The notes below the pieces were generated by a model. The model saw only the letters and a program-made list of their open reading frames with translations. It did not search any database and had not been told where the DNA came from. The position numbers and the translations under genes were made by a program. DNA of 64,000 nucleotides, taken from positions 1 to 64,000 of the IMG/VR virus record IMGVR_UViG_3300027128_000001, one strand, 5' to 3'. Of this stretch, positions 1 through 64,000 are shown one piece after another; positions within the stretch are counted from its first letter, which is position 1; each line of letters begins with the position of its first letter. Origin of the DNA: a virus.

Positions 1-3000
1 GAGACCCAGTATATCCTTGCGATCCAGTGTACCCCTGTGATCCTGTATATCCTTGAGAGCCGGTGTATCCTATTGGACCTTGAACTGTTGACGCAGAACC
101 TGTATATCCAATATCACCTTGTGATCCTGTATATCCCTGTGACCCAGTGTACCCTTGGCTACCAGTGTACCCTCTTGGTCCTATTGATCCAGTATATCCA
201 ACTTCTCCTTGAGACCCAGTATATCCTTGCGATCCAGTGTACCCTTGTGACCCAGTATAACCTACAAGACCTTGGGATCCTGTATATCCAATTGATCCTG
301 TATATCCAACTACTGTTAGGTCCCCTGAACCTACAAGCGATTGACCGGTGATTGATTTAATATTAACACCAGACACCAATGTAGCTTGCTTACCATCCAA
401 TGCAGTTTGTAGACCAGTAATGGCGCTTATTGGGTGTGCATCATCGGCACTACGACCTGTTAGTGCATTGTGCGTTGTTGCACTTGCCGAGCTAACAGAA
501 CTCGTTGCTACCTTTGCAAGGATCTTCCGCACGCCAGCAATCTGTATTCTAGCATCATTGCCAGTATAAGCTGAGCTATACTTGACAACAATTTGATACA
601 TGAATACTTGTTCGGCGAAGCTTAGTCCGTATTCGATAAAGCTTTCATTATACGCAGCATCGACTGTATCAAACATCTCTCGACCGAGCACAAGCTTAAT
701 TGATCCTCTACCTGCACGGAAGTCGTTGGTAGCAAGTAACCAATAAGAAATGTACTTACCTTCCGTTACGTTAGCAAGAGATCCACTACCAGTAGAGATT
801 AAGTTGTAGCGAGCCACATTGCTGGAATGTACCCAAGGAGTAGTGCTGCCCGATACAGTTGTATATGCTGTACCAGAATAATGTACCACTTCTAGGTTAG
901 CAGCGGTTAAAAGAGTTTGTTCCCAATCTGCTGTTGGGGAAGCCGCATGTGTGATTGTGTGAACAAGATCCTCATCGGCAATCACAATTGGAGCACCAAC
1001 ACTTAACTGAACAGCTGTATCATCATTTAATGTGTATGTTAGACCACCACCGCTTCTCCAAACCGTACCGACATTGCTATGTTGGTTGACGTGCCATGTA
1101 GTGTCGCGTTTTGATCCGTGGCGTTCATCGCCAACAATAACAGCTTTTCCTGTTGTTGAATTCCAATAAACATACGCAATGTTGACGTGCGTATCAAACA
1201 TTGGTACCGACGACTCTACAAGATTCATTGTAGTAGGCTCAATGTATATGAACCTTGCACCGTCTGTGTTAGCTATAGTAATAGTTTTGGTTGTTGATAC
1301 AGTATATAATGTACCAATGTGATAGAACTGCCAACTTCCACTAACTGGTGTCGCCGTAAGCTCTCTAGTGCTTTCATTGAACGACATCGTTAGTTGAGTT
1401 CTGTCAACTACGCCATGGATGTCTCCAGTAGCTGTGGCTACAGAAATCAATACGTTGGTAAGATCGGCTGATGATCCTGTATATCCAATTGGTCCTTGGA
1501 CTGTTGAAGCAGATCCTGTATAACCAGTAATACCTTGTGAACCAGTATACCCTATATCACCTTGACTGCCTGTATATCCTCTAGACCCCGTGTATCCAGT
1601 ATAACCACGTGGTCCTTGACCACCAGTAACAGAATCAATGATTGCAACATAATCAAGTTGTGTGGCGTGAGCTACATTACCCGCATTAGAATGGTAGATC
1701 CTAACAGTTACGTTGCCGTTATTAATGTAAGGTGTGCTTGATATCACACCTAATTGAAACTGATAAAAAGATCCTAATCCAGTATACGCCTGTATGCTGT
1801 CCCAGCCAGTTGTGACATAATTATATAATTGAACATATATTGTATGATTGGAACTCGCAGTGTAGTTAATATTAACAGCAACAAGATTAAACGATGTAAC
1901 CCCTGTAAATCCTACATCAATATGCCATGCAGGGGCTGAACCTGACCCATCAGTTATATTATATGAATCACCATCACTAAAGTTTTGAATACTAGCTAGA
2001 TTGCCAGAAACGTATACGCCACCAGTAAGATTAATACTCTGAGCTGTATAGAGCACTGATTCAGGAGTTGCACCCACTGATCCAGTGTATCCTTGTGAAC
2101 CAGTGTACCCTTGTGAACCCGTATAACCCTGGCTACCGGTGTACCCTTGTGAACCCGTATAACCCTGGCTACCGGTGTACCCTTGGGATCCCGTATAACC
2201 CCGGCTACCGGTGTATCCTTGGGATCCCGTATAACCCTGGCTACCAGCATACCCAACAGATCCCGTATAACCCTGGCTACCGGTGTATCCTTGTGAACCA
2301 GTATAACCCTGGCTACCGGTGTACCCTTGGCTGCCAGTGTACCCTTGGCTGCCAGTGTAGCCCTGGGATCCTGTATAACCCTGGCTACCGGTGTACCCTT
2401 GGCTGCCAGTGTACCCTTGGCTGCCAGTGTAGCCCTGGGATCCTGTATAACCCTGGCTACCGGCATACCCAATAGATCCTGTATAACCCTGGCTACCGGT
2501 GTATCCTTGTGAACCAGTGTATCCTTGGGATCCAGTGTATCCATCAGGCCCTTGGACTGTTGAAGCAGATCCCGTATAACCCTGGCTACCAGTGTACCCT
2601 TGTGAACCAGTGTATCCTTGGGATCCACTGTATCCCTGACTGCCAGTATACCCCAGTGAACCAGTGTATCCAGCAGATCCAGTATATCCTATTGGACCTT
2701 GTACGGTCGAAGCCGATCCTGTATATCCTTGGCTACCGGTGTATCCTTGACTTCCAGTATAGCCCTGGGACCCAGTGTATCCATCGGGCCCTTGGACTGT
2801 TGAAGCAGATCCAGTGTACCCTTGGCTGCCAGTATATCCCAGTGAACCAGTGTACCCTTGGGATCCAGTATAGCCGTCACGGCCAACATACCCTGATGAT
2901 CCAGTATATCCAATATTCCCTTGGGATCCAGTATAGCCTCCAGGATCTCCTCTAGACCCTGTGTATCCAAGTGGACCTTTGATTAGGTTTGATGGCGCAC

Positions 3001-3076
3001 TGATATGGACTCCATCAGTCGATACTGTAGTTGATACAGTATCGACTTGTTGTACTGTGACTTTTATATCAGACAT
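1..3076 (-). CDS. Collagen-like tail fiber/adhesin (3' end outside the window)
   Basis: An open frame runs from an ATG at 3076 to the window edge, giving over 1000 residues with the C-terminus missing. After about 35 N-terminal residues comes a long Gly-X-Y tract of Gly-Tyr-Thr-Gly-Ser units (about 2990-2070), a beta-rich insert (about 2050-1630), another short Gly-X-Y tract, a large non-repetitive domain (about 1470-620), a segment resembling phage-fiber linkers (QTALDGKQ, GQSLVGSGDL; about 470-310) and a third Gly-X-Y tract at the edge. This is a virion adhesin that probably trimerises as a collagen-like triple helix. The 113-residue gene at 3081-3422 lies just upstream in the same transcript. 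The receptor cannot be read from the sequence. Confidence 0.85.
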   Translation of the reverse strand, partial: MSDIKVTVQQVDTVSTTVSTDGVHISAPSNLIKGPLGYTGSRGDPGGYTGSQGNIGYTGSSGYVGRDGYTGSQGYTGSLGYTGSQGYTGSASTVQGPDGYTGSQGYTGSQGYTGSQGYTGSASTVQGPIGYTGSAGYTGSLGYTGSQGYSGSQGYTGSQGYTGSQGYTGSASTVQGPDGYTGSQGYTGSQGYTGSQGYTGSIGYAGSQGYTGSQGYTGSQGYTGSQGYTGSQGYTGSQGYTGSQGYTGSQGYTGSQGYTGSQGYTGSQGYTGSVGYAGSQGYTGSQGYTGSRGYTGSQGYTGSQGYTGSQGYTGSQGYTGSQGYTGSQGYTGSVGATPESVLYTAQSINLTGGVYVSGNLASIQNFSDGDSYNITDGSGSAPAWHIDVGFTGVTSFNLVAVNINYTASSNHTIYVQLYNYVTTGWDSIQAYTGLGSFYQFQLGVISSTPYINNGNVTVRIYHSNAGNVAHATQLDYVAIIDSVTGGQGPRGYTGYTGSRGYTGSQGDIGYTGSQGITGYTGSASTVQGPIGYTGSSADLTNVLISVATATGDIHGVVDRTQLTMSFNESTRELTATPVSGSWQFYHIGTLYTVSTTKTITIANTDGARFIYIEPTTMNLVESSVPMFDTHVNIAYVYWNSTTGKAVIVGDERHGSKRDTTWHVNQHSNVGTVWRSGGGLTYTLNDDTAVQLSVGAPIVIADEDLVHTITHAASPTADWEQTLLTAANLEVVHYSGTAYTTVSGSTTPWVHSSNVARYNLISTGSGSLANVTEGKYISYWLLATNDFRAGRGSIKLVLGREMFDTVDAAYNESFIEYGLSFAEQVFMYQIVVKYSSAYTGNDARIQIAGVRKILAKVATSSVSSASATTHNALTGRSADDAHPISAITGLQTALDGKQATLVSGVNIKSITGQSLVGSGDLTVVGYTGSIGYTGSQGLVGYTGSQGYTGSQGYTGSQGEVGYTGSIGPRGYTGSQGYTGSQGYTGSQGDIGYTGSASTVQGPIGYTGSQGYTGSQGYTGSQGYTGS
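2068..2990 (-). repeat. Tandem collagen-like (Gly-X-Y) coding repeats
   Basis: Eighteen-base units encoding Gly-Tyr-Thr-Gly-Ser-X recur almost without interruption, broken by the phrase Ala-Ser-Thr-Val-Gln-Gly-Pro. Similar arrays sit at 1-330 and about 1475-1620. The glycine at every third residue is the collagen signature. The near-identical DNA makes the array prone to slippage and to recombination with the matching arrays near 30 kb and 36 kb. Confidence 0.9.
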
Positions 3077-3080
3077 TTAA

Positions 3081-3422
3081 TTATGCACCCTGTGTTATTT
3101 GGGGTGTGATTGTTACAATACCTTCAATGATACGCTTTCTATATCCTTCAACAGTGTGATTAATTTCCACGTCATATAACCATCGTCCGGCCGGAATCAC
3201 TTCCGATTGAGATGCGGTAAGGGATAATTTAAGTTGACCAGCCACTGCGTTTATAATTGTTGCAGTGAAGTTGTATGCTACTGATGAGCTGAAGGACTTC
3301 CTCATTTGTGAAGTGGCCGCGTAATTGGTCAGATCGAGGGGAGTGCCGTCTGATGATGTTACAGTGATTATAGTTGCGAAGTCAGATCCTTGATCTACAA
3401 ACAGATTGCTAATAGCAGCCAC
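3081..3422 (-). CDS. Small virion protein next to fiber, Ig-like/BppU-like
   Basis: 113 residues starting at GTG, with GGAGA nine bases upstream. The protein looks all-beta; its pattern (DLTNY..TSQMRKS near residues 30-42, GRWLYDVEI near 80-88, then a final EGIVTITP strand) matches a small structural protein found beside fiber genes of T4-like phages, resembling the N-terminal domain of baseplate BppU proteins. It probably joins or stabilises the fiber encoded immediately downstream (4-base gap). A TATAAATA late promoter lies upstream. The function is inferred from fold impression and position only. Confidence 0.6.
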   Translation of the reverse strand: MAAISNLFVDQGSDFATIITVTSSDGTPLDLTNYAATSQMRKSFSSSVAYNFTATIINAVAGQLKLSLTASQSEVIPAGRWLYDVEINHTVEGYRKRIIEGIVTITPQITQGA

Positions 3423-3483
3423 AACGGTATCTCCTATACAGATTTGTATTTAATCTCAATTGCATATATAATTGATCAATGTT

Positions 3484-3491
3484 ATATTTAT
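3484..3491 (-). promoter_or_regulatory. Late-type promoter TATAAATA
   Basis: An exact T4-type late -10 element on the minus strand, about 60 bases before the GTG of the 3081-3422 gene. It lies in the divergent gap with the plus-strand glycosyltransferase gene. Late transcription would need gp33 (encoded at 49.8 kb), a gp55-type sigma factor and the sliding clamp. Confidence 0.6.
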
Positions 3492-3506
3492 ACTATTGGA
3501 ATCTAC

Positions 3507-6500
3507 ATGATCTCAATCGCAATTATCGACGTTATTGGTTTGACTTATGATGGTAGCACTCTTCAAAAAAGAGGCCTTGGCGGCTCTGAATCTGCTGTCA
3601 TTCTCATGGCCAAAGAACTCCACAATCTAGGGTTCAAAGTAACTGTTTTCAACAACTGCATCGACAGAGAAGCCTCTCCGGGTATCTATGATGGGGTCGA
3701 ATACATCGACTTAAGTCAAATTGAAACTCTAGAGGATCCGAAGTTCGACGTTGTTATCGGATCACGAACAGTTGCTCCATTCCTCCCACCACACATTTGG
3801 CCTAATTGGAGCTACCGAGTTGACATCCATGAAAGGATTCGAAGACATGCTAAACTAAAGGTTCTTTGGCTCCATGATACGTTTTGTGCTGGTGATGAAC
3901 TTCTTGAAGACCTAGTAGTAAACGGTCACATTGACGAAATCTTCACACTATCTGATTTCCACACTTCGTATGTGACAAACTGTGATCACGGACGCAAACG
4001 GAACTTTGAGGTCCTTAAACATAAGGTATTTATCACTCGCAATGGTATCACCAAGTACCATGATGAGGTCGATATTGCCTCCAAAGATCCCAATCTCTTT
4101 GTATATAATGCATCCGTCACTAAAGGGATGATTCCTCTCGTCGAACGAATCTGGCCTCAATTTAAGGCGCGAGTTCCTGATGCTCAATTGAAGATCATCG
4201 GTGGATATTATAGATTCCGAGAGAATCTTGAACCAGATGAACAAGAAAAGAAGTGGCGATTGCTCGCCAACGATCCATCCAATCCTGAAAAAGGAATTGA
4301 GTTCACTGGGATCATTAAGCAAAGTGAAATTGCAGATATCCTTGCCAAAGCTTCTTACATGCTTTATCCAGGAGCATTCCCTGAGACGTTTGGCATCTCA
4401 ACTCTCGAATCACTTGCATACAATACACCGTTAATCACTTCTAGGTTTGGTGCCTTGGAGGAGACTGCTTTTTCAGAAGCATGTTATCTACTCGATTATC
4501 CAATTGAGCCTAATGGTCTATTCCCCCACATCAATGTTGACAGTCAAGCATCTAAGTTCACGGAGATGGCAGTTGCAGCATATCACAATAAGTACTTGCA
4601 TCAGCAGAAGATGTATATGTGTTCCGCTGTAAAGGACATTTGTACATGGGATACGGTTGCGCTACAATGGAAACAACACTTCTTCAGAAAGCTTGGTCTA
4701 TACCTCTCGAGGGACGAGTATAGGAAGGTTACCAAAATTAATTCTCGCGTAAAACAGGTGTTTGGCCGAAGGTTTTCCAACACCGAAGATGTATACATTC
4801 CTCGAAGCACTCAACAAAAGATTGTTGTTGTGACTCCTGCCTATAATGCTGAGCAGTATATCACCAAGTGTATCGAATCAGTAGTATCACAGGATTATGA
4901 TAACTGGGAAATGTATATTATTGATGATTGTTCCACGGACAATACGTTTAGTGTAGCAAGTCAAGCAGCGATGTTATCGGATAAAATCACTGTGATCAGG
5001 AATCCGATGAATATGGGAGCAGTGTATAATCACGTGACTACTATCAAACAGTTTTGTGATCCCGATGATATTGTAATGTTAATTGATGGTGACGATGCTC
5101 TTGTTAACGACAATCAAATCTTCCAGTTTTACAACAACCTATATGATGGATCAACAGAATTCTCTTACGGTTCTTGTTGGTCGATGATTGATAAGATTCC
5201 TTTAGTAGCACAACACTATCCGAAACGCATCAAAGAAACAAAATCATATCGCGGTCACGTATTCAACTGGAACATGCCTTACACACACCTTAGAACCTTC
5301 CAAGCGAAGTTTCTATTGCAGGTTGATGAAGATGAGTTCAAAGATGAGAATGGTGCATGGTATAAAGCTGGAGGTGATGGCGCTGTATTCTATTCTGTGA
5401 TTGAGCAAGTAGATCCAGATAAGATTAAAGTTGTGCAGGACATTGTTTACTTGTATAATGACATGAGTCCAATTAACGACTATAAAGTAAATGGTGCTGA
5501 GCAAACACGAAATGCCAATCGAATTAGGTCTTCAAACCGCGTGAAGGATAAGTTTTCTGTTGTGATTCCAACAATGTGGCGGGCAATGGATCTAATGCCA
5601 GAGTTGCTTGAAAGTCTCGTTGCCCATGAACTTGTAGGCGAAGTGATCATCATCAACAATGAAGTAAACAATACACCGACATTGAGTGTGTTGAGGCACC
5701 CTAAGATTGTAATGATTGATCAGGAAACCAATATCATGGTCAACCCTGCATGGAATCTTGGAGTGGAGATTGCCAAATACAATAAGATGTGTTTCTGTAA
5801 TGATGATATTGTATTTGATGTTAGGTTGTTTAATAAAATTTACGATCGAATTACACCAGAATATGGACCGCATGGGATCATATGGGGTAAAGAAGAATTT
5901 AACCAACCTCCCACAACTGATGGATCAATCGATTTTATCGAATGGAAGCCTGGAGATGTAATCCACTGCTTTGGACAACTCCACTTCCAACATAAAGATA
6001 GCTGGATACCCATTCACTCCGATCTAAAGATGTTTTACGGTGATGATTGGATCTTCCACAACGCACTATCTCGAAACTTAACGCCTTGGTTGATCTACAA
6101 CATCAACTTCAAGTCACGTAACTCTGCTACAGGTCTATGTGAAGATATTGTTCCTCTCGTCAATGAACGATATAAGTTAGAAACCCCAATTTATCAGAAC
6201 TGGGCATCACAACATGTCGCTAACCAAACTAATAGTAGGCTCACTATGAAAAAAATCTTGATTGCTATTCCAACAAACAAGTACGTTGAAACAACGACGA
6301 TGAAGGCAGTATATGATCTTGAGGTGCCAGAAGGATACACAACAGACCTTCAGTTCTTCTACGGCTATCAAGTAGATCAAATCCGTAATCTGATTGCTGA
6401 TTGGGCTAAGCACTATGACTATTTGTTTTCAGTAGATTCTGACATTGCATTCCCTTCCGACACCTTAAAGCGACTCCTATCTCATAACAAAGACATTGTG

Positions 6501-7541
6501 TCAGGGTTGTACATTCAACGTAAACCTGGTCAGCACATTCTTGAGCTGTATAGGAATGGAACAAACGTACCTTACCAAGACATTGAAGGTCAAGGTCTAG
6601 TGGAAATTGACGGATGTGGTTTTGGATGTGTTCTGATTAACTCCAACGTGATTCGTGCAATGGAGTATCCACACTTCGTCTACAAGTCAGCAATCGATCA
6701 CAGTAATACTCTTTCAGAAGATGTATACTTTTGTTTGAAGGCAAAAGAGAAGGGATTCAAACTATATGCAGATACAGACGTTCGCTGCGATCACTATGGT
6801 ACCACAGCATTGAAAGTTCAATCACAAAAGCCTCCTGTGATAGAGCAACCTAAAACAAACAGAGATATTGATTTTCTACTTAACCTCAGCAACACTAGGA
6901 TGATTCCCGCCGAACACGTGAACTATCTCTTTAGGATGAGAGATAGCGGATCCCAACCTCGCGTGATATACGATATCGGTGCTTGTGTACTACATTGGAC
7001 GCGCGAGGCTATCAACGCATGGCCCCACGCCAAGTTTATTGCTTTTGATGCCATGGAAGAATCCAAAGCAGTATTCGATCATTTTGGATTCGATAGCCAC
7101 ATTGGTGTGTTGAGCGATAGAGATGATGACTATGTAACATTCTACAAGAACGTCACTTCACCTGGAGGTAATTCTTACTACAAAGAAAGTACGCAATACT
7201 CTCCTGCTGCCGATCAGATGTACGGTGACTTTAATGCCCATATGCTTAGGACATTTACTCTCGATAGTATTGTTGAAGCAAAAGGGTTTCCACTCCCTGA
7301 TCTAATTAAGATCGATGTGCAGGGTGCTGAACTAGATGTACTTAAAGGAGCGACGAAAACACTAGCATCATGTAAAGATATTATTGTAGAGCTTCAGTTG
7401 GTTGAATACAATGAAGGAGCTCCTTCTTACATTGAGGTGATTACATACCTCAAGTCACAAGGATTTGAGCTGGTAGGGTCTTCATACTTCTCGAAGAATG
7501 GAGACACAGATGCCGACTTCCATTTTACAAAGGTGAAGTGA
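3507..7541 (+). CDS. Five-module glycosyltransferase and FkbM-type methyltransferase fusion
   Basis: 1344 residues. The start chosen is ATG 3507, before an IAIIDVIGL strand; the frame is open further upstream but that part is low-complexity and lies in the promoter gap. Modules in order: a GT4/GT1-like glycosyltransferase (about 1-400; GGSESAV near 25, PETFGISTLESLA as the nucleotide-sugar loop); a GT2 module (about 437-670; VVVTPAYNAEQY, IDDCSTDNT, IDGDDA as the DxD site); a second GT2-like module (from about 682; FSVVIPTMWRA, CNDDIVFD); a third (from about 914; ILIAIPTNKY, VDSDIAFP); and a C-terminal FkbM-like SAM methyltransferase (from about 1153; YDIGACVLHW, KIDVQGAELDVLKGA). It probably builds and methylates a glycan on virion fibers or the host surface. 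It is coupled to the next gene by TGATG. Confidence 0.85.
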   Translation: MISIAIIDVIGLTYDGSTLQKRGLGGSESAVILMAKELHNLGFKVTVFNNCIDREASPGIYDGVEYIDLSQIETLEDPKFDVVIGSRTVAPFLPPHIWPNWSYRVDIHERIRRHAKLKVLWLHDTFCAGDELLEDLVVNGHIDEIFTLSDFHTSYVTNCDHGRKRNFEVLKHKVFITRNGITKYHDEVDIASKDPNLFVYNASVTKGMIPLVERIWPQFKARVPDAQLKIIGGYYRFRENLEPDEQEKKWRLLANDPSNPEKGIEFTGIIKQSEIADILAKASYMLYPGAFPETFGISTLESLAYNTPLITSRFGALEETAFSEACYLLDYPIEPNGLFPHINVDSQASKFTEMAVAAYHNKYLHQQKMYMCSAVKDICTWDTVALQWKQHFFRKLGLYLSRDEYRKVTKINSRVKQVFGRRFSNTEDVYIPRSTQQKIVVVTPAYNAEQYITKCIESVVSQDYDNWEMYIIDDCSTDNTFSVASQAAMLSDKITVIRNPMNMGAVYNHVTTIKQFCDPDDIVMLIDGDDALVNDNQIFQFYNNLYDGSTEFSYGSCWSMIDKIPLVAQHYPKRIKETKSYRGHVFNWNMPYTHLRTFQAKFLLQVDEDEFKDENGAWYKAGGDGAVFYSVIEQVDPDKIKVVQDIVYLYNDMSPINDYKVNGAEQTRNANRIRSSNRVKDKFSVVIPTMWRAMDLMPELLESLVAHELVGEVIIINNEVNNTPTLSVLRHPKIVMIDQETNIMVNPAWNLGVEIAKYNKMCFCNDDIVFDVRLFNKIYDRITPEYGPHGIIWGKEEFNQPPTTDGSIDFIEWKPGDVIHCFGQLHFQHKDSWIPIHSDLKMFYGDDWIFHNALSRNLTPWLIYNINFKSRNSATGLCEDIVPLVNERYKLETPIYQNWASQHVANQTNSRLTMKKILIAIPTNKYVETTTMKAVYDLEVPEGYTTDLQFFYGYQVDQIRNLIADWAKHYDYLFSVDSDIAFPSDTLKRLLSHNKDIVSGLYIQRKPGQHILELYRNGTNVPYQDIEGQGLVEIDGCGFGCVLINSNVIRAMEYPHFVYKSAIDHSNTLSEDVYFCLKAKEKGFKLYADTDVRCDHYGTTALKVQSQKPPVIEQPKTNRDIDFLLNLSNTRMIPAEHVNYLFRMRDSGSQPRVIYDIGACVLHWTREAINAWPHAKFIAFDAMEESKAVFDHFGFDSHIGVLSDRDDDYVTFYKNVTSPGGNSYYKESTQYSPAADQMYGDFNAHMLRTFTLDSIVEAKGFPLPDLIKIDVQGAELDVLKGATKTLASCKDIIVELQLVEYNEGAPSYIEVITYLKSQGFELVGSSYFSKNGDTDADFHFTKVK

Positions 7542-8128
7542 TGTACATATATGATTCGCAGGTGTGGGATAAAGTAGATGCTAATGATTTGTGGATCTAC
7601 GATAAGCTGATTCTTTGTAGGAAGTTAGGCTATGTGTGTGGTCCTGCTGGGGTACCTCTTCCAAAACCAGGAACATACATTGTAAAACCTATCACCAACA
7701 TTCTAGGAATGGGCGTTGGTTCTTACTTCCATGAATTTACTGATACTGACACCGACTTCCTTGCACCAGGAACATTTTGGATGGAAGTGTTTACAGGACC
7801 GCATGTTAGCGTTGACGTGGTCGACGGCAAAACGGATATCGTATATGAAGGTATTCGAGATGGTCTCCAACGGTTTAGTCGTTGGACCAAACTAGACATC
7901 GAACCACAGCATGAGCCGTTTGTAATTGAGATGTCGAAGAAGTATGGCGTTGTCAACTATGAGACGATCGGCGGTAAGATCATCGAAGTCCATCTCAGAG
8001 CCAATCCTGACTGGCATAAGCACAAGGCAAGGGAACTAATCCCTGTTTGGGAAGGCGAGGAGATCCCTAAAGAAAATTTCGTATCAGATCCAGATATTGG
8101 AAGACTTGGGTTTGTAGTAGTCAGATAA
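7541..8128 (+). CDS. ATP-grasp-like protein coupled to the glycosyltransferase
   Basis: 195 residues. The ATG overlaps the stop of the glycosyltransferase gene (TGATG), with GGTGAAG as ribosome site, so the two are co-translated. Features recalling the ATP-grasp fold are a YIVKPI strand near residue 48 followed by a glycine-rich turn (GMGVGS), and a C-terminal NYETIGGKIIEVHLR stretch like the acidic metal-binding strand of ATP-grasp ligases. A ligase adding an amino group or other substituent to the glycan would fit, but this is inference; the similarity is only at motif level. It overlaps the convergent PAS gene by 8 bases. Confidence 0.5.
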   Translation: MYIYDSQVWDKVDANDLWIYDKLILCRKLGYVCGPAGVPLPKPGTYIVKPITNILGMGVGSYFHEFTDTDTDFLAPGTFWMEVFTGPHVSVDVVDGKTDIVYEGIRDGLQRFSRWTKLDIEPQHEPFVIEMSKKYGVVNYETIGGKIIEVHLRANPDWHKHKARELIPVWEGEEIPKENFVSDPDIGRLGFVVVR

Positions 8129-8993
8129 CTGGCTTAAGAGATACTACATAGAACACTGGATAGGGGTGGCCGTTCTTGATTGGCTGAACGGTAACTCTGT
8201 ATGATGGGTCGCGTGGTAGAGTCTGATCGAAGATATTACCATCCTTAACTACTTCCCACACCACATCATATATCTCGGGATTGTGTAGTATCTCTTTAAC
8301 GTGCTTACCAATTGCATCTTTGTAGTTTGATATGTGGAAATACTTTAATGATTCATCGTTGCAGAAGAACACACATGAGTTTTTGTCTATAATGAAAATT
8401 GGATGGCTTGCGGAGTTCATCGCAATGTAACAAGCCTTAGTTCTTTCATGTTCAAGATATGGCTCTGTAATATCGCGACCTACGACGATGAGCTCTTTTG
8501 GTTCACCGGCATCATATGTTGGTGTCTTAATTACATCAAAGTATCTTGTGTTACCTGATGCATCCTTTATTATCTCGATCGTTCTATTTGAATGGCCTCG
8601 TCGCCATGCTTCAGTATCTGTCTCAACACACACCTCTAATGTATCTTTGAGATGGGGTTTGATTTTACCTATATCCTCGTCTGTTTTGTTATAGTAGTCA
8701 TCGAGGATAATATCAAACAACTTCTGTCCATATATGTTCAGAGTTTTCCAGCGGCCGCTGCTGTCTTTAATTAGCAGCAGGTCATCAATCGCATCGATGG
8801 TAGTATAAAACCTCTGCGTGTAGCTGGATAGTTCCTTTTCAATATTCTGAGATGCAATACTAGCAACCTCAGACAACTCTGCTGTTGCTCGCTTCAACAT
8901 GGTCAGCCCTGTATCGAGTTCGTGGGCGAACAATGACGGCATATCTTGATCAAACGCAACACTAATCTTACTTCTACCAGAAAACCAACCCAT
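8121..8993 (-). CDS. Double-PAS sensor-like protein without an output domain
   Basis: 290 residues: a helical N-terminus (1-60), a first PAS domain (about 61-178, beginning DAIDDLLLIKDSSGRW and ending in the PAC-like LIVVGRDIT) and a second PAS domain (about 182-290, SHPIFIIDKNSCVFFCNDESLKYF). There is no histidine kinase, GGDEF, EAL or DNA-binding domain. PAS domains bind small ligands or mediate dimerisation, so the protein may act by binding a host PAS-containing regulator. It lies with a small membrane protein gene (9005-9283) on the minus strand. No cofactor-binding cysteine can be assigned with certainty. Confidence 0.8.
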   Translation of the reverse strand: MGWFSGRSKISVAFDQDMPSLFAHELDTGLTMLKRATAELSEVASIASQNIEKELSSYTQRFYTTIDAIDDLLLIKDSSGRWKTLNIYGQKLFDIILDDYYNKTDEDIGKIKPHLKDTLEVCVETDTEAWRRGHSNRTIEIIKDASGNTRYFDVIKTPTYDAGEPKELIVVGRDITEPYLEHERTKACYIAMNSASHPIFIIDKNSCVFFCNDESLKYFHISNYKDAIGKHVKEILHNPEIYDVVWEVVKDGNIFDQTLPRDPSYRVTVQPIKNGHPYPVFYVVSLKPVI

Positions 8994-9004
8994 AATAAAC
9001 TCTC

Positions 9005-9283
9005 TTATTTTTTAGCGGCTTGGAAGGAAGTAAGAACGATCTTGATTTCGTGCAGGGCATGAATAAGATCAATATTACCCTGATGGTATCGTTCAATGAT
9101 TTGACGAGTGGCCTCGAGTTCATGGTCTTTAGCTCCGACGTACTTGTCGGTTATCTCGTTCATTTCCTTTAGTATATGTTTGCGGTCCCATATCAGGGCA
9201 CCAATGATGGCAACCAGGATTACAACAATCGCTGAGTTACCACCTTGGACTAAAAACTCGACAAACAGCTTAGCGAGATCCAT
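9005..9283 (-). CDS. Small membrane protein with coiled-coil tail
   Basis: 92 residues. One transmembrane helix (about 14-33, NSAIVVILVAIIGALIWD) is followed by a charged amphipathic helix likely to form a coiled coil (about 35-90). The layout resembles phage spanin i-type or holin-like proteins, but there is no lipoprotein partner next to it, so this is only a possibility. It is followed 11 bases later by the PAS gene, with which it is probably transcribed. Confidence 0.55.
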   Translation of the reverse strand: MDLAKLFVEFLVQGGNSAIVVILVAIIGALIWDRKHILKEMNEITDKYVGAKDHELEATRQIIERYHQGNIDLIHALHEIKIVLTSFQAAKK

Positions 9284-9358
9284 CTTAGATCCTTATAGGT
9301 CTTTTTGTATTTGTTATGACAAGGATCAATCGGAGCCAAAGATATGATTCAGATGCTT

Positions 9359-9366
9359 TATTTATT
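9359..9366 (-). promoter_or_regulatory. Candidate late promoter AATAAATA
   Basis: The minus strand reads TTTTAATAAATAAAGC, with the same AATAAATA core seen 25-36 bases before other late genes of this phage. It sits about 75 bases upstream of the 9005-9283 gene. Confidence 0.4.
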
Positions 9367-9427
9367 AAAACTCACTATTCTCTTCTTAGAAGCTACACCA
9401 TAAGATTAATTTTAGATATCATATGGG

Positions 9428-9709
9428 TTATAGCTTCGTTTCTGCTGCACGGGCTTCTATTTCCATGGGATTGTTCTTGTACCCGTGCCGCAGATTAAGC
9501 CAGAGGTACTGAACATAAAACCGGATCACACCGAGCCTTTGCGCCTGCTCCCAGTGCGCCTGTTCGTGACGAATTAGACGCTGGTCATTGATACGCTCGC
9601 TGAGAATAAAAATACCAAACGGTGGCAGTGTGATTCCAGCGTACTTGGTTGTACGGAGCCACCATCTAATTAGCCCAGATGCGCGGATTACCTTGGGAAT
9701 TGTATCCAT
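9428..9709 (-). CDS. HExxH-containing putative metallopeptidase-like protein
   Basis: 93 residues from an internal ATG (MDTIPKV); the frame extends 16 residues further but that start is less likely. The central IRHEQAHWEQAQRLG has the zinc-protease HExxH form, and a downstream NPMEIEARAAE supplies a possible third ligand. Small proteins of this type are common in proteobacterial phages and are annotated only as hypothetical. Substrate unknown. It stands alone between two divergent gaps on the minus strand. Confidence 0.6.
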   Translation of the reverse strand: MDTIPKVIRASGLIRWWLRTTKYAGITLPPFGIFILSERINDQRLIRHEQAHWEQAQRLGVIRFYVQYLWLNLRHGYKNNPMEIEARAAETKL

Positions 9710-9794
9710 AATGCGAGACCTCGTGTGTTTATTGTTATACAATGGGTTCCCAGTCACTAACTAGTTACTGCATGGACTGACACAACTTATTATA

Positions 9795-11231
9795 TCACAA
9801 ATAAGTAATGTTTGTCGAAAATGTAGAAGTAACCTGTGTTAGACTTGTAGTCACAATACTCAAAGTGGCTGTACTTGTAGTATTTACACCAGCAGAATCT
9901 GAATCTGTGAGTGTGCTTACTGTAGAAGATCCAGACGCCGGGCCGTAAGTGAAGTTACCGAATGTTCCAGAGAAAGCTCCATTTATAGTTCCGTTTCCCG
10001 GCAACTTCGCAACTATCCAATCAGTGTTACCAACTGTTTGAGTGTCTTGGTATCCTGCGATATATACATTCCCAAAACTGTCTATACCGACACTCGTTCC
10101 CGTATCCGATCCCGTTCCATCAAGTTGTCTAGACCACTGCCAAGTCCCAGATGAGTTAAATTTGACTAAAAAGAGCTTGTTAGTAGTAAAGCCATGAGTT
10201 CCTATGCAATAAATATTATTGGACGAATCTATAGCCACTCCTGTAAAGTTGTCAACTGAACTTGACCCAATGGTTCTCTGCCATTGAATTACACCAGAAG
10301 AATCATACTTAGCTATGAATGCATCATTAGATCCAGCGCCTTGTGAAGAGGTGAAGCCCACAATATAAACGTTTCCAGAAGAATCAACTTCTACTGCCTG
10401 TCCATTATCTGTAGCGGTTCCGCCTAAGGAGCGTTGCCACTGTAACGCTCCAGAAGAATTGAACTTAGCGAGAAGTATATTCTGGATACCAGATCCTGAT
10501 GGCGGAGAAATTCCACTTACGTACACATTTCCAGAAGAATCTACAGCAACATCACTAAATTGATTAGAGCTAATGGACCCAAACGTTACTTGCCATTGAA
10601 GAGTACCAGAAGAATCATACTTAGCTATCAAAGCGTCGGTACCACCTGCACCTTGTGAGCTGGTTTGCCCTGCACAATAAATGTTGCTTGCTGAATCTAT
10701 TACAATCCCGGAAAAACTTTCACCGCCCCCGCCGCTAAGCGAACGCTGCCATTGAAGAGTACCAGAGGAATCATACTTAGCTATCAACGTATCGGAGTTT
10801 ATACCTAAAGTGGTTCCGACACAATATACATTTCCTGAAGAATCTACAGCAACATCTTGAAAGTCTGTATAAACACTCGCCGATGTGCTTCCTAAAATGC
10901 GTTGCCATTGGATGACGCCAAATTCATTAAACTTGATTAAAAGAGCATTAGCAGAGCCGCCCGGGCCTTGCGAAGCGGTGGATCCCACAACATAAATGTT
11001 TCTAGACGAATCCACGACCAAGTAGTTACCAAAATCATTATTGATCCCACCAACAGTGGCAATCCAGTAATTAGATTTACCATGAAGGTTGTTAAATCCA
11101 ATGGCCCCGCTAGGAACACCAGCGAGCGCCCTAACAGGGGCATCATTAAGACTGGTCGCAGCAGTGGAATCACGCCCTATTTCGAGGTTGATTTGCGACA
11201 TCGAAATTTCACCACTAGCTGGCAGTGTCAT
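9795..11231 (-). CDS. Beta-propeller (SBBP-repeat) tail protein
   Basis: 478 residues. The N-terminal 50 residues (LPASGEISMSQINLEIG, later GAIGFNNLHGKS) are a frequent phage tail-tip anchoring motif. Residues about 55-415 consist of repeated blades of the type VAVDSSGNVYVVG...LLAKFNSSGALQWQR, the signature of SBBP/NHL-like beta-propellers, and a Ser/Thr-rich C-terminus follows. It is likely a receptor-binding or decoration protein of the tail. Its start overlaps the end of the preceding fiber gene by 4 bases (ATGA), indicating translational coupling. Confidence 0.8.
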   Translation of the reverse strand: MTLPASGEISMSQINLEIGRDSTAATSLNDAPVRALAGVPSGAIGFNNLHGKSNYWIATVGGINNDFGNYLVVDSSRNIYVVGSTASQGPGGSANALLIKFNEFGVIQWQRILGSTSASVYTDFQDVAVDSSGNVYCVGTTLGINSDTLIAKYDSSGTLQWQRSLSGGGGESFSGIVIDSASNIYCAGQTSSQGAGGTDALIAKYDSSGTLQWQVTFGSISSNQFSDVAVDSSGNVYVSGISPPSGSGIQNILLAKFNSSGALQWQRSLGGTATDNGQAVEVDSSGNVYIVGFTSSQGAGSNDAFIAKYDSSGVIQWQRTIGSSSVDNFTGVAIDSSNNIYCIGTHGFTTNKLFLVKFNSSGTWQWSRQLDGTGSDTGTSVGIDSFGNVYIAGYQDTQTVGNTDWIVAKLPGNGTINGAFSGTFGNFTYGPASGSSTVSTLTDSDSAGVNTTSTATLSIVTTSLTQVTSTFSTNITYL

Positions 11232-14200
11232 TTTGCCTCCAATTCTTTTACACGAGCGGAGAGTTCCTTCACGGCCTCGACCAGCAGGCCGACCATATTG
11301 CCGTAGGCCAGCGATAATTGCTCGCCTTGCAGCACAGCTTCCGGCAACACTTTCTCAACCTCTTGAGCAACCAATCCAGTCTGGCGCTCTCCTGTGTCTG
11401 TACGTGTATATGTATATCCGGTCAGTTGCTCGACCTTGGCAAGCGCATTAGGAATTTGTTGCAGGTCGGTTTTCAGACGAATGTCAGAGTAGGCAGTGAC
11501 GTTGCCGTAGGCAACAAAATTTCCTGAAACGTCGGTGTACCACCGATTAATACTTGCAGTCTGGTCGTATAGCCCGGCGTTCGTCCCTGCCGCATTGTTG
11601 TACAAATAAACTGTGCGCGAATCATTGCTCAGGAATAACTGCTTTTCGCCAGATGTGGCATTACCGATGTTAATACTATTTCCTCTGATAGTAAGGCCGC
11701 CAGTTTCGAGTCTACCTGTTTCGGTTCCATTTGATTGCCATATGTGCTTTGTTACGGCGTTGTAGTAAATATCCTGCGTTTTGTCGGCGTTATTTCCTAC
11801 TGCACTGATTATGCTGCCAAACGTGGTTGAGTCTGTCGCCGTGTCTGTAAACGAAATCTGACCTACAGAAGAAATCAGACGACTTGATGTTGAGGTTCGT
11901 AAGAACTGGAAAACACCCGGGGCAGTATTAGCGGTTGACGTAGACTCTACAACAATTCTTGAAGTAGATGCGCCGGTACCGACAACGTGCAAAGGATAAG
12001 ACGCTGTTGTCGTTCCAATGCCAATCCTGTAAGTGCCGACAATATTCCCTGTCATTGTGCCGCCGGCTAGCGGCAGGGCATCGGTGATACCATATCCGGA
12101 CAATGTAGTTGGGTTGGTTCCAGCGGTGACCCGTCCTTTGGCGTCAACCGTCACGCTTTTGTACGTGCCTGCTGTGGCACCGCTATTGGCTAGCGTAAGG
12201 CTGATCGATGTAGATCCAGATCCAGTGGCGTCACCAGTGACCGAGATGCTTTGGTTGCCAGTGATGTACGTGCTGGTATCAAGCGTCCAGCTATCGGCCG
12301 CAGTTTTCTTTAGAAAGCCAGTAGTTCCAGCTAGTCCTGCAATCGCGGTCAGATCGGCGTCGAGCGCCTGTGCATCGGTGATGCCGTATCCGGACAGCGT
12401 TGTCGGGTTGGTTCCACCAGTCACACGTCCTTTGGCATCAACCGTTACGCTCTTGTATGTTCCAGCAGTGACACCACTATTGATTAATGATAAGCTAATT
12501 GATGTAGATCCAGATCCGGTGACGTCGCCAGTGACCGAGATGTTTTGGTTGCCAGTGATGTACGTGCTGGTATCAAGCGTCCAGCTATCGGCCGCAGTTT
12601 TCTTTAGAAAGCCAGTAGTTCCAGCTAGTCCTGCAATCGCAGTCAAGTCAGCATCTAGTGGTTGGGCATCGGTGATACCGTATCCGGTTAGCGTGGTCGG
12701 ATTCGTTCCGCCAGTGACACGTCCTTTGGCATCAACCGTTACGCTATTGTATGCACCGGCTGTAACACCACTATTAGTTAGCATTGTGGTTGTTACAGTG
12801 GCTGAATCACCTGATGTGATTACTGTACCAGTTGTTGCTGGTAGCGTGATTGTTGTTGTGCCAGCTACTGCCGCTGCTTGTAATGTTACGGTACCAGAAG
12901 TAGATCCAGAAAAAGCGGTACTTGTTAGTCCACTTATATCTGTTGCTGTAGATCCAAGAGAGATCGCCGTTGATCCAATTGTAACGGAACTGTTGGAAAG
13001 CTTAGCATTTGCAATAGAACCAGCCAACATGGTATTGGTAACTGTGCCAGTATCAGTCGTGTATACACCATTTGTTACCGTAGCAGCATTACCATTAATA
13101 CTACCAGAAATGGTAGATGAAAATGTTTTTGTTCCAGCTATTGTTTGATCACCAAGGGTATATACACCATTTGTTACCGTAGCAGCATTACCATTAATAC
13201 TACCAGAAATGGTAGATGAAAATGTTTTTGTTCCAGCTATTGTTTGATTACCAAGGGTATATACACCATTGGTTACCGTAGCAGAATTACCAGTACATTC
13301 TGATGATGTGGTAGATGAAGACGCATTGCCAGATAAAGATCCGACAAAATTTGTTGAAGTTACGCTTGTCAGCCCCGATAGAGTCGTGCTAGTTCCACCT
13401 AAAGCAATCGCCGTTGATCCAATTGTAACGGAACTGTTGGAAAGCTTAGCATTTGCAATAGAACCAGCCAACATGGTATTGGTAACTGTGCCAGTGTCGG
13501 TTGTGTAAACACCATTGGTTACCGTTGAAGCGTTCCCGACAAAATTTGTTGAAGTTACGCTTGTCAGCCCCGATAAAGTCGTGCTACTTCCACCTAAAGC
13601 AATCACCGTTGATCCAATTGTAACGGAACTGTTGGAAAGCTTAGCATTTGCAATAGAACCAGCCAACATGGCGTTAGTTACAGTACCTGAATCACCTGAT
13701 GTGATTACTGTACCAGTTGTCGCCGGCAATGTGATTGTTGTTGTGCCAGCTACTGCCGCTGGCTGTAATGTTACGGTACCGGAAGTAGATCCAGAAAAAG
13801 CGGTACTAGTTAGTCCCGATAAAGTGGTACTTGTTCCACCTAAAGCAATCGCTGTTGATCCAATTGTAACGGAACTGTTGGAAAGCTTAGCATTTGCAAT
13901 AGAACCAGCCAACATGACGTTAGTTACAGTACCTGAATCACCTGATGTGATTACTGTACCAGTTGTTGCTGGTAGCGTGATTGTTGTTGTACCAGCTACT
14001 GCCGCTGCTTGTAATGTTACGGTACCGGAAGTAGATCCAGAAAAAGCGGTACTAGTTAGTCCCGATAAAGTCGTGCTACTTCCACCTAGAGAGACTACAG
14101 TCGATCCAATTGTAACGGAACTGTTGGAAAGCTTAGCATTTGCAATAGAACCAGCCAACATGTTATTGGTAACTGTGCCAGTATCACTTGATGTGATTAC

Positions 14201-14653
14201 TGTACCATCAACGTTTGGTATTGTCAATACGCGTGTGGTGCTAGGTGAAATGCTCGCCAGCTGAAACTGGAGTTTCTTGGAAGCGTCAATGTTATCTGTA
14301 AAGTAAGTGGAGCTATCATCAAGACTTTTGTTAGATAGTGTTTGACTTGTTGATAGATCTACAGTCCCTGATGTGTTAATACTCAGAGTTCCGCCACTCA
14401 ATGACAACCCCGTACCTACGGAAATTTGCTCAATTGACCCTGAGCCAGCAGTTGTTCTACCTAATATCCTAGATGTTGACATTGTCAATAGAGATGACCC
14501 TACAGCACCCGACACAGCCTTGGTATCTAAATCATCGGCAATAGATTTGAAGTTACCATCAATCTCCAAATTTGTTAGAGGAGCATTTGCTGCTGTAGTG
14601 CTCCCAGGCTTTGCAGGAGTTGTTGTACTCCCTCTGTACTTAATGAATGCCAT
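11228..14653 (-). CDS. Tail fiber with C-terminal S74 intramolecular chaperone
   Basis: 1141 residues. The N-terminus (AFIKYRGSTTTPAKPGS, then APLTNLEIDGNFKS) is a typical virion attachment motif. The shaft is a long series of near-identical repeats: TVTNTMLAGSIANAKLSNSS with GSTAIALGG, and SVTVDAKGRVTGGTNP with LSGYGITDA. Residues about 1054-1141 form a peptidase S74 chaperone (AYSDIRLKTDLQQIP, QTGLVAQEVEKVLPEAV, LAYGNMVGLLVEAVKEL), which catalyses trimer folding and then cleaves itself off. DNA for the C-terminal third is visibly richer in G+C than its surroundings, suggesting acquisition by recombination. It is a paralogue of the 28993-30741 fiber at its C-terminus. Confidence 0.9.
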   Translation of the reverse strand: MAFIKYRGSTTTPAKPGSTTAANAPLTNLEIDGNFKSIADDLDTKAVSGAVGSSLLTMSTSRILGRTTAGSGSIEQISVGTGLSLSGGTLSINTSGTVDLSTSQTLSNKSLDDSSTYFTDNIDASKKLQFQLASISPSTTRVLTIPNVDGTVITSSDTGTVTNNMLAGSIANAKLSNSSVTIGSTVVSLGGSSTTLSGLTSTAFSGSTSGTVTLQAAAVAGTTTITLPATTGTVITSGDSGTVTNVMLAGSIANAKLSNSSVTIGSTAIALGGTSTTLSGLTSTAFSGSTSGTVTLQPAAVAGTTTITLPATTGTVITSGDSGTVTNAMLAGSIANAKLSNSSVTIGSTVIALGGSSTTLSGLTSVTSTNFVGNASTVTNGVYTTDTGTVTNTMLAGSIANAKLSNSSVTIGSTAIALGGTSTTLSGLTSVTSTNFVGSLSGNASSSTTSSECTGNSATVTNGVYTLGNQTIAGTKTFSSTISGSINGNAATVTNGVYTLGDQTIAGTKTFSSTISGSINGNAATVTNGVYTTDTGTVTNTMLAGSIANAKLSNSSVTIGSTAISLGSTATDISGLTSTAFSGSTSGTVTLQAAAVAGTTTITLPATTGTVITSGDSATVTTTMLTNSGVTAGAYNSVTVDAKGRVTGGTNPTTLTGYGITDAQPLDADLTAIAGLAGTTGFLKKTAADSWTLDTSTYITGNQNISVTGDVTGSGSTSISLSLINSGVTAGTYKSVTVDAKGRVTGGTNPTTLSGYGITDAQALDADLTAIAGLAGTTGFLKKTAADSWTLDTSTYITGNQSISVTGDATGSGSTSISLTLANSGATAGTYKSVTVDAKGRVTAGTNPTTLSGYGITDALPLAGGTMTGNIVGTYRIGIGTTTASYPLHVVGTGASTSRIVVESTSTANTAPGVFQFLRTSTSSRLISSVGQISFTDTATDSTTFGSIISAVGNNADKTQDIYYNAVTKHIWQSNGTETGRLETGGLTIRGNSINIGNATSGEKQLFLSNDSRTVYLYNNAAGTNAGLYDQTASINRWYTDVSGNFVAYGNVTAYSDIRLKTDLQQIPNALAKVEQLTGYTYTRTDTGERQTGLVAQEVEKVLPEAVLQGEQLSLAYGNMVGLLVEAVKELSARVKELEAK

Positions 14654-14657
14654 TGTT

Positions 14658-14870
14658 TTAGCCTATTTTCTTAAGAAGAGTTGCGATCATTTCTTTAAGC
14701 TCATCTACTTGAGTTTGAAGTTTACTGATAGATGTCTTTTGTTCAAGTATACTGTCACGTTGCTTAACATATTTATCATACCCATCTCTATCGCTTACTA
14801 TAATAGATCCATTACTAGCTCTATACAACCCAGGAATTATATTTCCCTGATCATCTTTTACCCTCATCAT
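14658..14870 (-). CDS. Short phage protein with coiled-coil C-terminus
   Basis: 70 residues. The N-terminal half (RVKDDQGNIIPGLYRASNGSIIVSD) resembles short proteins found next to fiber genes; the C-terminal half is a heptad-patterned helix (about 40-68). The start overlaps the stop of the previous gene as ATGA. It could be a fiber accessory or assembly protein; no function can be assigned from sequence. Confidence 0.6.
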   Translation of the reverse strand: MMRVKDDQGNIIPGLYRASNGSIIVSDRDGYDKYVKQRDSILEQKTSISKLQTQVDELKEMIATLLKKIG

Positions 14871-17107
14871 ACAATTACAATTACCCTATAACGATTGACA
14901 ACTGGAACAATGGCGGGATTAACAGACCTCATTACGCATTTCAGATTGTATGTATCAAATGGTGTGATGTCATCTAAGTAAAAAGTATATTCGTAGAAGC
15001 TGTTGGGAGAGCTAGATTTATTACGATCGACATCACACGATAGCAACTGCCACTTAGCATCTTTGTGTTGTGTAGCTCCACCCGAAATGCTAGTTTTAAT
15101 GTACCAGTCAACGCTTGTATCTCTCGTTGAATATAGATCAACAAGAAGACGCACCCCCGTAGATACATCCGTCAGGGTAATTGGTTTTGTGATGTACCTA
15201 CTGTAAGCGTTTCCTACGTCATTCAAAATTTCAGAATTTACAGCTGGATTCTCAATATCCTCATCATTTTGATTATTGATAGCATTGCCATACATTGTAA
15301 GTGTAGGTCTAGCTGCTAAACTAATAATTGGCGATACGTTTGGGTTAGTTGTTGACATAGTAACTGCTAGCTTTACTGACTCATCTCCTGCACGCTGTAG
15401 TGCTTCATTACGAGTAGACATCATCAGATTGGTAGTCGACGTGTCATATGGAAGTCTTATATTAAAATCACTATATGGATCTAGAACGCTGTCGGTACCT
15501 GCTATGTTTAGTACTGATTGGATATCAGTATCCTTATATATCTTATGGGTGATTGAAGGGACAATTCTGTGGACAGGTCTATTCATAGCAACGGAAAACA
15601 CAGCATCAACAACAGCTTTTAGCTTGGCGTTGGATCCACTACCAGATGTAACTGTTACTGTAGGTGGAGACGTATATCCACTACCTGGATTTGTTATTAC
15701 AACATCCGTTATCACTCCATTTGTTACTACAGCAGTGGCAGTTGCAGTAGTGCCAGTTGGTGGTGGACTTACTGTAATAGAAGGTAGAGTGATGGAACTA
15801 TATCCAGTACCACCATTTTCTATTGCTATTTTTTGTAGGAATCCACAACTCTCAATAGTACCTGTACTCGTAGCAGTACCTGCTGATGCTGCAAACGAAA
15901 ACCTATATGGATTAATAATTGTTATTCCAAAGTTGCCATTAAGGGCCGATCCGTTTAACCCGTTATATTTTGTCGCAGCTGTTGTGCTTGTTATAATTGA
16001 TACTTCATCATTGATACGAAAGCCATGTTGGACAGGAGAAGTTACTGTTACAATGTTGCTGCCGCTTGTGGTAGAGAATGAACTACCATTCAAATACATA
16101 TAGTTTGCGCTACCGACTAAACTGAGACTAGAAGATCCTGTAGTGAATTGAGCAACGTTTAATTTGAACTTAATATCTTCTAATTGCTCAGCAGTCCATG
16201 TGATCTTATTTTCAGATTTGAACATCGATCCGACAAACGGTTGTTCAAAGATCGTCTGCCCTGTTTCATTTGACTTTTCGCCCATCTTCGAGGTGAAGAT
16301 GTTATACTTGTTGCTATTGGAGTGCACAACAAAACAATAATCTCGGTCTTGCTCAAGATATGCGGGTTGCGGGAAAGTAAACTTAGTGGAGACAGAAGCA
16401 TCCGAAGAGATGTTAATGTCAGCCGATGCCTTCCATGCAATGTAGTTTGTATTTGCTTGAGGTTTGGATGATGGATATCCATTGACCATTTCACGTATCT
16501 CAACAGACACAGGCACGGAAGGATCTTTTGTGTAGAACCAAAGTTCAATTGAGGTCAAGAAGCATCCGCCATCAACACCATATGTGAAGAATGATTGTGC
16601 AAGGGGATCGGATAGTTGTGGAGGCGGCTGGATGTATCGAGGAATCATCACAGGCGCTGGTGTTGGCTTTGTTACATACTTGTCTTGCGTTCGAACTACT
16701 TCTTGCACTCTAACAGTTGTATTGGTAACTGTCGTTTGATATATTTCTTTTAATCCTAAGGTTGTAAATGTAGCTGATGCAGATCCATTAGTGTTACCGG
16801 CTACATCTAGTAACGCCAGGTCACTGACGTCAGCTACAACAATATTACGCTTACCAACATTGAAGGTACCGGGTGGGATTCGAAGGGCAAATTGAGCAAA
16901 TCCACTATTATCGGCAATCAGATTGCCACCCTCCACTCCACCATTTGGAGTAACAAGATGGTTTACTGCTGTTCTGTCAAAAAACACGTACAGTTTGGAG
17001 TTAGGCCTAACTCCGTTTGCGGTGATTTTAAGTACCTGTGGTCTAATGAATGCAATAGCATTTACATTCACTAGTTCCCTGGTTGATGATGTTGTCGTAG
17101 TTGCCAT
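14867..17107 (-). CDS. Baseplate/tail structural protein, cyanophage-like
   Basis: 746 residues. The central section (QSFFTYGVDGGCFLTSIELWF, VSVEIREMVNGYPSS) matches large virion structural proteins of T4-like marine phages that accompany DUF4815 proteins. It contains a GTGYSS / PGSGYTSPPTVTVTSGSG module (about residues 420-490) and an adjacent beta module ending FSFAASAGTATSTG, both shared with neighbouring baseplate genes. A possible late promoter lies 25 bases upstream. It probably forms the outer baseplate with the 1349-residue protein encoded just upstream. Confidence 0.7.
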   Translation of the reverse strand: MATTTTSSTRELVNVNAIAFIRPQVLKITANGVRPNSKLYVFFDRTAVNHLVTPNGGVEGGNLIADNSGFAQFALRIPPGTFNVGKRNIVVADVSDLALLDVAGNTNGSASATFTTLGLKEIYQTTVTNTTVRVQEVVRTQDKYVTKPTPAPVMIPRYIQPPPQLSDPLAQSFFTYGVDGGCFLTSIELWFYTKDPSVPVSVEIREMVNGYPSSKPQANTNYIAWKASADINISSDASVSTKFTFPQPAYLEQDRDYCFVVHSNSNKYNIFTSKMGEKSNETGQTIFEQPFVGSMFKSENKITWTAEQLEDIKFKLNVAQFTTGSSSLSLVGSANYMYLNGSSFSTTSGSNIVTVTSPVQHGFRINDEVSIITSTTAATKYNGLNGSALNGNFGITIINPYRFSFAASAGTATSTGTIESCGFLQKIAIENGGTGYSSITLPSITVSPPPTGTTATATAVVTNGVITDVVITNPGSGYTSPPTVTVTSGSGSNAKLKAVVDAVFSVAMNRPVHRIVPSITHKIYKDTDIQSVLNIAGTDSVLDPYSDFNIRLPYDTSTTNLMMSTRNEALQRAGDESVKLAVTMSTTNPNVSPIISLAARPTLTMYGNAINNQNDEDIENPAVNSEILNDVGNAYSRYITKPITLTDVSTGVRLLVDLYSTRDTSVDWYIKTSISGGATQHKDAKWQLLSCDVDRNKSSSPNSFYEYTFYLDDITPFDTYNLKCVMRSVNPAIVPVVNRYRVIVIV

Positions 17108-17131
17108 ATAGGTGCCTTGTGTTGTTCCTAC

Positions 17132-17139
17132 TATTTATT
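17132..17139 (-). promoter_or_regulatory. Candidate late promoter AATAAATA
   Basis: The minus strand carries AATAAATAG 25 bases before the ATG of the 14867-17107 gene, within the 53-base gap after the 1349-residue protein gene. Core and spacing match the copy before the 28993-30741 gene. Confidence 0.5.
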
Positions 17140-17160
17140 TGATGGTTATATCTATCAAGA

Positions 17161-20100
17161 TCATTTATCTGTTGATATAAACAACCCTGTCACAAAGAAC
17201 TGTATACACCTCCACGATACCTTCAAAGCAACTTTGGCATTGCGTTTTTTACCTGTGAAGAACTCCACAAAATCTTTGAATTCTTGATAGTATAGGTGAG
17301 CTGTGCCATTGTTAACAACACGACTACCGTGGAATCTATATCCTCTTCTAAAGGCCTCTCCCCACCATTTATGATGTAAGTTGTTTACACACCAAACTAC
17401 TGCTTGTTGTTTTTCTTCTGGGGTAAACGATCCCATTGACACAGCATGTGTTGCAATAACACATCCCCCACCTCCGCCATCACCACCACCTCCGCCATCA
17501 CCACCACCTCCGCCATCGCCTCCTCCGTCACTACCCCCGCCACCATCTGCACCATCAGATCCGTTACTACCATCTGAACTAGCATCTGATGATGAATCGG
17601 AGGATGAATCAGCCGATACAGACACACTGGCATCACTAGTACTAGCATCAGCAGTATATCCGCCATCAGAAAGTCCTCCAATATCACCAATACCACCATC
17701 AAAAATAGGAGGAGGTTCCCAGAGTACTGGCATGGTGGGCGGATGTTCTATGAAGATTTGTAGTGGTTCTAGATACACATCATAATATATTGGAGCAGGT
17801 TCAGGAACATCAAGATATATTGTTCGCTCAACAAACTTCTCAACAGTTTGTGTTTGAATTACTTCATTGACTACTAGTGGTGCTTCTTCTGTAACAGTCC
17901 AAGTGTCCAGAGGTGGTACAATGTTCAGAGTACCATTCCAGGCTAGAATCATAAACGGTTGTAGGTTAGTGATTCTTGAACTTACTGGTTGTTGAGCTAA
18001 AACCCTTTCTACATAAGGTCTTGTGATCAAATTACCAGTGATCTGAAAGTTTCCGGTATTTGATTCTAATGCAAGATTACATTCGCTTCTTTCTCTTCCG
18101 GCATTTAAGCAGTTATTTGCAAATACACTGTTGAACCCTGGAGCTGTGATGTCACCTATGGTCAATGGATAATTAAAGTCTTCGACTAAGAATCCCGTCT
18201 TAAATCTATCAAGCCCTGTAGCAGCATCAACAACATTATAGGTTCTTAAATTATTTTCCACCGCAGTTAATGTTGAAAACTGCTCAAGTTTATATACACG
18301 ATTCTCAAGCCGGCCGATATCCGACATTGTATATCTTGTAGTGGCTCTCCGTCTTAGTGTTATCTTTTTAACATCCCAAGTGTAAGCAGGTACAAAAATT
18401 GATGCTAGAACATACAATCCTTGTTTAACAGGAGGATCAGAGGGTACATCAGACGGTGTTCCTTGAATTACACTTATCTCTCCCATCTTATCCACAACCA
18501 CATGATCTCTTCTTGGCACGTAGTAATTGATGCCTGAAGACTGAATAAAGTAGTCGTTAGCTAAGGTGCTAGCAATATGAGCTCCTGTCCCTGTGAAGGT
18601 GCCGTTTGTTCCTACTGATGGTCTAAAGTCCAGACACTTGAGTAAGTTGAAGGTTCGACCTGAAGCCGACGCCTTATAAGTGGTACCATACTTCTCCCCA
18701 CTGACCCCGGCATAACTATTGATAGAGAAATAATCACCGGCACCGTGGGAATAATAATCATAAGTGATTGACAACGTGCCTTGAGGGGCTGGTTTACCTG
18801 GTTTGAGGTTTAGAATACCTCTCAAGTATGCGTAATCTCGCTGCCCATTATCAAGTGTAAAATTATCTGTGATGTTAGTTGTTACACTGAGGTATGTTTG
18901 TGTGATGGATACAATTTTGATCACATCATTGTGGAGCAATGTAATCCTAGATCCAATTACACCAGTGCCATTGTTAACTAGATTAATTGCATCACCGCCA
19001 GCAGTAGTTGCTAGTTGGAAGGTATCAAGTGTTGCATTTTTTACGTAGTATACAGTACCGGCAGTTATCCCCGTAGTAGTCGTTATGCTACTGAACGTAA
19101 TCGGAGATCCATTAACAAACTCATGCGACGCAAGAGTCACAAGATTAGTAGAATCTGTAAATGTAACGTTGCTTAACGTAGCAGATTCTGTAAAGTTAGC
19201 AACAAGAGTTTTTGTCGCAGGGTTTGCACTTACTTTACTAAGTACGTAAATTGTAACTGTTTCACTTCCTGCTGTTGGATTGTACCCATTCATTTGAATC
19301 GTTGATGAGTTAACGCCCGAACTATATACCGTAAAGTACGTGGTTGGAATGATACCTGTAGTTGCGTTGTTAGGTCCCGTCTTGTTGCTAACAGCGACCA
19401 ATATACCGGGTTCAATAGCCGGAACTTCTCCATCGACTGTAAAGCTACCATTCAGTCCTGTACCATACGTGATTGTAGCAGTAGTATTTTGCCATGCATA
19501 ATATGTGATACCAGGAGCCGATTGCACTTCTGCTACAGGTAGAGGAAAAATATAGTTACTTCGACCTACGGATGATAATTGAACAACATCAGTTACTGTG
19601 CTTACAACCTTTCCTGCTTCATTAACGCTAGCGCCGTTTGTTACACTATCGTGTAATTGTAATGGGGCTAAGGATGCAGTAGATTTATGAGCATATACCT
19701 CATCCGTAGATATATTGTGGTATCCTACAGTAACTCTTCGAAGTGGAGTTGTTCCATCAGACCCATAGTGGGTCAAGTTGGTTCCATATGCAAACTGAAA
19801 TCCATTAGATGCTATAGTATATTTGTATAACACCTTAGCTGCAAAGTTAGCTAACCCTGTTGTTGCTCTAATACCTCCAACATCATCAAATCCCTTACCA
19901 GCCTCAAACGTAACATCATACACCCAAAGTTTATAAACAGCATGGGTTGTTTGATCGCCATCATGATAATCAAACGCCATCACTTTAGCTGAACCTACAA
20001 GAGTAGGTGATCCTACTGTGACATCACTTGTATTATAGAGATTAACTGTTGTTCTTTGTTTTGGATTGATGGTAGACCCAAACATATCGGTAACAAAGAA

Positions 20101-21210
20101 GTACTGACCATACTCTGGCTTGAATGATATCGCTTTAGTCTTTATGTGTGCTGCGGTTCTACCTTTAGGTACTTGTATCAATCTTTGGTATAAGTTATCA
20201 ACTTCAAAGCCTTCAATATATGCTTTTCCAGGAGAGACTTTAACCACAAAGTTATCTGCATTGCCAGTTGGCGCATCGTATACTCCGCCATTTTTACCAA
20301 CACGTAGACTTTCTGTTACAGAGCATCGTAATCCATTAACCACGTAGTTACCAGACTCATCGTATGTTCTACGAGCAAGAGATTTTTCAAGTTCATTGTA
20401 TTTTGCGTACCGAAGATGTTCTTCAAGGACACCTTCTCTATATCTCATCAGTTCAATATAGTCGTTGCTAATTGTACTTTCATATGGGAGTGTGGTAAGA
20501 GTCAGTTTAATTTTATATCGATCTGCACCTGGAGCAGCGTAGTTGAAGCTACCTTGGGCAGGATCCAGGAGAGTACCATCATCATCAACAGTAACAACAC
20601 TCTCGGTGATTTGGAGTAAGACGTGACAATCTGGTGTTTGAGTATACTTTGATATTACAACCGATTGTTTATCGACCGTTACAAATGTTCCTCTTGTGTA
20701 AAATACACCTTCATTCACAAATGCTAGCGATCCTATTCCAGTTGCTGCGGTGGCAGCAACGGTGGCTGTGATAGAAGGAGAGTCTTCAATCTCAATTCCT
20801 TCTCCAGCTGTAAAACTCAGTGCACCTGAACTACTACCACTAACGTAACTAACATAAAAAGTAATTGGATCGGCACCGCTTAAGTCTACAGTCTTCCTCA
20901 CATAAGCTCTTACGCCTGATGTCACACCTTCGATAATTTTACCTTCAAATGAACTAAGCGATACGCCTGATCCTAACGAAGCTATTTTTACATAAGGTGC
21001 ATTTGTATCCCCGTAACAATTCCCCGGTATGACAACAGATCCCTCTTGAAATACGTGGTTGCCAAACTTTTCTATCTGGCCCCGTAGTATAGTTTGCATC
21101 TGAGTAAGTTCGCGTGCTTGAACAGCGTACCCAGGCTTAAACAATACCTGATGGAAATTCTTTTGTTCATCAAAGTCATCATAGTAAGGGGCAGTATTGA
21201 ATGTTTTCAT
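17161..21210 (-). CDS. DUF4815-like baseplate protein with unusual C-terminal domain
   Basis: 1349 residues. The N-terminus (YYDDFDEQKNFHQVLFKPGY, QARELTQMQTILRGQIEKFG) is the signature of the DUF4815 structural proteins of T4-like phages. A module (TNLVTLASHEFVNGSPITF, then TFQLATTAGGDAINLVNNGTG; around 18955-19160) is shared with neighbouring baseplate genes. Residues about 1190-1250 are a Ser/Asp then Gly/Asp low-complexity linker, followed by CVIATHAVSMG, which resembles the CFIATAAYG box of bacterial surface proteins, and about 90 basic and aromatic residues. A 1-base gap separates it from the gp8-like gene. Confidence 0.75.
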   Translation of the reverse strand: MKTFNTAPYYDDFDEQKNFHQVLFKPGYAVQARELTQMQTILRGQIEKFGNHVFQEGSVVIPGNCYGDTNAPYVKIASLGSGVSLSSFEGKIIEGVTSGVRAYVRKTVDLSGADPITFYVSYVSGSSSGALSFTAGEGIEIEDSPSITATVAATAATGIGSLAFVNEGVFYTRGTFVTVDKQSVVISKYTQTPDCHVLLQITESVVTVDDDGTLLDPAQGSFNYAAPGADRYKIKLTLTTLPYESTISNDYIELMRYREGVLEEHLRYAKYNELEKSLARRTYDESGNYVVNGLRCSVTESLRVGKNGGVYDAPTGNADNFVVKVSPGKAYIEGFEVDNLYQRLIQVPKGRTAAHIKTKAISFKPEYGQYFFVTDMFGSTINPKQRTTVNLYNTSDVTVGSPTLVGSAKVMAFDYHDGDQTTHAVYKLWVYDVTFEAGKGFDDVGGIRATTGLANFAAKVLYKYTIASNGFQFAYGTNLTHYGSDGTTPLRRVTVGYHNISTDEVYAHKSTASLAPLQLHDSVTNGASVNEAGKVVSTVTDVVQLSSVGRSNYIFPLPVAEVQSAPGITYYAWQNTTATITYGTGLNGSFTVDGEVPAIEPGILVAVSNKTGPNNATTGIIPTTYFTVYSSGVNSSTIQMNGYNPTAGSETVTIYVLSKVSANPATKTLVANFTESATLSNVTFTDSTNLVTLASHEFVNGSPITFSSITTTTGITAGTVYYVKNATLDTFQLATTAGGDAINLVNNGTGVIGSRITLLHNDVIKIVSITQTYLSVTTNITDNFTLDNGQRDYAYLRGILNLKPGKPAPQGTLSITYDYYSHGAGDYFSINSYAGVSGEKYGTTYKASASGRTFNLLKCLDFRPSVGTNGTFTGTGAHIASTLANDYFIQSSGINYYVPRRDHVVVDKMGEISVIQGTPSDVPSDPPVKQGLYVLASIFVPAYTWDVKKITLRRRATTRYTMSDIGRLENRVYKLEQFSTLTAVENNLRTYNVVDAATGLDRFKTGFLVEDFNYPLTIGDITAPGFNSVFANNCLNAGRERSECNLALESNTGNFQITGNLITRPYVERVLAQQPVSSRITNLQPFMILAWNGTLNIVPPLDTWTVTEEAPLVVNEVIQTQTVEKFVERTIYLDVPEPAPIYYDVYLEPLQIFIEHPPTMPVLWEPPPIFDGGIGDIGGLSDGGYTADASTSDASVSVSADSSSDSSSDASSDGSNGSDGADGGGGSDGGGDGGGGGDGGGGGDGGGGGCVIATHAVSMGSFTPEEKQQAVVWCVNNLHHKWWGEAFRRGYRFHGSRVVNNGTAHLYYQEFKDFVEFFTGKKRNAKVALKVSWRCIQFFVTGLFISTDK

Positions 21211-21211
21211 A

Positions 21212-23764
21212 TTAGAATGTTAAGTAGGTTCTAACAGCCAAAGCTGATGTTGATGAAGGAGTGAATGTAGTTCTGTTTGTGACATATAGTAGATTACCGG
21301 AATATTTATCCAGAGTCGGAACGAAAGTTACAGCAGATACTGTGTATGTCTGAGACGGATTAGATTCACGAGATATCACGCTACCAGGAGGTGGCGTATA
21401 TTCAATATTACCAAGCAATTGTAACTTTATTGTAGTTCCTGATTTAGATATTACTCTAAACCGATGGGTATTGCACACGACAATTTCATCAACCAGAAAG
21501 TTATTTGGTGCACTTGTCATCACAACATCATACGCCGCAATGATAGATTGAAAGGCAATCTTTTGAAATGTGTTGATGTCAGTTGGGTTTTCAATTAATC
21601 CAAATTGCCTATAATCTTGTGTGAGTGCATTAAGAGCAATATCATCATCTCTAATTAAGCTATATACTGCAACGGTATCAGCATATAGTTCCTTCATAGC
21701 ATCAGCGCCATGTCCTCCAGGTGGCGGGAGTACGGCATAAGCTTTGACATTTATATTAGGCACCCCAAGTCTTAGAGAGTCAGTAAAAGTCAAATTTGCG
21801 TATGTATATCCACTTCCTTTGTTTGTTACATCAATCCTTGTAATCTTACCATCAACGACTGTACATGTAGCGGTGGCCCCTACACCATCTCCAGTAATTG
21901 CTACTGTTGTACCATTACCAGTACTGTAGCCTGTACCACCATTGACAATATTAAACCCGGTAACTAAACCACTAATATTAACGATTGGAGTAATGTCTGC
22001 GTTAAATCCATCACCCGTCACAGTTACCGTAGTTCCGGATGTTCCGTATCCCGATCCACTATTCACTAAAGTAACACCTGTGATAACTCCGCCTGTAATG
22101 ATTGGCGTTGCCAATGCACCTGTTCCTGTTCCATTGATGGTGAGAACAGTTTTAGCGTGATATCCCGTGCCACCTGCTGCAATTATTCCCGTTCCATTGT
22201 TAACTAGGTCAATTGTAGCTCCGCCGGCAGTTAGTGACAATTCGAATGTATTTGCAGTAGCAGATTTGATGTAATATACTGTATTTGCAGTAATCCCAGT
22301 GGTAGTTGTTATTGAGCTAAACCTGATTGGGGAATCGTTAACAAATCCATGCGATTCGAGTGTCACTAGGTTTGTTGTTCCGTTAAAAGTAACATTTCCG
22401 CCTGGAGCAACTTTGATTGTGTATATCTCCCCTGGAATGGCCGTTTGTTCTACATCAGATTGATTAGATGCATAGTCCGCTCCACTAATCACAGCTGAAC
22501 AGAATGCAGGAGTAGTACTTACTCCAGTAACCACTAAATTAATATATGAGTAGTCTTGACCGGTAGTACTAACAACAACGTCCACCAACTGGCCGTTATA
22601 GATTACAGGAGTGAAGGCAGCACCTTGACCATCACCAGTTGAGACTATAGCAGCTCCTGATGAATTTGTTGGATATCCAATACCTGGATCTTCAATATAG
22701 ATATAGTCGATACGACCATCCTTTATCTTAGCCCACACTTTTGCTGAGATATTACCTGGGTATTTGGCAGTTCCACCAGCAAGAGATGTTACAGATAGTG
22801 TCGGTGCTACGGTCCACCCTGTTCCTGCATCAATTACCTTAATTTGTTGTATAGTGCCTGCGCTATCAACCCCAGGGATTAGTATTGGGTTAGCCCCAGC
22901 TTTAGCAGTACCTGTACCATCAGTGATTAAGTTTATAGCAGACCCAGTTGGTGTAGCAGCTAATTGAAAGTAATTGGGAGTTGAGTTGATGACGTAGTAC
23001 CGCGTGTTGATCGATATACCAGTAGTTGACGTGATTGCGGAAAATTCTACTTGCATCCCATTAGAGTATCCATGGGATGTCCAATTCACTCTATTAGTCG
23101 AGTCTGTGAATGTGACAGAACCTCCAGGTAGTTTAGTACCGCCTGAAATATCTATTGATGTCTGTATAGTTCCAGAATATCCTGAACCACTATCTGTAAC
23201 GATAACTTCTTCAATTGCTCCCCTAGTATAGAAGGAGTCAGAAAGAGACTTTTGAACTGGCATCTTACCGCGCGACAAGAACTTCTGCCGCTTAAATGAT
23301 GGTATGTTATACATATACTTCCACACATACCCATCAGTCAAGTATAGTAAAAAGTTAGTATTTCCTACACCAGTTGGCTTGATGGTGGAAGGAGCTCCAT
23401 TATTGTTATACAGGCATTTGTATACGTTATACTCATCTTCTTCACCATCTGTCACACAATAGAAATTTACACCTTTCATTACCGCTGTGTGATCCCACTC
23501 CGCAAACACCGTACCAGATCCCCACGAATGGCTTTGCGTCACTGCTGAAATTTCTGATGGTATTACTTTTCTGAGGAATAACATACCATCACGCACATCA
23601 TTATCATTAATCAAAGCATCATTAGCTTCCTCTGGAATAGTGTCTGATACACTCCAGGGTTGTGTTCTACCGAGAAAGTAGTAGTAATTTGATCGCTGAC
23701 GATAGATGTCATTCAACAGTCTAGTGCATAGACTCGTTTTAAATTCCGGACGAATGTTTGCCAT
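21212..23764 (-). CDS. gp8: Baseplate wedge subunit, gp8-like with inserted beta modules
   Basis: 850 residues, much longer than T4 gp8 (334). The N-terminal about 190 residues (LNDIYRQRSNYYYFLGRTQPW, then a TDGYVWKYMYNI stretch) match the gp8 family of T4-like phages, which bridges wedge proteins gp7 and gp10/gp6. The rest is built of inserted repeats: two copies of a module of about 70 residues ending in YFQLAATPTGSAINL or TFELSLTAGGATIDL, plus several GSGYGTSG/GTGYSTGNG modules. The family-like C-terminal part resumes near NVKAYAVLPPPGGHGADAMKE. It sits in T4-like gene order after gp25, gp6 and gp7. Confidence 0.8.
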   Translation of the reverse strand: MANIRPEFKTSLCTRLLNDIYRQRSNYYYFLGRTQPWSVSDTIPEEANDALINDNDVRDGMLFLRKVIPSEISAVTQSHSWGSGTVFAEWDHTAVMKGVNFYCVTDGEEDEYNVYKCLYNNNGAPSTIKPTGVGNTNFLLYLTDGYVWKYMYNIPSFKRQKFLSRGKMPVQKSLSDSFYTRGAIEEVIVTDSGSGYSGTIQTSIDISGGTKLPGGSVTFTDSTNRVNWTSHGYSNGMQVEFSAITSTTGISINTRYYVINSTPNYFQLAATPTGSAINLITDGTGTAKAGANPILIPGVDSAGTIQQIKVIDAGTGWTVAPTLSVTSLAGGTAKYPGNISAKVWAKIKDGRIDYIYIEDPGIGYPTNSSGAAIVSTGDGQGAAFTPVIYNGQLVDVVVSTTGQDYSYINLVVTGVSTTPAFCSAVISGADYASNQSDVEQTAIPGEIYTIKVAPGGNVTFNGTTNLVTLESHGFVNDSPIRFSSITTTTGITANTVYYIKSATANTFELSLTAGGATIDLVNNGTGIIAAGGTGYHAKTVLTINGTGTGALATPIITGGVITGVTLVNSGSGYGTSGTTVTVTGDGFNADITPIVNISGLVTGFNIVNGGTGYSTGNGTTVAITGDGVGATATCTVVDGKITRIDVTNKGSGYTYANLTFTDSLRLGVPNINVKAYAVLPPPGGHGADAMKELYADTVAVYSLIRDDDIALNALTQDYRQFGLIENPTDINTFQKIAFQSIIAAYDVVMTSAPNNFLVDEIVVCNTHRFRVISKSGTTIKLQLLGNIEYTPPPGSVISRESNPSQTYTVSAVTFVPTLDKYSGNLLYVTNRTTFTPSSTSALAVRTYLTF

Positions 23765-23773
23765 ATTCTGCTA

Positions 23774-24256
23774 TCAGTTGATTGTCACGTTCCAGTTAAT
23801 CGTAAGAGTGTCGGCAGCTTCCTTGGCCACTGCACCAAATACTGTTCTACATAACATCGTACCACTGTTGATAGCACTGCTATTGAAGAGGCCGGCCTCT
23901 CTAAGAGCAGCATTGGTACCCTCACCAGGAGCAAAGATTGCTTGGAATGAAGCTACGTTATTTGAACTTGATGTAGTGCTGAAAGCTTTACGTGTGCTGG
24001 CCACTGAACCGGAGGTAATTTCTGCTTCAAGTCCAGTATTAGCGGCTGCCGGTGCTGTGCTACCAGTGCCTAGACCCATATGAGACATCGCATTATTAAT
24101 AGTTGTTCCTTTAGCCAAATAGTTGGCCATCACATTTTTACCTGCTGTTACAATCAGGTTTGGAATATAGATATGTTGTTTAACATTCTGAGAAGGCCCT
24201 AGAAGGATGATTTCTAGCTCACCCTTCATTGTGAATAGTTCGTTAATGTTGGACAT
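23774..24256 (-). CDS. Small virion structural protein in the wedge operon
   Basis: 160 residues, predicted beta-rich. The segment TAGKNVMANYLAKG then MSHMGLGTGSTAPAAANTGLEAE, and REAGLFNSS, recur in phage tail-associated proteins of unknown function. It lies between the gp7- and gp8-like genes in the same minus-strand transcript, so it is probably a baseplate or tail-collar component. No enzymatic motif is visible. Confidence 0.6.
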   Translation of the reverse strand: MSNINELFTMKGELEIILLGPSQNVKQHIYIPNLIVTAGKNVMANYLAKGTTINNAMSHMGLGTGSTAPAAANTGLEAEITSGSVASTRKAFSTTSSSNNVASFQAIFAPGEGTNAALREAGLFNSSAINSGTMLCRTVFGAVAKEAADTLTINWNVTIN

Positions 24257-24267
24257 TGGTATGCTCC

Positions 24268-26481
24268 TTATCCGAGGGTTAGAGTCTTAACTGCTACGTT
24301 ATAGTACTCCGAGAAGTATGCTTCTGAGTCGTATATATCAACTGTTAGTGAGGATGTATCTGCAGAAACCATTGTTGCTGTTTCAAGTAACCCAGTAGGT
24401 TCTACTTGCTTAGTTAGGTCTTCGGTTGCTACTGCACTATCAGATATTGGTTTAACTACTGATATACTATTTATCGCGTCTGTTGGTGCTGATAATGTAT
24501 CACTTGCAGGTTTATCTAATAATTTAGCTGCACTATCATTAGATGTGGCAGTATCAGATGCCGGCTTTGTAATCAATTTAGCTACATTGTTATCATCAGA
24601 TGTAGCTGTATCATCAACAGGTTTAATTATTAACCTACTTATTATTGAATCGGTTGGTTCTGCTAACGTCTCATCTCTAGGTTTATCGATGAGTTTTGCA
24701 ACACTATCCTCTGGAGTAGAGGAGTCTGTTAACGGTTTTACTAACAGCTTACTAGTAATTTGTTCTGTTAGTGCAATAATTTCAGGAAGTGGTTTCTCAA
24801 GTATTTTGTTTGTTAACAAGTCTACTGGAACACTAAATTGATCAAAGAAGTTCAGTACTGTGTCTTTTGATACAGTACTTGCTGTTATATTAAACGCAAG
24901 ACTATCTCTTATATCAAATGTAGTGTATAATTTGGTACCGGCTGGGTGTAGTGATTGTAACACTCGTTTGAAACTCTTAGTGTTAACTTCACTAAACACA
25001 TCATAGGAAAACTGCTGATAATATAGGTTGTCTTGTGTGTGAACCGTTTGATCCGATACAATGCTATTATTGGTTAACCAACTTCCAGGAAGATTGACGA
25101 TTGTGTCGTATCCAATCTTGACGATTGCATGAGCACCATAATAATCTTCTTCATTTAGTAAGTTGATTGCTGAGTCGCCTACAATGTCCACAAATGGCCC
25201 ACTAGGACCTTCCGTCGCTAGGGTAAAGGTATTTGTTGTAGCGTTTTGAACGTAATAAAAAGACCTTGGCGTAGTGTCGGTAATTAAGTTTGTGTAAATG
25301 GTCGACGTTTTCAGTTCAACGATGTCGCCGTTTGCTAGACCATGGTTGGCTAACGTAATTGCATTTGTTACTGTATCAATAGTACCAGTCCCAACTACAA
25401 GTCCTGTACAGACATAAGGTACAGGAACTAGTGCACTAGTGAAGTCTATTACAACACCACCTACAGTGTTTGTGAGTTTTATCTGTTTAGGAGAAAGTAC
25501 TTCATGGACATAGTACGTTGTCCCTTCCACTATTTGTGTAACAGAGTCTTTCGTTATCTTTTGGAATACTATAGGACTATTAACACTAAGCCCATGATTA
25601 TAAGAAAACTCAATGTAGTTATTTGTTGTGTCAATGAACCCGCGATTGAACTCAGTCCCTGCAGCTCCGCCAATAAACAGTCCAGTGCCAGAAGTAATCG
25701 AATGATTATACCCATGCTTCGTAATTTCAGCATGTATAATCCCGCCTGTTGGTGTCGTCGATATTACTTTGGCCAGAGATGGTAGAACTGTTCCTGGTAT
25801 TGTAAACACTTGACCCTTTTGCCACTTTTCTCCGGGATCAATAACATTGATTGATGCAGGTGATGGTATCAAAGAACCAATGTATATTACTGCGCCGTTA
25901 CTATTCTTAATATTGACGAGTTGATTTACATAGGTAGGTATGCCGTACAAAGTATTGAAGAACAGTCTTACTTCATCATTACCTATATCTGTATATCGTA
26001 TACATCTAACGCGAAGGTCTTCTCCAGTTGATTCGCGTACATAAAAGTATTCAAACGTTGATGGAAATTCGCCGTATATCTTACTAACAGTGATGAAGCT
26101 CTCTCTTTGCCACTTAGAGTTAGATGCTTTAAATACCTGATCGTAAGGATACTTTACCGAGGCCAAATCATCTTGATATACAATGCGAAGGAGATTTGTT
26201 AGAGCAGCTTCGGACCCTTTAGCACTGTAAATCTCTTTGATATTTTTAATGTACTTGAGATCAGGTGCGTCATTGAACAAACCATATACGTCTAAGCGAT
26301 TCCTGAAGTACTGAACAAACTGTTCAGGCGTTTTATCGATGTCGTTAATTGTTTCGAGGTGGTCGCCGTGGTTCTCTGACAACCACTTATAGTATTGCTT
26401 TACGAATTCGACGAAAGCAGGATACTGTTCCCTGACAAATTCAGGGAACTGATTCTTAACGACAAGTGGTAGAATATCCAT
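24268..26481 (-). CDS. gp7: Baseplate wedge initiator, gp7-like
   Basis: 737 residues. The N-terminus (NQFPEFVREQYPAFVEFVKQY, NIKEIYSAKGSEAALTNLLR) matches the large protein that follows gp6 in T4-like phages of marine type, in the position of T4 gp7 (1032 residues). A beta module (AITLANHGLANGDIVEL, then TFTLATEGPSG) related to those in neighbouring genes lies near 25180-25390. The C-terminal 200 residues contain repeated KP..D(T/S)AT..D...KLI units of unknown role. The start overlaps the gp6 stop by 1 base. Assignment to gp7 rests on position plus N-terminal pattern. Confidence 0.65.
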   Translation of the reverse strand: MDILPLVVKNQFPEFVREQYPAFVEFVKQYYKWLSENHGDHLETINDIDKTPEQFVQYFRNRLDVYGLFNDAPDLKYIKNIKEIYSAKGSEAALTNLLRIVYQDDLASVKYPYDQVFKASNSKWQRESFITVSKIYGEFPSTFEYFYVRESTGEDLRVRCIRYTDIGNDEVRLFFNTLYGIPTYVNQLVNIKNSNGAVIYIGSLIPSPASINVIDPGEKWQKGQVFTIPGTVLPSLAKVISTTPTGGIIHAEITKHGYNHSITSGTGLFIGGAAGTEFNRGFIDTTNNYIEFSYNHGLSVNSPIVFQKITKDSVTQIVEGTTYYVHEVLSPKQIKLTNTVGGVVIDFTSALVPVPYVCTGLVVGTGTIDTVTNAITLANHGLANGDIVELKTSTIYTNLITDTTPRSFYYVQNATTNTFTLATEGPSGPFVDIVGDSAINLLNEEDYYGAHAIVKIGYDTIVNLPGSWLTNNSIVSDQTVHTQDNLYYQQFSYDVFSEVNTKSFKRVLQSLHPAGTKLYTTFDIRDSLAFNITASTVSKDTVLNFFDQFSVPVDLLTNKILEKPLPEIIALTEQITSKLLVKPLTDSSTPEDSVAKLIDKPRDETLAEPTDSIISRLIIKPVDDTATSDDNNVAKLITKPASDTATSNDSAAKLLDKPASDTLSAPTDAINSISVVKPISDSAVATEDLTKQVEPTGLLETATMVSADTSSLTVDIYDSEAYFSEYYNVAVKTLTLG

Positions 26482-28295
26482 TAGCTTCTACTGGAGGTAA
26501 ACTTGTATGGGTCTGTTGGTAGATCAACAATAGCCGAAACTGTTAGTAAGGCCTCATCAATATATGCAAACTGATGCTGGGTTGAAGCCACATCATTCGA
26601 TTGAGGTTTGATAGTAAATGAGAAATTCTCATCATCATGACTAATAATATTTAGTCCAGTTATATACATAGTGCCACTACCATAGTCAACTGTACCAACA
26701 TTCTTTACAGCTATCTTTTCGCCTGTGTTGTTATAGTAAAACAATCGAAGGGTTCCTTTGAGAGTGTCGACAGGAACATCTTCAATATAACACGTCTCTG
26801 TTGTGTCGGCAGCAGTAAATGCTCCTGACAAGATAGATTCTTCTGCTACCCCTGAGGAGTATATTGGATTTCCTAATGGGATTGTATATGATGATTCAAT
26901 CCCATATATTGGTACAATCTCTTTATGTAGTTTGACGGTTGTAATGTTACCAGTGATTGATCTATCTGTACCATCTATGATACTGTTTAACTTTGAAAAC
27001 TTAAGAACTGAATTGAAGTCATTCAGAACAGTATTGTTGTAGTTGACAATGTTTAGACGAGTGAGAGATTCGATATCCCCTGCCGTCTTTGTTGTATATT
27101 GAGGATTATAATATACGGAGGTGTGGAGTTCAATTTTTAGATACTCCGGGTCAACAATTTCTGCTGATATAGAGAGAACTTTCCTTGGTCCAACTATACT
27201 TTCAATTATGTATTTTTTCTCATCTACTGTCAACTGATCATTTGTCTCCGGAACAACGGAAATGAACACCTTACCGTACTGAGGTGGACTCATAGTCTCC
27301 CCACCCCATACATTGACAGACTTAGAGTTAGAGAAGTTGTTCTTAATTATTGTCTTATAGTCATCAATAGTAACGCATCTATTCTGAGACGCAAACGCTC
27401 TTGGTGCTGCCCATCTAATTGATTCTATATCTTCTGCGAAACTACCATTAGAAGCAGATGTTATGGTACTCACTACAGCAGATCCGCTGTTTGGCACTTC
27501 TCCGGCAAACGTAAACGCATTAGCTCCATTCAATAACGACCCATTACAAGTCATGTACGTTATTGTAATGTAGTTACCATTATCAAGAGATCGACCAACA
27601 ACACCATTGCCAAACTGTATCTCATACAAGCCTTCATCCGTTTCCTTGATAAAGTATGCATATGACGCAGAGTTGATGTTCATCACAGTCTCTGCCCGCG
27701 TGTAAGTGTCATACACATTGGATCCAGAGTTCTCTTGAACTCGTACTGTTAGTGTATTAAGATCGACGTTGGTGTTGGGGATGATGTATGTCTCACCTTC
27801 TGCTACCGTATAGGCATATGTCAGTTCATTGCCTTCTTTGATTACCACATTATTGAATATAAACTGCGACCCTGTACGGATCGATGTATATGCTTGTGTG
27901 GTATTGAATACGTATGGTACACCATCCACTTGTGTAGTGAACTTAGTTCCTTTACCAATCGTATATGTGTGGTCTGTATTTGTACCTGCATTAATTGTTA
28001 AGTTTACAACTGCAAGTGCCCCAGTAGCAGACCTCGGAATGTAACCAAGCTCCTTTGCTTTTGATACCACGCTTGCTCGTTTTGAAGCAGAATCAATGAA
28101 CATCTCATTGATTGCAAGGTTTGTGTAGAGGGCGTTGTAGTGAGTGTTGTATGCTAACACATCAAGAAGCAAGGACAATCCAGATCCATCAAAGTTATAA
28201 TCTGTATACTGAGCTTGACCGGATAGGTATTCTTTGAGAGAAGCCTTGATCTCATCAAACTCTAATGCGGTTGTTGTAATCTTTTGGTTAGCCAT
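26481..28295 (-). CDS. gp6: Baseplate wedge subunit gp6
   Basis: 604 residues, close to T4 gp6 (660). The N-terminus (LEFDEIKASLKEYLSGQ, DYNFDGSGLSLLLDVLAYNTHYN, ASKRASVVSKAKELGYIPRS) and the middle GVVGRSLDNGNYITITYMTCNG plus FASQNRCVTIDDYKTII are diagnostic of the gp6/gpJ baseplate family, whose ring of dimers holds the wedges together and drives sheath contraction. The start overlaps the gp25 stop by 1 base. Confidence 0.93.
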   Translation of the reverse strand: MANQKITTTALEFDEIKASLKEYLSGQAQYTDYNFDGSGLSLLLDVLAYNTHYNALYTNLAINEMFIDSASKRASVVSKAKELGYIPRSATGALAVVNLTINAGTNTDHTYTIGKGTKFTTQVDGVPYVFNTTQAYTSIRTGSQFIFNNVVIKEGNELTYAYTVAEGETYIIPNTNVDLNTLTVRVQENSGSNVYDTYTRAETVMNINSASYAYFIKETDEGLYEIQFGNGVVGRSLDNGNYITITYMTCNGSLLNGANAFTFAGEVPNSGSAVVSTITSASNGSFAEDIESIRWAAPRAFASQNRCVTIDDYKTIIKNNFSNSKSVNVWGGETMSPPQYGKVFISVVPETNDQLTVDEKKYIIESIVGPRKVLSISAEIVDPEYLKIELHTSVYYNPQYTTKTAGDIESLTRLNIVNYNNTVLNDFNSVLKFSKLNSIIDGTDRSITGNITTVKLHKEIVPIYGIESSYTIPLGNPIYSSGVAEESILSGAFTAADTTETCYIEDVPVDTLKGTLRLFYYNNTGEKIAVKNVGTVDYGSGTMYITGLNIISHDDENFSFTIKPQSNDVASTQHQFAYIDEALLTVSAIVDLPTDPYKFTSSRS

Positions 28296-28687
28296 TATCG
28301 AGTTCTCTGTAAAATCAGGTTAACTGTTATTGGTTCTGAGGTGTTTACAATCACAAATACTATCGACACGTATATGCTATTGTTATCTACGTTTGGCCGG
28401 ACATCGACGTTAATTAAGTTTACTCTTGGCTCAAAATTTTCAATAGTATTTCGTATTGAAGTAATGATCATTGCTTTTGTAAGCGGAGTGAACATTTCAA
28501 ACAACAAACTATTCACCTCAGATCCTATCTCTGGATGGAATAGTCTCTCGTAGTGATTAGTCAACACTAGGTTCTTAACCGATTGTTTGATAGCATTATC
28601 GTCAAACTTTTTCGATATATCACCAGTATCGGGGTGAGCAATAAAGTTTAGATCGATATCGGCAAATGTTCTGGTATATCTTGACAT
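28295..28687 (-). CDS. gp25: Baseplate wedge subunit gp25
   Basis: 130 residues, matching the length of T4 gp25 (132). The pattern DIDLNF..HPDTGDISKKFDDNAIKQSVKNL then ERLFHPEIGSEV and IENFEPRV is the conserved gp25/TssE wedge fold, including the EPR-type motif needed for sheath initiation. It is co-transcribed between the PAAR gene and gp6. Confidence 0.95.
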   Translation of the reverse strand: MSRYTRTFADIDLNFIAHPDTGDISKKFDDNAIKQSVKNLVLTNHYERLFHPEIGSEVNSLLFEMFTPLTKAMIITSIRNTIENFEPRVNLINVDVRPNVDNNSIYVSIVFVIVNTSEPITVNLILQRTR

Positions 28688-28690
28688 AAT

Positions 28691-28966
28691 TTAGCCGCCG
28701 ATGAAGACGTTACTGGAACCTTGAGCTACTACAGATCCACAAGTGATTGGATCTCCAATTCTTCCTGCTGATTTACCGTTAACATAAACTGTCGATGATC
28801 CCATTGCTAAAGTGCCACTATGGCCAAAATGAATTGCCCAGCCATCATCTTCACGATGAACTCCAATGCCATTTACAAATACATTACTTGATCCTTGTAT
28901 ACTAGGTCTTGGAGCTGCCTTTGCGTGGCCACTGCATAGATCACCAATACGAGTTGCTGCTGGCAT
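28691..28966 (-). CDS. gp5.4: PAAR-repeat spike tip protein
   Basis: 91 residues. PAATRIGDLCSGH, FVNGIGVHREDD, VYVNGKSAGRIGDPITCGS and SSNVFIGG are the PAAR motifs that sharpen the gp5 needle. Conserved His and Cys residues (C11, H14, H53, C83) could coordinate the tip metal ion. T4 has the equivalent gp5.4 (97 residues). It is the first gene after a TATAAATA promoter, with GGAG before its ATG, and heads the gp25-gp6-gp7-gp8 operon. Confidence 0.93.
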   Translation of the reverse strand: MPAATRIGDLCSGHAKAAPRPSIQGSSNVFVNGIGVHREDDGWAIHFGHSGTLAMGSSTVYVNGKSAGRIGDPITCGSVVAQGSSNVFIGG

Positions 28967-28989
28967 ACATTCTCCGTGTAGTTATTAGG

Positions 28990-28997
28990 TATTTATA
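28990..28997 (-). promoter_or_regulatory. Late promoter TATAAATA before the wedge operon
   Basis: An exact TATAAATA on the minus strand, 24 bases before the PAAR ATG and overlapping the last codons of the upstream fiber gene. Its position at the head of an unbroken structural operon supports late-promoter function. Confidence 0.75.
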
Positions 28998-30741
28998 CTA
29001 TCAATTTAGTAATAGCTGATTTATAATTTTGTAGTTCCTCAATTTGAGCTTGCTGCTCTTTGATAGCTTCTACTAATAGACCAACCATGTTGCCATAAGC
29101 TAGTGATAGATGATCTCCATGAACTACAGCCTCCGGTAACACCTTTTCAACATCTTGTGCTATCAAGCCTATCTGGCGATCGCCAGTGTCTGTTCGAGTA
29201 TACGTGTATCCAGTCAACTGACGCACTTTGGAAAGTGCGTCAGGTATTTGTTGTAAATCTGTTTTCAAGCGAATATCAGAGTAAGCGGTGACGTTACCTT
29301 GAGCAATGAAGTTACCGCTAGTATCAGAAGTCCATCTATAGGTGTTTGCTCCATTTGACCAACCTCCAAGTCTAAACACATTGTCTGTGTCTAGACCCAT
29401 GTTAATAGCGTATGCACCAGTTCTGTGAAACGACATAAGGGTACCGCCCGTGCCGGCATTCTGGATCTGAAACTGATCAGATCCACCGTTGGTACCTACT
29501 GTTACAGATGTAGTTTTGCTAATAGTAACGGATGTGAACTGTGGGTTAGCAGGAGCGGATCCTGTATAACCAATAATACCCTGGGATCCAGTATAACCGA
29601 TTACGGTAGACGCAGATCCAGTATAACCAATAATACCCTGGGATCCAGTGTATCCAATAATACCCTGGGATCCAGTATAACCGATTACGGTAGATGCAGA
29701 TCCAGTATAACCAATAATACCCTGGGATCCAGTATAACCGATTACTGTGGACGCGGATCCAGTATAACCAATAATACCCTGGGATCCAGTATAACCGATT
29801 ACTGTGGACGCGGATCCAGTATAACCAATAATACCCTGGGATCCAGTATAACCGATTACGGTAGATGCAGATCCAGTATAACCTTGGCTACCTGTATAGC
29901 CTTGTGATCCAGTATAGCCTCGGCTACCTGTATAGCCTTGTGATCCAGTATAACCTTGGCTACCAGTATAGCCAATTGGACCCTGTACCGTAGATGCTGA
30001 TCCAGTATAACCTTGGCTACCTGTATAGCCTTGTGATCCAGTATAACCTTGGCTACCAGTATAGCCTTGTGATCCAGTATAACCTTGGCTACCAGTATAG
30101 CCAATTGGACCCTGTACCGTAGATGCGGATCCAGTATAGCCTTGGCTACCAGTGTATCCAAGAGGCCCTACTTGCCAAGACCCATCACCGCGTAACCATG
30201 TAGAGCTATTTGCTGTGCCAGACCCTAAACGAGCAGTTGATACTGTACCAGCGTTTAAATTACTAGCATTTTGATAATAGGATCCCTCTTGACCATCTAA
30301 AAGATCAGCGTTAAGGTTTGTGACGGCAGTCGTGGACGCAACAGTAAGAGGAGCAGTTCCTGTTGTGACTGATGATTTAAGAACGGTTCCTCGAATAGAC
30401 CCATTGACTTGTAGCTTGTCGGTTGCATTATCAGTTCCCGTACCTAGCAGTACGTTCCCGCCATACTGGCCAACCTTTACCAATCCTGTATCAAGAACCT
30501 CTATGCTTGGAATTCCCGAAACATCGTTGACTGAAAATATAGTACCAGATAATGAATTGGTAACACTAAACAGCTGACCACTGGATCCTTCAAATGACAG
30601 GGTACCATTGTCTGTGGGATAGACATTTAAACTAATCGTCTGCGGCCCTGTCGACGCATCTGCACCCTTAAACTCAATCTTAGGATCAGCCGTCTGTCCT
30701 ATGTTGGGTGTTATTACTATGTTTTTATCTGAAAGTGCCAT
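28993..30741 (-). CDS. Collagen-like tail fiber with S74 chaperone
   Basis: 582 residues. The N-terminal region (ITPNIGQTADPKIEFKG, LNADLLDGQEGSYY, WLRGDGSW) is typical of phage fibers. Residues about 195-397 are a Gly-X-Y tract of GYTGSQ, GIIGYTGS and GSASTVIG units. Residues about 485-582 are a peptidase S74 chaperone (AYSDIRLKTDLQQIPDALSK, QIGLIAQDVEKVLPEAV) that folds the trimer and is autocleaved. It is a close paralogue of the C-terminus of the 11228-14653 fiber. Confidence 0.9.
   Translation of the reverse strand: MALSDKNIVITPNIGQTADPKIEFKGADASTGPQTISLNVYPTDNGTLSFEGSSGQLFSVTNSLSGTIFSVNDVSGIPSIEVLDTGLVKVGQYGGNVLLGTGTDNATDKLQVNGSIRGTVLKSSVTTGTAPLTVASTTAVTNLNADLLDGQEGSYYQNASNLNAGTVSTARLGSGTANSSTWLRGDGSWQVGPLGYTGSQGYTGSASTVQGPIGYTGSQGYTGSQGYTGSQGYTGSQGYTGSQGYTGSASTVQGPIGYTGSQGYTGSQGYTGSRGYTGSQGYTGSQGYTGSASTVIGYTGSQGIIGYTGSASTVIGYTGSQGIIGYTGSASTVIGYTGSQGIIGYTGSASTVIGYTGSQGIIGYTGSQGIIGYTGSASTVIGYTGSQGIIGYTGSAPANPQFTSVTISKTTSVTVGTNGGSDQFQIQNAGTGGTLMSFHRTGAYAINMGLDTDNVFRLGGWSNGANTYRWTSDTSGNFIAQGNVTAYSDIRLKTDLQQIPDALSKVRQLTGYTYTRTDTGDRQIGLIAQDVEKVLPEAVVHGDHLSLAYGNMVGLLVEAIKEQQAQIEELQNYKSAITKLIV
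29551..30150 (-). repeat. Collagen-like coding repeats
   Basis: Two repeat types lie side by side: a 5' part of GYTGSQ units (about 29880-30150), and a 3' part of longer units combining SASTVIGYTGSQGIIG (about 29551-29880) whose copies are almost identical at DNA level, indicating recent tandem duplication. Confidence 0.88.
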
Positions 30742-30766
30742 AGCGTTCTTTTCTTAGATGGTGTTG

Positions 30767-30774
30767 TATTTATT
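30767..30774 (-). promoter_or_regulatory. Candidate late promoter AATAAATA
   Basis: The minus strand reads CTAATAAATACAAC 26 bases before the ATG of the 28993-30741 fiber gene. It overlaps the stop codon region of the upstream LamG-type gene. The core matches other candidates here. Confidence 0.5.
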
Positions 30775-32080
30775 AGATCCCGTACCGACCACGGAGAGCA
30801 TTAAAATTGGCTTTAACCTCAGCAGCGGATAGCTTCCTGGTGTATAGTTTAACAGCATATATCCTTCCATAGTATCCACCTGCATATCCGCTACCAATTG
30901 TTATTGGTGTGCTGTGAGTTGTTAGTGTACCAAAGGAATGAGCGTATGAATTATATTCAACTCCATTCTTATACCATATCGATTGAGTCGTATCTCTGGT
31001 AACACATATACATGCTGTTTCATTCTGTAATACAGTAAATGAAGATGTATGACCAATATATGGTTGTGCGTTACCTGCCCCATCACCATAATAGTAGTTT
31101 ATGCTTCCATCAGGCTCATGTGTGAGTGTGCCATATCCACCGTATGCTTGATTGTAAGGATTTCTTCTATTGGCATCATTTTCTTCGGGTTTAAGCCATA
31201 TCTCTATTGTTTGTTCTGATGGAAAATCAATAGATGGAATCGTAAACCCATTATTATTCAGGAAACTTATGGTGCCATCTGAATTGTAGCTTGCATCAGA
31301 GATGGTTGCAACTCGGTTAGATGTTAAATCTATTATTGATTCTGTATTTGAACGAGTAAAGCTTTTACTAAATGTGGAACCTACTCCTGTTTCAATCTGT
31401 ACATCGGCAATCTTTACTGTTCCTCTATTTCCGTAATGACCGTACATATAGCAGGCCCACCACGATGCTGTATCAATTACAGCATTAAGTGTAAACGTAG
31501 CATAAACTCGTTGCCACGTTCCTACTTTTGTATTGAATGCAGTTCCCTGAGAGTTGCTTTGTCCATCCCAAAAGTTATATGTCGCATCCGATAATCTTTT
31601 AGAGTACATACCTGCGTTAGCACATTTTGTAATATCACTGGTCCACGACAACCATGATATTGTGTATGTGCTACCTGCAGTCAATCCCATATCTGAAGGA
31701 AATGAGTTTCCTTGAAGGGCAAAACTTTTAGCTTTCCATTGCCCATCAACATCTCTCATTGTCACTACTGGCCTTTGCAGATCTTGTTCATAGGTCCATA
31801 TTGCATGATAAGTGTTAGTCCAGTCAGTTACTCCTGTATTAACATAACCAGTAATTTCCGAACCTAAGTCGTTATAGACTCTAATTGCATCTGGATGTTT
31901 GGCGTTCCATGTTCCTGATGCTGTTGCACTATAGCTTGCATATGATGAATCTACTCTAGGATTTTGGAAGTATGCATGATTTGAGGTTGGCTTACCCTTC
32001 CATGACTTCACTGTATTTCCGACATCATAGTAAAATACGAGTCCGGTCTCATCGAGCATTGGTCCTGCGCTCACACTCAT
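30773..32080 (-). CDS. LamG/concanavalin-like tail adhesin (copy 1)
   Basis: 435 residues. The N-terminus (DETGLVFYYDVGNTVKSWKG) marks a phage family of LamG-fold proteins; residues about 100-245 look like a carbohydrate-binding beta sandwich, and residues about 265-435 form a LamG domain (SEQTIEIWLKP, FTVLQNETACICVTRD, YAVKLYTRKLSAAEVKANFNA, ending RGRYGI). It probably binds surface polysaccharide. It is a tandem paralogue of the next gene upstream, overlapping it by 4 bases (ATGA). Confidence 0.8.
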   Translation of the reverse strand: MSVSAGPMLDETGLVFYYDVGNTVKSWKGKPTSNHAYFQNPRVDSSYASYSATASGTWNAKHPDAIRVYNDLGSEITGYVNTGVTDWTNTYHAIWTYEQDLQRPVVTMRDVDGQWKAKSFALQGNSFPSDMGLTAGSTYTISWLSWTSDITKCANAGMYSKRLSDATYNFWDGQSNSQGTAFNTKVGTWQRVYATFTLNAVIDTASWWACYMYGHYGNRGTVKIADVQIETGVGSTFSKSFTRSNTESIIDLTSNRVATISDASYNSDGTISFLNNNGFTIPSIDFPSEQTIEIWLKPEENDANRRNPYNQAYGGYGTLTHEPDGSINYYYGDGAGNAQPYIGHTSSFTVLQNETACICVTRDTTQSIWYKNGVEYNSYAHSFGTLTTHSTPITIGSGYAGGYYGRIYAVKLYTRKLSAAEVKANFNALRGRYGI

Positions 32081-33273
32081 ATGCCATACCTCCCACGTTG
32101 AGCATTAAAGTTTTGTCTGACTTCGGAAGGGGATAAGGATCGGTTATAGATTCGAACCGCCGGAATCTTTCCGCTGAAGTAGGTATTACCTATACCATTC
32201 CATGCTCCAACGTAGGCAGCCATAGTTCCATTTGTGGTAGAAGTTGCGCTCGATGCACTTATAACGGATGTTCCGTTGACGTACAGTGATACAGTTGACC
32301 CATTGTCAGTTGCTGCCACATGGTACCATGTATTCAGAGATAATCCTGTTGAGTAAGCTACATTATATGAAGTATCAGATGTATTGAAATTATGATGTCG
32401 AAGTTGTAGTTTAGAGTCTGGGCCCACTAACGAAAAGATCCAACCATTATACCCACCATATGGTATTACTATTTGGTGTCCTATATTGGTATCGGGGCTA
32501 TGGATGGTGTGGTATATCCATGACTCTACAGTAAAATTATTTGGACTACTTTGTGTGTATGGAAAGTACAATACGTTAGACGTTCCGTCAAAACTAAAGC
32601 TACCATCTACATTATATGTTAGGCTAGTTGCTGTTATTGTATTGTTGCCTAATAGATCAAGTAGTGCTTGGGTATTAGATCTAGTGCCACTGACATATGG
32701 TGATGTTAAGCCTTCTTCAAACATCTCATTATATACATCAAAGGTGTTGCCAACATATGTTGTATCAGCTCCTGTCGATACACCGTATGTTAGTATAGCA
32801 AATCCGGTTGGAGATGCAGATGCTGTAAACTTATAGACTAGATAGTACCAACCTTGGCCAATCAACGTTTGAGTTATAGAAGTAGCCGTTAGAGTATTTG
32901 ATCCAGAAGCTTCTGGGTTACCTTTACTTGCATCGCAAACAAATGAGGGTGTAGTTGTATTAGATCCGTTGTATCTGATATAGCACGAGAAGCTGTAAGA
33001 TTGTCCTACTGTTAGTGCTGGGACAATCATTGCACGAGCTACGTTGACGGCAGATGTTATAGTGTACCTGTTGACGTTAGCAGACTCTTGGTTTAGTCGA
33101 GTGGATGCTGTAACAACTGGTCCACTTGCATATGCATAAGTTTGAAGAGATAGTGGAACGGTAGATATTAAGTTGGAAGTTGGCCGACCCTTCCACGACT
33201 TCTGAGTGTTTGCCATGTCATAGTAAAACACCAATCCATTTGTAGCAATCTGCGGTGAATGGTCAAGAGCCAT
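32077..33273 (-). CDS. LamG/concanavalin-like tail adhesin (copy 2)
   Basis: 398 residues with the same plan as the downstream gene: ATNGLVFYYDMANTQKSWKG at the start, a beta sandwich around residues 60-195, and a LamG domain (NFTVESWIYHTIHSPD, NTWYHVAATDNGSTVSLYVNG, AVRIYNRSLSPSEVRQNFNA, ending RGRYGI). The shared ends show duplication of one ancestor. Its start overlaps by 11 bases the end of a 38-codon gene upstream. Confidence 0.8.
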   Translation of the reverse strand: MALDHSPQIATNGLVFYYDMANTQKSWKGRPTSNLISTVPLSLQTYAYASGPVVTASTRLNQESANVNRYTITSAVNVARAMIVPALTVGQSYSFSCYIRYNGSNTTTPSFVCDASKGNPEASGSNTLTATSITQTLIGQGWYYLVYKFTASASPTGFAILTYGVSTGADTTYVGNTFDVYNEMFEEGLTSPYVSGTRSNTQALLDLLGNNTITATSLTYNVDGSFSFDGTSNVLYFPYTQSSPNNFTVESWIYHTIHSPDTNIGHQIVIPYGGYNGWIFSLVGPDSKLQLRHHNFNTSDTSYNVAYSTGLSLNTWYHVAATDNGSTVSLYVNGTSVISASSATSTTNGTMAAYVGAWNGIGNTYFSGKIPAVRIYNRSLSPSEVRQNFNAQRGRYGI

Positions 33274-33379
33274 ATATAGCCTCGTACTGCTCTGGCGTCA
33301 TTTCTATAAACATAGGCATCCCGTCTTGATCTTGTTCATTCACAAGATAGTTGCCGTTTTCTAAGATGGTATATGTCAT
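33263..33379 (-). CDS. Small 38-residue protein coupled between adhesin genes
   Basis: The ATG at 33379 overlaps the stop of the upstream gene (ATGA) and the stop lies 11 bases inside the next gene, so all three are translationally chained. The product begins MTYTILENGNYLVNEQDQDG and includes EMTPEQYEAIYGS. It is acidic with no membrane segment. Overlap at both ends supports it as a real gene; the function is unknown. Confidence 0.6.
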   Translation of the reverse strand: MTYTILENGNYLVNEQDQDGMPMFIEMTPEQYEAIYGS

Positions 33380-34263
33380 ATGGAGTTTGTGTTAACAGGG
33401 GATGTATATAGCATAACATCGTCAATTAAATACTTCGCTGAAGTCGCCTCACTACGGGCATAGTTACCTAAGTTCATGTACTTTATAAACTTTGTACCAT
33501 ATCTAAATGGAAGTGAAGAGTTTCTGTTTTCTCCAGTAAACCACCCACTATCATATAATGTCCATGTTTCTGGTATCTCAGGTACCCAAATATAATTGAA
33601 TGTACCGCCAGCCACTCCTCTGGCAACTGGGGTGCCTATTGGTAATGAGTGTCCAATGTTAGGCATCGTTGTATCTGCTGCTCCATCAGAGGATAGTTTT
33701 AATCTATATTCTGTCCCATTTCCGGAGATATCTACAATTTCATTGTAGTAAAGAGTGTAATCTCCAAACCCTATCCGTGTATACTGCCAGGCTGTTGAAT
33801 ATAGTGGGTGGGTGGCAGGGTAAAACAATACGTTCCGGAAATAATATAGAACGGTGACAGGGTCCCAACCGGAATTGGATGCAATGTATATGTATTGATC
33901 TCCTGGGTTACATGCTCTAGTGAGGGTAGTATTACCTACACCACCACAATTCCGAAGGTCTACAAAATTATAGAATTGATCGTAGGTGGCAAATCCTAGG
34001 TGCCCGTACCCGAGGTAATTGTTTGGAGAACTTCTTGATATCGTTTTAGCTCGTACTGTCATTCTATAATACTTGGAAGTATTCACTGAAATAAACTCAC
34101 CGCCAAGTACATGTTGGTTGTTCTGTTGCATTAATAAGGAATATTTTCCACTATAACTGTCAGCGGAGTATATAGGACTGAAAGTAAAGTTTGCATTGGT
34201 TCCTGTCTCAAAGTCTCCATTTGTAAATAAACCGCGCTTTGACTTTCCATACACAACACCCAT
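33376..34263 (-). CDS. Carbohydrate-binding-like virion protein
   Basis: 295 residues from the ATG at 34263, which has GGAG upstream and follows the stop of the preceding gene by a single base. The N-terminal KRGLFTNGDFETGTNANFTF then SGKYSLLMQ is the usual opening of carbohydrate-binding (CBM-like) jelly rolls; the C-terminus KYLIDDVMLYTSP returns to the same fold. A beta insertion occupies the middle. It is probably an adhesin working with the adjacent fibers. Confidence 0.65.
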   Translation of the reverse strand: MGVVYGKSKRGLFTNGDFETGTNANFTFSPIYSADSYSGKYSLLMQQNNQHVLGGEFISVNTSKYYRMTVRAKTISRSSPNNYLGYGHLGFATYDQFYNFVDLRNCGGVGNTTLTRACNPGDQYIYIASNSGWDPVTVLYYFRNVLFYPATHPLYSTAWQYTRIGFGDYTLYYNEIVDISGNGTEYRLKLSSDGAADTTMPNIGHSLPIGTPVARGVAGGTFNYIWVPEIPETWTLYDSGWFTGENRNSSLPFRYGTKFIKYMNLGNYARSEATSAKYLIDDVMLYTSPVNTNSI

Positions 34264-34264
34264 A

Positions 34265-37051
34265 TCAAAACTCCACTTGCAATTTCTCAACATCAATCCG
34301 CTCAGCAAACACAGTATAGTAGCAATGGATCAATGATGGCATAAGTTCTGTGTTAGCAAGAAACACCTTATTGTCTTCAACTGCCTTGACGTATATAGTT
34401 TGATGAGATCCAATTGACGTTATGTTTACAGTGATTGAGGTAGGATCGACTAGCTTTGTCCAGTAGTCTGGTAGCTCAATAACATTTGTTCCTTTCAGCT
34501 TACCTCTAACATACACTCCATTTTCTGGACCCTCAAGAGACCCATAACGAAGTTTCATTCCAGGATTAGATGGATGATCAATTACGAACGACTTAGTGGT
34601 TGCAGCAAATGATCCGTTAACTTCTAGTTTATATCCGGGAGTAGTTGTTCCAATACCAACATTGCCGTTTCCTCTAATCACCATTAAGGTATTAGAGTTG
34701 TATCCGCTGCTATACAGGCTTCCAAATACCATACTAACCGTGCTACCGTCATATTCTGTGGCTATTCTACCCGTGATGTTAGTTGCATCGCTCCATCTAA
34801 TTCCGCCGCGATCGCTTCTAGAGGTATCATATGTTACGTGCAGTCTTAATAATTCTGTGCTACTGGAGCTGCTTCCTAGTTGTAACAATGCATTGGGTGA
34901 CCCTGTACCAATTCCCAGTCTACCAGACGAGTCAATGGCCATCTGAGTAGTACCATTCTTAACAAATAAAGTACCACCTGTATGATCAGCATCGATACTT
35001 CCAATATATAAAGTATTTACTGCGTTCATACCGAATAATCTAGTTGTCGTCCCGGCAGCTAGTTTGCCTTTTAGATAGGTTGCATTGTCTTGTTGTATAT
35101 CACCACTAACATGCAATTTACTTGCTGGTGAACTCGTCCCAATCCCGACGTTGCCGGAGGAGTCGAGGCGCATATACTCATTACCACCAATCGACCAAGT
35201 TTGAGCGTTCGTAGTCCCGGTGGAGTAGGTCATTTGGTAGTTAGTAATACCCGCCGTTTGAGTAATCCGCAGGCGGTTGTTGTTGCCTGTCGATGTCTCA
35301 AGCAGTTGAATGCCTACGCCGGATGCGCCGTGGATATCCAATTTATAAGCAGGCGAACTTATCCCAATGCCGAGATTTCCAGCAGAAGTGAGACGTATGC
35401 GCTCTGAGGCGTTACTGAACGTCAACGAACCGTCAACACGGTTGTTATCGATCGTCCATACGCCCCCCTGAGAGTCCAGCTTTAACCGCGCAACTGCCGA
35501 GGAGTCGGTTGAAAAGTTAGTTATCTGCGCTGCTACTACCCCCGCAACCGTTCCAGACACATCCAACTTTGACGCCGGTGCCCCCGTCCCAATGCCTACA
35601 TCACCAGTGGAATTAATACGCATGCGCTCGATACCGGCGGTGCCAAATATGAGGCCGTAGTATCCAAACATTCCGGTACCGGACCCGGCCATCCCAGTGT
35701 AGGTTCCCCACCCAATTCCATAACTAGGGACGGTTACGCCAGCAATCGTGCCCGTATCTGTCTGTGCCAAATATCCAATGCGCCCCGTTGATGGGACATT
35801 AATGTTTCCATTGACCTGTAGGACATTGGTGCTATTATCCCATGTGAGGTTTGCAGATCCTGCTGTAGTTCCACTATTGTTGTATAATACCTGTGTGTTG
35901 GACCCACCTATTGGGCCCGCAGATCCAGTGTAACCTTGGCTACCGGTATATCCTATAGCAGCAAATGCTCCAACTGATCCAGTGTATCCCTGCGATCCAG
36001 TATATCCTTGGCTACCTGTATAACCTTGTGATCCAGTATAGCCTTGGGACCCAGTGTACCCCTGTGAGCCGGTATATCCAATAGATCCGGTATACCCTTG
36101 GCTACCTGTATAACCTTGGGATCCAGTATATCCAATAGGTCCTTGTACTGTCGATGCTGAACCAGTATATCCTTGACTGCCAGTATATCCTCGAGAACCA
36201 GTATAACCTTGGGATCCAGTATACCCTTGGCTACCAGTATAGCCTTGGGATCCAGTATATCCAATAGGTCCTTGTACTGTCGAGGCAGATCCAGTATAGC
36301 CCTGGCTACCTGTATATCCAATAGATCCAGTATACCCTATTGGACCTTGGATAGTCGATGCGGATCCTGTATACCCCTGGGACCCAGTATAACCTTGAGA
36401 TCCCGTATACCCCCAGGACCCAGTATATCCCTGGCTTCCAGTATACCCTTGGCTACCAGTATAGCCTTGGGATCCAGTATATCCAATAGGTCCTTGTACT
36501 GTCGAGGCAGATCCAGTATAGCCCTGGCTACCTGTATATCCAATAGATCCGGTATATCCTTGACTGCCAGTATATCCTCGAGAACCAGTATAACCTTGGG
36601 ATCCAGTATATCCTTGGGAGCCAGTATAACCTACTCCCGCGTACGCCCCACTAGATCCTGTATATCCAATCGATCCTGTATATCCAATTGACCCAGTATA
36701 TCCTTGGCTACCTGTATATCCTTGACTACCGGTGTATCCTCGGCTACCTGTATATCCATCAACACCAATGTACCCAGCAGACCCTGTATATCCAATAGCA
36801 GTGGAAGCGGATCCTGTATATCCCCGAGGTCCACCGGGCAAAATTGATTCCCATACGGTACCATTCCATATGTTGAGTAACGGTACAGTTGTATTATACC
36901 ACAACGCTCCTAATTGAGGATCCTGTGGTGCTGTTGCAGATATTGTAACAGAACCACCATGCTCAGCTATCCATTGAAAGTTGATGTCTAGGTCGGATAG
37001 CTGAACTGTATCTTGCTTAGTAGCAAAGGTTACAGGAAGATTTATTGCCAT
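34265..37051 (-). CDS. Long collagen-like tail fiber
   Basis: 928 residues from MAINLPVTF (ATG 37051). The N-terminus (QLSDLDINFQWIAEHGGSV, PQLGALWYNTTVPLLNIWNG) is a virion anchoring motif. Residues about 73-379 are Gly-X-Y repeats, followed by a shaft of repeated LDSSGNVGIGTSSPASKLHVSG-type units. The C-terminus SLEGPENGVYVRGKL, IELPDYWTKLVDP, SITVNITSIGSHQ is a cap domain common in cyanophage fibers. DNA at about 35040-35760 is richer in G+C than flanking DNA. Confidence 0.88.
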   Translation of the reverse strand: MAINLPVTFATKQDTVQLSDLDINFQWIAEHGGSVTISATAPQDPQLGALWYNTTVPLLNIWNGTVWESILPGGPRGYTGSASTAIGYTGSAGYIGVDGYTGSRGYTGSQGYTGSQGYTGSIGYTGSIGYTGSSGAYAGVGYTGSQGYTGSQGYTGSRGYTGSQGYTGSIGYTGSQGYTGSASTVQGPIGYTGSQGYTGSQGYTGSQGYTGSWGYTGSQGYTGSQGYTGSASTIQGPIGYTGSIGYTGSQGYTGSASTVQGPIGYTGSQGYTGSQGYTGSQGYTGSRGYTGSQGYTGSASTVQGPIGYTGSQGYTGSQGYTGSIGYTGSQGYTGSQGYTGSQGYTGSQGYTGSQGYTGSVGAFAAIGYTGSQGYTGSAGPIGGSNTQVLYNNSGTTAGSANLTWDNSTNVLQVNGNINVPSTGRIGYLAQTDTGTIAGVTVPSYGIGWGTYTGMAGSGTGMFGYYGLIFGTAGIERMRINSTGDVGIGTGAPASKLDVSGTVAGVVAAQITNFSTDSSAVARLKLDSQGGVWTIDNNRVDGSLTFSNASERIRLTSAGNLGIGISSPAYKLDIHGASGVGIQLLETSTGNNNRLRITQTAGITNYQMTYSTGTTNAQTWSIGGNEYMRLDSSGNVGIGTSSPASKLHVSGDIQQDNATYLKGKLAAGTTTRLFGMNAVNTLYIGSIDADHTGGTLFVKNGTTQMAIDSSGRLGIGTGSPNALLQLGSSSSSTELLRLHVTYDTSRSDRGGIRWSDATNITGRIATEYDGSTVSMVFGSLYSSGYNSNTLMVIRGNGNVGIGTTTPGYKLEVNGSFAATTKSFVIDHPSNPGMKLRYGSLEGPENGVYVRGKLKGTNVIELPDYWTKLVDPTSITVNITSIGSHQTIYVKAVEDNKVFLANTELMPSLIHCYYTVFAERIDVEKLQVEF
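35919..36840 (-). repeat. Collagen-like coding repeats
   Basis: Eighteen-base units for Gly-Tyr-Thr-Gly-Ser-(Gln/Ile/Arg), interrupted by GSASTVQGPIGYTGS cassettes that recur at intervals of roughly 100-180 bases. Long stretches are nearly identical to each other and to arrays near 2.5 kb and 30 kb. Confidence 0.9.
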
Positions 37052-37569
37052 GGCCAAATATCCTCGTTCCAATCAGTGCGTTCGTTCCAACGATTGATCC
37101 ACACGACAGAGTTGTTGTTATTATTCTTCCAAGTTGCTGTTATTTCTTTATATCCGCCAGTTTTCAAGAAGGACATTAGACGATTTCTATTAGATGATAA
37201 GTTATTGTTGACAATGATCTGATACAATTTTGTTTCGTTATTAGCGCTGGCAGTGTAATGGAAGGTTATTGTTTCTGCTGGGTCTGCTGTAAAGCTGAAA
37301 ATTGATTGTCTATCAATTTCAGGTACACCTCGGAGAGTATCGGCTGATTGCACATCCAATCCAGATTTATATTGGACATCGTCATTGAAGGGATGCCTAA
37401 AGAACCCACTAATCTTATTGCCTAAGATTGTTACATAAGGGTTTGTTACAGATGGTGTTATAGTAACAGGATGTTCTGTTACACCATCTGTATATTTAAT
37501 AGTATACTCAAACTCCGTACCTTCATACACAGTAGCAAGAACAGTTTGATCTGGCGTAAACATTCCCAT
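37042..37569 (-). CDS. Virion-associated protein of unknown function
   Basis: 175 residues, beta-rich N-terminus (ATVYEGTEFEYTIKYTDGV) and an Asn/Trp-rich C-terminus ending WNEDIWPWQ. It lies between the gp5-like hub gene and the long fiber gene, overlapping the latter by 10 bases, so it is probably a late structural or fiber-attachment protein. No family recognised with certainty. Confidence 0.55.
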   Translation of the reverse strand: MGMFTPDQTVLATVYEGTEFEYTIKYTDGVTEHPVTITPSVTNPYVTILGNKISGFFRHPFNDDVQYKSGLDVQSADTLRGVPEIDRQSIFSFTADPAETITFHYTASANNETKLYQIIVNNNLSSNRNRLMSFLKTGGYKEITATWKNNNNNSVVWINRWNERTDWNEDIWPWQ

Positions 37570-37570
37570 A

Positions 37571-40291
37571 TTAGATTAATACAAATGATGTTTTGTTAGT
37601 GACCTTATCATCAACCATGGTGAAGCACATCTTACGATTTACGCCACCACCAGATGTGTCGCCGGCCTTCAATCCCCTATATCCAATGTGGATCCAGTTC
37701 CATCCCTTAGATGGAGCATATTCAAGAATTAGCTGGTCATATGGGATGGTTCTTTCGATTTGTTGAATTAACTCATATGTGTGTGGGTGACGAGCTGATC
37801 CACCTGGCTTAAGAAGGCCAATATCAACTGCACGTCCCATTCCATGATCGCTATTTCCACTACCCTGACGATATCCTGATGTGATTCTCCATAACTTACC
37901 ATACCCAGCCATTCCTTCTGGAAGAACACTCAGTAGTGGTTCCATACAATTAGCAGCAACTTGAGCAAGGTTACATACAATCTGCTGTTCTGTTAGCCCC
38001 ATTTGGGCAACTAATCTATGCTGACGGTTGAATCCACCATCAAAGAACATACCTAAGGTAAAGTTGGGTGATAGTCTAAACGTCCCAGTAAATTCAGATA
38101 CATTTTGAACAATCGCACATGGAACAACAGTATTCGTATTTGCACCTCCGGATGGCTTAGCTTCTTCCTGTGGTGTAACGGTTTCTGTCTTACCGTGGTC
38201 AGCTTCTGTCTTTGTTTTAAACTCTTGTCCGTCTTTTGTAGCCCACTGATCTGGAGTTTCAAACTGATACGGCTTCTCTCCTTCTAGTGGAGGTGGTGAA
38301 AGGAAGTCCATTCTAACATTGAGAGCTTCTTTGGCACCAGGTGTAGTTAGAGAATACGATGTAGCATCAGACGCAACCCCACTATTCAACCACACATTGG
38401 ATCCATCAACGCCAATATCACCACCGGCCTTAATACTTGCAGAGGCACCTGATGAGAGGTTAGCAGCTCCCCCTGATTTCATTTCAAGGTTACCGCCTGC
38501 TTGTAAACTAGACAGACCAGTCGAGTACATCTTGAAGTCACCGCCAACAGCAATAGACATATTGCCTGTGACGCCAATGTCATAGTCACCACCAACTTCC
38601 ATCTTTGCTGAGCCAGCGACTTCAATATTAGCATCTGATCTACAGTATATGTTAATGTTTCCGTTTACAGTAAGGTTAGCAGAACCTTGAATGTATATCA
38701 CACCATTACGATCAACAATCTGGTAGTCATCTCCAATTATTCTTGTAACACGAGTTCCATTTACGTCAATCTCTTCAAATGTACCAGCTCGATGGTACCG
38801 GTGGGTACGCTCATATCCAGGAGTGTCATCAAACTCTTGAATGTGGCCTGATTCCGTCTCATAAGTGTGATTGAACGGATACTTAGCACCATATGGAATT
38901 GTTGGTTGATCAACTGTACCTTGACCAAGAGCTAAAGGAATACTTCGGACTCTCTTTGAATTCTTGAGAGGAACAATTGTCCCATCAAACATACCACGAG
39001 CTAGACGGTGCGTATCTGGCTCTTTTAGTAGCGCCTTGAGAGGATACTTTTTGTTTGGGTCCTTGAATCCCGACTCACCATCTGTTGGAGGACTTGGAAC
39101 AAAGGTTTCGTTAGGCCCTAAAACAACTGTAGTGGGTGGTGGATCACCGGCCGTCTTCTCAACTGCTTCTATAGCTGTTGTCTCAGTCTTAGTTCCATAG
39201 AAGTACTCATAGTATTTTAATCGCTTTGCTAGTGCTGTATCATTTGCAGCAGCTCCAACAGCAGTCTTAGCAGCATAGAAGTACCCGGGATTAGCGTTGG
39301 CTGGAGTAGATGCAGGTGTTCTTCTTTTAATGTAGTGAGCAGCACATAGTGCGCTAACATCGACGTCAGTAATCAACAGATCTGGATTAGAAAGAATGTC
39401 TACACCCATGACTTGTGAATACACTTTGTAGTTGGATCTACCAGTAATCTGGAGCATTCCTCTACCATAATACTTACCACCATCACCTGCTTGGGTATTT
39501 CCTAACCCTCTTCCGTTATTTTCTGGAGCATATACAAAGTCAAAGAACGACTCTCGTGTACCTTTCCAGTAAGCATACTTCTCAGCAAGTTCTGGTTTTC
39601 CGTTAAACGTATAGCCAAAAGTTCGCATTAGATTAGGAGCTGGATACACGTATCCTTCAGGAACAGCTTGCCATCCCGATTCTCCTCCACATAATGCAAG
39701 GAGAGTACACTTTTGCTCTCTAGTTGTTAACCCAACTTTATCAGCAGCAGCGATTAGAGCTTTAATTCCAGCGGCCGCTGCAATGCGATTTCCTTTGTAC
39801 CAGGGAGGAGGTTCTGTTGGAATGTCAGTCGTTACTGTAGTTGTAGCTGGTTTTGTAGCAGCGTCAGCTTGGTCTTTAGCTTGAGGTTGTGATGCTGGTA
39901 CTGGTGCTGTTTGAGCTGGAGCAGACTCAGTAGCCGGTTGTGTTACTACTTCCGGTGGATCGTCAAATAGCTTTCCAATCGTAACACTTTCTGCTTGAGG
40001 AATTCCACCAAGCGTACCCATCATAATTGGTTGCTGATTGTATGGAGGATCTCGGAAAATGATTAGGATTGATGTCCCTTCCACTGGACCTAGAGGTGAA
40101 TGTCCAATACCATTCATTGATGCGGAAGTTAGTGGTCCTACTGGATAAGCCCAGGGTAGATCGTTGGTAGGAAGAATCGACTTATCATGGGTGTGAAGAC
40201 CAACTATTCGAACTTGGCACCGACCAAGTTTCAAGGGGTCCATTCGGTTTTCTACAACCCCGATATAGAACATATTACTTTCGGTAGACAT
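37571..40291 (-). CDS. gp5: Baseplate hub/needle gp5 with GH19-like and M15 peptidase-like domains
   Basis: 906 residues versus 575 in T4. Domains: N-terminal OB fold (about 1-110, FYIGVVENRMDPLKLGRCQVR); Pro/Thr/Ala linker; a GH19 chitinase/lysozyme-like domain (about 166-375, CGGESGW with candidate catalytic E204, GKYYGRGMLQITGRSNY); needle beta-helix repeats of GG..EMKSGG type (about 500-620); and a C-terminal M15/VanY-type peptidase domain (NSDHGMGRAVDIG with H816 and D823, NWIHIGYR with H868). In T4 the single muramidase domain of gp5 opens peptidoglycan during injection; here two different bond-cleaving domains are carried. It overlaps the upstream gp27-like gene by 17 bases. Confidence 0.9.
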   Translation of the reverse strand: MSTESNMFYIGVVENRMDPLKLGRCQVRIVGLHTHDKSILPTNDLPWAYPVGPLTSASMNGIGHSPLGPVEGTSILIIFRDPPYNQQPIMMGTLGGIPQAESVTIGKLFDDPPEVVTQPATESAPAQTAPVPASQPQAKDQADAATKPATTTVTTDIPTEPPPWYKGNRIAAAAGIKALIAAADKVGLTTREQKCTLLALCGGESGWQAVPEGYVYPAPNLMRTFGYTFNGKPELAEKYAYWKGTRESFFDFVYAPENNGRGLGNTQAGDGGKYYGRGMLQITGRSNYKVYSQVMGVDILSNPDLLITDVDVSALCAAHYIKRRTPASTPANANPGYFYAAKTAVGAAANDTALAKRLKYYEYFYGTKTETTAIEAVEKTAGDPPPTTVVLGPNETFVPSPPTDGESGFKDPNKKYPLKALLKEPDTHRLARGMFDGTIVPLKNSKRVRSIPLALGQGTVDQPTIPYGAKYPFNHTYETESGHIQEFDDTPGYERTHRYHRAGTFEEIDVNGTRVTRIIGDDYQIVDRNGVIYIQGSANLTVNGNINIYCRSDANIEVAGSAKMEVGGDYDIGVTGNMSIAVGGDFKMYSTGLSSLQAGGNLEMKSGGAANLSSGASASIKAGGDIGVDGSNVWLNSGVASDATSYSLTTPGAKEALNVRMDFLSPPPLEGEKPYQFETPDQWATKDGQEFKTKTEADHGKTETVTPQEEAKPSGGANTNTVVPCAIVQNVSEFTGTFRLSPNFTLGMFFDGGFNRQHRLVAQMGLTEQQIVCNLAQVAANCMEPLLSVLPEGMAGYGKLWRITSGYRQGSGNSDHGMGRAVDIGLLKPGGSARHPHTYELIQQIERTIPYDQLILEYAPSKGWNWIHIGYRGLKAGDTSGGGVNRKMCFTMVDDKVTNKTSFVLI

Positions 40292-41573
40292 TATCTAAAT
40301 CCTGAATAAAGGAGTCTTTGATTAGTTGCATTGTGCACTCGTGCTTTTCTCTACTAATCTTGTGGCAAATCGTTGCAACTAAGTAGTTACCAGATAATAA
40401 TTTATCCATTGAGTCTTCAGGTGAATCCTTGCCTGCGATTGATCCTCTGATAGGAATCTGAACTGTTACCTTTTGCCCAGCAGTATATTTACTTCTACCG
40501 GGTACCGTGATCTCTAATTTTGAAGCTTCTGCAGCGCTAATTAGATGATTACGTCGTTGCATGAATGATATATTGCTTACATCCTGATATCCTTCAAAGT
40601 TGTTGAAGTATCCGGGTTCGTTGAATATACGAGAGCTACCTTGAAAGACTAAGTTGTTAGAGTGTAAAGAAAATTTGTTGAGGTGCTTGTCTTTTTCGGT
40701 TGTAAACGTAGGCTTAAATCCTACATGAGAATATCTCTTCGTAGTGATATCGTATGATATCAGTTGCGACCCATACATCCCCAATTGAATTCGATCAACA
40801 TAATTAAAGTTTTCGGGGATGTTATAGTTTAAAATCTTTGAGAAGTCTGCTTCTACATCATGTGTAGATGAGCCTCCATTGATGTTGCTCTTTGAAACTA
40901 AATCTGTGTAGTTGTCGGCAACAAACTTAGATTGGATTGGATTGTCATATAATGTCTCAAGCGACTGGAAGATAAATCCGCCTCTATTTTCAAAAAATAC
41001 ATAGTCGGGAGTTCCTGCCGAGCTTTGTGCTTGTGATGTCAAATACATTATATTCTGTACAGGTGACCAGAAGTTTGAAACATATTTCGTTGAGTTTGAA
41101 GTCTCCTCAATTGCGTAGTCTTTCACACTCTCTAATGCAGTGCTATCCTTTAATATCTTTTCAACAAGCGTAGATACTTTACCGGAAAACGTCTTCGAGA
41201 GCTTCTTGTTAAGGTCAACAATTCCCTCGATTGACATCAAATGTAAAATATAAACCTGCTCTCGTTCAGCTGACTTCTCTGCGCCATCCATCTTATAGAT
41301 ATAAAAGATGTTGGTGAATACATCTTTATCATTAGATCCTGGAGTTCTAAACTGAAGGTCTACGCGCTCTTCTCCAACTAAAGGAATCTTATTTGGCAGG
41401 TCAATTGGATCTTTCAGAACCATTCTAGCTGTAATGAATGGTGCAAATATGTCCTCAAACACTTCAACGTACGCTAGTTGATTGGTGATGTCGACAGAGG
41501 TGCCGTTTAGAGATACAATATTACATGCAAGTATCTCTACATCACCAGCAAATGTATTCTTGAAGTATGACAT
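40275..41573 (-). CDS. gp27: Baseplate hub protein, gp27-like
   Basis: 432 residues (T4 gp27 is 391). The N-terminus (EILACNIVSLNGTSVDITNQL, YVEVFEDIFAPFITARMVLKD) and the later TVQIPIRGSIAG, LLSGNYLVATICHKISREKHE pattern are those of gp27/gpD-type hub proteins that form the trimeric torus gripping gp5. Overlap with the gp5 gene fits co-assembly of the two. The start overlaps the gp53 stop by 1 base. Confidence 0.75.
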   Translation of the reverse strand: MSYFKNTFAGDVEILACNIVSLNGTSVDITNQLAYVEVFEDIFAPFITARMVLKDPIDLPNKIPLVGEERVDLQFRTPGSNDKDVFTNIFYIYKMDGAEKSAEREQVYILHLMSIEGIVDLNKKLSKTFSGKVSTLVEKILKDSTALESVKDYAIEETSNSTKYVSNFWSPVQNIMYLTSQAQSSAGTPDYVFFENRGGFIFQSLETLYDNPIQSKFVADNYTDLVSKSNINGGSSTHDVEADFSKILNYNIPENFNYVDRIQLGMYGSQLISYDITTKRYSHVGFKPTFTTEKDKHLNKFSLHSNNLVFQGSSRIFNEPGYFNNFEGYQDVSNISFMQRRNHLISAAEASKLEITVPGRSKYTAGQKVTVQIPIRGSIAGKDSPEDSMDKLLSGNYLVATICHKISREKHECTMQLIKDSFIQDLDNVYRK

Positions 41574-42067
41574 TACTTAATGAACTGTTCTAATTGATTT
41601 ACTAACTGCGGAACTGCATCAGGGTGTATGATCTTTATCCTACGCTTGGATTCATTGACACTTTGTTCATAATCCCAGTTTGTCACTGCCGTTGCACCAA
41701 ATGTACCAGGCAAAACAATACTCCCATCAGCTAGCTGGTAATGTTTTATACTGTATAAATTTGCCCCGTATTTTTCTGTGGCATACTCAAGAAGGTCACG
41801 GTCACTGAGAGGAAAGTCGTTGATGTAATCAAAAGTTTCGTTCGTTAACATTACCACCCAATGGTATAGAGGAGATCCGTATACCTTTGCTGCAATGATT
41901 TCTGGTGTATCTCCATCTTGTATATCGTACGAATCATATAATGTGATGGAGCTAAGCACGTCTCTACGAATCCGTACGTTAAGGGTAACGTCCCTCACAG
42001 CACGAACAACAGTTTCCCCATTTATTATGAATTCATAAGGGATAATAGGAAATTTTTTGAAATACAT
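41573..42067 (-). CDS. gp53: Baseplate wedge subunit gp53
   Basis: 164 residues (T4 gp53 is 196). DVTLNVRIRRDVLSSITLYDS followed by the LysM-like DGDTPEIIAAKVYGSPLYHWVVMLTNE is the diagnostic gp53 pattern; this subunit completes the wedge and clamps gp6 and gp25. It overlaps gp48-like upstream and gp27-like downstream by one base each. Confidence 0.9.
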   Translation of the reverse strand: MYFKKFPIIPYEFIINGETVVRAVRDVTLNVRIRRDVLSSITLYDSYDIQDGDTPEIIAAKVYGSPLYHWVVMLTNETFDYINDFPLSDRDLLEYATEKYGANLYSIKHYQLADGSIVLPGTFGATAVTNWDYEQSVNESKRRIKIIHPDAVPQLVNQLEQFIK

Positions 42068-43239
42068 CAGTATCCGTCCTGAATATTTTCTTTTGTGAGG
42101 AGTGCCAACTCTTTGAATGTCAGGGTTACATTAATTTGGGTCGGATGTCCATCCGGAAACATGGCTACTACCCCCTGTGGCATGTAGGAGATATTCATAT
42201 CAGTCAATACACAAGAAGTGTGTCGGTGGAGGCTTTTATTTTCCTCACCGTTGTGGTAGTATGCAATATCAAACTCTGAAGGAACTAGATACAAAAACTC
42301 GGATTCACTTTTAAACTCCGGGTGCATGTGCAACTTGAACATCTTAATGATTGCCTGTACGTTCCGTGCCTCTGTGAAGCTCTTCGGGTGGAATTGATAT
42401 GAAAATGTAAATGTCCTGAAATCTACATTCTTAAACAGCTGTTCTGATTTGGGATTTGCAGCAACCCCTGCACCCTTTGCGAGGAATTTGCCGATCCCTG
42501 GTGTACTTAACGCTACAGATGCAGCATAGTCAGTCGCAGCACCACCTCTTCCTTCAGCAGATACTAATGCCTTAGCAATATCAGCAACAGATCCTCCTAG
42601 ATTACCAGCTATTGAGTTTAGGACCTGTGAACCGGCCATTGTCTCTTCTTCGTAATTTACACCATACTTGATAGAAAGGTCTGTTGGAATGTGAAGAGCA
42701 ATACACGTTTTTAATCGCTTAAACTTCTTCTGAGTAGCTAATCTTCCAATTGTATTTCCTATTACCGCTCCACCAGCAGTATCAGCTACCTTGGCCGCCA
42801 CTGCACCTCTTCCTGTTAGTTCAATTCCTGCACTACCTAAAATCTTCTTGGTTAATCCACTTGAAGCTCCGGCTATTGCTCCTGCTGTTGTTGCAAGAGT
42901 TTTACTATTAACGTCGGTTCTACTGACGTTGCCACTAAACCTTTCTGGCTGCTCTGATGATACTATAGATGGGTCAGCTCGTATGATCTTAGAATCTTCA
43001 TGTACATTTAGGTAAAATATTACGTAATTGCCTCCATACTCTGACGTATTTAAGAGGTCTTCGGGATATGAGTGTTGATTCGCGGAATAGTTAGTCGGAT
43101 TCCATTGTATGCTATTACCGCGTCTAACAGAATCAGAAGCTTTTGGTTGTCCCGCTACAGAAGGCTGTGAGCTAGATGACCCCACCTGAGCCATCAATAA
43201 AGCATCATCGGTGCCAGTAGCCATTCCATCGTTTGCCAT
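42067..43239 (-). CDS. gp48: Tail tube cap/initiator of the baseplate (gp48/gp54-like)
   Basis: 390 residues. The N-terminus is low-complexity; an Ala/Gly-rich hydrophobic middle (about 115-270) separates a segment with CIALHIPTDLSIKYGVNYEEE from a C-terminal beta domain (FRTFTFSYQFHPKSFTEARNVQ, SEFDIAYYHNGEEN, INVTLTFKELALLTKE) of tail-tube fold. This arrangement matches T4-type gp48 or gp54, which nucleate the tail tube on the hub. It is the first gene of the minus-strand hub operon. Confidence 0.7.
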   Translation of the reverse strand: MANDGMATGTDDALLMAQVGSSSSQPSVAGQPKASDSVRRGNSIQWNPTNYSANQHSYPEDLLNTSEYGGNYVIFYLNVHEDSKIIRADPSIVSSEQPERFSGNVSRTDVNSKTLATTAGAIAGASSGLTKKILGSAGIELTGRGAVAAKVADTAGGAVIGNTIGRLATQKKFKRLKTCIALHIPTDLSIKYGVNYEEETMAGSQVLNSIAGNLGGSVADIAKALVSAEGRGGAATDYAASVALSTPGIGKFLAKGAGVAANPKSEQLFKNVDFRTFTFSYQFHPKSFTEARNVQAIIKMFKLHMHPEFKSESEFLYLVPSEFDIAYYHNGEENKSLHRHTSCVLTDMNISYMPQGVVAMFPDGHPTQINVTLTFKELALLTKENIQDGY

Positions 43240-43250
43240 ATCGTGTACCC

Positions 43251-43256
43251 TAAATA
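43251..43256 (+). promoter_or_regulatory. Weak candidate late promoter core TAAATA for gp4
   Basis: CCCTAAATAAAATG on the plus strand, about 28 bases before the gp4 ATG, agrees with the late core TAAATA but not with the two upstream bases of TATAAATA. It lies in the 44-base divergent gap together with the minus-strand AATAAATA. Confidence 0.3.
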
Positions 43257-43274
43257 AAATGTAAGCGCTTAACC

Positions 43275-43282
43275 TATTTATT
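43275..43282 (-). promoter_or_regulatory. Candidate late promoter AATAAATA of the hub operon
   Basis: The minus strand reads GCATAAATAAATAGG 36 bases before the ATG of the gp48-like gene at the head of the gp48-gp53-gp27-gp5 transcript. Core shared with the candidates at 17132 and 30767. Confidence 0.5.
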
Positions 43283-43283
43283 T

Positions 43284-43739
43284 ATGCCACACTATCATAA
43301 AAGAAAATACATTCCCATCCACCCAGAAAAGTATGAAGGGGATCCCACAGACATCATTATGAGGTCTTCATGGGAGACCAAGTTTGCCCTATGGTGTGAT
43401 AATAATCCTAATGTACTAAAGTGGTCATCGGAAACAACAGTGATCCCATATGTATGTCCTACCGATAATAGACCTCACCGCTACTTTGTAGACTTTAAGA
43501 TTAGAGTGAAGACCAAGACAGGATCGTTAAAGACCTACCTTGTTGAAATCAAGCCAGAAAAGCAGACAAGACCACCAGATACACCCAAAAGGAAAACCAG
43601 GCAGTACATTGCAGAAGTAATGACGTGGGGAAAGAACGAAGCTAAGTGGAAGGCAGCAACAAATTACTGTAAGGATAGAGGATATGAATTCATCATCCTT
43701 ACAGAACGGGATTTATTCAACACCTCAGGGCGGACATAG
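43284..43739 (+). CDS. gp4: Head completion nuclease gp4
   Basis: 151 residues (T4 gp4 is 150). HKRKYIPIHPEKYEGDPTDII, MRSSWETKFALWCDNNPNV, RYFVDFKI and LVEIKPEKQT fit the gp4/gp50 head-completion family with a TnsA-like PD-(D/E)XK nuclease core (D in YFVDFKI, E-x-K in VEIKPEK). It acts on packaged DNA ends or head completion before tail joining. It opens the plus-strand late block. Confidence 0.9.
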   Translation: MPHYHKRKYIPIHPEKYEGDPTDIIMRSSWETKFALWCDNNPNVLKWSSETTVIPYVCPTDNRPHRYFVDFKIRVKTKTGSLKTYLVEIKPEKQTRPPDTPKRKTRQYIAEVMTWGKNEAKWKAATNYCKDRGYEFIILTERDLFNTSGRT

Positions 43740-43778
43740 TGATTATAGCGGCCGAAAAAAATAATGTCAAATTTTTCT

Positions 43779-43786
43779 TATAAATA
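43779..43786 (+). promoter_or_regulatory. Late promoter TATAAATA, close to a start codon
   Basis: CTTATAAATAACAGTATGGG: an exact late element ends only five bases before the ATG at 43792. With the usual 5-7 base spacing, transcription would begin at or next to the ATG, giving a leaderless message; no Shine-Dalgarno is visible there. Confidence 0.65.
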
Positions 43787-43791
43787 ACAGT

Positions 43792-44370
43792 ATGGGAATA
43801 TACACCACAATCTTTCAGAAGAACCAATACGACTTGCAACAGATGGCAAAGAAGTCGCAGAGTTGGTTCCAGCAGCAGGCTCAAATGCTGGGCGGGCAGC
43901 GTATCGCTCCAATGACCTTGATTAGGTCCGACTCATCGAAGAATGTCACCAAGATCATTCCGGGTGAGATGTATTTGTTTGCTTATGATCCAAAATTAAA
44001 AGACACTTTACCATACTGGGATATGTATCCTTTGGTCTTTCCATTCAGACGGCTTCCAGATGGATTTATTGGTCTAAACATGCACTATCTACCTTACATG
44101 CTTAGGGCTAGGATTCTAGATAGGTTGATGAGTTACGCTACAAATAAGACGATGGATCAGACCACGAGATTGAAGTTCTCATGGGCCACAATCCAGAGTG
44201 CATCTAAGTTGCAGCTTGCAGAGTCTTGTGTTCATAGATATCTGCTCAGCAATGTTAAATCTCCCTTCAAACGAATTGAATCTGCTCACTGGGCAACAGC
44301 TCTCATGCTCCCAGTAGAGAAGTTCGTAGGGTCCTCAAAACAACGTGTATGGACTGAATCGCTAAGATGA
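43792..44370 (+). CDS. T4-superfamily virion protein, possibly DNA end protector gp2
   Basis: 192 residues. The signature YWDMYPLVFPFRRLPDGFIGLN, HYLPYMLRARILDRLM, then KLQLAESCVHRYLLSNVKS belongs to a protein conserved in marine T4-like phages next to gp4 and often annotated as DNA end protector (gp2). My confidence in the family is good, in the function modest. The ATG has no Shine-Dalgarno and lies directly after a late promoter. It overlaps the next gene by ATGA. Confidence 0.65.
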   Translation: MGIYTTIFQKNQYDLQQMAKKSQSWFQQQAQMLGGQRIAPMTLIRSDSSKNVTKIIPGEMYLFAYDPKLKDTLPYWDMYPLVFPFRRLPDGFIGLNMHYLPYMLRARILDRLMSYATNKTMDQTTRLKFSWATIQSASKLQLAESCVHRYLLSNVKSPFKRIESAHWATALMLPVEKFVGSSKQRVWTESLR

Positions 44371-45104
44371 GTACAATCAAAGACTTCATTGCTCAAGTAA
44401 AAACGAGAGGAGCGGCTCGGGTCAACAGATATATTGTGCAATTGCCCATGGTATCGAAAGATCACATCACGGCATCCGCACTATATTGTGAGAGTGTAAC
44501 ATTACCTGGAATGTCTGTGAATACGAACCCATATATGATAACCAGTGAAGCTATAGACTTCCCCTCCAATAGGATTTTTGAACCCGTAAACATGACATTC
44601 TATGTTGACTCAAATTTATCTCTTAAGACGTGGTTTGATGCCTGGGTACGATATTCAATAGATGATAGGACAGGAGCAGTGAACTACTATCAATACTATG
44701 CCAAAGATAGTGATATTAGTATTACAGTACTAGATGTAAATGATACCCCCGTATACAAATGTACACTATACGAGGCTTGGCCAAAGACTGTCGGAGATGT
44801 AGTTCTTTCAGCTGTAGATAATAATGTGATGAGGTTAAACGTGACGTTTAACTATCGTAAATGGTCTTACGAAGTATTGAATTCATCTAACCCAGAAGGA
44901 ACTATCCGTAGCAGATCAAGTCGACCAATAGAAGCTAATGGTCCTAATGAAGGTGATGTTCAGGGAATCATCACTGGAACTCCAGATGAGCTTACTACTA
45001 ATGTATCAATGATTGCTCCAATAGGTCCTGTCTCTTCTGGATCACTATATAATATGAGTATGCCAGCATATGAAGATGATGGCACCCCTACTTTTGTGAC
45101 GTAA
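44367..45104 (+). CDS. Tail-tube-fold protein (gp54/gp19 family)
   Basis: 245 residues. ARVNRYIVQLP, CESVTLPGMSV, DFPSNRIFEPVNMTFYVDSNL, LKTWFDAWVRYSID, YEAWPKTVGDVVLSAVDNNVM, NVTFNYRKWSYEV is the tail-tube beta-barrel pattern shared by T4 gp19 and gp54. Because it sits with baseplate-hub and packaging genes and has a C-terminal extension beyond the tube fold (about 50 residues), a tube initiator is more likely than the major tube protein. Confidence 0.7.
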   Translation: MSTIKDFIAQVKTRGAARVNRYIVQLPMVSKDHITASALYCESVTLPGMSVNTNPYMITSEAIDFPSNRIFEPVNMTFYVDSNLSLKTWFDAWVRYSIDDRTGAVNYYQYYAKDSDISITVLDVNDTPVYKCTLYEAWPKTVGDVVLSAVDNNVMRLNVTFNYRKWSYEVLNSSNPEGTIRSRSSRPIEANGPNEGDVQGIITGTPDELTTNVSMIAPIGPVSSGSLYNMSMPAYEDDGTPTFVT

Positions 45105-45105
45105 T

Positions 45106-45510
45106 ATGAATACACTCAATGATAAGTTTGGTATAGAAACACTGCCAGTAGAAGTTGTAACCAAGACTGGTGAGGTTATTGTACCTGCACCTAATAGCGA
45201 TGAAGAAGCTATTGAGTATGATTATGAAAAGACGAGGAACAATCTACATTCTCTTCTAGAGCAAGGTCAAGATGCGCTAATTCATGCACTTGAAGTAGCA
45301 AAGCAATCAGAACATCCGAGGGCATTTGAGGTAGTTGGTGGCTTAATGAAGCAACTTGCTGACGTTAATCATCAACTACTCGATCTAACAGAAAAGAAAC
45401 AGAAACTCAAGGGCAAACCAACAACAACACCAGACAAGCAAGTGACAAATAACAACGCTTTCTTTGTAGGTTCTACAGCTGAATTGAACAAATTATTAAA
45501 AGGTGAATAA
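45106..45510 (+). CDS. gp16: Terminase small subunit gp16
   Basis: 134 residues (T4 gp16 is 164). DYEKTRNNLHSLLEQGQDALIHALEVAKQSEHPRAFEV (given here as a whole only to locate residues 40-77) parallels the T4 segment with RNMH...[20 protein letters not shown], and the end NNNAFFVGSTAELNKLL parallels NATVFMGSPTELMDE. The two central antiparallel helices form the ring that recognises concatemeric DNA and regulates gp17. It follows the tube-fold gene after one base. Confidence 0.85.
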   Translation: MNTLNDKFGIETLPVEVVTKTGEVIVPAPNSDEEAIEYDYEKTRNNLHSLLEQGQDALIHALEVAKQSEHPRAFEVVGGLMKQLADVNHQLLDLTEKKQKLKGKPTTTPDKQVTNNNAFFVGSTAELNKLLKGE

Positions 45511-45512
45511 TT

Positions 45513-46226
45513 ATGGCTTTACCAATCAACACAATGCCCGTGTACACACTGACTATTCCTTCGACAAAGAAGGAGATGAAATATAGGCCGTTTCTTGTTA
45601 AGGAAGAAAAATCTCTATTAGTAGCTCAACAATCCGAAGATAGTATGGTGATGTTGGATACAGTAAAAGCTGTAATTGCATCATGCGCTAAGACGCCAAT
45701 TGATGTCGACAAGTTGGCAACATTCGATGTAGAGTACATATTCTTGCAACTTCGGGCAATGTCAATTGGAGAGGTTGTTGATCTAACTTTTAAGTGCGAT
45801 ACGTGCGAGGATGAAAAGGCTAGAGCTAAGGTATCATTGAATCTTCAGGAAGCTAAGGTAGTGTTTCTGGATGAACACACCACCAAGATTCCTCTATTCA
45901 ACGACGTTGGTATGGTAATGAAGTATCCTACATTGGATATTATTAAGAAAATTGAAAACTACAATTCAACAGACATCGAAGATAAGATTAACAACACAAT
46001 TGAGTGCATTGATTACATCTACACAGGGGATGAGATGTTTCCTGCTGCTGATCAGACACAAGAAGAGTTACGAGAGTTTGTGGAAAACCTAACAGCAGAC
46101 CAATTTGATAAAGTTCAACAATTCTTCAATACAATGCCATCTCTACGACAGTATGTCAAATATAACTGTCCTGTATGCAATAAGCCACATGACAAATATG
46201 TTGAAGGACTAGCAAGTTTTTTTTGA
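45513..46226 (+). CDS. gp26: Baseplate hub assembly protein gp26-like, with two CxxC pairs
   Basis: 237 residues (T4 gp26 is 208). KEMKYRPFLVKEEKSLLVAQQ and FDVEYIFLQLRAMSIGEVVDL are characteristic of the gp26 family. Two CxxC pairs (KCDTCED near residue 92, NCPVCNKPH near 222) would form a zinc site. The protein acts in hub assembly. Its end overlaps the 62-codon gene by 4 bases, mirroring T4 gene order 26-51. Confidence 0.85.
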   Translation: MALPINTMPVYTLTIPSTKKEMKYRPFLVKEEKSLLVAQQSEDSMVMLDTVKAVIASCAKTPIDVDKLATFDVEYIFLQLRAMSIGEVVDLTFKCDTCEDEKARAKVSLNLQEAKVVFLDEHTTKIPLFNDVGMVMKYPTLDIIKKIENYNSTDIEDKINNTIECIDYIYTGDEMFPAADQTQEELREFVENLTADQFDKVQQFFNTMPSLRQYVKYNCPVCNKPHDKYVEGLASFF

Positions 46227-46411
46227 TATGCCTAGCGCACGATGACTTATATAACTACTACAAGACAAATTTTTCATTGATGCAGTACCACAAGTATACG
46301 CTAGGCGACATTGAAAATATGGTACCGTTTGAACGTGAGATTTACGTTAACATGTTGATACAATATCTTGAGGAAGAAAAACAAAGGTTGCAGCAAAAAA
46401 AACAAGGGTAA
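46223..46411 (+). CDS. Small hub-assembly protein, gp51-like position
   Basis: 62 residues, acidic and helical (LAHDDLYNYYKTNFSLMQYHK, MVPFEREIYVNMLIQYLEEEK). It overlaps the gp26 stop (ATGA), like the small chaperone partners that follow tail-chaperone genes in many phages and like T4 gp51 after gp26. Assignment is by position; the similarity to gp51 is not demonstrable by eye. It could be made partly through translational coupling. Confidence 0.5.
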   Translation: MICLAHDDLYNYYKTNFSLMQYHKYTLGDIENMVPFEREIYVNMLIQYLEEEKQRLQQKKQG

Positions 46412-46414
46412 ACC

Positions 46415-47932
46415 ATGGCTCAAGTTATTAAGTTTTCGGATATTGTAGCAGCACAGAAAAATCAGCAGATGGCAGTGAATGCTGAACAGCTACAAGAACT
46501 GACCCGTGCTGTCATTCACCAAAGCGAAACTCAATCTGCGAACCAAGAAAGTTTTATTCAGAACCTTAACGACACCCTTAAGAAAGGGTTTGATAAGGTC
46601 ACAAACGAATTAAAATCAATTGGCGAACTCCAATCTAAATTGGGAGTCATTGCAGCCCAAGGATCCAAATATACACCTCAATCAGCCTTGCAGCAGATTA
46701 AAGGTGGAATACAGCAGATGGGTACAATTGAAGGCTTCATTGACGTTGAAAAATCAACAGGATTAATTGGAAATGCTCTGAAGCGCCGGCAGGCAAGAAA
46801 AGAATTCATCCAAGAACAGATGGAAATGGATACTACTCTCACAGGAACAAATGAAGAAAAGAAAGTATTACTGACGGAACGATTTAAAGAGGTAGAGAAG
46901 TTAAGATCACAAGCCAATGTAACTAACAACAAGGTAGATCGTTTACGAGAAAAAGGATACAGCGATACTCAGATAGAGAGAACATCCATCTACCAAGAAA
47001 TGAAACAGATTAACGAGCGACTACAACAAGTAGATGCTTTATATAAAGAGAGACTTGAAATAGAGAATCAAAGTCAGAGGGATACTACTCTGCCACTGGG
47101 TCAATCGAGAATCAAAGTTAATGATATGATTGCAGCAAATGATCCTCTAATCACATCAGAAGAGAAGCAACAAGATGCACTAAAGATCCAGCAAGATGTT
47201 GCTGGAGAAACTATAAGGAATCAGATAGACACCATAATAATACTCAGACAACAAGAAGATATTCTTAAAAAGGTTGAAGAAAATACTAGAGCCTTTTTGA
47301 CGAAAGAGATTTCTACAAGTAGTGGAGATGGAATCGAACTTAGTGGAAAGGCAGTATTAGGTGGAGGTAAAGCTATAGCCACTGGAGCTAGAGCAGCGTT
47401 ATCAGGAGGAGCTCGATTAGCTTCAGTAGCATTACCTTATGCTGCTCCTGCTGCCATTGCTTATGGTGCCGCTAACGTCGTTGATTATGGAGTAGGTAAA
47501 CTGGGTATTGGAAAAGATGCAGAAGGCAATGACATTGCTGTCAACGCAGAACAAGATGATAAGAATTGGGAGAAAATGACCACATTCCAGAAGCTTCAAT
47601 CTGGTTTTGCCCGTGGCATTGAAAAGACTGGATCGTTTGTTGGATTGAGTAATATAGCAAGAGAGGCTCAGGCGAAGAGAATTGAAAGTGAAACAAAGTA
47701 CCTCCAAAAACTAGAGCCAGCGCAGGCGCCTTCAATGGCCAATATAGTAGAAGGCCAATCAATTGAAGTTGGAACATCCAAACAATCAATATCATCTGCT
47801 CCAGTAGTAATCAATGCACCCCAGAGTACCAACATCGATAATAGTACCTCAAACTTCGGCGGTAAGCCAGTTACGAGGAATACTGATTCCACAATGTCAG
47901 ATCTCAATCGATCACGATACAGGTTCGCATAA
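46415..47932 (+). CDS. Tape-measure/hub protein, gp29-like
   Basis: 505 residues. The N-terminal 270 residues are charged and helical with coiled-coil character (QELTRAVIHQSETQSANQESF, LREKGYSDTQIERTSIYQEM). Residues about 310-365 are an Ala/Gly-rich hydrophobic stretch with membrane-helix character, and the C-terminus is Ser/Asn-rich and disordered. This layout and the position after gp26 and the small gene match a gp29-type tape measure, though it is somewhat shorter than T4 gp29 (590). It ends three bases before a strong terminator. Confidence 0.6.
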   Translation: MAQVIKFSDIVAAQKNQQMAVNAEQLQELTRAVIHQSETQSANQESFIQNLNDTLKKGFDKVTNELKSIGELQSKLGVIAAQGSKYTPQSALQQIKGGIQQMGTIEGFIDVEKSTGLIGNALKRRQARKEFIQEQMEMDTTLTGTNEEKKVLLTERFKEVEKLRSQANVTNNKVDRLREKGYSDTQIERTSIYQEMKQINERLQQVDALYKERLEIENQSQRDTTLPLGQSRIKVNDMIAANDPLITSEEKQQDALKIQQDVAGETIRNQIDTIIILRQQEDILKKVEENTRAFLTKEISTSSGDGIELSGKAVLGGGKAIATGARAALSGGARLASVALPYAAPAAIAYGAANVVDYGVGKLGIGKDAEGNDIAVNAEQDDKNWEKMTTFQKLQSGFARGIEKTGSFVGLSNIAREAQAKRIESETKYLQKLEPAQAPSMANIVEGQSIEVGTSKQSISSAPVVINAPQSTNIDNSTSNFGGKPVTRNTDSTMSDLNRSRYRFA

Positions 47933-47934
47933 AC

Positions 47935-47962
47935 AAAAAGGGGCCAATGGCCCCTTTTCTTT
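47935..47962. terminator. Bidirectional Rho-independent terminator
   Basis: A 10-base-pair stem AAAAGGGGCC / GGCCCCTTTT with an AAT loop; U-rich tails follow on either strand. It separates the convergent plus-strand hub/packaging block from gp32 on the minus strand and can stop both. Confidence 0.92.
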
Positions 47963-47975
47963 AGATCAGTTGATC

Positions 47976-48920
47976 TTACTCTTCAGCGATTGATTTGAAG
48001 TAGGACATCATATCCTCGTCATCATCTTCATCTAGACCAGCTGCTACAGCCTTGCGTGGCTGAGGAGCAGGTTTGGATGGCCGAGCAGGTTTGGCAGCAA
48101 TAGTTTCAACTTCTTCGTCTTCGGCAGTTGCAGCCTGATATGCCGTCTCTGCCATTGAAGTACCAGAAAGTACTGCATCGAGCTTAGCCTTCAGCTCATC
48201 GTATGTCTTGAAGTTCTTAGGATCAAGAAACTCGTTCAGGTCGTACTGCTGCTTAGCAACATCAAGGATCTCTTGATCGTCGTCGGCTACAGCAGATACA
48301 GACTCAAACTCTGATGAGTCGTAGTTTGGATACTTGTCAACTACTTTCATCCGAAGCTTGAAGTTAGCACCTTCCCAGTAATCGAACACATTTACAGGAT
48401 CCTCGTCCTCGAATGTTGGTCGAGCTTTCGCCATGATCTTGTCGAAAATCTTCTTACCAAACTTATAGAGGAACACCTTACCGTTGTTCTCTGGATGCTT
48501 TGGATCATTGACAACAAGAATGTTAGCAATGTAGTTCAGCTTACGCTTTTGGTTGCGTGCCTGCTTCCGCTCAGGTGAGTTATCATCACCAGAAGCATTC
48601 CACAACTTCATATTCAGCTCGCCAACAGGATCAGGCTTGCCGATTGTCGTCAGTGAATTCTCAATATACCACCGACCAGTCGGGCCCTTGAAACCATGAG
48701 ACCATACCTTGACCCAAGGTAGCTGATCTTGATTTGTGTTGGGGAGAAAGCGGATCGTTGCTGTTGCGTTGCCCGCCTTGTCGCGCTCTGGTTTCCAGAA
48801 ACGAGTGTCTTCATAAGACTTAGTGCTGGATTCTGGATTAGTGCTCTTCTCAAACTCCTGAGACATCTTGCTGAAGCTTGAGTTCCGTGATGCGCGTAGT
48901 GATTTTAGATTTAGTTCCAT
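47976..48920 (-). CDS. gp32: Single-stranded DNA-binding protein gp32, lacking zinc cysteines
   Basis: 314 residues (T4 gp32 is 301). N-terminal LAST-like basic cooperativity segment (LKSLRASRNSSFSKM), core ATIRFLPNTNQDQLPWVKVWSHGF, WYIENSLTTIGKPDPVGELN, GKVFLYKFGKKIFDKI, and an acidic C-terminus (GLDEDDDEDMMSYFKS) for contacts with gp59, polymerase and helicase. The protein contains no cysteine at all, so the His-Cys3 zinc site of T4 gp32 is absent; the loop carrying it reads SLTTIGKPDPVGELN. A tandem 11-base repeat sits in the leader. Confidence 0.95.
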   Translation of the reverse strand: MELNLKSLRASRNSSFSKMSQEFEKSTNPESSTKSYEDTRFWKPERDKAGNATATIRFLPNTNQDQLPWVKVWSHGFKGPTGRWYIENSLTTIGKPDPVGELNMKLWNASGDDNSPERKQARNQKRKLNYIANILVVNDPKHPENNGKVFLYKFGKKIFDKIMAKARPTFEDEDPVNVFDYWEGANFKLRMKVVDKYPNYDSSEFESVSAVADDDQEILDVAKQQYDLNEFLDPKNFKTYDELKAKLDAVLSGTSMAETAYQAATAEDEEVETIAAKPARPSKPAPQPRKAVAAGLDEDDDEDMMSYFKSIAEE

Positions 48921-48936
48921 TTTGTATTTCCTTTAA

Positions 48937-48958
48937 ACGTAGTATTGACGTAGTATTG
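48937..48958 (-). promoter_or_regulatory. Tandem 11-base repeat in the gp32 leader
   Basis: Two directly adjacent exact copies of CAATACTACGT (minus strand) lie 17 bases before the gp32 ATG, next to AAAGGAAA as ribosome site. T4 gp32 represses its own translation through a leader sequence, so this is a candidate operator; the function is inferred. Confidence 0.45.
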
Positions 48959-48977
48959 CGTATGATTCATTACAAAC

Positions 48978-49181
48978 TTACTCTTCACGTGTCTTATTTA
49001 TAATGATCTCATCCTCAATTGAAACTCCATCGTCAAAAATATCATCTTCGTCTTCTTCATAGACATTGATGTACTTCATGCCACCAGTCTTTCGATTATT
49101 TGCATGGCGATGGTGTTTGCCTCGACGGCTGCCTTGATGTTCATCATCGAATGATGGTTGATGCCGAACTGTCTTACCCAT
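48978..49181 (-). CDS. Small His/Arg-rich then acidic protein between gp59 and gp32
   Basis: 67 residues. A basic, histidine-rich N-terminal half (RRGKHHRHANNRKTGG) and a strongly acidic C-terminal half (VYEEDEDDIFDDGVSIEDEI). It overlaps the gp59 gene by 8 bases and contains a late-promoter-like sequence near its end. The bipolar charge suggests nucleic acid or protein contact; no family recognised. Confidence 0.6.
   Translation of the reverse strand: MGKTVRHQPSFDDEHQGSRRGKHHRHANNRKTGGMKYINVYEEDEDDIFDDGVSIEDEIIINKTREE
48995..49002 (-). promoter_or_regulatory. Late-type promoter TATAAATA before gp32
   Basis: ATTATAAATAAGAC on the minus strand, 75 bases before the gp32 ATG and inside the 3' end of the preceding small gene. 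Late expression of gene 32 is known in T4. A chance match in coding sequence is possible. Confidence 0.5.
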
Positions 49182-49773
49182 GATACGTGCCTTGTTGCTC
49201 CTCTTTAAATTGCATATAGGCGTCTGCTACCTTCTGCTTATCAAACTTAACGAACCCAGCAGACTTTTCAATCTTTGAGAGCTCGCTATCTAACAGCAAA
49301 GCCACGTGAGGACTCTGCTTAAACTTCGAAACAACTCCGTCCAACTTATTAAGGATGACCATTGTCTCTAACGTGATTTGTTTAGCCATGTATAATTGTA
49401 ACACATCGGGGATTTTATTTCCACTAAATTCATACTGAGCTCCAGACTCAGCAATTGTACTGAGGTCGTCACGGAAAATCTTAGTCATTGATTGACGACG
49501 TCGAAGATACTCTTTGTAGTTGGTCATCCCAGAGTTCGGATCATACACAACATCAGGATTGTCGTACATGAAGTTTGATGCAATGTACTGAATGTACTCT
49601 TTCTCGAGTTTAAACTGACGAGCCAACTTCTCGAAGATCATCCGATCGTTCCTACCAACAAACTTCTCCATGGAACTTTTTACACGGCCATTGGTAACGA
49701 ACACATCGTACTTCTGGGAAGTGAAATGAAGCTTCACTGCCGTGTAGTATTTGAATGCTCTAAACCCGTCCAT
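49174..49773 (-). CDS. gp59: Helicase loader gp59
   Basis: 199 residues (T4 gp59 is 217). FRAFKYYTAVKLHFTSQKYDV, FEKLARQFKLEKEYIQYIASNF, then LQLYMAKQITLETMVILNKLDGV parallel the T4 helicase-loading protein, which binds gp32-coated forks and loads gp41. All-helical two-domain plan. The start overlaps the gp33 stop by one base. Confidence 0.88.
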   Translation of the reverse strand: MDGFRAFKYYTAVKLHFTSQKYDVFVTNGRVKSSMEKFVGRNDRMIFEKLARQFKLEKEYIQYIASNFMYDNPDVVYDPNSGMTNYKEYLRRRQSMTKIFRDDLSTIAESGAQYEFSGNKIPDVLQLYMAKQITLETMVILNKLDGVVSKFKQSPHVALLLDSELSKIEKSAGFVKFDKQKVADAYMQFKEEQQGTYHG

Positions 49774-49997
49774 TATACATCCAGCTGTGCTTGTTCAGGG
49801 AGGTAGTTGAGATTGCGAAAGTCTTGTTCAAGTTTCTCACGAAGAGACTTGTTGATCTTCGATGCGATATCTTCTGGTTCAAGACTATGCTCATTGCAGT
49901 ACTCGAGTGTTGCCTCGAGATAAGTTACCTTATGATCGACTGCATACTTCTCAATATAAAGAGAAAGTTCGTTTGCAGTCCTAAAAACATTTTCCAT
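49773..49997 (-). CDS. gp33: Late transcription coactivator gp33
   Basis: 74 residues, shorter than T4 gp33 (112). VTYLEATLEYCNEHSLEPEDIASKI aligns with T4 SYLEATTAFLEENSIPETQFAKF, and the C-terminus LNYLPEQAQLDV is like the hydrophobic clamp-binding tail. gp33 bridges RNA polymerase beta flap and the sliding clamp to activate late promoters, agreeing with the TATAAATA elements in this window. Confidence 0.85.
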   Translation of the reverse strand: MENVFRTANELSLYIEKYAVDHKVTYLEATLEYCNEHSLEPEDIASKINKSLREKLEQDFRNLNYLPEQAQLDV

Positions 49998-50252
49998 TTA
50001 TACCCCTGCTTTGTTGATGTAAAAGTTAGTCACGCGGATCAAGTCATTCAACGTGGAGTACTCAGATAGCATCATCTTGTATGTCTTCCACTCATCTGTG
50101 TCAGTATCTCGCTCATCCATATTCGAGTTCGATAGGAACACGCTAAAGAACTTGTCCATTTTCATCTTAGCCACAACGAGTTTATTGTAGGTGTTGTTTA
50201 GTTCGGTTGCGGATTCATCTTTCAGAGATTCACGGATCAGTTTATAGTTCAT
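49998..50252 (-). CDS. Conserved small helical phage protein
   Basis: 84 residues from MNYKLIRESL; the frame is open 33 residues further but that part overlaps the previous gene heavily, and the chosen ATG lies right at its stop. Predicted all-helical, charged (MDERDTDTDEWKTYKMMLSEY). It sits directly before gp33 in the same transcript. Function unknown. Confidence 0.6.
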   Translation of the reverse strand: MNYKLIRESLKDESATELNNTYNKLVVAKMKMDKFFSVFLSNSNMDERDTDTDEWKTYKMMLSEYSTLNDLIRVTNFYINKAGV

Positions 50253-50253
50253 G

Positions 50254-50559
50254 TTATCGTCGCATGGAAGCCAAGTCTTTGGCCTCTTCTTGTTTGAAAA
50301 TAGGAATGGCATTCGACTTGTGGAGAGTCCCAATACCAAGTAACTTATCACCAGTATACATCAGAACATCTTTTTTGACACCGTTGCCAATTCCATCGCC
50401 GAGACTAGGAATCGGTTTCGTTTCGCGAATGTAAGGTCCCGTTGATGTCACAGTTACACCACGAAGACTTCGTTTGAGAGCTCGCTGCTCTTTCAGCATT
50501 GCCTTACGAGCCTCGAGTTGTTTCTTGGACAGGTTTGATCGTTGATTAGTATATATCAT
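50254..50559 (-). CDS. Conserved T4-like phage protein, YTG..GI.T.HKSN motif
   Basis: 101 residues. A basic helical N-terminus (NLSKKQLEARKAMLKEQRALKR) precedes ETKPIPSLGDG and MYTGDKLLGIGTLHKSNAIPI, ending EEAKDLASMRR. The second half is a pattern I recognise from uncharacterised proteins of many T4-like marine phages. Function unknown. It begins the operon that runs into gp33, gp59 and gp32. Confidence 0.65.
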   Translation of the reverse strand: MIYTNQRSNLSKKQLEARKAMLKEQRALKRSLRGVTVTSTGPYIRETKPIPSLGDGIGNGVKKDVLMYTGDKLLGIGTLHKSNAIPIFKQEEAKDLASMRR

Positions 50560-50586
50560 TTTACAATTGTCTCACACAATTGAATA

Positions 50587-50820
50587 TTATTCAACGATCG
50601 ACTCAAGCCAATTCTGATGAGACTGAACAACCTTTGCCTTAGCAGCAGGAGACCAGACAATCTCATCACAGCGACCATTGACGTAGGTCAAGACACGGTA
50701 CTCAGCTCCTAGCGATTCGAGATCGTTAACGAGCTCAGACATTTCATGTTGATCTTCGACAGTCATACTGAAGATGAAACTTTGGTTGTTGAATTGAACT
50801 TCTTTGTAGTCTTTCATCAT
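50587..50820 (-). CDS. Small acidic phage protein
   Basis: 77 residues; DQHEMSELVNDLESLGAEYRVLT with beta-alpha-beta character, ending QNWLESIVE. It follows the 160-residue gene after 15 bases with GAGAGAAA as ribosome site. Its stop lies in the inverted repeat TTGAATA-T-TATTCAA (50580-50594). No family recognised. Confidence 0.55.
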   Translation of the reverse strand: MMKDYKEVQFNNQSFIFSMTVEDQHEMSELVNDLESLGAEYRVLTYVNGRCDEIVWSPAAKAKVVQSHQNWLESIVE

Positions 50821-50835
50821 TTTCTCTCTTTGAAT

Positions 50836-51318
50836 TTAAGCAGGAATCCCAAGACCAGCGAGACAATCTCGCGTGGTGTAGAATGAATCGCGGCCATCGC
50901 GAGTAGCTGCAATTTCGACGGTCGCGCCGATCTCACTGATCAGGTGCATCTTACGATTGTTGTACTCCACCGTAACATCGTTGATTTCGAAATAGTCGCC
51001 AAAGTCTTCACGAAGCAGTTGACGAGCTATATAAAGCGACTCTGCAAACAACATCACATTGAGTTGTTTTTCTTCGCCCTCAATACTGAGGTTGTACATC
51101 ACTAGGGAATTCATAACCTTGCTTTCACTTTTCATCATAAGTACATTATCCGACAAATCGGAATTAATGTCAACGGCCATCTCATCCGCTGCAATCTGCA
51201 GCTCGCTGTTGATGTCCCAGAACTGACCCTCTTGTCGAACGGTATCCGTCCACCGTGCGAACTCAAACTCGAATTCCATAACATCTGCAGCATTCCAGTT
51301 CTCAGGATACATAATCAT
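50836..51318 (-). CDS. Phage protein with an embedded early promoter
   Basis: 160 residues read as one frame, starting with ATGA overlap on the upstream gene. An early promoter (51145-51173) lies inside the frame and is translated as VDINSDLSDN, and a second possible start (ATG 51135, MKSESKVMNS) follows it. Either two products are made, or a short upstream gene has fused in frame to a promoter-plus-gene cassette. The C-terminal 100 residues look like an alpha/beta domain. Function unknown. Confidence 0.55.
   Translation of the reverse strand: MIMYPENWNAADVMEFEFEFARWTDTVRQEGQFWDINSELQIAADEMAVDINSDLSDNVLMMKSESKVMNSLVMYNLSIEGEEKQLNVMLFAESLYIARQLLREDFGDYFEINDVTVEYNNRKMHLISEIGATVEIAATRDGRDSFYTTRDCLAGLGIPA
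51145..51173 (-). promoter_or_regulatory. Early sigma70-type promoter inside a coding frame
   Basis: TTGACA, 17-base spacer starting TTAATTCC, GATAAT, followed by GTACTTATGATG. It is one of the promoter family TTGACATTAATTCC of this phage. Confidence 0.75.
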
Positions 51319-51545
51319 TTACCTTGTTGATGGAGTTTGTTGGCGTTCAGCTTGACCATAGATTCGACATGCTTCAGAAACCGCTTCTGCGAAGCTTTGC
51401 TTTCGCGTCGCAGGAAGCTCGTGATCGTACCATGAAGATACCCTTGAGCGTAGTGGCGATCTTCGCTGTCGAGCAGTCGATTGAGAGTATTCATCTGCTT
51501 GTCAATCTGATCTACGAGGGTGATTTCGATCGCTGGCTGTTTCAT
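51315..51545 (-). CDS. Small helical phage protein
   Basis: 76 residues from MKQPAIEITLVDQ, about 24 bases after the predicted transcription start of the promoter at 51576-51604; GGAGAGAT precedes the ATG. Charged helices (LNRLLDSEDRHYAQGYLHG, KASQKRFLKHVESMVKLN). The stop overlaps the next gene start by 4 bases. Unknown early protein. Confidence 0.6.
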   Translation of the reverse strand: MKQPAIEITLVDQIDKQMNTLNRLLDSEDRHYAQGYLHGTITSFLRRESKASQKRFLKHVESMVKLNANKLHQQGK

Positions 51546-51575
51546 TTCATCTCTCCGTTCTTTCACTGTAGGGAC

Positions 51576-51604
51576 ATTATCACATAATTCGGAATTAATG
51601 TCAA
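51576..51604 (-). promoter_or_regulatory. Early sigma70-type promoter
   Basis: TTGACA, 17-base spacer TTAATTCCGAATTATGT, GATAAT, then a start region before the 51315-51545 gene. Confidence 0.85.
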
Positions 51605-51622
51605 CAGCGGGGAAATGCCCGA

Positions 51623-51883
51623 CTATTTTGGTAGGGTATTTTGATCAACCCCGAAAGATGCCTTGATGGATTCGATGCAGTAGCTACGGAATGCGTCTTC
51701 GATCTGATTCCGGTAATCTTGGTAGCCAGGAGGAACACCTTCTACGATCTTAACACACTCCCGAACAATCAACTCGGCGAACTTATTCCTATCGAATTCC
51801 CAATGTGGTGATCGCTCACTATACAACGGCTCGTTGGTATGAGTCCAACACTGTTCAGCAAGTTCACGAATTCGTTCGTTCAT
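51623..51883 (-). CDS. MNER-family small protein (paralogue 1)
   Basis: 86 residues: MNERIRELAEQCW at the start, NKFAELIVRECVKIVEG in the middle, FGVDQ near the end. It shares this framework with two neighbouring genes, so it arose by tandem duplication. Such MNER..KFAELIVREC proteins recur in many phages without known function. It overlaps the next paralogue by 4 bases. Confidence 0.65.
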   Translation of the reverse strand: MNERIRELAEQCWTHTNEPLYSERSPHWEFDRNKFAELIVRECVKIVEGVPPGYQDYRNQIEDAFRSYCIESIKASFGVDQNTLPK

Positions 51884-52089
51884 TCTTCAACACCGAAACT
51901 ATCCAATATTGCGGCACCAATATTCTTCCTACCTTGATGCTCCATAAGACCAGCAGTAATCGCACATTCCCTGACAATCAACTCGGCGAACTTTTCTTCC
52001 CATAAGAGATCGTACAAATCATCTCCAGCAAAATGCTGGTCACACCACACATCGGTCTGTTGGGCCAATTTAAGAAATCGTTCGTTCAT
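51880..52089 (-). CDS. MNER-family small protein (paralogue 2)
   Basis: 69 residues: MNERFLKLAQQTDVW, EEKFAELIVRECAITAG, ending ILDSFGVEE. Same framework as the genes at 51623 and 52485. The Cys of the VREC segment is present in all three (LIVLEC in copy 3). Function unknown. Confidence 0.65.
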   Translation of the reverse strand: MNERFLKLAQQTDVWCDQHFAGDDLYDLLWEEKFAELIVRECAITAGLMEHQGRKNIGAAILDSFGVEE

Positions 52090-52101
52090 ACTACACCTTA
52101 G

Positions 52102-52485
52102 TTACTGAGCATAATCAATTTTTGACCAATCACAATCATCCATGATATCTACTTGAATGTTAGGATGATCTTCAGCTTGTTTTAAGATACCAGCCAACAC
52201 CGAATACCCATATCCAGTTGTTCGGTAGTTGTTCTTGTGGCATCGGTATATCGACCCTGAGTATCCTTTGAATAAGTAACAGTTGCCATCCTCTTCAACA
52301 CTAACGATACCGCTATTGATCTTCCACGATTCGCCTTGAGTGTATCCACCGTACCACTGGGCAAATACTTTGTATGTGATCATATTCAAAGTATCTTCAA
52401 CGAACCTAACGATCACCCAAGCATCGGGTGTATACTCTGTAGAATTCATATAGTCGCCTGCAGTGGTAAATTTTAGGTCGTTCAT
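52102..52485 (-). CDS. Phage protein of unknown function
   Basis: 127 residues with a beta-rich middle (AWVIVRFVEDTLNMITYKVFA, GNCYLFKGYSGSIYRCH) and a DDCDWSKIDYAQ tail. Its start is coupled to the end of the upstream MNER-family gene (1-base overlap). I recognise the pattern as common among phage early proteins; no function known. Confidence 0.55.
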   Translation of the reverse strand: MNDLKFTTAGDYMNSTEYTPDAWVIVRFVEDTLNMITYKVFAQWYGGYTQGESWKINSGIVSVEEDGNCYLFKGYSGSIYRCHKNNYRTTGYGYSVLAGILKQAEDHPNIQVDIMDDCDWSKIDYAQ

Positions 52486-52676
52486 TATTCAATACCAAAA
52501 TGCTCAAACATCTGCCTAACCGCTTGGCTATTTTCATCACCAACAAATGGTGCGCATTCCAGAACAATCAACTCGGCGAACAGTTTCTTATCAAAAATCT
52601 CCTGCCTGTAATCAGGATCATCGGGTTCAATCACCCGGGTTGCTTGCTGGATCAGTTCTTGAATTCGTTCGTTCAT
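52485..52676 (-). CDS. MNER-family small protein (paralogue 3)
   Basis: 63 residues from ATG 52676: MNERIQELIQQATRV, KKLFAELIVLECAPFVG, ending MFEHFGIE. The ATG overlaps the stop of a 29-codon gene as TAATG. Frame open further upstream, but the MNER start is fixed by the two paralogues. Confidence 0.65.
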   Translation of the reverse strand: MNERIQELIQQATRVIEPDDPDYRQEIFDKKLFAELIVLECAPFVGDENSQAVRQMFEHFGIE

Positions 52677-52765
52677 TATTTCCGCCCCCACGCTTGATCT
52701 TGACACTTCTTCCAAGTCTTTGCGACCCACTCGCTCATCTCTTGGGGTGTGATTGGCTTGTTCAT
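52676..52765 (-). CDS. 29-residue microprotein
   Basis: Reads MNKPITPQEMSEWVAKTW and on to a basic end (GRK). The ATG has AAGGGGTGA upstream (overlapping the end of the preceding gene) and the stop overlaps the next gene as TAATG, which supports translation. Trp/Lys-rich; unknown function. Confidence 0.45.
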   Translation of the reverse strand: MNKPITPQEMSEWVAKTWKKCQDQAWGRK

Positions 52766-52768
52766 AGT

Positions 52769-52969
52769 TCACCCCTTGAAGTAGTCTACCACACGACCAC
52801 GACCTGCGTCAATAACTCTAGCCAGAATGTGCTCTCCGCCTAGTTGAGCCTTGGCGAACATTCGGGCTTCATCGAGGTCATCAAAGTAAAGAACCTCGTC
52901 AGTCCAGGGATCGGTGGTACCATAGTAGGTACCGTCAACATCTTGGAGTTCAACATAGAATTCAGTCAT
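52769..52969 (-). CDS. Small early phage protein
   Basis: 66 residues from MTEFYVELQDVDGTYYG; contains FDDLDEARMFAKAQLGGEHIL and ends VVDYFKG, a pattern of small alpha/beta phage proteins. Its ATG overlaps the stop of the upstream microgene (TGATG). Unknown function. Confidence 0.6.
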   Translation of the reverse strand: MTEFYVELQDVDGTYYGTTDPWTDEVLYFDDLDEARMFAKAQLGGEHILARVIDAGRGRVVDYFKG

Positions 52970-53112
52970 CACATAACCTCCCACCAAATATCAGGATTCT
53001 TTTTCTTACGATCAGTCCAGTACTTGATAGCCCATTCAATGTCGGTCTCAATCGCAATCGGAACCCGATTGCCAGTAACCGGATGCTTCCACGTGCCGAT
53101 GTAGACTTTCAT
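52969..53112 (-). CDS. 47-residue microprotein
   Basis: Begins MKVYIGTWKHPVTGNRVPIA and ends DRKKKNPDIWWEVM. A preceding in-frame ATG (53115) is possible. AGGAAGTG lies upstream and the stop overlaps the next ATG. The opening MKVYI is shared with the microgene just upstream, hinting at duplication. Confidence 0.5.
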   Translation of the reverse strand: MKVYIGTWKHPVTGNRVPIAIETDIEWAIKYWTDRKKKNPDIWWEVM

Positions 53113-53117
53113 CATAA

Positions 53118-53243
53118 TCACAGCACTTCCTGTTCGAGGATCTCAGTAGAGTAGCGGTCACCATACTCAGAGCAGACCGCCTTCTCATAGGAATCATATA
53201 CGCCGCGAACGACACCAGCAAACATTACAATGTAAACCTTCAT
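53118..53243 (-). CDS. 41-residue microprotein, first gene of an early unit
   Basis: Begins MKVYIVMFAGVVRGVYDSYE and ends EILEQEVL. GGAGCAAGAA precedes the ATG, about 24 bases downstream of the -10 of the promoter at 53273-53301 and correctly spaced for it. It resembles small DUF-like proteins with a short beta hairpin. Unknown function. Confidence 0.5.
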   Translation of the reverse strand: MKVYIVMFAGVVRGVYDSYEKAVCSEYGDRYSTEILEQEVL

Positions 53244-53272
53244 TTCTTGCTCCGTTCTTTCACTGTAGAGAC

Positions 53273-53301
53273 ATTATCTGATAATTAGGATTTAATGTCA
53301 A
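53273..53301 (-). promoter_or_regulatory. Early sigma70-type promoter
   Basis: TTGACA, 17-base spacer TTAAATCCTAATTATCA, GATAAT. The upstream gene (53285-53473) reads through the -35 and stops within the spacer. Confidence 0.85.
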
Positions 53302-53473
53302 CACAGAGCTCACGTGTGTTTTCTGCAGGAGAAGCGAGTGATTTAGGAGGTCGAAGGGGTTGTTGCGGAGTTTCTGTGATCTCCCCTCCGTGCGATTGCT
53401 GGTACATTTCTGCCATTGACTTGATGTAAAATTTCATTACTTTACCTCGTTTCGTAACCAGCGTGTATCGCAT
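53285..53473 (-). CDS. Small basic early protein
   Basis: 62 residues from ATG 53473 (MRYTLVTKRG), with AAGGAG eight bases upstream. A second start at MKFYIKSMAEMYQQ with GAGGTAAAG is possible. The C-terminus (LCVDIKS) is encoded by the -35 and spacer of the next promoter. No family recognised. Confidence 0.5.
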   Translation of the reverse strand: MRYTLVTKRGKVMKFYIKSMAEMYQQSHGGEITETPQQPLRPPKSLASPAENTRELCVDIKS

Positions 53474-53494
53474 CACATTACTCCTTTACCTAAG

Positions 53495-53523
53495 ATATTA
53501 GATGATTATGGATTTAATGTCAA
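53495..53523 (-). promoter_or_regulatory. Early sigma70-type promoter overlapping the clpP-like stop
   Basis: TTGACA, 17-base spacer TTAAATCCATAATCATC, TAATAT. The TGA stop of the ClpP-like gene is the TGA of the -35 hexamer. Confidence 0.82.
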
Positions 53524-54191
53524 CTCGCCTTCTTTTTCGCAGCAGGGCGCGTTGTCGCTTTCTTCTTCGCTTTGGCTGCAGCGTTGTCTTTCCTCTCTGC
53601 AGCCTTTTGCTTCGCTTCGAAGAACTGAACTCGCTTAGTCATTCGCTGTTTAATATCTTCTGCATCGAACCAAAGTTCAACACCAGCTTTGACTTGAGCC
53701 ATTTCCTCCTTTGTGAGGAACCCTTCATATGTTTCGGCGAGGATCTTTTCTACTTGACGAACGGTAAATTCCGTATGGAGTTTTACGTTGCCAGCTGTTC
53801 CAACAGATCCGAAAGATGCTGTGTGGACCATTGAGTATGCACTATCCAATACAATCACCTCATCGCAATACATCGAAATAATTGATGCTGCTGAATGACA
53901 TGCACCAACAAGGACGGCTGTCACTTTTGCTGGTGTGTTCTTCAGGCCTTCGATGATCGCCATAGCAGTATCAAGCTGACCACCTTCTGAATTGATGATT
54001 AGGTTGAATACATCGTCATCCCCTGCATTAAACAGGAGGGAAATCAACTCACGATATTCAGAAGGATCTCCAATGCTACCGTCAAGGAAAACATCGTGAT
54101 GTTGGTAGCTATGGACTACCGAGTTGATATACTGGTCACCCTTAAGAAGAGCTGCCAGAGACATTGGACTGCCTAGATTTTGTTCTTTCAT
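53520..54191 (-). CDS. ClpP-like serine protease with basic C-terminal tail
   Basis: 223 residues from MKEQNLGSPM, which has GGAG upstream. Core ClpP features: NLIINSEGGQLDTAMAI (handle glycines), the nucleophile segment VLVGACHSAAS (Ser100), YSMVHTASFG (His123), and an acidic candidate around LWFDAEDI (Asp176). A Lys/Ala-rich tail (about 195-223) follows that bacterial ClpP lacks. It would act with a host or phage AAA+ partner, or alone; no Clp ATPase is in this window. It overlaps the SleB-like gene by 50 bases. Confidence 0.88.
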   Translation of the reverse strand: MKEQNLGSPMSLAALLKGDQYINSVVHSYQHHDVFLDGSIGDPSEYRELISLLFNAGDDDVFNLIINSEGGQLDTAMAIIEGLKNTPAKVTAVLVGACHSAASIISMYCDEVIVLDSAYSMVHTASFGSVGTAGNVKLHTEFTVRQVEKILAETYEGFLTKEEMAQVKAGVELWFDAEDIKQRMTKRVQFFEAKQKAAERKDNAAAKAKKKATTRPAAKKKAS

Positions 54192-54759
54192 TATCCACTC
54201 CATAAAAAATGTGCTGGCCGATTCTGGCTGTGACCCTCAAGTTTGTCATTCCTAGTTCGCTTTTGTGTACATAATCAGCATGGTAAAATAGTGCACCACG
54301 GGTGATATCAGGAAGGGTACGATAATTTATAAAAACATCATGCGCGATCTTCCAAATTTCTTGATATGTTTCGCGATTGAAGGCTCTTCTTACAGCAGTC
54401 ATTCGCGACCTCTCATCACACCACCAGGAGAATTGGCAAACAGGGCCAACTTGTTGTTTAACCACTTCACAAACGGTCTTTGGAAATCTGCGTGAAGTAG
54501 CCCGGTTCATTGTGACAAACGCTACTGCACGTTTGCCTTCTTTACTCTCTGAACGCGCTTCGAAATAGATGTTGGCAGCCAGACAATCAATCTGCGCTTT
54601 CATATGTTCATCGATGTGCGTCTGTTTATATGTATGGGTAGTAGGCTCCTTGTTAACAGAAACAATTTCAGCTTTCACAGGCTTACTATCCTGCGTGGAT
54701 CCAATGGTCAATAAAGTCGTCAGGAATGCGGCAATGCAAGCAGATAGATTTGGTTGCAT
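54142..54759 (-). CDS. SleB-type cell wall hydrolase
   Basis: 205 residues with an N-terminal hydrophobic signal-like segment (about 5-22) and AAGGAAG before the ATG. LAANIYFEARSESKEGKRAVAFVTMNRATS is the Hydrolase_2 (SleB/CwlJ) signature with the conserved E of YFEAR as catalytic candidate, followed by CQFSWWCDE. It cleaves peptidoglycan as a transglycosylase or amidase. It lies near a GH19 endolysin and a candidate holin, forming a lysis region. Export by the signal segment is inferred. Confidence 0.88.
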   Translation of the reverse strand: MQPNLSACIAAFLTTLLTIGSTQDSKPVKAEIVSVNKEPTTHTYKQTHIDEHMKAQIDCLAANIYFEARSESKEGKRAVAFVTMNRATSRRFPKTVCEVVKQQVGPVCQFSWWCDERSRMTAVRRAFNRETYQEIWKIAHDVFINYRTLPDITRGALFYHADYVHKSELGMTNLRVTARIGQHIFYGVDNERTKSRQSNVSGSSS

Positions 54760-54820
54760 GATCTTCCTTATGTTGTAGGGTAATATTGTAATAATACCCG
54801 GTTAGTGAAGTACAGTCAAA

Positions 54821-54828
54821 TATAAATA
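54821..54828 (+). promoter_or_regulatory. Late promoter TATAAATA
   Basis: AAATATAAATATTC on the plus strand, 31 bases before the ATG of the EF-hand membrane protein. A six-codon open frame (ATG 54841, MDCTRK) ends in ATGA with that ATG. Confidence 0.7.
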
Positions 54829-54858
54829 TTCAACAACAAAAATGGACTGTACACGAAA

Positions 54859-55266
54859 ATGAAACAGTACGATATCGACAGAGATGGCATTGTGACATCC
54901 CAGGATATTGATAATGCAGATCACATCAGTGAAATAGTTCTACGAGAAGAGAAAGCTGCCACGCAAAAAAGAATGGCGTGGGTTGCCTTCGCTTTAATGG
55001 CAGTGTTTACTGCAGTTCTCTTTTCACCGATTGTAACAGACGCGCGAGTCCACGCTTTAGCAGACTTGTTGGGTCTATTTTACATTGCCCAGGCAGGTAT
55101 TGTGGGCGCATACATGGGCGTCACAGCTTGGATGTCTAATACTGCATCCAGAAGTTCAAGTTACGGTTATGGTGGGCCAATTGCCCCTAAACCAGCAGAT
55201 CCTAAAGACACTTCTCGATTCAGGGCTCCAGACCCCGATGATGTTCCGCCACCTAAAGGGCGCTGA
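54859..55266 (+). CDS. EF-hand membrane protein, candidate holin
   Basis: 135 residues on the plus strand amid minus-strand lysis genes. Residues 5-16 form a complete EF-hand loop (D5, D7, D9, G10, V12, D16). Two transmembrane helices follow (about 38-58 and 70-92), then a Pro-rich disordered tail. Small size, two membrane helices, late promoter and nearby SleB and GH19 hydrolases suggest a holin, possibly calcium-responsive. No Shine-Dalgarno is visible; translation may be coupled to a six-codon leader frame. It overlaps the convergent nuclease gene by 14 bases. Confidence 0.65.
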   Translation: MKQYDIDRDGIVTSQDIDNADHISEIVLREEKAATQKRMAWVAFALMAVFTAVLFSPIVTDARVHALADLLGLFYIAQAGIVGAYMGVTAWMSNTASRSSSYGYGGPIAPKPADPKDTSRFRAPDPDDVPPPKGR

Positions 55267-55894
55267 ACTGATCTCTTAGTTCTCGGAACTTAAAGATCCA
55301 ATCATTCCTCTTTTCTTGGAATATCAACGGGTCATGGTCATCAACGCCCATGATAATCAGAAGTCTTCCAACAGGAATTCCTGTTAACTCCTCAAACATA
55401 ACTGCATATGCCGAAGTCTGCATAAAGTAGTCATGAATCCAATCTCTTTGCTTAGGCTTTGATGCAGTCTTAAAATCAATCACATGCAGCTTGCCTTCAT
55501 ACTCAGCAATACAATCAACTGTTCCAGCCACCTTAAGATGATGTGAATATAGTTGTGTCTCAAGGCAGTGAATATTATTTATCTTATCCAGAAATGGCTT
55601 GATAGAATTGAACACCTCAACATCCGGCAGCGATGGCTTAGCATAGCCAGTCTTCAGATAATCCTCACAAAGAGTGTGTACAGCAGTACCACGCTTTGAT
55701 GCCTTTTTGCTGATCTGGTTAGCCTGCTCATGTCCTACCCTATTCCGCCACTCCTGTATGTGCTTAGCTTTGTGTTGGCCAACAACAGTAGTGACAGAGG
55801 GATATGCGTTCCCGTCGGGAGTCTGATAGAGTCTGCCTCCATCAGAATCCACACGCACTAATTTTGGAATGTCATGGTGAATAAAAGTCTTCAT
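55253..55894 (-). CDS. PD-(D/E)XK exonuclease, RecB/Cas4-like
   Basis: 213 residues. AYPSVTTVVGQHK, SKRGTAVHTLCEDYL, the active-site strand VAGTVDCIAEYEGKLHVIDFKTA (D and DFK as metal ligands and lysine), then YFMQTSAYAVMFEELTG. This is the single-domain RecB-like nuclease found in marine T4-like phages, probably for DNA end processing or host DNA degradation. It starts four bases into the end of the endolysin gene. Confidence 0.88.
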   Translation of the reverse strand: MKTFIHHDIPKLVRVDSDGGRLYQTPDGNAYPSVTTVVGQHKAKHIQEWRNRVGHEQANQISKKASKRGTAVHTLCEDYLKTGYAKPSLPDVEVFNSIKPFLDKINNIHCLETQLYSHHLKVAGTVDCIAEYEGKLHVIDFKTASKPKQRDWIHDYFMQTSAYAVMFEELTGIPVGRLLIIMGVDDHDPLIFQEKRNDWIFKFRELRDQFSAL

Positions 55895-56514
55895 GCAAAA
55901 TAGTTCATAATTTTATCGTAGTATGCTTGCCGATGATCAAGACCATTGTAGCCTCCGTTGACGGCCTTGGTCATTCTCCGAACATCTCTATCATCAGCAT
56001 ACACATTAATGTTATTAATTGTCCAGTACCATGTTGCAGTCGCAATCGACACACTCTTATCATTAATCAAGACGTCAGGATCTTCCATAATGAAATCTTC
56101 ATTTCCTGGATAGACATCACGAGCAAAATGTAGGTAGTTGTTTCTGCCCGTCAGATGGATAGGTCCTCGTCCACGAAACTTCCAACCATCCTCTGTCTCA
56201 GCAGGACCATTACCCATCCGATTGCCATATGCATAGCTGGCAACTAGAACTGGTTTGTAGTGGCATTTGTTGGCTAGTTCTCGATTAAAGATTCGTGGCC
56301 ACACTTGCATCATACGATCGGCAGAGTAGTTCATGTTCTCTTCGAACCATCGCCAGCCACCTGTCTCAGCACCACATTGAGACAGAAATCCAGCTACACG
56401 ATCAAGCGTATCGATGTCAAATGTTGGGAGAGTTACGTTTAGCGCATCAACCCATTCATCAGCTTCAATTGCAGTGGGAAATACACTCTTAAAAAATTCA
56501 GATGTTATTTGCAT
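55891..56514 (-). CDS. GH19 endolysin
   Basis: 207 residues. FLSQCGAETGGWRWFEENMNY (catalytic candidate E50, second acid near E58), ANKCHYKPVLVASYAYGNRMG, FRGRGPIHLTGRNNY, VNGGYNGLDHRQAYY are the conserved blocks of glycoside hydrolase family 19 lysozyme-like endolysins. It has no signal peptide, so it would need a holin. It is related to the GH19-like domain in gp5 but shorter and more divergent. Confidence 0.93.
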   Translation of the reverse strand: MQITSEFFKSVFPTAIEADEWVDALNVTLPTFDIDTLDRVAGFLSQCGAETGGWRWFEENMNYSADRMMQVWPRIFNRELANKCHYKPVLVASYAYGNRMGNGPAETEDGWKFRGRGPIHLTGRNNYLHFARDVYPGNEDFIMEDPDVLINDKSVSIATATWYWTINNINVYADDRDVRRMTKAVNGGYNGLDHRQAYYDKIMNYFA

Positions 56515-56518
56515 TTTC

Positions 56519-57280
56519 CTATCCTTGAGAGTCCATTATATCTTCGTATTTAAGTTTAGCTAAGATGTAATCACGAACTAATGAAGAACGAACGATATCA
56601 TCTACCGTGAATTCAATCCTCGTGAATGCTTCCATGTGATATGCAATATCGAAGAACTTTAAGATACCACTAACATCATTCTTTTTCTTGTTTAAGTCTG
56701 TCTGGCGATAATCTCCACACCAGATGATTTTCGATCGATACCCAACTCGAGTCATAACAGTATCGATCTCTTCGTAAGTCAAGTTCTGCATCTCATCAAC
56801 AATAATGATTGCATCATCAAACGACATCCCGCGAATGAACGACGTGGAGATGAATTCGATGTGATGTTGCTCTTCGAGTCTATCCCATGCATCTTTCCTA
56901 CCAAAAAGAGTTTCGCAGATTTGTCTGTATGGTTGTTGATAGATCTCCATCTTTTCATTCACGTCACCAGGAAGATGACCAATCTCTCTTCCCTGCACTG
57001 CTGAGCGAACAACAATAATTTTATTGAAAGGGTTGGATTTGTCTAGGACTTCTTCAATCGCCTTATACATGGCACAGAAAGTTTTACCAGTACCGGCAAC
57101 ACCATGTAGAGCTATAAAGTAGTCTCCTGTCTTGTATGCTTCGAAGAACTTCTTTTGATTTTCCGTAAGAGGGTCGAAAGTCTTTAGGTCGTCTATCCTT
57201 AATTTAAGGTGATTGTTTGGTTTGATTGGTTTTACATTATCTTCTTCTTGTTCAGATACTTTTACAGCACGACGAGCCAT
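56519..57280 (-). CDS. phoH: PhoH-like P-loop ATPase
   Basis: 253 residues. Walker A GVAGTGKTF (60-68), VVRSAVQGREIGHLPGD, Walker B AIIIVDEMQN, then RVGYRSKIIWCGDYRQTD are the PhoH core. The basic N-terminal extension of about 40 residues is unusual. PhoH-type proteins are very common in marine phages and are ATPase/helicases of uncertain role, not shown to be phosphate-linked in phages. The gene follows a short intergenic region with GGAA before the ATG. Confidence 0.93.
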   Translation of the reverse strand: MARRAVKVSEQEEDNVKPIKPNNHLKLRIDDLKTFDPLTENQKKFFEAYKTGDYFIALHGVAGTGKTFCAMYKAIEEVLDKSNPFNKIIVVRSAVQGREIGHLPGDVNEKMEIYQQPYRQICETLFGRKDAWDRLEEQHHIEFISTSFIRGMSFDDAIIIVDEMQNLTYEEIDTVMTRVGYRSKIIWCGDYRQTDLNKKKNDVSGILKFFDIAYHMEAFTRIEFTVDDIVRSSLVRDYILAKLKYEDIMDSQG

Positions 57281-57290
57281 CTGATTCCTT

Positions 57291-57533
57291 TCAAATGTTG
57301 GTTGTCCTATTTAGAACACTCCCGGGAGTTGTTGCGTGAATTTTTTGAAGCACCTCTTTGAACCCACCACTATTTTTAACACCTATCCGAATAGGGTCTG
57401 CGGCAACTGGTGCGGCCAATATAACTTGCTCGAGATGTGGATTGTCTTTGAGGAATTGTTCCCTACCTGACATTGACATCACCATCTCAGTTACTTCACC
57501 TGACCGCTTGTCTCTAAAATTATATGTTGGCAT
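57291..57533 (-). CDS. FmdB-like small protein without zinc cysteines
   Basis: 80 residues from MPTYNFRDKRSGE. The MPTY opening and KDNPHLEQV segment are those of FmdB-type proteins in T4-like phages. The CxxCG zinc ribbon of bacterial FmdB is absent: there is no cysteine. It is adjacent to phoH. Suggested roles as regulators are not demonstrated. Confidence 0.6.
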   Translation of the reverse strand: MPTYNFRDKRSGEVTEMVMSMSGREQFLKDNPHLEQVILAAPVAADPIRIGVKNSGGFKEVLQKIHATTPGSVLNRTTNI

Positions 57534-57541
57534 AAAATCCC

Positions 57542-57874
57542 TTAACAATGATTATCCGTGGGGTCAAAAATATCCAGGAGATTACCGCATATCCAGTTGG
57601 CAAACTTACCACGCCAGCTGTTTGGATCAGTTTCTATGTAACGCTTCAAGCGAGCCGTAACAAGCCACTCTCTCGGAATATCTAAAAACACTACAGATGC
57701 AATTGTAATATTACTCAATGCATCTACTAACAGACCAAGGAACAACCAAGGCCCGCCAAGTATATATGTTGTTGTGGATAGCTTCTTGTGTAGATGAGCT
57801 CTATACAACCCCATCACCAACACATACAAAGACCAAAACGCCCACAAGTATACAATTAAGTAAAGTACAATCAT
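57542..57874 (-). CDS. Membrane-associated protein with conserved FDP..HC end
   Basis: 110 residues. An N-terminal hydrophobic helix (about 4-24), a second hydrophobic stretch (about 38-62), then FLDIPREWLVTARLKRYI and the terminal LLDIFDPTDNHC. This C-terminal pattern is common to uncharacterised proteobacterial phage proteins. It overlaps the upstream gene by 4 bases. Function unknown. Confidence 0.6.
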   Translation of the reverse strand: MIVLYLIVYLWAFWSLYVLVMGLYRAHLHKKLSTTTYILGGPWLFLGLLVDALSNITIASVVFLDIPREWLVTARLKRYIETDPNSWRGKFANWICGNLLDIFDPTDNHC

Positions 57875-58059
57875 GTCCCCTCTTCCTCTTTTTTGTTTAC
57901 AAGAATGGCATCGTGCTTAAGCACGATGTTACTATAACCCGATGGCGTTCGCGATAGAAACTCCGTCTCGTACTCACACAGCAATGGTACATCTTGTCCT
58001 ACCATACCAGCATACCACATGCGAGAATCGCTACATTTTAAAATACGGATTACTTTCAT
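57871..58059 (-). CDS. Small conserved phage protein
   Basis: 62 residues: VIRILKCSDSRMWYAGMVGQD, FLSRTPSGYSNIVLKHDAI and a charged end. The pattern of a small beta protein with YAG..G..V is common among phage early proteins. It is the first gene after the terminator at 58078 and is coupled to the membrane protein by ATGA. Function unknown. Confidence 0.55.
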   Translation of the reverse strand: MKVIRILKCSDSRMWYAGMVGQDVPLLCEYETEFLSRTPSGYSNIVLKHDAILVNKKEEEGT

Positions 58060-58077
58060 ATATATCTTCCCGTAAAC

Positions 58078-58100
58078 AAAAAAGGGAGCCGAAGCTCCCT
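58078..58100 (-). terminator. Rho-independent terminator with UUCG loop
   Basis: On the minus strand GGGAGC-TTCG-GCTCCC followed by TTTTTTG: a stable stem with a UUCG tetraloop and U-run. It ends the transcript of the 58124-58886 genes. Confidence 0.93.
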
Positions 58101-58123
58101 AAGAAACTCTAAACTACTCTATG

Positions 58124-58552
58124 TTACTTCTGGACGTTGTAGTAGTAAGTAGTCGCTCCAGCTTTCTGCATCTCGAGCTCAGTCATAAACGCGTTGATGA
58201 TCTCACCACGCGACTTACCTTGCTTAGTAAGATTGATGAACAACTCACGAGCTCGAGCGAGCTTAGAGTTTGCACGAGCATTGCGCTCGACTTTCACCTT
58301 AGCAGGCTTAGGTGCTTTGACAGCTTTCGCCTTAGCAGGCTTAGCTACCTTCTCCTTCACTGCTTTGACGAGCTTCGTCTGCTCAACAGCAGGTTCGTCT
58401 TCCGGAATCTCAGGCAGAGACATTCCAGTCATAAGAGAGATGTCACCCTCCGCTTCCGGATACTTCTGGATGAGAATCTCACGAGCCTCTTCGGTCGTAT
58501 AGGACTGAACGAGGTGGTTAAACATCGCTTGCATCACTTGTTCGCTAACCAT
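58124..58552 (-). CDS. Lys/Ala-rich putative DNA-binding protein
   Basis: 142 residues from MVSEQVMQAM, eight bases after AAGGAG. An N-terminal helical part (1-45), a Lys/Ala/Pro-rich linker of histone H1 type (about 60-98) and a C-terminal helical domain (RARELFINLTKQGKSRGEIIN, TKAG-like QKAGATTYYYNVQ). The last segment recalls small winged or helix-turn-helix domains in phage proteins. It is the last gene before a strong terminator. DNA binding is inferred. Confidence 0.6.
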   Translation of the reverse strand: MVSEQVMQAMFNHLVQSYTTEEAREILIQKYPEAEGDISLMTGMSLPEIPEDEPAVEQTKLVKAVKEKVAKPAKAKAVKAPKPAKVKVERNARANSKLARARELFINLTKQGKSRGEIINAFMTELEMQKAGATTYYYNVQK

Positions 58553-58577
58553 AGTATAACTCCTTAGGATCAAAAAA

Positions 58578-58886
58578 TTACTGCACGTTCGGCTTGGTCA
58601 CAACCACAGGGCTCGGCTTGCGAGCTTTCTTCTTAGCAGCGAGACCAACGGTTCCTACTTCCTTCGACAAGTTCTTCTTATACAGTCGATCGAGGCGGTC
58701 CTCGAGTCGCTGGATCGCAGCCTTACGCTTCACCTCACGAGCTTCACGCTTCGCTTGGACAGCAGCAGCCTTAGCAGCCTTCAGTCGAGCAACTTCATCG
58801 TTGATCATCTGATCAACACGGTCGCGTTCTTGTTTGAGGTTCGAAATGGTTTCGGCAATCGCCATCAGTTGTTCAGTCGTCATCAT
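58578..58886 (-). CDS. Basic coiled-coil protein
   Basis: 102 residues. Long uninterrupted charged helix (about 8-72, KQERDRVDQMINDEVARLKAA) followed by a Lys/Pro-rich tail. It is driven by the early promoter at 58933-58961 and co-transcribed with the next basic protein; the pair may bind nucleic acid. No family recognised. Confidence 0.6.
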   Translation of the reverse strand: MMTTEQLMAIAETISNLKQERDRVDQMINDEVARLKAAKAAAVQAKREAREVKRKAAIQRLEDRLDRLYKKNLSKEVGTVGLAAKKKARKPSPVVVTKPNVQ

Positions 58887-58932
58887 AATATAGTTCCTTT
58901 CAGGTTAGGTGCAGATCACTTACTACAAGACC

Positions 58933-58961
58933 ATTATAGGTCAAATTGGAATTAATGTCAA
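58933..58961 (-). promoter_or_regulatory. Early sigma70-type promoter, consensus
   Basis: TTGACA, 17-base spacer TTAATTCCAATTTGACC, TATAAT. Its -35 contains the TGA stop of the upstream gene. Confidence 0.92.
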
Positions 58962-59164
58962 CAGCGGACACTCGTCACACACTCGTGCTCGAGGAGCACA
59001 CGGCACACCGGTTCGCTGCGCCAGCGAAGCGAAATCGGCTCCTCGAGCACAACGGTGTGTTGAACTTTGCCGCCGTACTTGACGCGCGACAGTTCGACAC
59101 GACCCTTGACAGGGTATTCACCCATGTACTTGCCTTCAACAATCATTCCTTCAAAATTCCACAT
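58958..59164 (-). CDS. Small early phage protein
   Basis: 68 residues from MWNFEGMIVEGKYMG, with AAGGAAAC upstream and a GTG just before as an alternative start. Beta-rich (GRVELSRVKYGGKVQHTVVLE). It has its own promoter at 59189-59217, and its TGA stop is inside the next -35. Unknown function. Confidence 0.55.
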   Translation of the reverse strand: MWNFEGMIVEGKYMGEYPVKGRVELSRVKYGGKVQHTVVLEEPISLRWRSEPVCRVLLEHECVTSVRC

Positions 59165-59188
59165 CACGTTTCCTTATTCAGTATGATC

Positions 59189-59217
59189 ATTATAGGTCAA
59201 ATTGGAATTAATGTCAA
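59189..59217 (-). promoter_or_regulatory. Early sigma70-type promoter, consensus
   Basis: TTGACA, 17-base spacer TTAATTCCAATTTGACC, TATAAT, with the same spacer sequence as the promoter at 58933. The -35 contains the TGA of the 34-codon gene. Confidence 0.92.
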
Positions 59218-59318
59218 CGGTCGTTATCGCGGGGATTTACAGCGAAAAGTGCCAGCACAGCCGCGATAATAACAACATACAACCCAAACCAGATGCAGAA
59301 TGCAGCAAATACACTCAC
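59214..59318 (-). CDS. 34-residue membrane microprotein (GTG start)
   Basis: GTG with GGAGAATAAT upstream; reads VSVFAAFCIWFGLYVVIIA and on to a charged end NPRDNDR. It is one hydrophobic helix (about 3-27), so a single-pass membrane peptide. It lies directly after another membrane-protein gene and its stop forms part of a promoter. Position and ribosome site support it. Confidence 0.45.
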   Translation of the reverse strand: MSVFAAFCIWFGLYVVIIAAVLALFAVNPRDNDR

Positions 59319-59319
59319 A

Positions 59320-59493
59320 TTATTCTCCTTTACTGCAGATGTACACTACGATACATCCAGCGATAGTCAGCGACAGAACCAACGTCCAGTCGAGAAGCGT
59401 TGCAGAAGCAGGAAGCTCGGTGATCCCACCAGCACCGCCAACAGCCATCAACAAGCCAGCAACAAATCCAATCTTTTTCATAAAATCATCCAT
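59320..59493 (-). CDS. Small two-helix membrane protein
   Basis: 57 residues from MDDFMKKIGF (ATG 59493). Two hydrophobic helices, about 8-24 (FVAGLLMAVGGAGGI) and 34-52 (LVLSLTIAGCIVVYI), with a short charged end. It is driven by the promoter at 59516-59544. It could be an early membrane toxin or superinfection factor; unknown. Confidence 0.55.
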   Translation of the reverse strand: MDDFMKKIGFVAGLLMAVGGAGGITELPASATLLDWTLVLSLTIAGCIVVYICSKGE

Positions 59494-59515
59494 AGCGTGT
59501 TTCTTCAGTATGATC

Positions 59516-59544
59516 ATTATAGGATAAATCAGAATTAATGTCAA
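59516..59544 (-). promoter_or_regulatory. Early sigma70-type promoter
   Basis: TTGACA, 17-base spacer TTAATTCTGATTTATCC, TATAAT. The TGA of the SWIM-protein gene lies in its -35. Confidence 0.92.
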
Positions 59545-59867
59545 CCGGTGAATTTTGCGGTGTGTTTGCACGATCCACGAAAGCGTCCTGCAGGGCAGGA
59601 ACAGGTGTAGTTTCCGTCTCTCAGAGCAACAGTGTACACTGCACCCCTCGATCCCTTCACATACCAGGTATCCGTCTTATCCCTTGTCCGGACAAGGACC
59701 TTGTATGTTCGACCTCTCCAGCTCATCTCGAGCGGCTTCGTGAACAATTGAGGAAACTTCTCACCAACCTTGATGTAGCCATACGCATACCTCATATCAT
59801 CCGACATGATGTACTTGTGGTTGGGAAAGTCTTCTGCCCAAACAGTGGTTTCTTGTACTGTAATCAT
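59541..59867 (-). CDS. SWIM-type zinc-finger protein
   Basis: 108 residues from MITVQETTVW; an upstream in-frame ATG overlaps the -10 of its promoter and cannot be used. The C-terminus YTCSCPAGRFRGSCKHTAKF has the SWIM pattern CxC(x8)CxH (C89, C91, C100, H102). SWIM domains bind DNA or protein; here it is almost the only domain, preceded by a beta-rich part (WRGRTYKVLVRTRDKTDTWYV). Probably an early regulator. Confidence 0.8.
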   Translation of the reverse strand: MITVQETTVWAEDFPNHKYIMSDDMRYAYGYIKVGEKFPQLFTKPLEMSWRGRTYKVLVRTRDKTDTWYVKGSRGAVYTVALRDGNYTCSCPAGRFRGSCKHTAKFTG

Positions 59868-59873
59868 AAGTAC

Positions 59874-59902
59874 ATTGTAGGGCATTTGGGAATTAAAGTC
59901 AA
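59874..59902 (-). promoter_or_regulatory. Early sigma70-type promoter
   Basis: TTGACT, 17-base spacer TTAATTCCCAAATGCCC, TACAAT: one mismatch in each hexamer. The ATG follows the -10 by only seven bases, so the leader is a few bases long. Confidence 0.8.
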
Positions 59903-59912
59903 CAAGCGGATT

Positions 59913-60479
59913 TTACGTCAGTTTTGCGCGTAATCTTGAGTGTGATGGTAGAGCAGACTTCAGAAACTCCATCTGATCAGCAAGGATCTTCCTGTTGCAC
60001 ATAATCAACCCCTCTTCACGACATGGAATGTATGGAAGATAGAGAAGAGACATTCCACACTCTTCAAGAAGGCGATCATCCTTCTTGTTGTTGCAGCGTC
60101 TACATGAGGTAACACAATTCATCCAGGTATGACCACCTCCACGTGACTTTGGAGTGATGTGGTCATTAGTAAGATCACGGTACTCACACTCTTCACCACA
60201 GTAAGCACAAATGTTCAGATCTCGGCCGAACAATGTACGGTTGGTCAGCATCAGGGGCTTTCGTTTTGGATGGTGGGTCCCTCTAACAGCTATGATCGAT
60301 GAGAATGAAACTCGAGATCTGTTTCCAGATAGTTTGTTCTCACCGCCGTGCTTGGTCCACGACCAGTCCCCTGTTTCCCATGCTACAACGTCTTTGACTT
60401 TATATGTTACAGCATCCTGCCAGGTCGACCAGTGTGTCGGCGTTCCGTGTTCGTTTAGTGTAAGTATCAATGGGGTCAT
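59913..60479 (-). CDS. HNH endonuclease
   Basis: 188 residues from MTPLILTLNE. The HNH/beta-beta-alpha-metal core reads CAYCGEECEYRDLTNDHITPKS (C-x2-C, DH) then NCVTSCRRCNNKK (N, C-x2-C, NxxK). It has a beta-rich N-terminal domain (about 1-75) of the type seen in free-standing phage HNH proteins, possibly homing or DNA-packaging related. It lies directly 3' of the tmRNA gene, possibly on the same transcript. Confidence 0.88.
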   Translation of the reverse strand: MTPLILTLNEHGTPTHWSTWQDAVTYKVKDVVAWETGDWSWTKHGGENKLSGNRSRVSFSSIIAVRGTHHPKRKPLMLTNRTLFGRDLNICAYCGEECEYRDLTNDHITPKSRGGGHTWMNCVTSCRRCNNKKDDRLLEECGMSLLYLPYIPCREEGLIMCNRKILADQMEFLKSALPSHSRLRAKLT

Positions 60480-60547
60480 TTGAATCACTAACTCATGTTT
60501 GTGGGGGTATTGGATAACAAGGAACCCCCGAAACCCCGCTTAGCCGA

Positions 60548-60595
60548 TCAAGCAGCTAAGGCAAATACCTCATCGTTGGCATTTGTGGTTATTGC
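60548..60595 (-). other. tmRNA proteolysis-tag reading frame
   Basis: GCA resume codon at 60595 to TGA at 60548: AITTNANDEVFALAA. The AND.. start region and ALAA end match bacterial SsrA tags; the ALAA end is the ClpX/ClpA recognition signal. The upstream bases GTCGTAGAA resemble the TAGTC-type resume context. Confidence 0.9.
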
Positions 60596-60688
60596 TTCTA
60601 CGACCGGGTAATCCCAATCCTAACGACTTTCGCATTGCCGAACTGTCCACTCTGTTACTCATTGCCCTGTCGAACCTATTTCGCCCCC

Positions 60689-60770
60689 ATCAAAAGTAAT
60701 CTAGTTTGGATTCGAACCTTGTCCATGTATTGTCTACCTGCACGTCCCACCGTACTGGCCAGATTACTTT
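60689..60770 (-). other. Intervening segment of the tmRNA precursor with a long closing stem
   Basis: AAAAGTAATCTGG (from 60771 down) pairs with CTAGATTACTTTT (692-704), a 13-pair stem with one G-U that stacks on the acceptor stem and sets the CCA end opposite the 5' G. The loop contains GGTTCGAATCC, a T-loop mimic. It is probably removed by RNase processing. Confidence 0.75.
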
Positions 60771-60838
60771 TGGTGGAGGCGGCGAGGCACTGCCCCCCGC
60801 GTCCAGAACACTTTTCTCTTTGCTTCATACAGTCATTC

Positions 60839-61309
60839 TTATAATATCTCAAACCTCAAATTAGCGTGGTCTGGATATTGTACTGCCACTTCTCCTTCAG
60901 GACATTTATAATTGATATGCCCCAAAAGAGTTGCTGTTCCTTTTGCTATCATACTACGGTGATCTTTATCAATAGTAAAAGTGTATGCAAAGGTGTCAAC
61001 TCTATGATTAGCTGGCCCAGAAAACTTCGTGACACTGGGTGTAGCTGGGTGAGCGTGATACTTGCTATCTTTTACTTCAATCGCGAATCCTGTCACATCA
61101 CAATCATTTCTTAGTTTTTCTCGAGCTACTACTACATCAAACGTACCATCAACTGGTCCACTTGATATACGAAAATGTTCAGGGTGCCACTTTAAAATTT
61201 CTTTCGATGCTATCTGCTTCCATACTTCAAAACCGCCACCTAACATTGCAAATGTCGCTGCGATAACACCCAAGACTTTCTTCAAGCCTTCGATGTCTAG
61301 GGAAAGCAT
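60839..61309 (-). CDS. Membrane-anchored protein of unknown function
   Basis: 156 residues with a strong AAAGGAGG ribosome site. A short N-terminal helix (about 10-28, KKVLGVIAATFAMLGGGFEVW) probably anchors it; the rest looks like a beta-sandwich (SGPVDGTFDVVVAREKL, TFAYTFTIDKDHRSMIAKG). The promoter at 61403 lies about 100 bases upstream, and the tmRNA begins immediately downstream, so both may share one transcript. No family recognised. Confidence 0.6.
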   Translation of the reverse strand: MLSLDIEGLKKVLGVIAATFAMLGGGFEVWKQIASKEILKWHPEHFRISSGPVDGTFDVVVAREKLRNDCDVTGFAIEVKDSKYHAHPATPSVTKFSGPANHRVDTFAYTFTIDKDHRSMIAKGTATLLGHINYKCPEGEVAVQYPDHANLRFEIL

Positions 61310-61339
61310 TGATCCTCCTTTGATGAAAGTTAATCGTAT

Positions 61340-62062
61340 TCACGTAACCATGTAATTATTTAGTATGACCTTTATGGTCACTAGATTCTTGTAGTGTAAA
61401 ATATTATCACTCATTGAATTGATGCTGTCAACAATCCTTTGACGGACCTCGAGGTCACTGAACACAAGATCCAATGGCTTAACATCTACTCGAACGAAGA
61501 ACAGACTGCTATCCTGATCTAGTGGAATTGATGTCTGCCTTTCTGTTCTGAAATATAGATCACTGATAGTTTTAGGAACACTTTGAGGTTTTGACTTTGG
61601 ATGCTGACTTAGTGAAGCACTGTTTGTGATAGTCCATACAGATCTCTCGAATGGTTGCCTGCACATCGCTTCTGCGATTCGACTCGATGCATTGACTAAC
61701 TTCTCCCCATCAGCAACGGCCTCATGTATAGATGTAAGAGACATTCCTAACCGTTCTCGAGGAACCCAACTACTTGGAAAACAGAAACAAATTGCCGTCA
61801 GTATCCCTTTATGAAGAATAGCAACATCTTCTTCGAAGTTTAATGCAAAACTCGCAATATTGCTGGTACGATTAACTTTACACAATTCACTTGCTTTTAA
61901 CACCAGGTCGCCACCACCTTCTAACGAACCATACAGATCAGTACCCCACATGATCATCTCACATACTTTGTTGTACCCTAGTCGAGGTGATACTGTAAAC
62001 AAAGGCCCACTAGCCTTCTGCATATGTGGGTTGGTTGTGTAGGGTACCTTGATCTCAACCAT
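61340..62062 (-). CDS. DUF3445 (heme-dependent oxidative N-demethylase-like) protein
   Basis: 240 residues. CFCFPSSWVPRERLGMSLTSIHE, FERSVWTITNSASLSQHP and LYFRTERQTSIPLDQDSSLFFVRVDVKPL are the conserved blocks of DUF3445, a family including heme-dependent oxidative N-demethylases. Several family members have FPS.W and RxERQ cores kept here. Substrate unknown. It starts by overlapping the upstream gene by 8 bases. An embedded promoter (61403-61431) lies in its 3' end. Confidence 0.78.
   Translation of the reverse strand: MVEIKVPYTTNPHMQKASGPLFTVSPRLGYNKVCEMIMWGTDLYGSLEGGGDLVLKASELCKVNRTSNIASFALNFEEDVAILHKGILTAICFCFPSSWVPRERLGMSLTSIHEAVADGEKLVNASSRIAEAMCRQPFERSVWTITNSASLSQHPKSKPQSVPKTISDLYFRTERQTSIPLDQDSSLFFVRVDVKPLDLVFSDLEVRQRIVDSINSMSDNILHYKNLVTIKVILNNYMVT
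61403..61431 (-). promoter_or_regulatory. Promoter inside the DUF3445 gene
   Basis: TTGACA, 17-base spacer GCATCAATTCAATGAGT, GATAAT, translated as VDSINSMSDN. It would serve the 60839-61309 gene and the tmRNA. The spacer differs from the early cassette family. Confidence 0.55.
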
Positions 62063-62603
62063 CGATCAGACCTTGAATAAACCAGATCGGTACTTGTCTG
62101 TTCGTCCATCTTGCAAATCGTGCTTTCTTCTCTACATAGAACTTCTTGTACGAGGATAGAGAATCACCCAACACTTTACATTCGTCAGGCATTGCCGGAG
62201 TTGGAGATGTAAATGGTTTGCCGCTAATTGTAGAGGGACAACGATATAATACCTCCCTGTACTGCTCACATGCATGCCTTCTACCGTAACGATGCGTATA
62301 CTCTTCCAAGAGACATATCCACATATCGTAGAGCCATCTATAGTTCTCTTTACTCGCGCGAGTCCAGATAGCAGAGGGATGGTTAACATGAGAGGCCTTC
62401 ATTAGGCTAGATTCTAATAAAGGGTGTTGCCATCTTCGAATCTTGCGGCCGCTCGACGTCAAGCTAACATATTCTTGACCATCAAGAATTCTGTGTGCTG
62501 TTGACATCAACTGAGCATATTCGATAATCATCTTCACGACATGCTTATCGCAATGCATCTCAGCACAAGTCTTAGGATCAGAGTCTAAGTAGAAGATGTT
62601 CAT
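62055..62603 (-). CDS. Conserved T4-like phage protein (DKHVVKM family)
   Basis: 182 residues. MNIFYLDSDPKTCAEMHCDKH, VVKMIIEYAQLMSTAHRILDG, HPSAIWTRASKENYRWLYDM, and RWTNRQVPIWF are hallmarks of a protein widespread in T4-like marine phages and metagenomes. The invariant His/Cys/Asp pattern (MHCDKHVVK) suggests a metal or active site, but the function is not known. The ATG lies nine bases after the 3' end of tRNA-Arg with no clear ribosome site. Confidence 0.75.
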   Translation of the reverse strand: MNIFYLDSDPKTCAEMHCDKHVVKMIIEYAQLMSTAHRILDGQEYVSLTSSGRKIRRWQHPLLESSLMKASHVNHPSAIWTRASKENYRWLYDMWICLLEEYTHRYGRRHACEQYREVLYRCPSTISGKPFTSPTPAMPDECKVLGDSLSSYKKFYVEKKARFARWTNRQVPIWFIQGLIDG

Positions 62604-62611
62604 GATATAAG

Positions 62612-62687
62612 TGGCCTGCCCGGCAGGAATCGAACCTGCGACCCACAGCTTAGAAGGCTGTTGTTCTATCCCCTGAACTACGGGCAG
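62612..62687 (-). tRNA. tRNA-Arg (anticodon TCT), CCA encoded
   Basis: Acceptor CTGCCCG/CGGGCAG, D-arm GTTCAGGGGATAGAAC, anticodon arm ACAGC-CTTCTAA-GCTGT, T-arm GCAGG-TTCGATT-CCTGC, discriminator G, CCA encoded. All stems pair fully. TCT reads AGA/AGG codons. Confidence 0.97.
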
Positions 62688-62693
62688 AATAAA

Positions 62694-62897
62694 TTAGCAG
62701 CCTTCGTCTCTGGCAATATCAGCTAGAATCTCTTTAGTGAGAACATCAACAGCAGAGAGTACACATTCTTCTGTACTCAGGATGTCTTGATAGTCGTTTG
62801 ACTTTCGTTTGAAGATCAGATCGTAGTTGTCACGATACGATTGAGTAGTACCTTTTGTTTGAATACTATCACCTGTAATATCGTTCTTTGCTACCAT
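62694..62897 (-). CDS. Small phage protein between tRNA genes
   Basis: 67 residues, AGGAG before the ATG. KNDITGDSIQTKG, DNYDLIFKRKSNDYQ, then a helical acidic end (LTKEILADIARDEGC). The only gene between the two tRNAs and on the same strand. The pattern NYDLI..K resembles small proteins in phage and bacterial genomes, without function. Confidence 0.6.
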   Translation of the reverse strand: MVAKNDITGDSIQTKGTTQSYRDNYDLIFKRKSNDYQDILSTEECVLSAVDVLTKEILADIARDEGC

Positions 62898-62913
62898 AAT
62901 AAACTCCTAATGG

Positions 62914-62992
62914 TGGTCTCCGAGGTGGGATTCGAACTCACGTTATTCCTCATCCCAAATGAGGTGCCATAACCGGACTAGGCGACTCGGAG
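62914..62992 (-). tRNA. tRNA-Pro (anticodon TGG), CCA encoded
   Basis: Acceptor CTCCGAG/CTCGGAG, anticodon arm CCTCA-TTTGGGA-TGAGG, T-loop TTCGAAT with stem GTGAG/CCCAC (one mismatch), discriminator A, CCA encoded. TGG reads CCA/CCG and wobble CCN. Confidence 0.95.
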
Positions 62993-63001
62993 ATTTTAAT
63001 C

Positions 63002-63325
63002 TTACTGAACTACGATTTGGACAGTGCGCACACAATTGCACTCGGGAATAAACACGTTAACATTTCGATAGTTCACTACCGGCTGTGGCATGACATAATG
63101 AGGTTGCTGGTAATAAACTGGAGCAGGAGGAACATAAGCAGGAGCCGTGTACACAGGCGCTGCATAGACAGGAGTCGTAGCAGCCCCAATGGCAGCTCCA
63201 ACAATGAAACCTCCAACCAACGGTGCTACCCAACCATGATTGTGGTGACGATGACCGTGAGGGCCCGCAACAGCCACAGTGGCAGCAGAAGCAATCACGA
63301 CACCAATAAGAAGTTTCTTAAACAT
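63002..63325 (-). CDS. Secreted or periplasmic Gly/Ala/Pro/Tyr-rich protein
   Basis: 107 residues. N-terminal signal peptide (KKLLIGVVIASAATVAVAG, cleavage near residue 20), a His-rich segment (HGHRHHNHG), a glycine-zipper hydrophobic segment (VGGFIVGAAIGAATT), then a Pro/Tyr-rich stretch and a terminal NVFIPECNCVRTV with CxC. It is like bacterial envelope proteins with glycine zippers. An early promoter is directly upstream, so it is made early, which is unusual for an exported protein. Function unknown. Confidence 0.65.
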   Translation of the reverse strand: MFKKLLIGVVIASAATVAVAGPHGHRHHNHGWVAPLVGGFIVGAAIGAATTPVYAAPVYTAPAYVPPAPVYYQQPHYVMPQPVVNYRNVNVFIPECNCVRTVQIVVQ

Positions 63326-63354
63326 AGTTTTACATCCTTGTGTAGTATATGTAC

Positions 63355-63383
63355 ATTATAACACAAGACATATTTATTGTCAA
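63355..63383 (-). promoter_or_regulatory. Early sigma70-type promoter
   Basis: TTGACA, 17-base spacer ATAAATATGTCTTGTGT, TATAAT. The overlapping AATAAATA (63371-63378) also gives a late-type core. Confidence 0.9.
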
Positions 63384-63392
63384 CAGGTGAAT

Positions 63393-63719
63393 TTACAGTG
63401 TTTTTGTGCCGCCTTCGTATGGTTTTGCTAAGTTAGACTCTAACATCAATCCCGATACATCTTTACCCTCAACTTCAATCTCAGCAAGATAATACCCCCA
63501 CTTAGTTGCTTTCTGAGTACATACGACAACACTTTTATTGAGAGCAATACTCTGTAAAAGTTTTTTGGCTTCTTCAAAGCCTGGTGTACCACGTTCTGGG
63601 GTATCGATGTGAGCAATACGAAGTCTCTGTACTGTTGTGAGCTTAAATCCAAGATCAATCACTGCATCGACAGTATCTCCGTCAACCACATTTGTAATCT
63701 TTGCATTATACTTGTACAT
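63393..63719 (-). CDS. Staphylococcal-nuclease-like (thermonuclease) protein
   Basis: 108 residues with GGAGAAG before the ATG. NVVDGDTVDAVIDLGFKLTTV, then RLRIAHIDTPERGTPGFEEAK is the SNase core (catalytic R of RLRIA, D of IDTPE). The protein is shorter than typical SNase domains (about 130-150), ending ESNLAKPYEGGTKTL. Probably a small secreted or cytoplasmic nuclease for DNA scavenging, or a virion factor. Confidence 0.88.
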   Translation of the reverse strand: MYKYNAKITNVVDGDTVDAVIDLGFKLTTVQRLRIAHIDTPERGTPGFEEAKKLLQSIALNKSVVVCTQKATKWGYYLAEIEVEGKDVSGLMLESNLAKPYEGGTKTL

Positions 63720-63720
63720 C

Positions 63721-63894
63721 TTACTTCTCCGTAACTTTCTGGGCTACATTGCCAGTGATATATGCTGCAACTGTGGCAATCACTACTGCAGAGTATACAC
63801 CATCTGCAATCAATCCAAACTGGACCAAGAAGTGGCTAGAGGCCAAACTTAGTAGTGCAAGGATAAATTTTCTACTGATGATTTTATCTACCAT
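63721..63894 (-). CDS. Small membrane protein
   Basis: 57 residues from MVDKIISRKF, with AGGA four bases upstream; an earlier in-frame start lies inside the upstream gene. Two hydrophobic stretches (about 9-26, 30-48, VYSAVVIATVAAYITGNV). Typical of small phage holin-like proteins, but too short to assign. It follows a partial gene and precedes the nuclease by one base. Confidence 0.55.
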   Translation of the reverse strand: MVDKIISRKFILALLSLASSHFLVQFGLIADGVYSAVVIATVAAYITGNVAQKVTEK

Positions 63895-63901
63895 AACATC
63901 C

Positions 63902-64000
63902 TCATGAAGTTCTATTACCGCTGTTATAACCAATGATGCATGAAGCAACAGCGTCTTTTGTTGTTTTGATTAGTGTAAATGATTTAGTTTCTTCATTTGA
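63902..64000 (-). CDS. C-terminal end of an unidentified protein (partial)
   Basis: An open minus-strand frame enters at the window edge and stops at TGA (63902-63904), seven bases before the next ATG. The 32 visible residues end SCIIGYNSGNRTS. Too little remains to identify it. Confidence 0.5.
   Translation of the reverse strand, partial: SNEETKSFTLIKTTKDAVASCIIGYNSGNRTS

Follow-up and report, generated by a model that had tools for sequence, protein, structure and literature searches.

We found that the 1344-residue protein encoded at positions 3507-7541 of the window, the 64,000-nucleotide stretch of viral DNA analysed here, is likely to be a soluble enzyme that equips the phage's own collagen-like fibres with a methylated oligosaccharide, most likely on the Thr of a repeated [YF]TGS motif. 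The window comes from an IMG/VR virus record of 82,037 bases, whose baseplate, tail and fibre genes identify it as a T4-like myophage, a virus of bacteria. The protein, P0001, is read from an ATG as an open frame of 1344 codons (the mechanical open reading frame, ORF, begins upstream, at TTG 3390), and can be divided into four glycosyltransferase (GT) modules and a methyltransferase (MT):

3507-7541, plus strand: glycosyltransferase/methyltransferase fusion P0001, 1344 aa (ORF, Pfam, PHROG, AlphaFold)
3507-4751, plus strand: GT4 module, GT-B fold, retaining-type, aa 1-415 (Pfam, fold, invariant residues)
4812-5576, plus strand: GT2a module, GT-A, aa 436-690 (Pfam, invariant residues)
5604-6176, plus strand: GT2b module, GT2-like GT-A, aa 700-890 (relatives, invariant DD)
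6246-6818, plus strand: GTA module, phrog_1574, GT-A fold, STIV A197-like, aa 914-1104 (PHROG, fold)
6954-7538, plus strand: MT module, FkbM-type SAM methyltransferase, aa 1150-1344 (Pfam, invariant residues)

The first-pass annotation had read the same domains from the sequence, and this reading was borne out by Pfam, PHROG and structure models. A Pfam scan of P0001 matched Glycos_transf_1 at residues 189-320 (3.8e-11), Glycos_transf_2 at residues 441-572 (2.3e-30, in two stretches) and Methyltransf_21/FkbM (PF05050) at residues 1171-1322 (2.1e-16; 60.9 bits against a cut-off of 22.7). PHROG 1574 matched residues 915-1104 (3.8e-23) across most of the family, from position 13 to 236 of 240, which assigns the GTA module to phrog_1574. 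The GT4 module combines its above-cut-off Pfam match with a GT-B fold and an EX7E motif plus basic residue, GT2a pairs an above-cut-off match with a DXD-type motif and a catalytic Asp, and the MT module joins its match to a SAM-binding motif in which D1156 and G1158 are invariant. GT2b is recognisable chiefly through its relatives and the structure model: its profile search against solved structures gave no significant match, and the module is well folded in the model with its DD invariant.

Both halves of P0001 were modelled confidently by AlphaFold, with a mean pLDDT of 87.3 for residues 1-694 and 89.2 for residues 695-1344; the pTM of 0.43 for the second half means that inter-domain placement is not confident there, as expected of modules joined by linkers. 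Foldseek matched the first model to GT4 enzymes of the MshA, PimA and BshA type, and the second to STIV A197 (the top match), to GT-A enzymes, polypeptide GalNAc-transferases among them, and to SAM methyltransferases. Upon aligning relatives, we found K206, E293 and E301 (EX7E) of GT4 and D474, D527, D529, D530 (DGDD 527-530) and D624 of GT2a invariant in 44 sequences, and D766 and D767 (DD 766-767) of GT2b, D977 and D979 (DSD 977-979) of GTA, and D1156, G1158, D1270, Q1272 and E1275 of MT invariant in 39. Hence the catalytic residues, whose absence had been named as the observation that would overturn the domain reading, are in place. No membrane segment was found in P0001, where the top 19-residue hydropathy is 1.36. 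Two more specific assignments were rejected: GtrB-type O-antigen glucosylation, as GT2a resembles the GtrB domain only partially and P0001 has no hydrophobic segment, and a collagen glycosyltransferase of the COLGALT/L230 type, as the comparison of GTA with COLGALT1 was not significant (E 0.4-0.7 over 33 residues).

P0001 is a real protein and not a chance reading frame, since its module order is shared by at least 134 further viral loci (about 45-75% identity), and an identical ORF is present on another contig (L002). Relatives were collected by scans of viral contigs, which gave 135 complete loci including the window, and the family counts are lower bounds. Across this family of T4-like phages the modules keep the fixed order GT4-GT2a-[GT2b]-GTA-[MT], with GT2b and MT optional. 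Among the matches listed, GT4 and GT2a are fused in 134 of the 135 complete loci, the GT4-GT2a-GTA core lies in one ORF in 109 and all five modules do so in 45, and GTA forms a separate next ORF, usually with MT, in 25; MT is present in 112 of the 135 and GT2b was detected in 77. One cassette is spread over three ORFs (L005), another is split between GT4 and GT2a (L009), and some relatives carry an additional GT4-like module (L106, L109, L135). Around residue 908, a fusion point, P0001 reads through; L009 is interrupted there by a stop and restarts at a new ATG. The cassette is thus the constant feature and the extent of fusion the variable one, so that the "giant fusion" of the first-pass annotation stands as a real single ORF but represents one of several fusion states of a widespread cassette. 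The second contig with the identical ORF and the 45 five-module ORFs make an assembly error unlikely. A cellular origin was also considered, and when the family alignment was scanned once against GTDB, no relative was found; among deposited phage records, none matches GT4-GT2a across most of its length.

The genes around P0001 are largely virion genes:

2-3076, minus strand: collagen-like fibre of at least 1025 aa that runs off the record, 60 GYTGS, probable substrate
3081-3422, minus strand: tail-fibre assembly protein (phrog_1084/phrog_3304)
7538-8128, plus strand: phrog_3577 gene, in the same direction as P0001 and overlapping its end by 4 nt
28993-30741, minus strand: second fibre with a collagen-like region, 25 GYTGS, probable substrate
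34265-37072, minus strand: third fibre with a collagen-like region, 42 GYTGS, probable substrate

The first collagen-like fibre gene and the fibre-assembly gene diverge from P0001 within 0.4 kb upstream, and further minus-strand fibre genes lie downstream at 9795-14653. P0001 had been described as a plus-strand gene between minus-strand fibre genes; the strands are as described, but the nearest minus-strand gene downstream encodes a PAS-domain protein, not a fibre. Across relatives, the closest gene clusters encode collagen-like fibres, LamG-type virion proteins and the fibre-assembly protein, with a LamG-type structural protein as the upstream neighbour at many cassette loci and the phrog_3577 gene 3' of the cassette in six. 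Upon searching for a T4 late promoter ahead of the cassette, we found that the sole nearby TATAAATA is on the minus strand and directed at the fibre genes, and sigma-70 promoters showed no excess at the cassette. No match to a nucleotide-sugar epimerase or NTP-transferase was found in the 82-kb record, so the sugar donors are presumably host-supplied, and the earlier description of the protein as a self-contained assembly line is doubtful.

The three fibres of this phage together hold 127 GYTGS motifs. To describe the motif, we used collagen-like runs of cassette loci picked without reference to it, and found the fibres at these loci dominated by G-[YF]-T-G-S. Tyr or Phe occupies the X position in 71% of Gly-X-Thr triplets; of 1570 G-[YF]-T triplets, 1536 are followed by one that begins with G-S, compared with 14 of 631 other Gly-X-Thr triplets. 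Proline is scarce in these runs, at 0.068 per triplet. A rigid five-residue unit in which Tyr and Phe are swapped, and Thr and Ser stay fixed, looks like an enzyme recognition motif, and we infer that it is the acceptor of P0001; its rigidity may also have a structural cause. As Phe substitutes for Tyr, the Thr (or Ser) of [YF]TGS would be the likelier attachment site.

The motif and the cassette occur together, whichever of the two is used as the starting point. We sampled 50 viral contigs whose only selection criterion was a DNA pattern matching G[YF]TGSx arrays, and found the cassette in 38 of them at E<1e-100 (a weak match in G002, 8.8e-4, was excluded), and in 28 of the 35 that measure at least 30 kb. 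The control consisted of 37 T4-like contigs obtained via terminase motifs, and hence matched by motif, not by clade; the first of two terminase patterns gave 19 contigs and the second a larger set, and the long contigs were pooled (a baseplate gp6 control was dropped, with just six relatives). Here the cassette was present in one contig and arrays in two, the cassette contig being one of these two. A Fisher test of 38/50 versus 1/37 gives p=6.7e-13, a value made over-optimistic by the shared ancestry of the contigs, and a count of clusters is the safer statement: 47 cassettes form 17 clusters at 70% identity, and 15 of the 17 include an array-bearing contig. In the reverse direction, tandem G[YF]TG[S/T] repeats were found in 35 of 50 cassette contigs, and a reversed control pattern in none. 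In some phages the arrays lie about 20 kb from the cassette (L020). By neighbourhood and co-occurrence, adjoining virion genes and a linked acceptor suggest a virion glycosylation system.

The pairing has exceptions on both sides. Twelve of the 50 array contigs have no cassette (7 of the 35 at 30 kb or longer); nine of the 12 have no GT2/GT4 match in the available stretch and three have one of another kind, and most are fragments, although three are 61-116 kb long. Conversely, 15 of the 50 cassette contigs have no arrays by the strict pattern, some of them being fragments and one 122 kb long. These unpaired contigs leave room for acceptors besides [YF]TGS, and the arrays without a cassette may be modified by other enzymes or not at all. 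The cassette might glycosylate another part of the virion, such as the capsid, the tail tube or LamG/beta-propeller fibres, with the arrays merely co-inherited in the structural block. The array-free cassette contigs and the LamG-type proteins upstream at many loci would fit this, as would the capsid and tail-tube glycans reported for mycobacteriophages (as cited in PMC12619734). We nevertheless regard it as quite improbable, because the T4-like control contigs mostly have neither cassette nor arrays, and arrays occur in three separate fibre genes here and in most cassette clusters.

Whether the glycan would decorate the fibres or the host surface had been left as alternatives by the first-pass annotation. 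The fibre option is strongly favoured by the co-occurrence with [YF]TGS fibres, and P0001 probably sugar-coats the phage's own fibres rather than changing the host. A modified host surface polysaccharide (O-antigen or core) that excludes superinfecting phages would agree with the frequency of GT2 and GT4 families in LPS synthesis and with the published reading of the pelagimyophage host-recognition-cluster glycosyltransferases as changing the host surface (PMC7029224). This alternative is unlikely and found no support here: P0001 has no transmembrane segment, the cassette is located in the tail-structural block, and modification of the host does not predict a cassette that tracks a fibre repeat motif.

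Glycosylation of phage DNA, with hypermodified bases protecting against restriction, is less probable still, and very unlikely. Thymidylate-synthase-family proteins, a family that includes hydroxymethylases, are encoded in 7 of 17 long cassette records, but the other 10, this 82-kb record included, have none. Phage glycosyltransferases are known to glycosylate DNA (cited in PMC12619734). However, the gene is located among fibre genes rather than replication genes, and a DNA acceptor leaves the [YF]TGS association unexplained; a search for Tet_JBP gave no match but carries no weight, its controls being equally silent.

We propose that P0001 would act on the fibres as a soluble assembly-line glycosyltransferase, whose substrates would be the collagen-like (Gly-X-Y) shafts with their G-[YF]-T-G-S repeats. 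One glycosyltransferase would place the first sugar on the repeat, with the invariant Y-position Thr as the most likely site, and the GTA module is a reasonable guess for this first-acting enzyme, given a stand-alone GTA homologue near a Thr-rich collagen-like protein in vir323. The remaining glycosyltransferase modules would lengthen this sugar into a short chain, in a presumed number and order: as the core of GT4, GT2a and GTA is constant, about three sugars are expected, GT2b would add a fourth, and the FkbM module would O-methylate a sugar, probably as a cap. Action would likely be cytosolic, with freshly synthesised fibre chains modified before they form trimers or while they do so, as P0001 has no membrane segment and is located among virion genes. 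The glycan may steady the proline-poor triple helix or shield the fibre. A bolder version, which we hold only tentatively and consider somewhat less probable than not, is that [YF]-T-G-S within Gly-X-Y serves aquatic T4-like phages as a dedicated O-glycosylation sequon, on whose Thr the cassette writes a methylated oligosaccharide, and that the glycosylated Y-position Thr replaces hydroxyproline in stabilising very long, proline-poor shafts.

Separate precedents exist for the elements of this proposal. PBCV-1 encodes A064R, with two glycosyltransferases and a methyltransferase in one protein, and A111/114R, with three glycosyltransferases (PMC9614988, PMC7826918). With these multidomain proteins the virus assembles and methyl-caps the glycans of its own capsid protein. 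They differ in their domains and the order of these, in serving a virus of a eukaryotic host and in making N-linked capsid glycans, whereas the cassette has up to four glycosyltransferases with a methyltransferase and collagen-like fibres as proposed acceptor. Mimivirus L230 glycosylates the virus's own collagen-like proteins (PMC9614988), but it adds a single Glc to hydroxylysine, whereas P0001 has no hydroxylase domain and the residues available in its proposed repeat are Thr, Ser and Tyr. STIV A197, a stand-alone viral GT-A enzyme to which GTA has a significant profile match (1.9e-6), has been proposed to act on the capsid protein of STIV (PMC10551542); it differs in having a single domain and belonging to an archaeal virus, and its capsid acceptor is itself only proposed. 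The Bacillus exosporium glycoprotein BclA is, like the proposed fibres, a glycosylated collagen-like shaft (PMC8968730), but is a bacterium's own spore protein; the shaft proposed here belongs to a phage fibre, contains a GYTGS repeat and comes with a fused enzyme encoded by the phage. In the literature searched, where subscription journals were thinly covered, we found neither a dedicated phage assembly line linked to a repeat motif of collagen nor any match to the string GYTGS.

Marine phage glycosyltransferases encoded in the host-recognition region have previously been read as altering host LPS (PMC7029224), and the reciprocal link between an enzyme family and a repeat motif points to the phage's own fibres instead. 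If true, the cassette would amount to a collagen glycosylation system that is encoded by a phage and has a recognisable sequon, and would bear on adsorption, host range and the stability of collagen without hydroxyproline in bacteria or phages; [YF]TGS gives a ready peptide substrate for an assay.

Related enzymes or pairings occur in other phages. Kyanoviridae (cyanophages) have a phrog_1574 glycosyltransferase that is homologous to GTA and adjoins baseplate genes, but it stands alone without GT4-GT2a partners, and the regions examined hold no [YF]TGS arrays. The phage vir323 (host Methanobacteriales) encodes a stand-alone phrog_1574 enzyme that shares 35% identity with the GTA module; two genes further on comes a collagen-like tail protein in which GDT and GAT triplets abound. 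In the cultured cyanophage S-CAM7, a GAT/GST-rich collagen-like fibre is directly followed by two GT4-type genes and a 2OG-Fe(II) oxygenase; its glycosyltransferases show no profile homology to the cassette and hence count as an analogous pairing only. [YF]TGS is absent from the vir323 and S-CAM7 regions, and both would fit different enzymes reading different Gly-X-Thr repeats.

The gene for a phrog_3577 protein overlaps that of the 1344-residue glycosyltransferase-methyltransferase fusion by 4 nt and is kept downstream of the cassette in six loci, and its product is a possible partner of the fusion. Beyond it, the fibre block of the window holds a PAS gene, placed end to end with the plus-strand unit of the cassette, and a gene for a propeller-repeat virion protein:

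7538-8128, plus strand, phrog_3577 protein
8121-8993, minus strand, 290-residue protein with two PAS domains
9795-11231, minus strand, virion protein carrying SBBP beta-propeller repeats (seven)

A PAS protein is unusual in tail-gene surroundings.

In the viral locus L004, the glycosyltransferase ORFs are separated by a gene on the strand opposite to theirs:

L004 13208-14224, minus strand, DUF7487 gene

The ORF preceding it has at its end a copy of the GTA module (the phrog_1574 match of the fusion) that is divergent and only partial, and the DUF7487 gene looks like a mobile gene that invaded the cassette.

The T4 late-promoter consensus, TATAAATA, was matched five times in the window, a number not above chance expectation; a gene start on the correct strand lies within ~75 nt downstream of all five matches, the first of which points towards the genes for the fibre-assembly protein and the collagen-like fibre:

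3485-3492, minus strand, TATAAATA match
28990-28997, minus strand, TATAAATA match
43779-43786, plus strand, TATAAATA match
48995-49002, minus strand, TATAAATA match
54821-54828, plus strand, TATAAATA match

Ten phage tRNAs (window and L012; record 62-77 kb) include Gly(tcc), Tyr(gta) and Thr(tgt); Gly, Tyr and Thr are dominant residues of the fibre repeats. As the Thr codon favoured in the repeats is ACT, there is no simple match between tRNAs and repeats.

In the cultured cyanophage S-CAM7 (L426, 12657-18098), two GT4-type genes and a gene for a 2OG-Fe(II) oxygenase come after the gene for a GAT/GST collagen-like fibre, and the phage provides a laboratory system in which phage collagen modification could be tested. 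The 642-kb uncultured phage LR756502.1 (hits H44 and H66) was matched at 26 places by the GYTGS-like query and also contains a domain resembling the GT2a module of the fusion; the pairing of repeat and glycosyltransferase may reach huge phages. The fusion protein was matched by ~80 Synechococcus phage records, with all of the matches listed lying over the phrog_1574-type (GTA) module. In all four of the cyanophage regions read, from Kyanoviridae records (e.g., L157, L158, L159 and L162), a stand-alone phrog_1574-type glycosyltransferase directly precedes the gp25/gp6/gp7 baseplate genes.

Follow-up and report, generated by a model that had tools for sequence, protein, structure and literature searches.

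A complete circularly permuted (two-piece) tmRNA gene lies on the minus strand of a T4-like viral contig at positions 60834-60500, as read from the sequence and from Rfam alignments, and we consider it very probable that it is a functional, phage-encoded gene. The window analysed here, to which all coordinates refer, is the stretch of 64,000 nucleotides formed by positions 1 to 64,000 of the IMG/VR virus record IMGVR_UViG_3300027128_000001. Phage permuted tmRNA genes are of a kind already known, and the present one extends a known, little-studied group, the ribosome-rescue RNAs carried by phages. Two features associated with it look unreported in the literature, as far as our limited search extended, and would matter more than the gene itself: a tag, ANDEVFALAA, that appears to be confined to phages, and protein genes nested within the excised segment of related tmRNAs. 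As one possible reading, we tentatively suggest that aquatic T4-like phages have a long-lived permuted tmRNA lineage of their own, whose tag no bacterium uses, and that the excised segment serves related phages as a structured, tolerated slot for small protein genes.

Anatomy of the gene

The preliminary description of this DNA had proposed a permuted two-piece tmRNA on the minus strand and had named a covariance-model search as a check. Two Rfam families bear the proposal out: RF04321 (tmRNA_permuted) aligns over its whole model length to positions 60834-60548 with 114.2 bits (E 1.6e-21; gathering cut-off 47), and RF01849 (alpha_tmRNA) aligns to positions 60892-60500 with 71.9 bits, likewise above its gathering cut-off of 50. 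A third family, RF01850 (beta_tmRNA), scores 73.9 bits, which is below its gathering cut-off of 84. ARAGORN, another check that had been named, gave a divided answer: at default settings it calls only two tRNAs and no tmRNA at the locus, but a score threshold lowered to 80% yields a permuted tmRNA (60457-60864) whose tag is ANDEVFALAA. The gene is composed as follows.

60771..60834, minus strand: acceptor piece (tRNA-like 3' part: T arm, acceptor 3' strand, discriminator, CCA), from the RF04321 and RF01849 alignments and direct reading; the 5' end is model-derived
60689..60770, minus strand: intervening segment of 82 nt, expected to be excised from the precursor; 12-bp closing helix 60770-60759 / 60704-60693
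60500..60688, minus strand: coding piece (tRNA-like 5' part and mRNA-like part) with GGGGGCG (60688-60682), D-loop-like region, pseudoknot region, tag and terminal hairpin; the 3' end is approximate, taken from the alpha_tmRNA model
60548..60595, minus strand: tag reading frame GCA-ATA-ACC-ACA-AAT-GCC-AAC-GAT-GAG-GTA-TTT-GCC-TTA-GCT-GCT-TGA, read as AITTNANDEVFALAA and stop; GCA to GCT at 60595-60551, stop TGA at 60550-60548
60539..60560, minus strand: P5-type hairpin CTTAGCTG/CGGCTAAG; 8-bp helix 60560-60553 / 60546-60539 with the tag stop in its loop
60503..60529, minus strand: 3'-terminal hairpin GGGGGT/ACCCCC; arms 60529-60524 / 60508-60503

The acceptor piece lies upstream of the coding piece, and its strand CGCCTCC (60781-60775) pairs with the GGGGGCG that opens the latter, just as had been claimed; the stem has seven base pairs including G3.U70. 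This G3.U70 pair, the A discriminator (60774) and the encoded CCA (60773-60771), all read directly, are the identity features for alanine. The T arm is unusual in this copy, with a 6-bp stem and the loop GGCAGUG. The tag frame is open, has a ClpXP-type -LAA end and terminates in a stop codon, whose placement in a P5-type hairpin had also been recognized correctly; judging from the frame and the alignment, GCA would be the resume codon.

Conservation and covariation in relatives

Related viral contigs were collected by the motif of the 5' piece, by the tag, and by two acceptor-plus-spacer patterns that are blind to the tag. IMG/VR contigs may include host fragments, and the counts from these scans refer to the matches listed and are not abundances. 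The covariation set comprises 143 unique permuted tmRNAs with a spacer of at least 44 nt, one of which (L016) is a false positive of our finder. The seven acceptor pairs are formed in 142-143 of these 143 relatives, and the compensatory changes anticipated for this stem are seen as pair swaps at 4-69, 5-68 and 6-67; one position, for example, reads GC in 76, TA in 33, AT in 27 and CG in 5 sequences. The alanine identity pair G3.U70 is kept in 142 of the 143. Members that carry ANDEVFALAA use ten different acceptor stems, all of 7 bp.

The hairpins fare differently. For the P5-type stop-codon hairpin, which had likewise been expected to covary, the 8-bp helix is clear in the window, but the support from relatives is modest, with 68% of 305 relatives versus 48% of shuffles forming a helix of 5 bp or more. 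The 3'-terminal hairpin is more strongly supported: a helix of at least 5 bp is found in 90% of 140 relatives versus 63% of shuffles, with 74 distinct arm pairs.

The closest relatives in sequence are four viral contigs (L190, L260, L185 and L224), which are 72-75% identical over 280-326 nt and have GGGGGTG/CACCTCC as acceptor stems. At default settings, ARAGORN recognizes 65 of 73 unique tmRNAs with ANDEVFALAA, compared with only 126 of 179 unique sequences of the GGGGGCG type; annotations thus miss many permuted tmRNAs of phages.

A tag found in phages

The tag was searched for with a degenerate 33-nt pattern, encoding ANDEVFALAA and a stop, in viral contigs and in 84,980 bacterial and archaeal species genomes. 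The pattern occurs in 115 viral contigs (L164-L278) and once in the species genomes (L163), there on a misbinned phage contig. This 6.7-kb contig, binned into a Flavobacteriales MAG, is collinear with a viral contig, including MazG, Hsp20 and the tmRNA, at 71-86% identity over most aligned parts, and a further, standard tmRNA match lies on another contig of the MAG. Among the 84,980 species genomes, no true bacterial chromosome with ANDEVFALAA was found. A Bacteroidota tag pattern, used as a positive control, had matches in 28 of 148 genomes and its reversed form in none; therefore, tag patterns of this kind do detect bacterial tags. Naming the host from the tag was considered and rejected, the sole species-genome match being a phage contig. 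The string ANDEVFALAA was likewise not found in a limited search of the literature.

Since the ANDEVFALAA set was gathered by peptide, its uniformity is partly by construction, and conservation of the tag was judged on the tag-blind samples only. Among the matches listed there that have sufficient sequence, an open tag with an -AA end is present in 74 of 76 unique GGGCCAG-type and in 87 of 89 unique GGGGGCG-type tmRNAs. ANDEVFALAA is the commonest tag of the GGGCCAG-type sample (15 of 81 unique sequences among the matches listed), in which ANDEKFALAA, ANDESYALAA and others also occur; the tags of the GGGGGCG long-spacer sample are, among the matches listed, almost exclusively of the ANDN type. 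The combination seen in the window, a GGGGGCG acceptor with an ANDE-type tag, is found in only four unique sequences of the ANDEVFALAA set. On the DNA level, 49 different encodings of the tag occur in 74 unique ANDEVFALAA tmRNAs. A phage-only tag would be a natural marker: peptides ending in ANDEVFALAA in the proteomes of infected communities would reveal if phage trans-translation takes place, at what time and on which proteins.

The intervening segment and nested genes

The 82-nt segment of the window (60770-60689), which the preliminary description had left unmentioned, folds with -26.3 kcal/mol (z -1.8 versus shuffles), including its 12-bp closing helix. Across the 143 sequences, a closing helix of 10-12 bp is 92-98% paired at most positions and less so at both ends, and many of its positions show four to six types of base pair; it is conserved as a structure while its sequence changes. 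Plausibly, this helix would keep the two acceptor strands joined in the precursor and expose the sites of cleavage. Two candidate features of the window's own segment were rejected, namely a small gene, for which the best candidate, a GTG frame of 24 codons, has no good ribosome site, and a tRNA remnant or mimic around the T-arm-like motif GGTTCGAATCC, where no tRNA match is obtained even at E 10. Across 140 segments, T-arm-like motifs of this kind show no clear enrichment (5 observed versus 1.5 expected from shuffles, which reach up to 6).

Many relatives, as opposed to the window, have a longer segment with a small reading frame. These frames, which amount to nested protein genes of ~22-77 aa, often have their ribosome site (Shine-Dalgarno) in the 5' arm of the helix and their stop in a conserved TGAT that immediately precedes the 5' piece, as is clearly seen in L048. 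Three families of nested genes show, in their substitution patterns, the signature of purifying selection: by simple pooled counts, over loci that can be close relatives within a family, pN/pS is 0.30 in family A (nine loci: L038, L115, L125, L137, L142, L062, L075, L106 and L080), 0.35 in family B (six loci: L093, L114, L098, L045, L097 and L043) and 0.45 in family C (two loci: L053 and L144). Further nested-gene loci are L164, L270, L048, L118, L047, L076 and L068. Searches of gene catalogues with the nested proteins returned at best a DUF2061 match just under the Pfam cut-off, for one longer frame. These genes indicate that cargo under selection can be accommodated in the excised part of a permuted tmRNA, which is a possible reason for phages to keep the permuted form.

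Genomic context

The contig, which is 82 kb long and incomplete, is T4-like, as the preliminary description had it: its gp32-type ssDNA-binding protein matches PHROG 224 with E 1.3e-108 and is ~50% identical to cyanophage gp32. It carries 10 tRNAs. The tmRNA gene is embedded in a tight same-strand gene run, together with which the following features are of interest.

59913..60488, minus strand: HNH endonuclease gene, neighbour; its start lies 12 nt past the RNA
60839..61309, minus strand: gene for a 156-aa protein without assigned function, neighbour; its end lies 4 nt before the RNA
62612..62992, minus strand: tRNA-Arg(TCT) and tRNA-Pro(TGG), on the same strand as the tmRNA
53520..54203, minus strand: ClpP-like protease gene (PHROG 1827, E 7.6e-52; PDB ClpP chains, E 2.8e-7), a possible partner

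In relatives, the tmRNA genes adjoin T4-type genes on the same strand, and a second contig (29.9 kb, from another metagenome) has the same tmRNA gene and neighbour. The HNH neighbour was considered as a homing endonuclease that spreads the tmRNA and was rejected, no homologue being found near other tmRNAs. The ClpP-like gene of the window is 6.3 kb away from the tmRNA, and in its product the aligned position of the catalytic Asp is occupied by Glu, according to our reading of the alignment. In other loci, a ClpP-like gene lies within 1.5 kb (often ~0.5 kb) of the tmRNA (L180, L219, L227, L231, L237, L253, L264, L267 and two more), an arrangement suggestive of a functional pair. No SmpB or SspB gene was found in the incomplete 82-kb contig; consequently, the phage would have to rely on host SmpB.

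Around the tRNA/tmRNA region, the minus strand has three perfect 12/12 matches to a sigma-70 promoter (TTGACA-17-TATAAT), at 63383-63355, 59544-59516 and 59217-59189. Elsewhere in the window, collagen-like GYTGSQ repeat proteins are encoded at 28993-30741 and 34265-37072, probably by tail fibre or adhesin genes.

Proposed function and alternatives

By analogy, the course of processing, charging, rescue and proteolysis, and the benefit to the phage, can be sketched as follows. The gene would be transcribed together with its neighbours into a precursor folded by pairing of its two acceptor strands, with the acceptor stem prolonged by a long helix of the intervening segment. This segment would be removed by tRNA enzymes of the host, RNase P on the 5' side and 3' processing after the encoded CCA, such that two RNA pieces remain, joined by base pairs. 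Host AlaRS would then charge the RNA via G3.U70, and host SmpB and EF-Tu would deliver it to ribosomes stalled on broken mRNAs, where a tag ending in ANDEVFALAA would be added and mark the peptide for ClpXP-type proteases. The likely use of this system would be to maintain ribosome turnover while host mRNA is destroyed and host expression is shut off. If the phages indeed own a distinct tag, it would let them tell apart the products of their own rescue or steer these towards a protease of their choice.

The alternative that survives best takes such steering as the purpose of the gene: a phage tag unlike that of the host would direct products to a phage-controlled protease (phage ClpP) or let them escape a host adaptor such as SspB. 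This agrees with the occurrence of ANDEVFALAA in 115 viral contigs and, among the species genomes, only on the misbinned phage contig, and also with the ClpP-like gene in the contig and its proximity to the tmRNA in 10 related loci. Yet these loci with a nearby ClpP-like gene are few in number and closely related, the ClpP gene of the window itself is more distant and deviates at its catalytic Asp position, the LAA end fits ordinary ClpXP, and the tags of other phages resemble those of hosts (ANDN.. in the alpha-type sample). We consider this explanation improbable, although it retains some weight; a redirecting role together with the phage ClpP-like protein, resting on proximity in a few related phages, is possible.

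We give little credence to the idea that the phage RNA is a decoy that binds SmpB or stalled ribosomes and thereby blocks host trans-translation, comparable to the DS6A tmRNA with its tRNA domain only. A phage tmRNA reduced to the tRNA-like domain is reported to inhibit the endogenous tmRNA (PMC4131195, PMC11915505). A decoy, however, needs no tag, and the explanation is unlikely because the tag stays open in tag-blind relatives, in the two proportions given above for the unique sequences among the matches listed; the almost invariant alanine identity pair argues against it as well.

Integration into bacterial tmRNA genes is common, and prophages carry fragments of these genes along. In view of this, which is also discussed in PMC9004378, the gene could be a recent capture from a host, or its locus a stretch of host DNA within a viral contig, and in either case have no role in the phage. 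We give this very little credence, given that the same gene and neighbour recur on a second contig from another metagenome, that the closest relatives in sequence are other viral contigs, that relatives have a T4-type gene context on the same strand, that the tag was not found in the bacterial genomes scanned, and that the exact 24-nt start GGGGGCGAAATAGGTTCGACAGGG is present in none of the species genomes. Lastly, a chance resemblance assembled from tRNA-like pieces, in whose favour stands the missing call by default ARAGORN, is far exceeded by the Rfam scores and refuted by the E-value of 1.6e-21, the second family above its cut-off and the covariation.

Relation to known phage tmRNAs

The preliminary description had regarded tmRNA genes as reported from only a few phages and a permuted one in a T4-like phage as notable; this claim of rarity does not stand. 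Phage tmRNAs have been known for years (PMC4131195). In a screen of 18,146 phage genomes with ARAGORN, published in 2022, 53 of the 402 tmRNA-bearing genomes had two-piece tmRNAs, 50 of these 53 came from marine or aquatic samples, and a two-piece tmRNA was described in the T4-like methylophage Melnitz (PMC9004378). In GenBank, Pelagibacter phage Mosig and Stenotrophomonas phage Marzo likewise have an annotated tmRNA, which our finder and ARAGORN read as permuted. A 2025 database, the source of the RF04321 model, holds 79 bacteriophage tmRNA sequences; the accessible part of its publication calls a tRNA gene within one intervening sequence unique and makes no mention of nested protein genes (PMC11915505).

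The window gene shares with the permuted tmRNAs of RF04321, RF01849, RF01850 and RF01851 (cyano_tmRNA) the order of acceptor piece, intervening segment and coding piece, G3.U70, the encoded CCA, the tag frame and the stop-codon hairpin. Its T loop and its acceptor GGGGGCG/CGCCTCC are alpha-like, whereas its tag is of the ANDE type, unlike the ANDN-type tag of alphaproteobacterial tmRNAs, for which reason we did not assign it to the alpha subtype. Its scores with the alpha and beta models are almost equal, and the 82-nt intervening segment with its 12-bp closing helix is unlike the Rfam permuted families.

The tmRNAs of mycobacteriophages Bxz1, Wildcat and DS6A and of Bacillus phage G are not known to be permuted; that of DS6A, unlike the window tmRNA, has no tag. 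What the window shares with these phages is the carriage of ssrA (PMC4131195). A permuted tmRNA near tRNA and T4-type genes is also found in the T4-like aquatic phages Melnitz (OM43) and Mosig (SAR11) (PMC9004378). The glutamine riboswitch described in the 3' domain of the Melnitz gene (PMC9004378) was not found here with Rfam, and the window RNA has no blastn match to Melnitz or Mosig, the similarity being only distant.

Likewise, the Stenotrophomonas phages Marzo and IME-SM1 (Menderavirus) have a permuted tmRNA in the tRNA cluster of a T4-like phage, with the tag AANDDSYTVRIAA, unlike that of the window. Stenotrophomonas, a gammaproteobacterium, should itself have a one-piece tmRNA. In several records of the group to which Marzo and IME-SM1 (L280 and L283) belong, the permuted tmRNA is unannotated, and permuted tmRNA genes are also unannotated in the public records of Ruegeria phage V10, Rhodobacter phage RcXuper and Mesorhizobium phage Cp1R7A-A1 (L161, L162 and L160). 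The permuted tmRNA of Cp1R7A-A1 is ~1.4 kb away from a gene annotated as tRNA splicing ligase.
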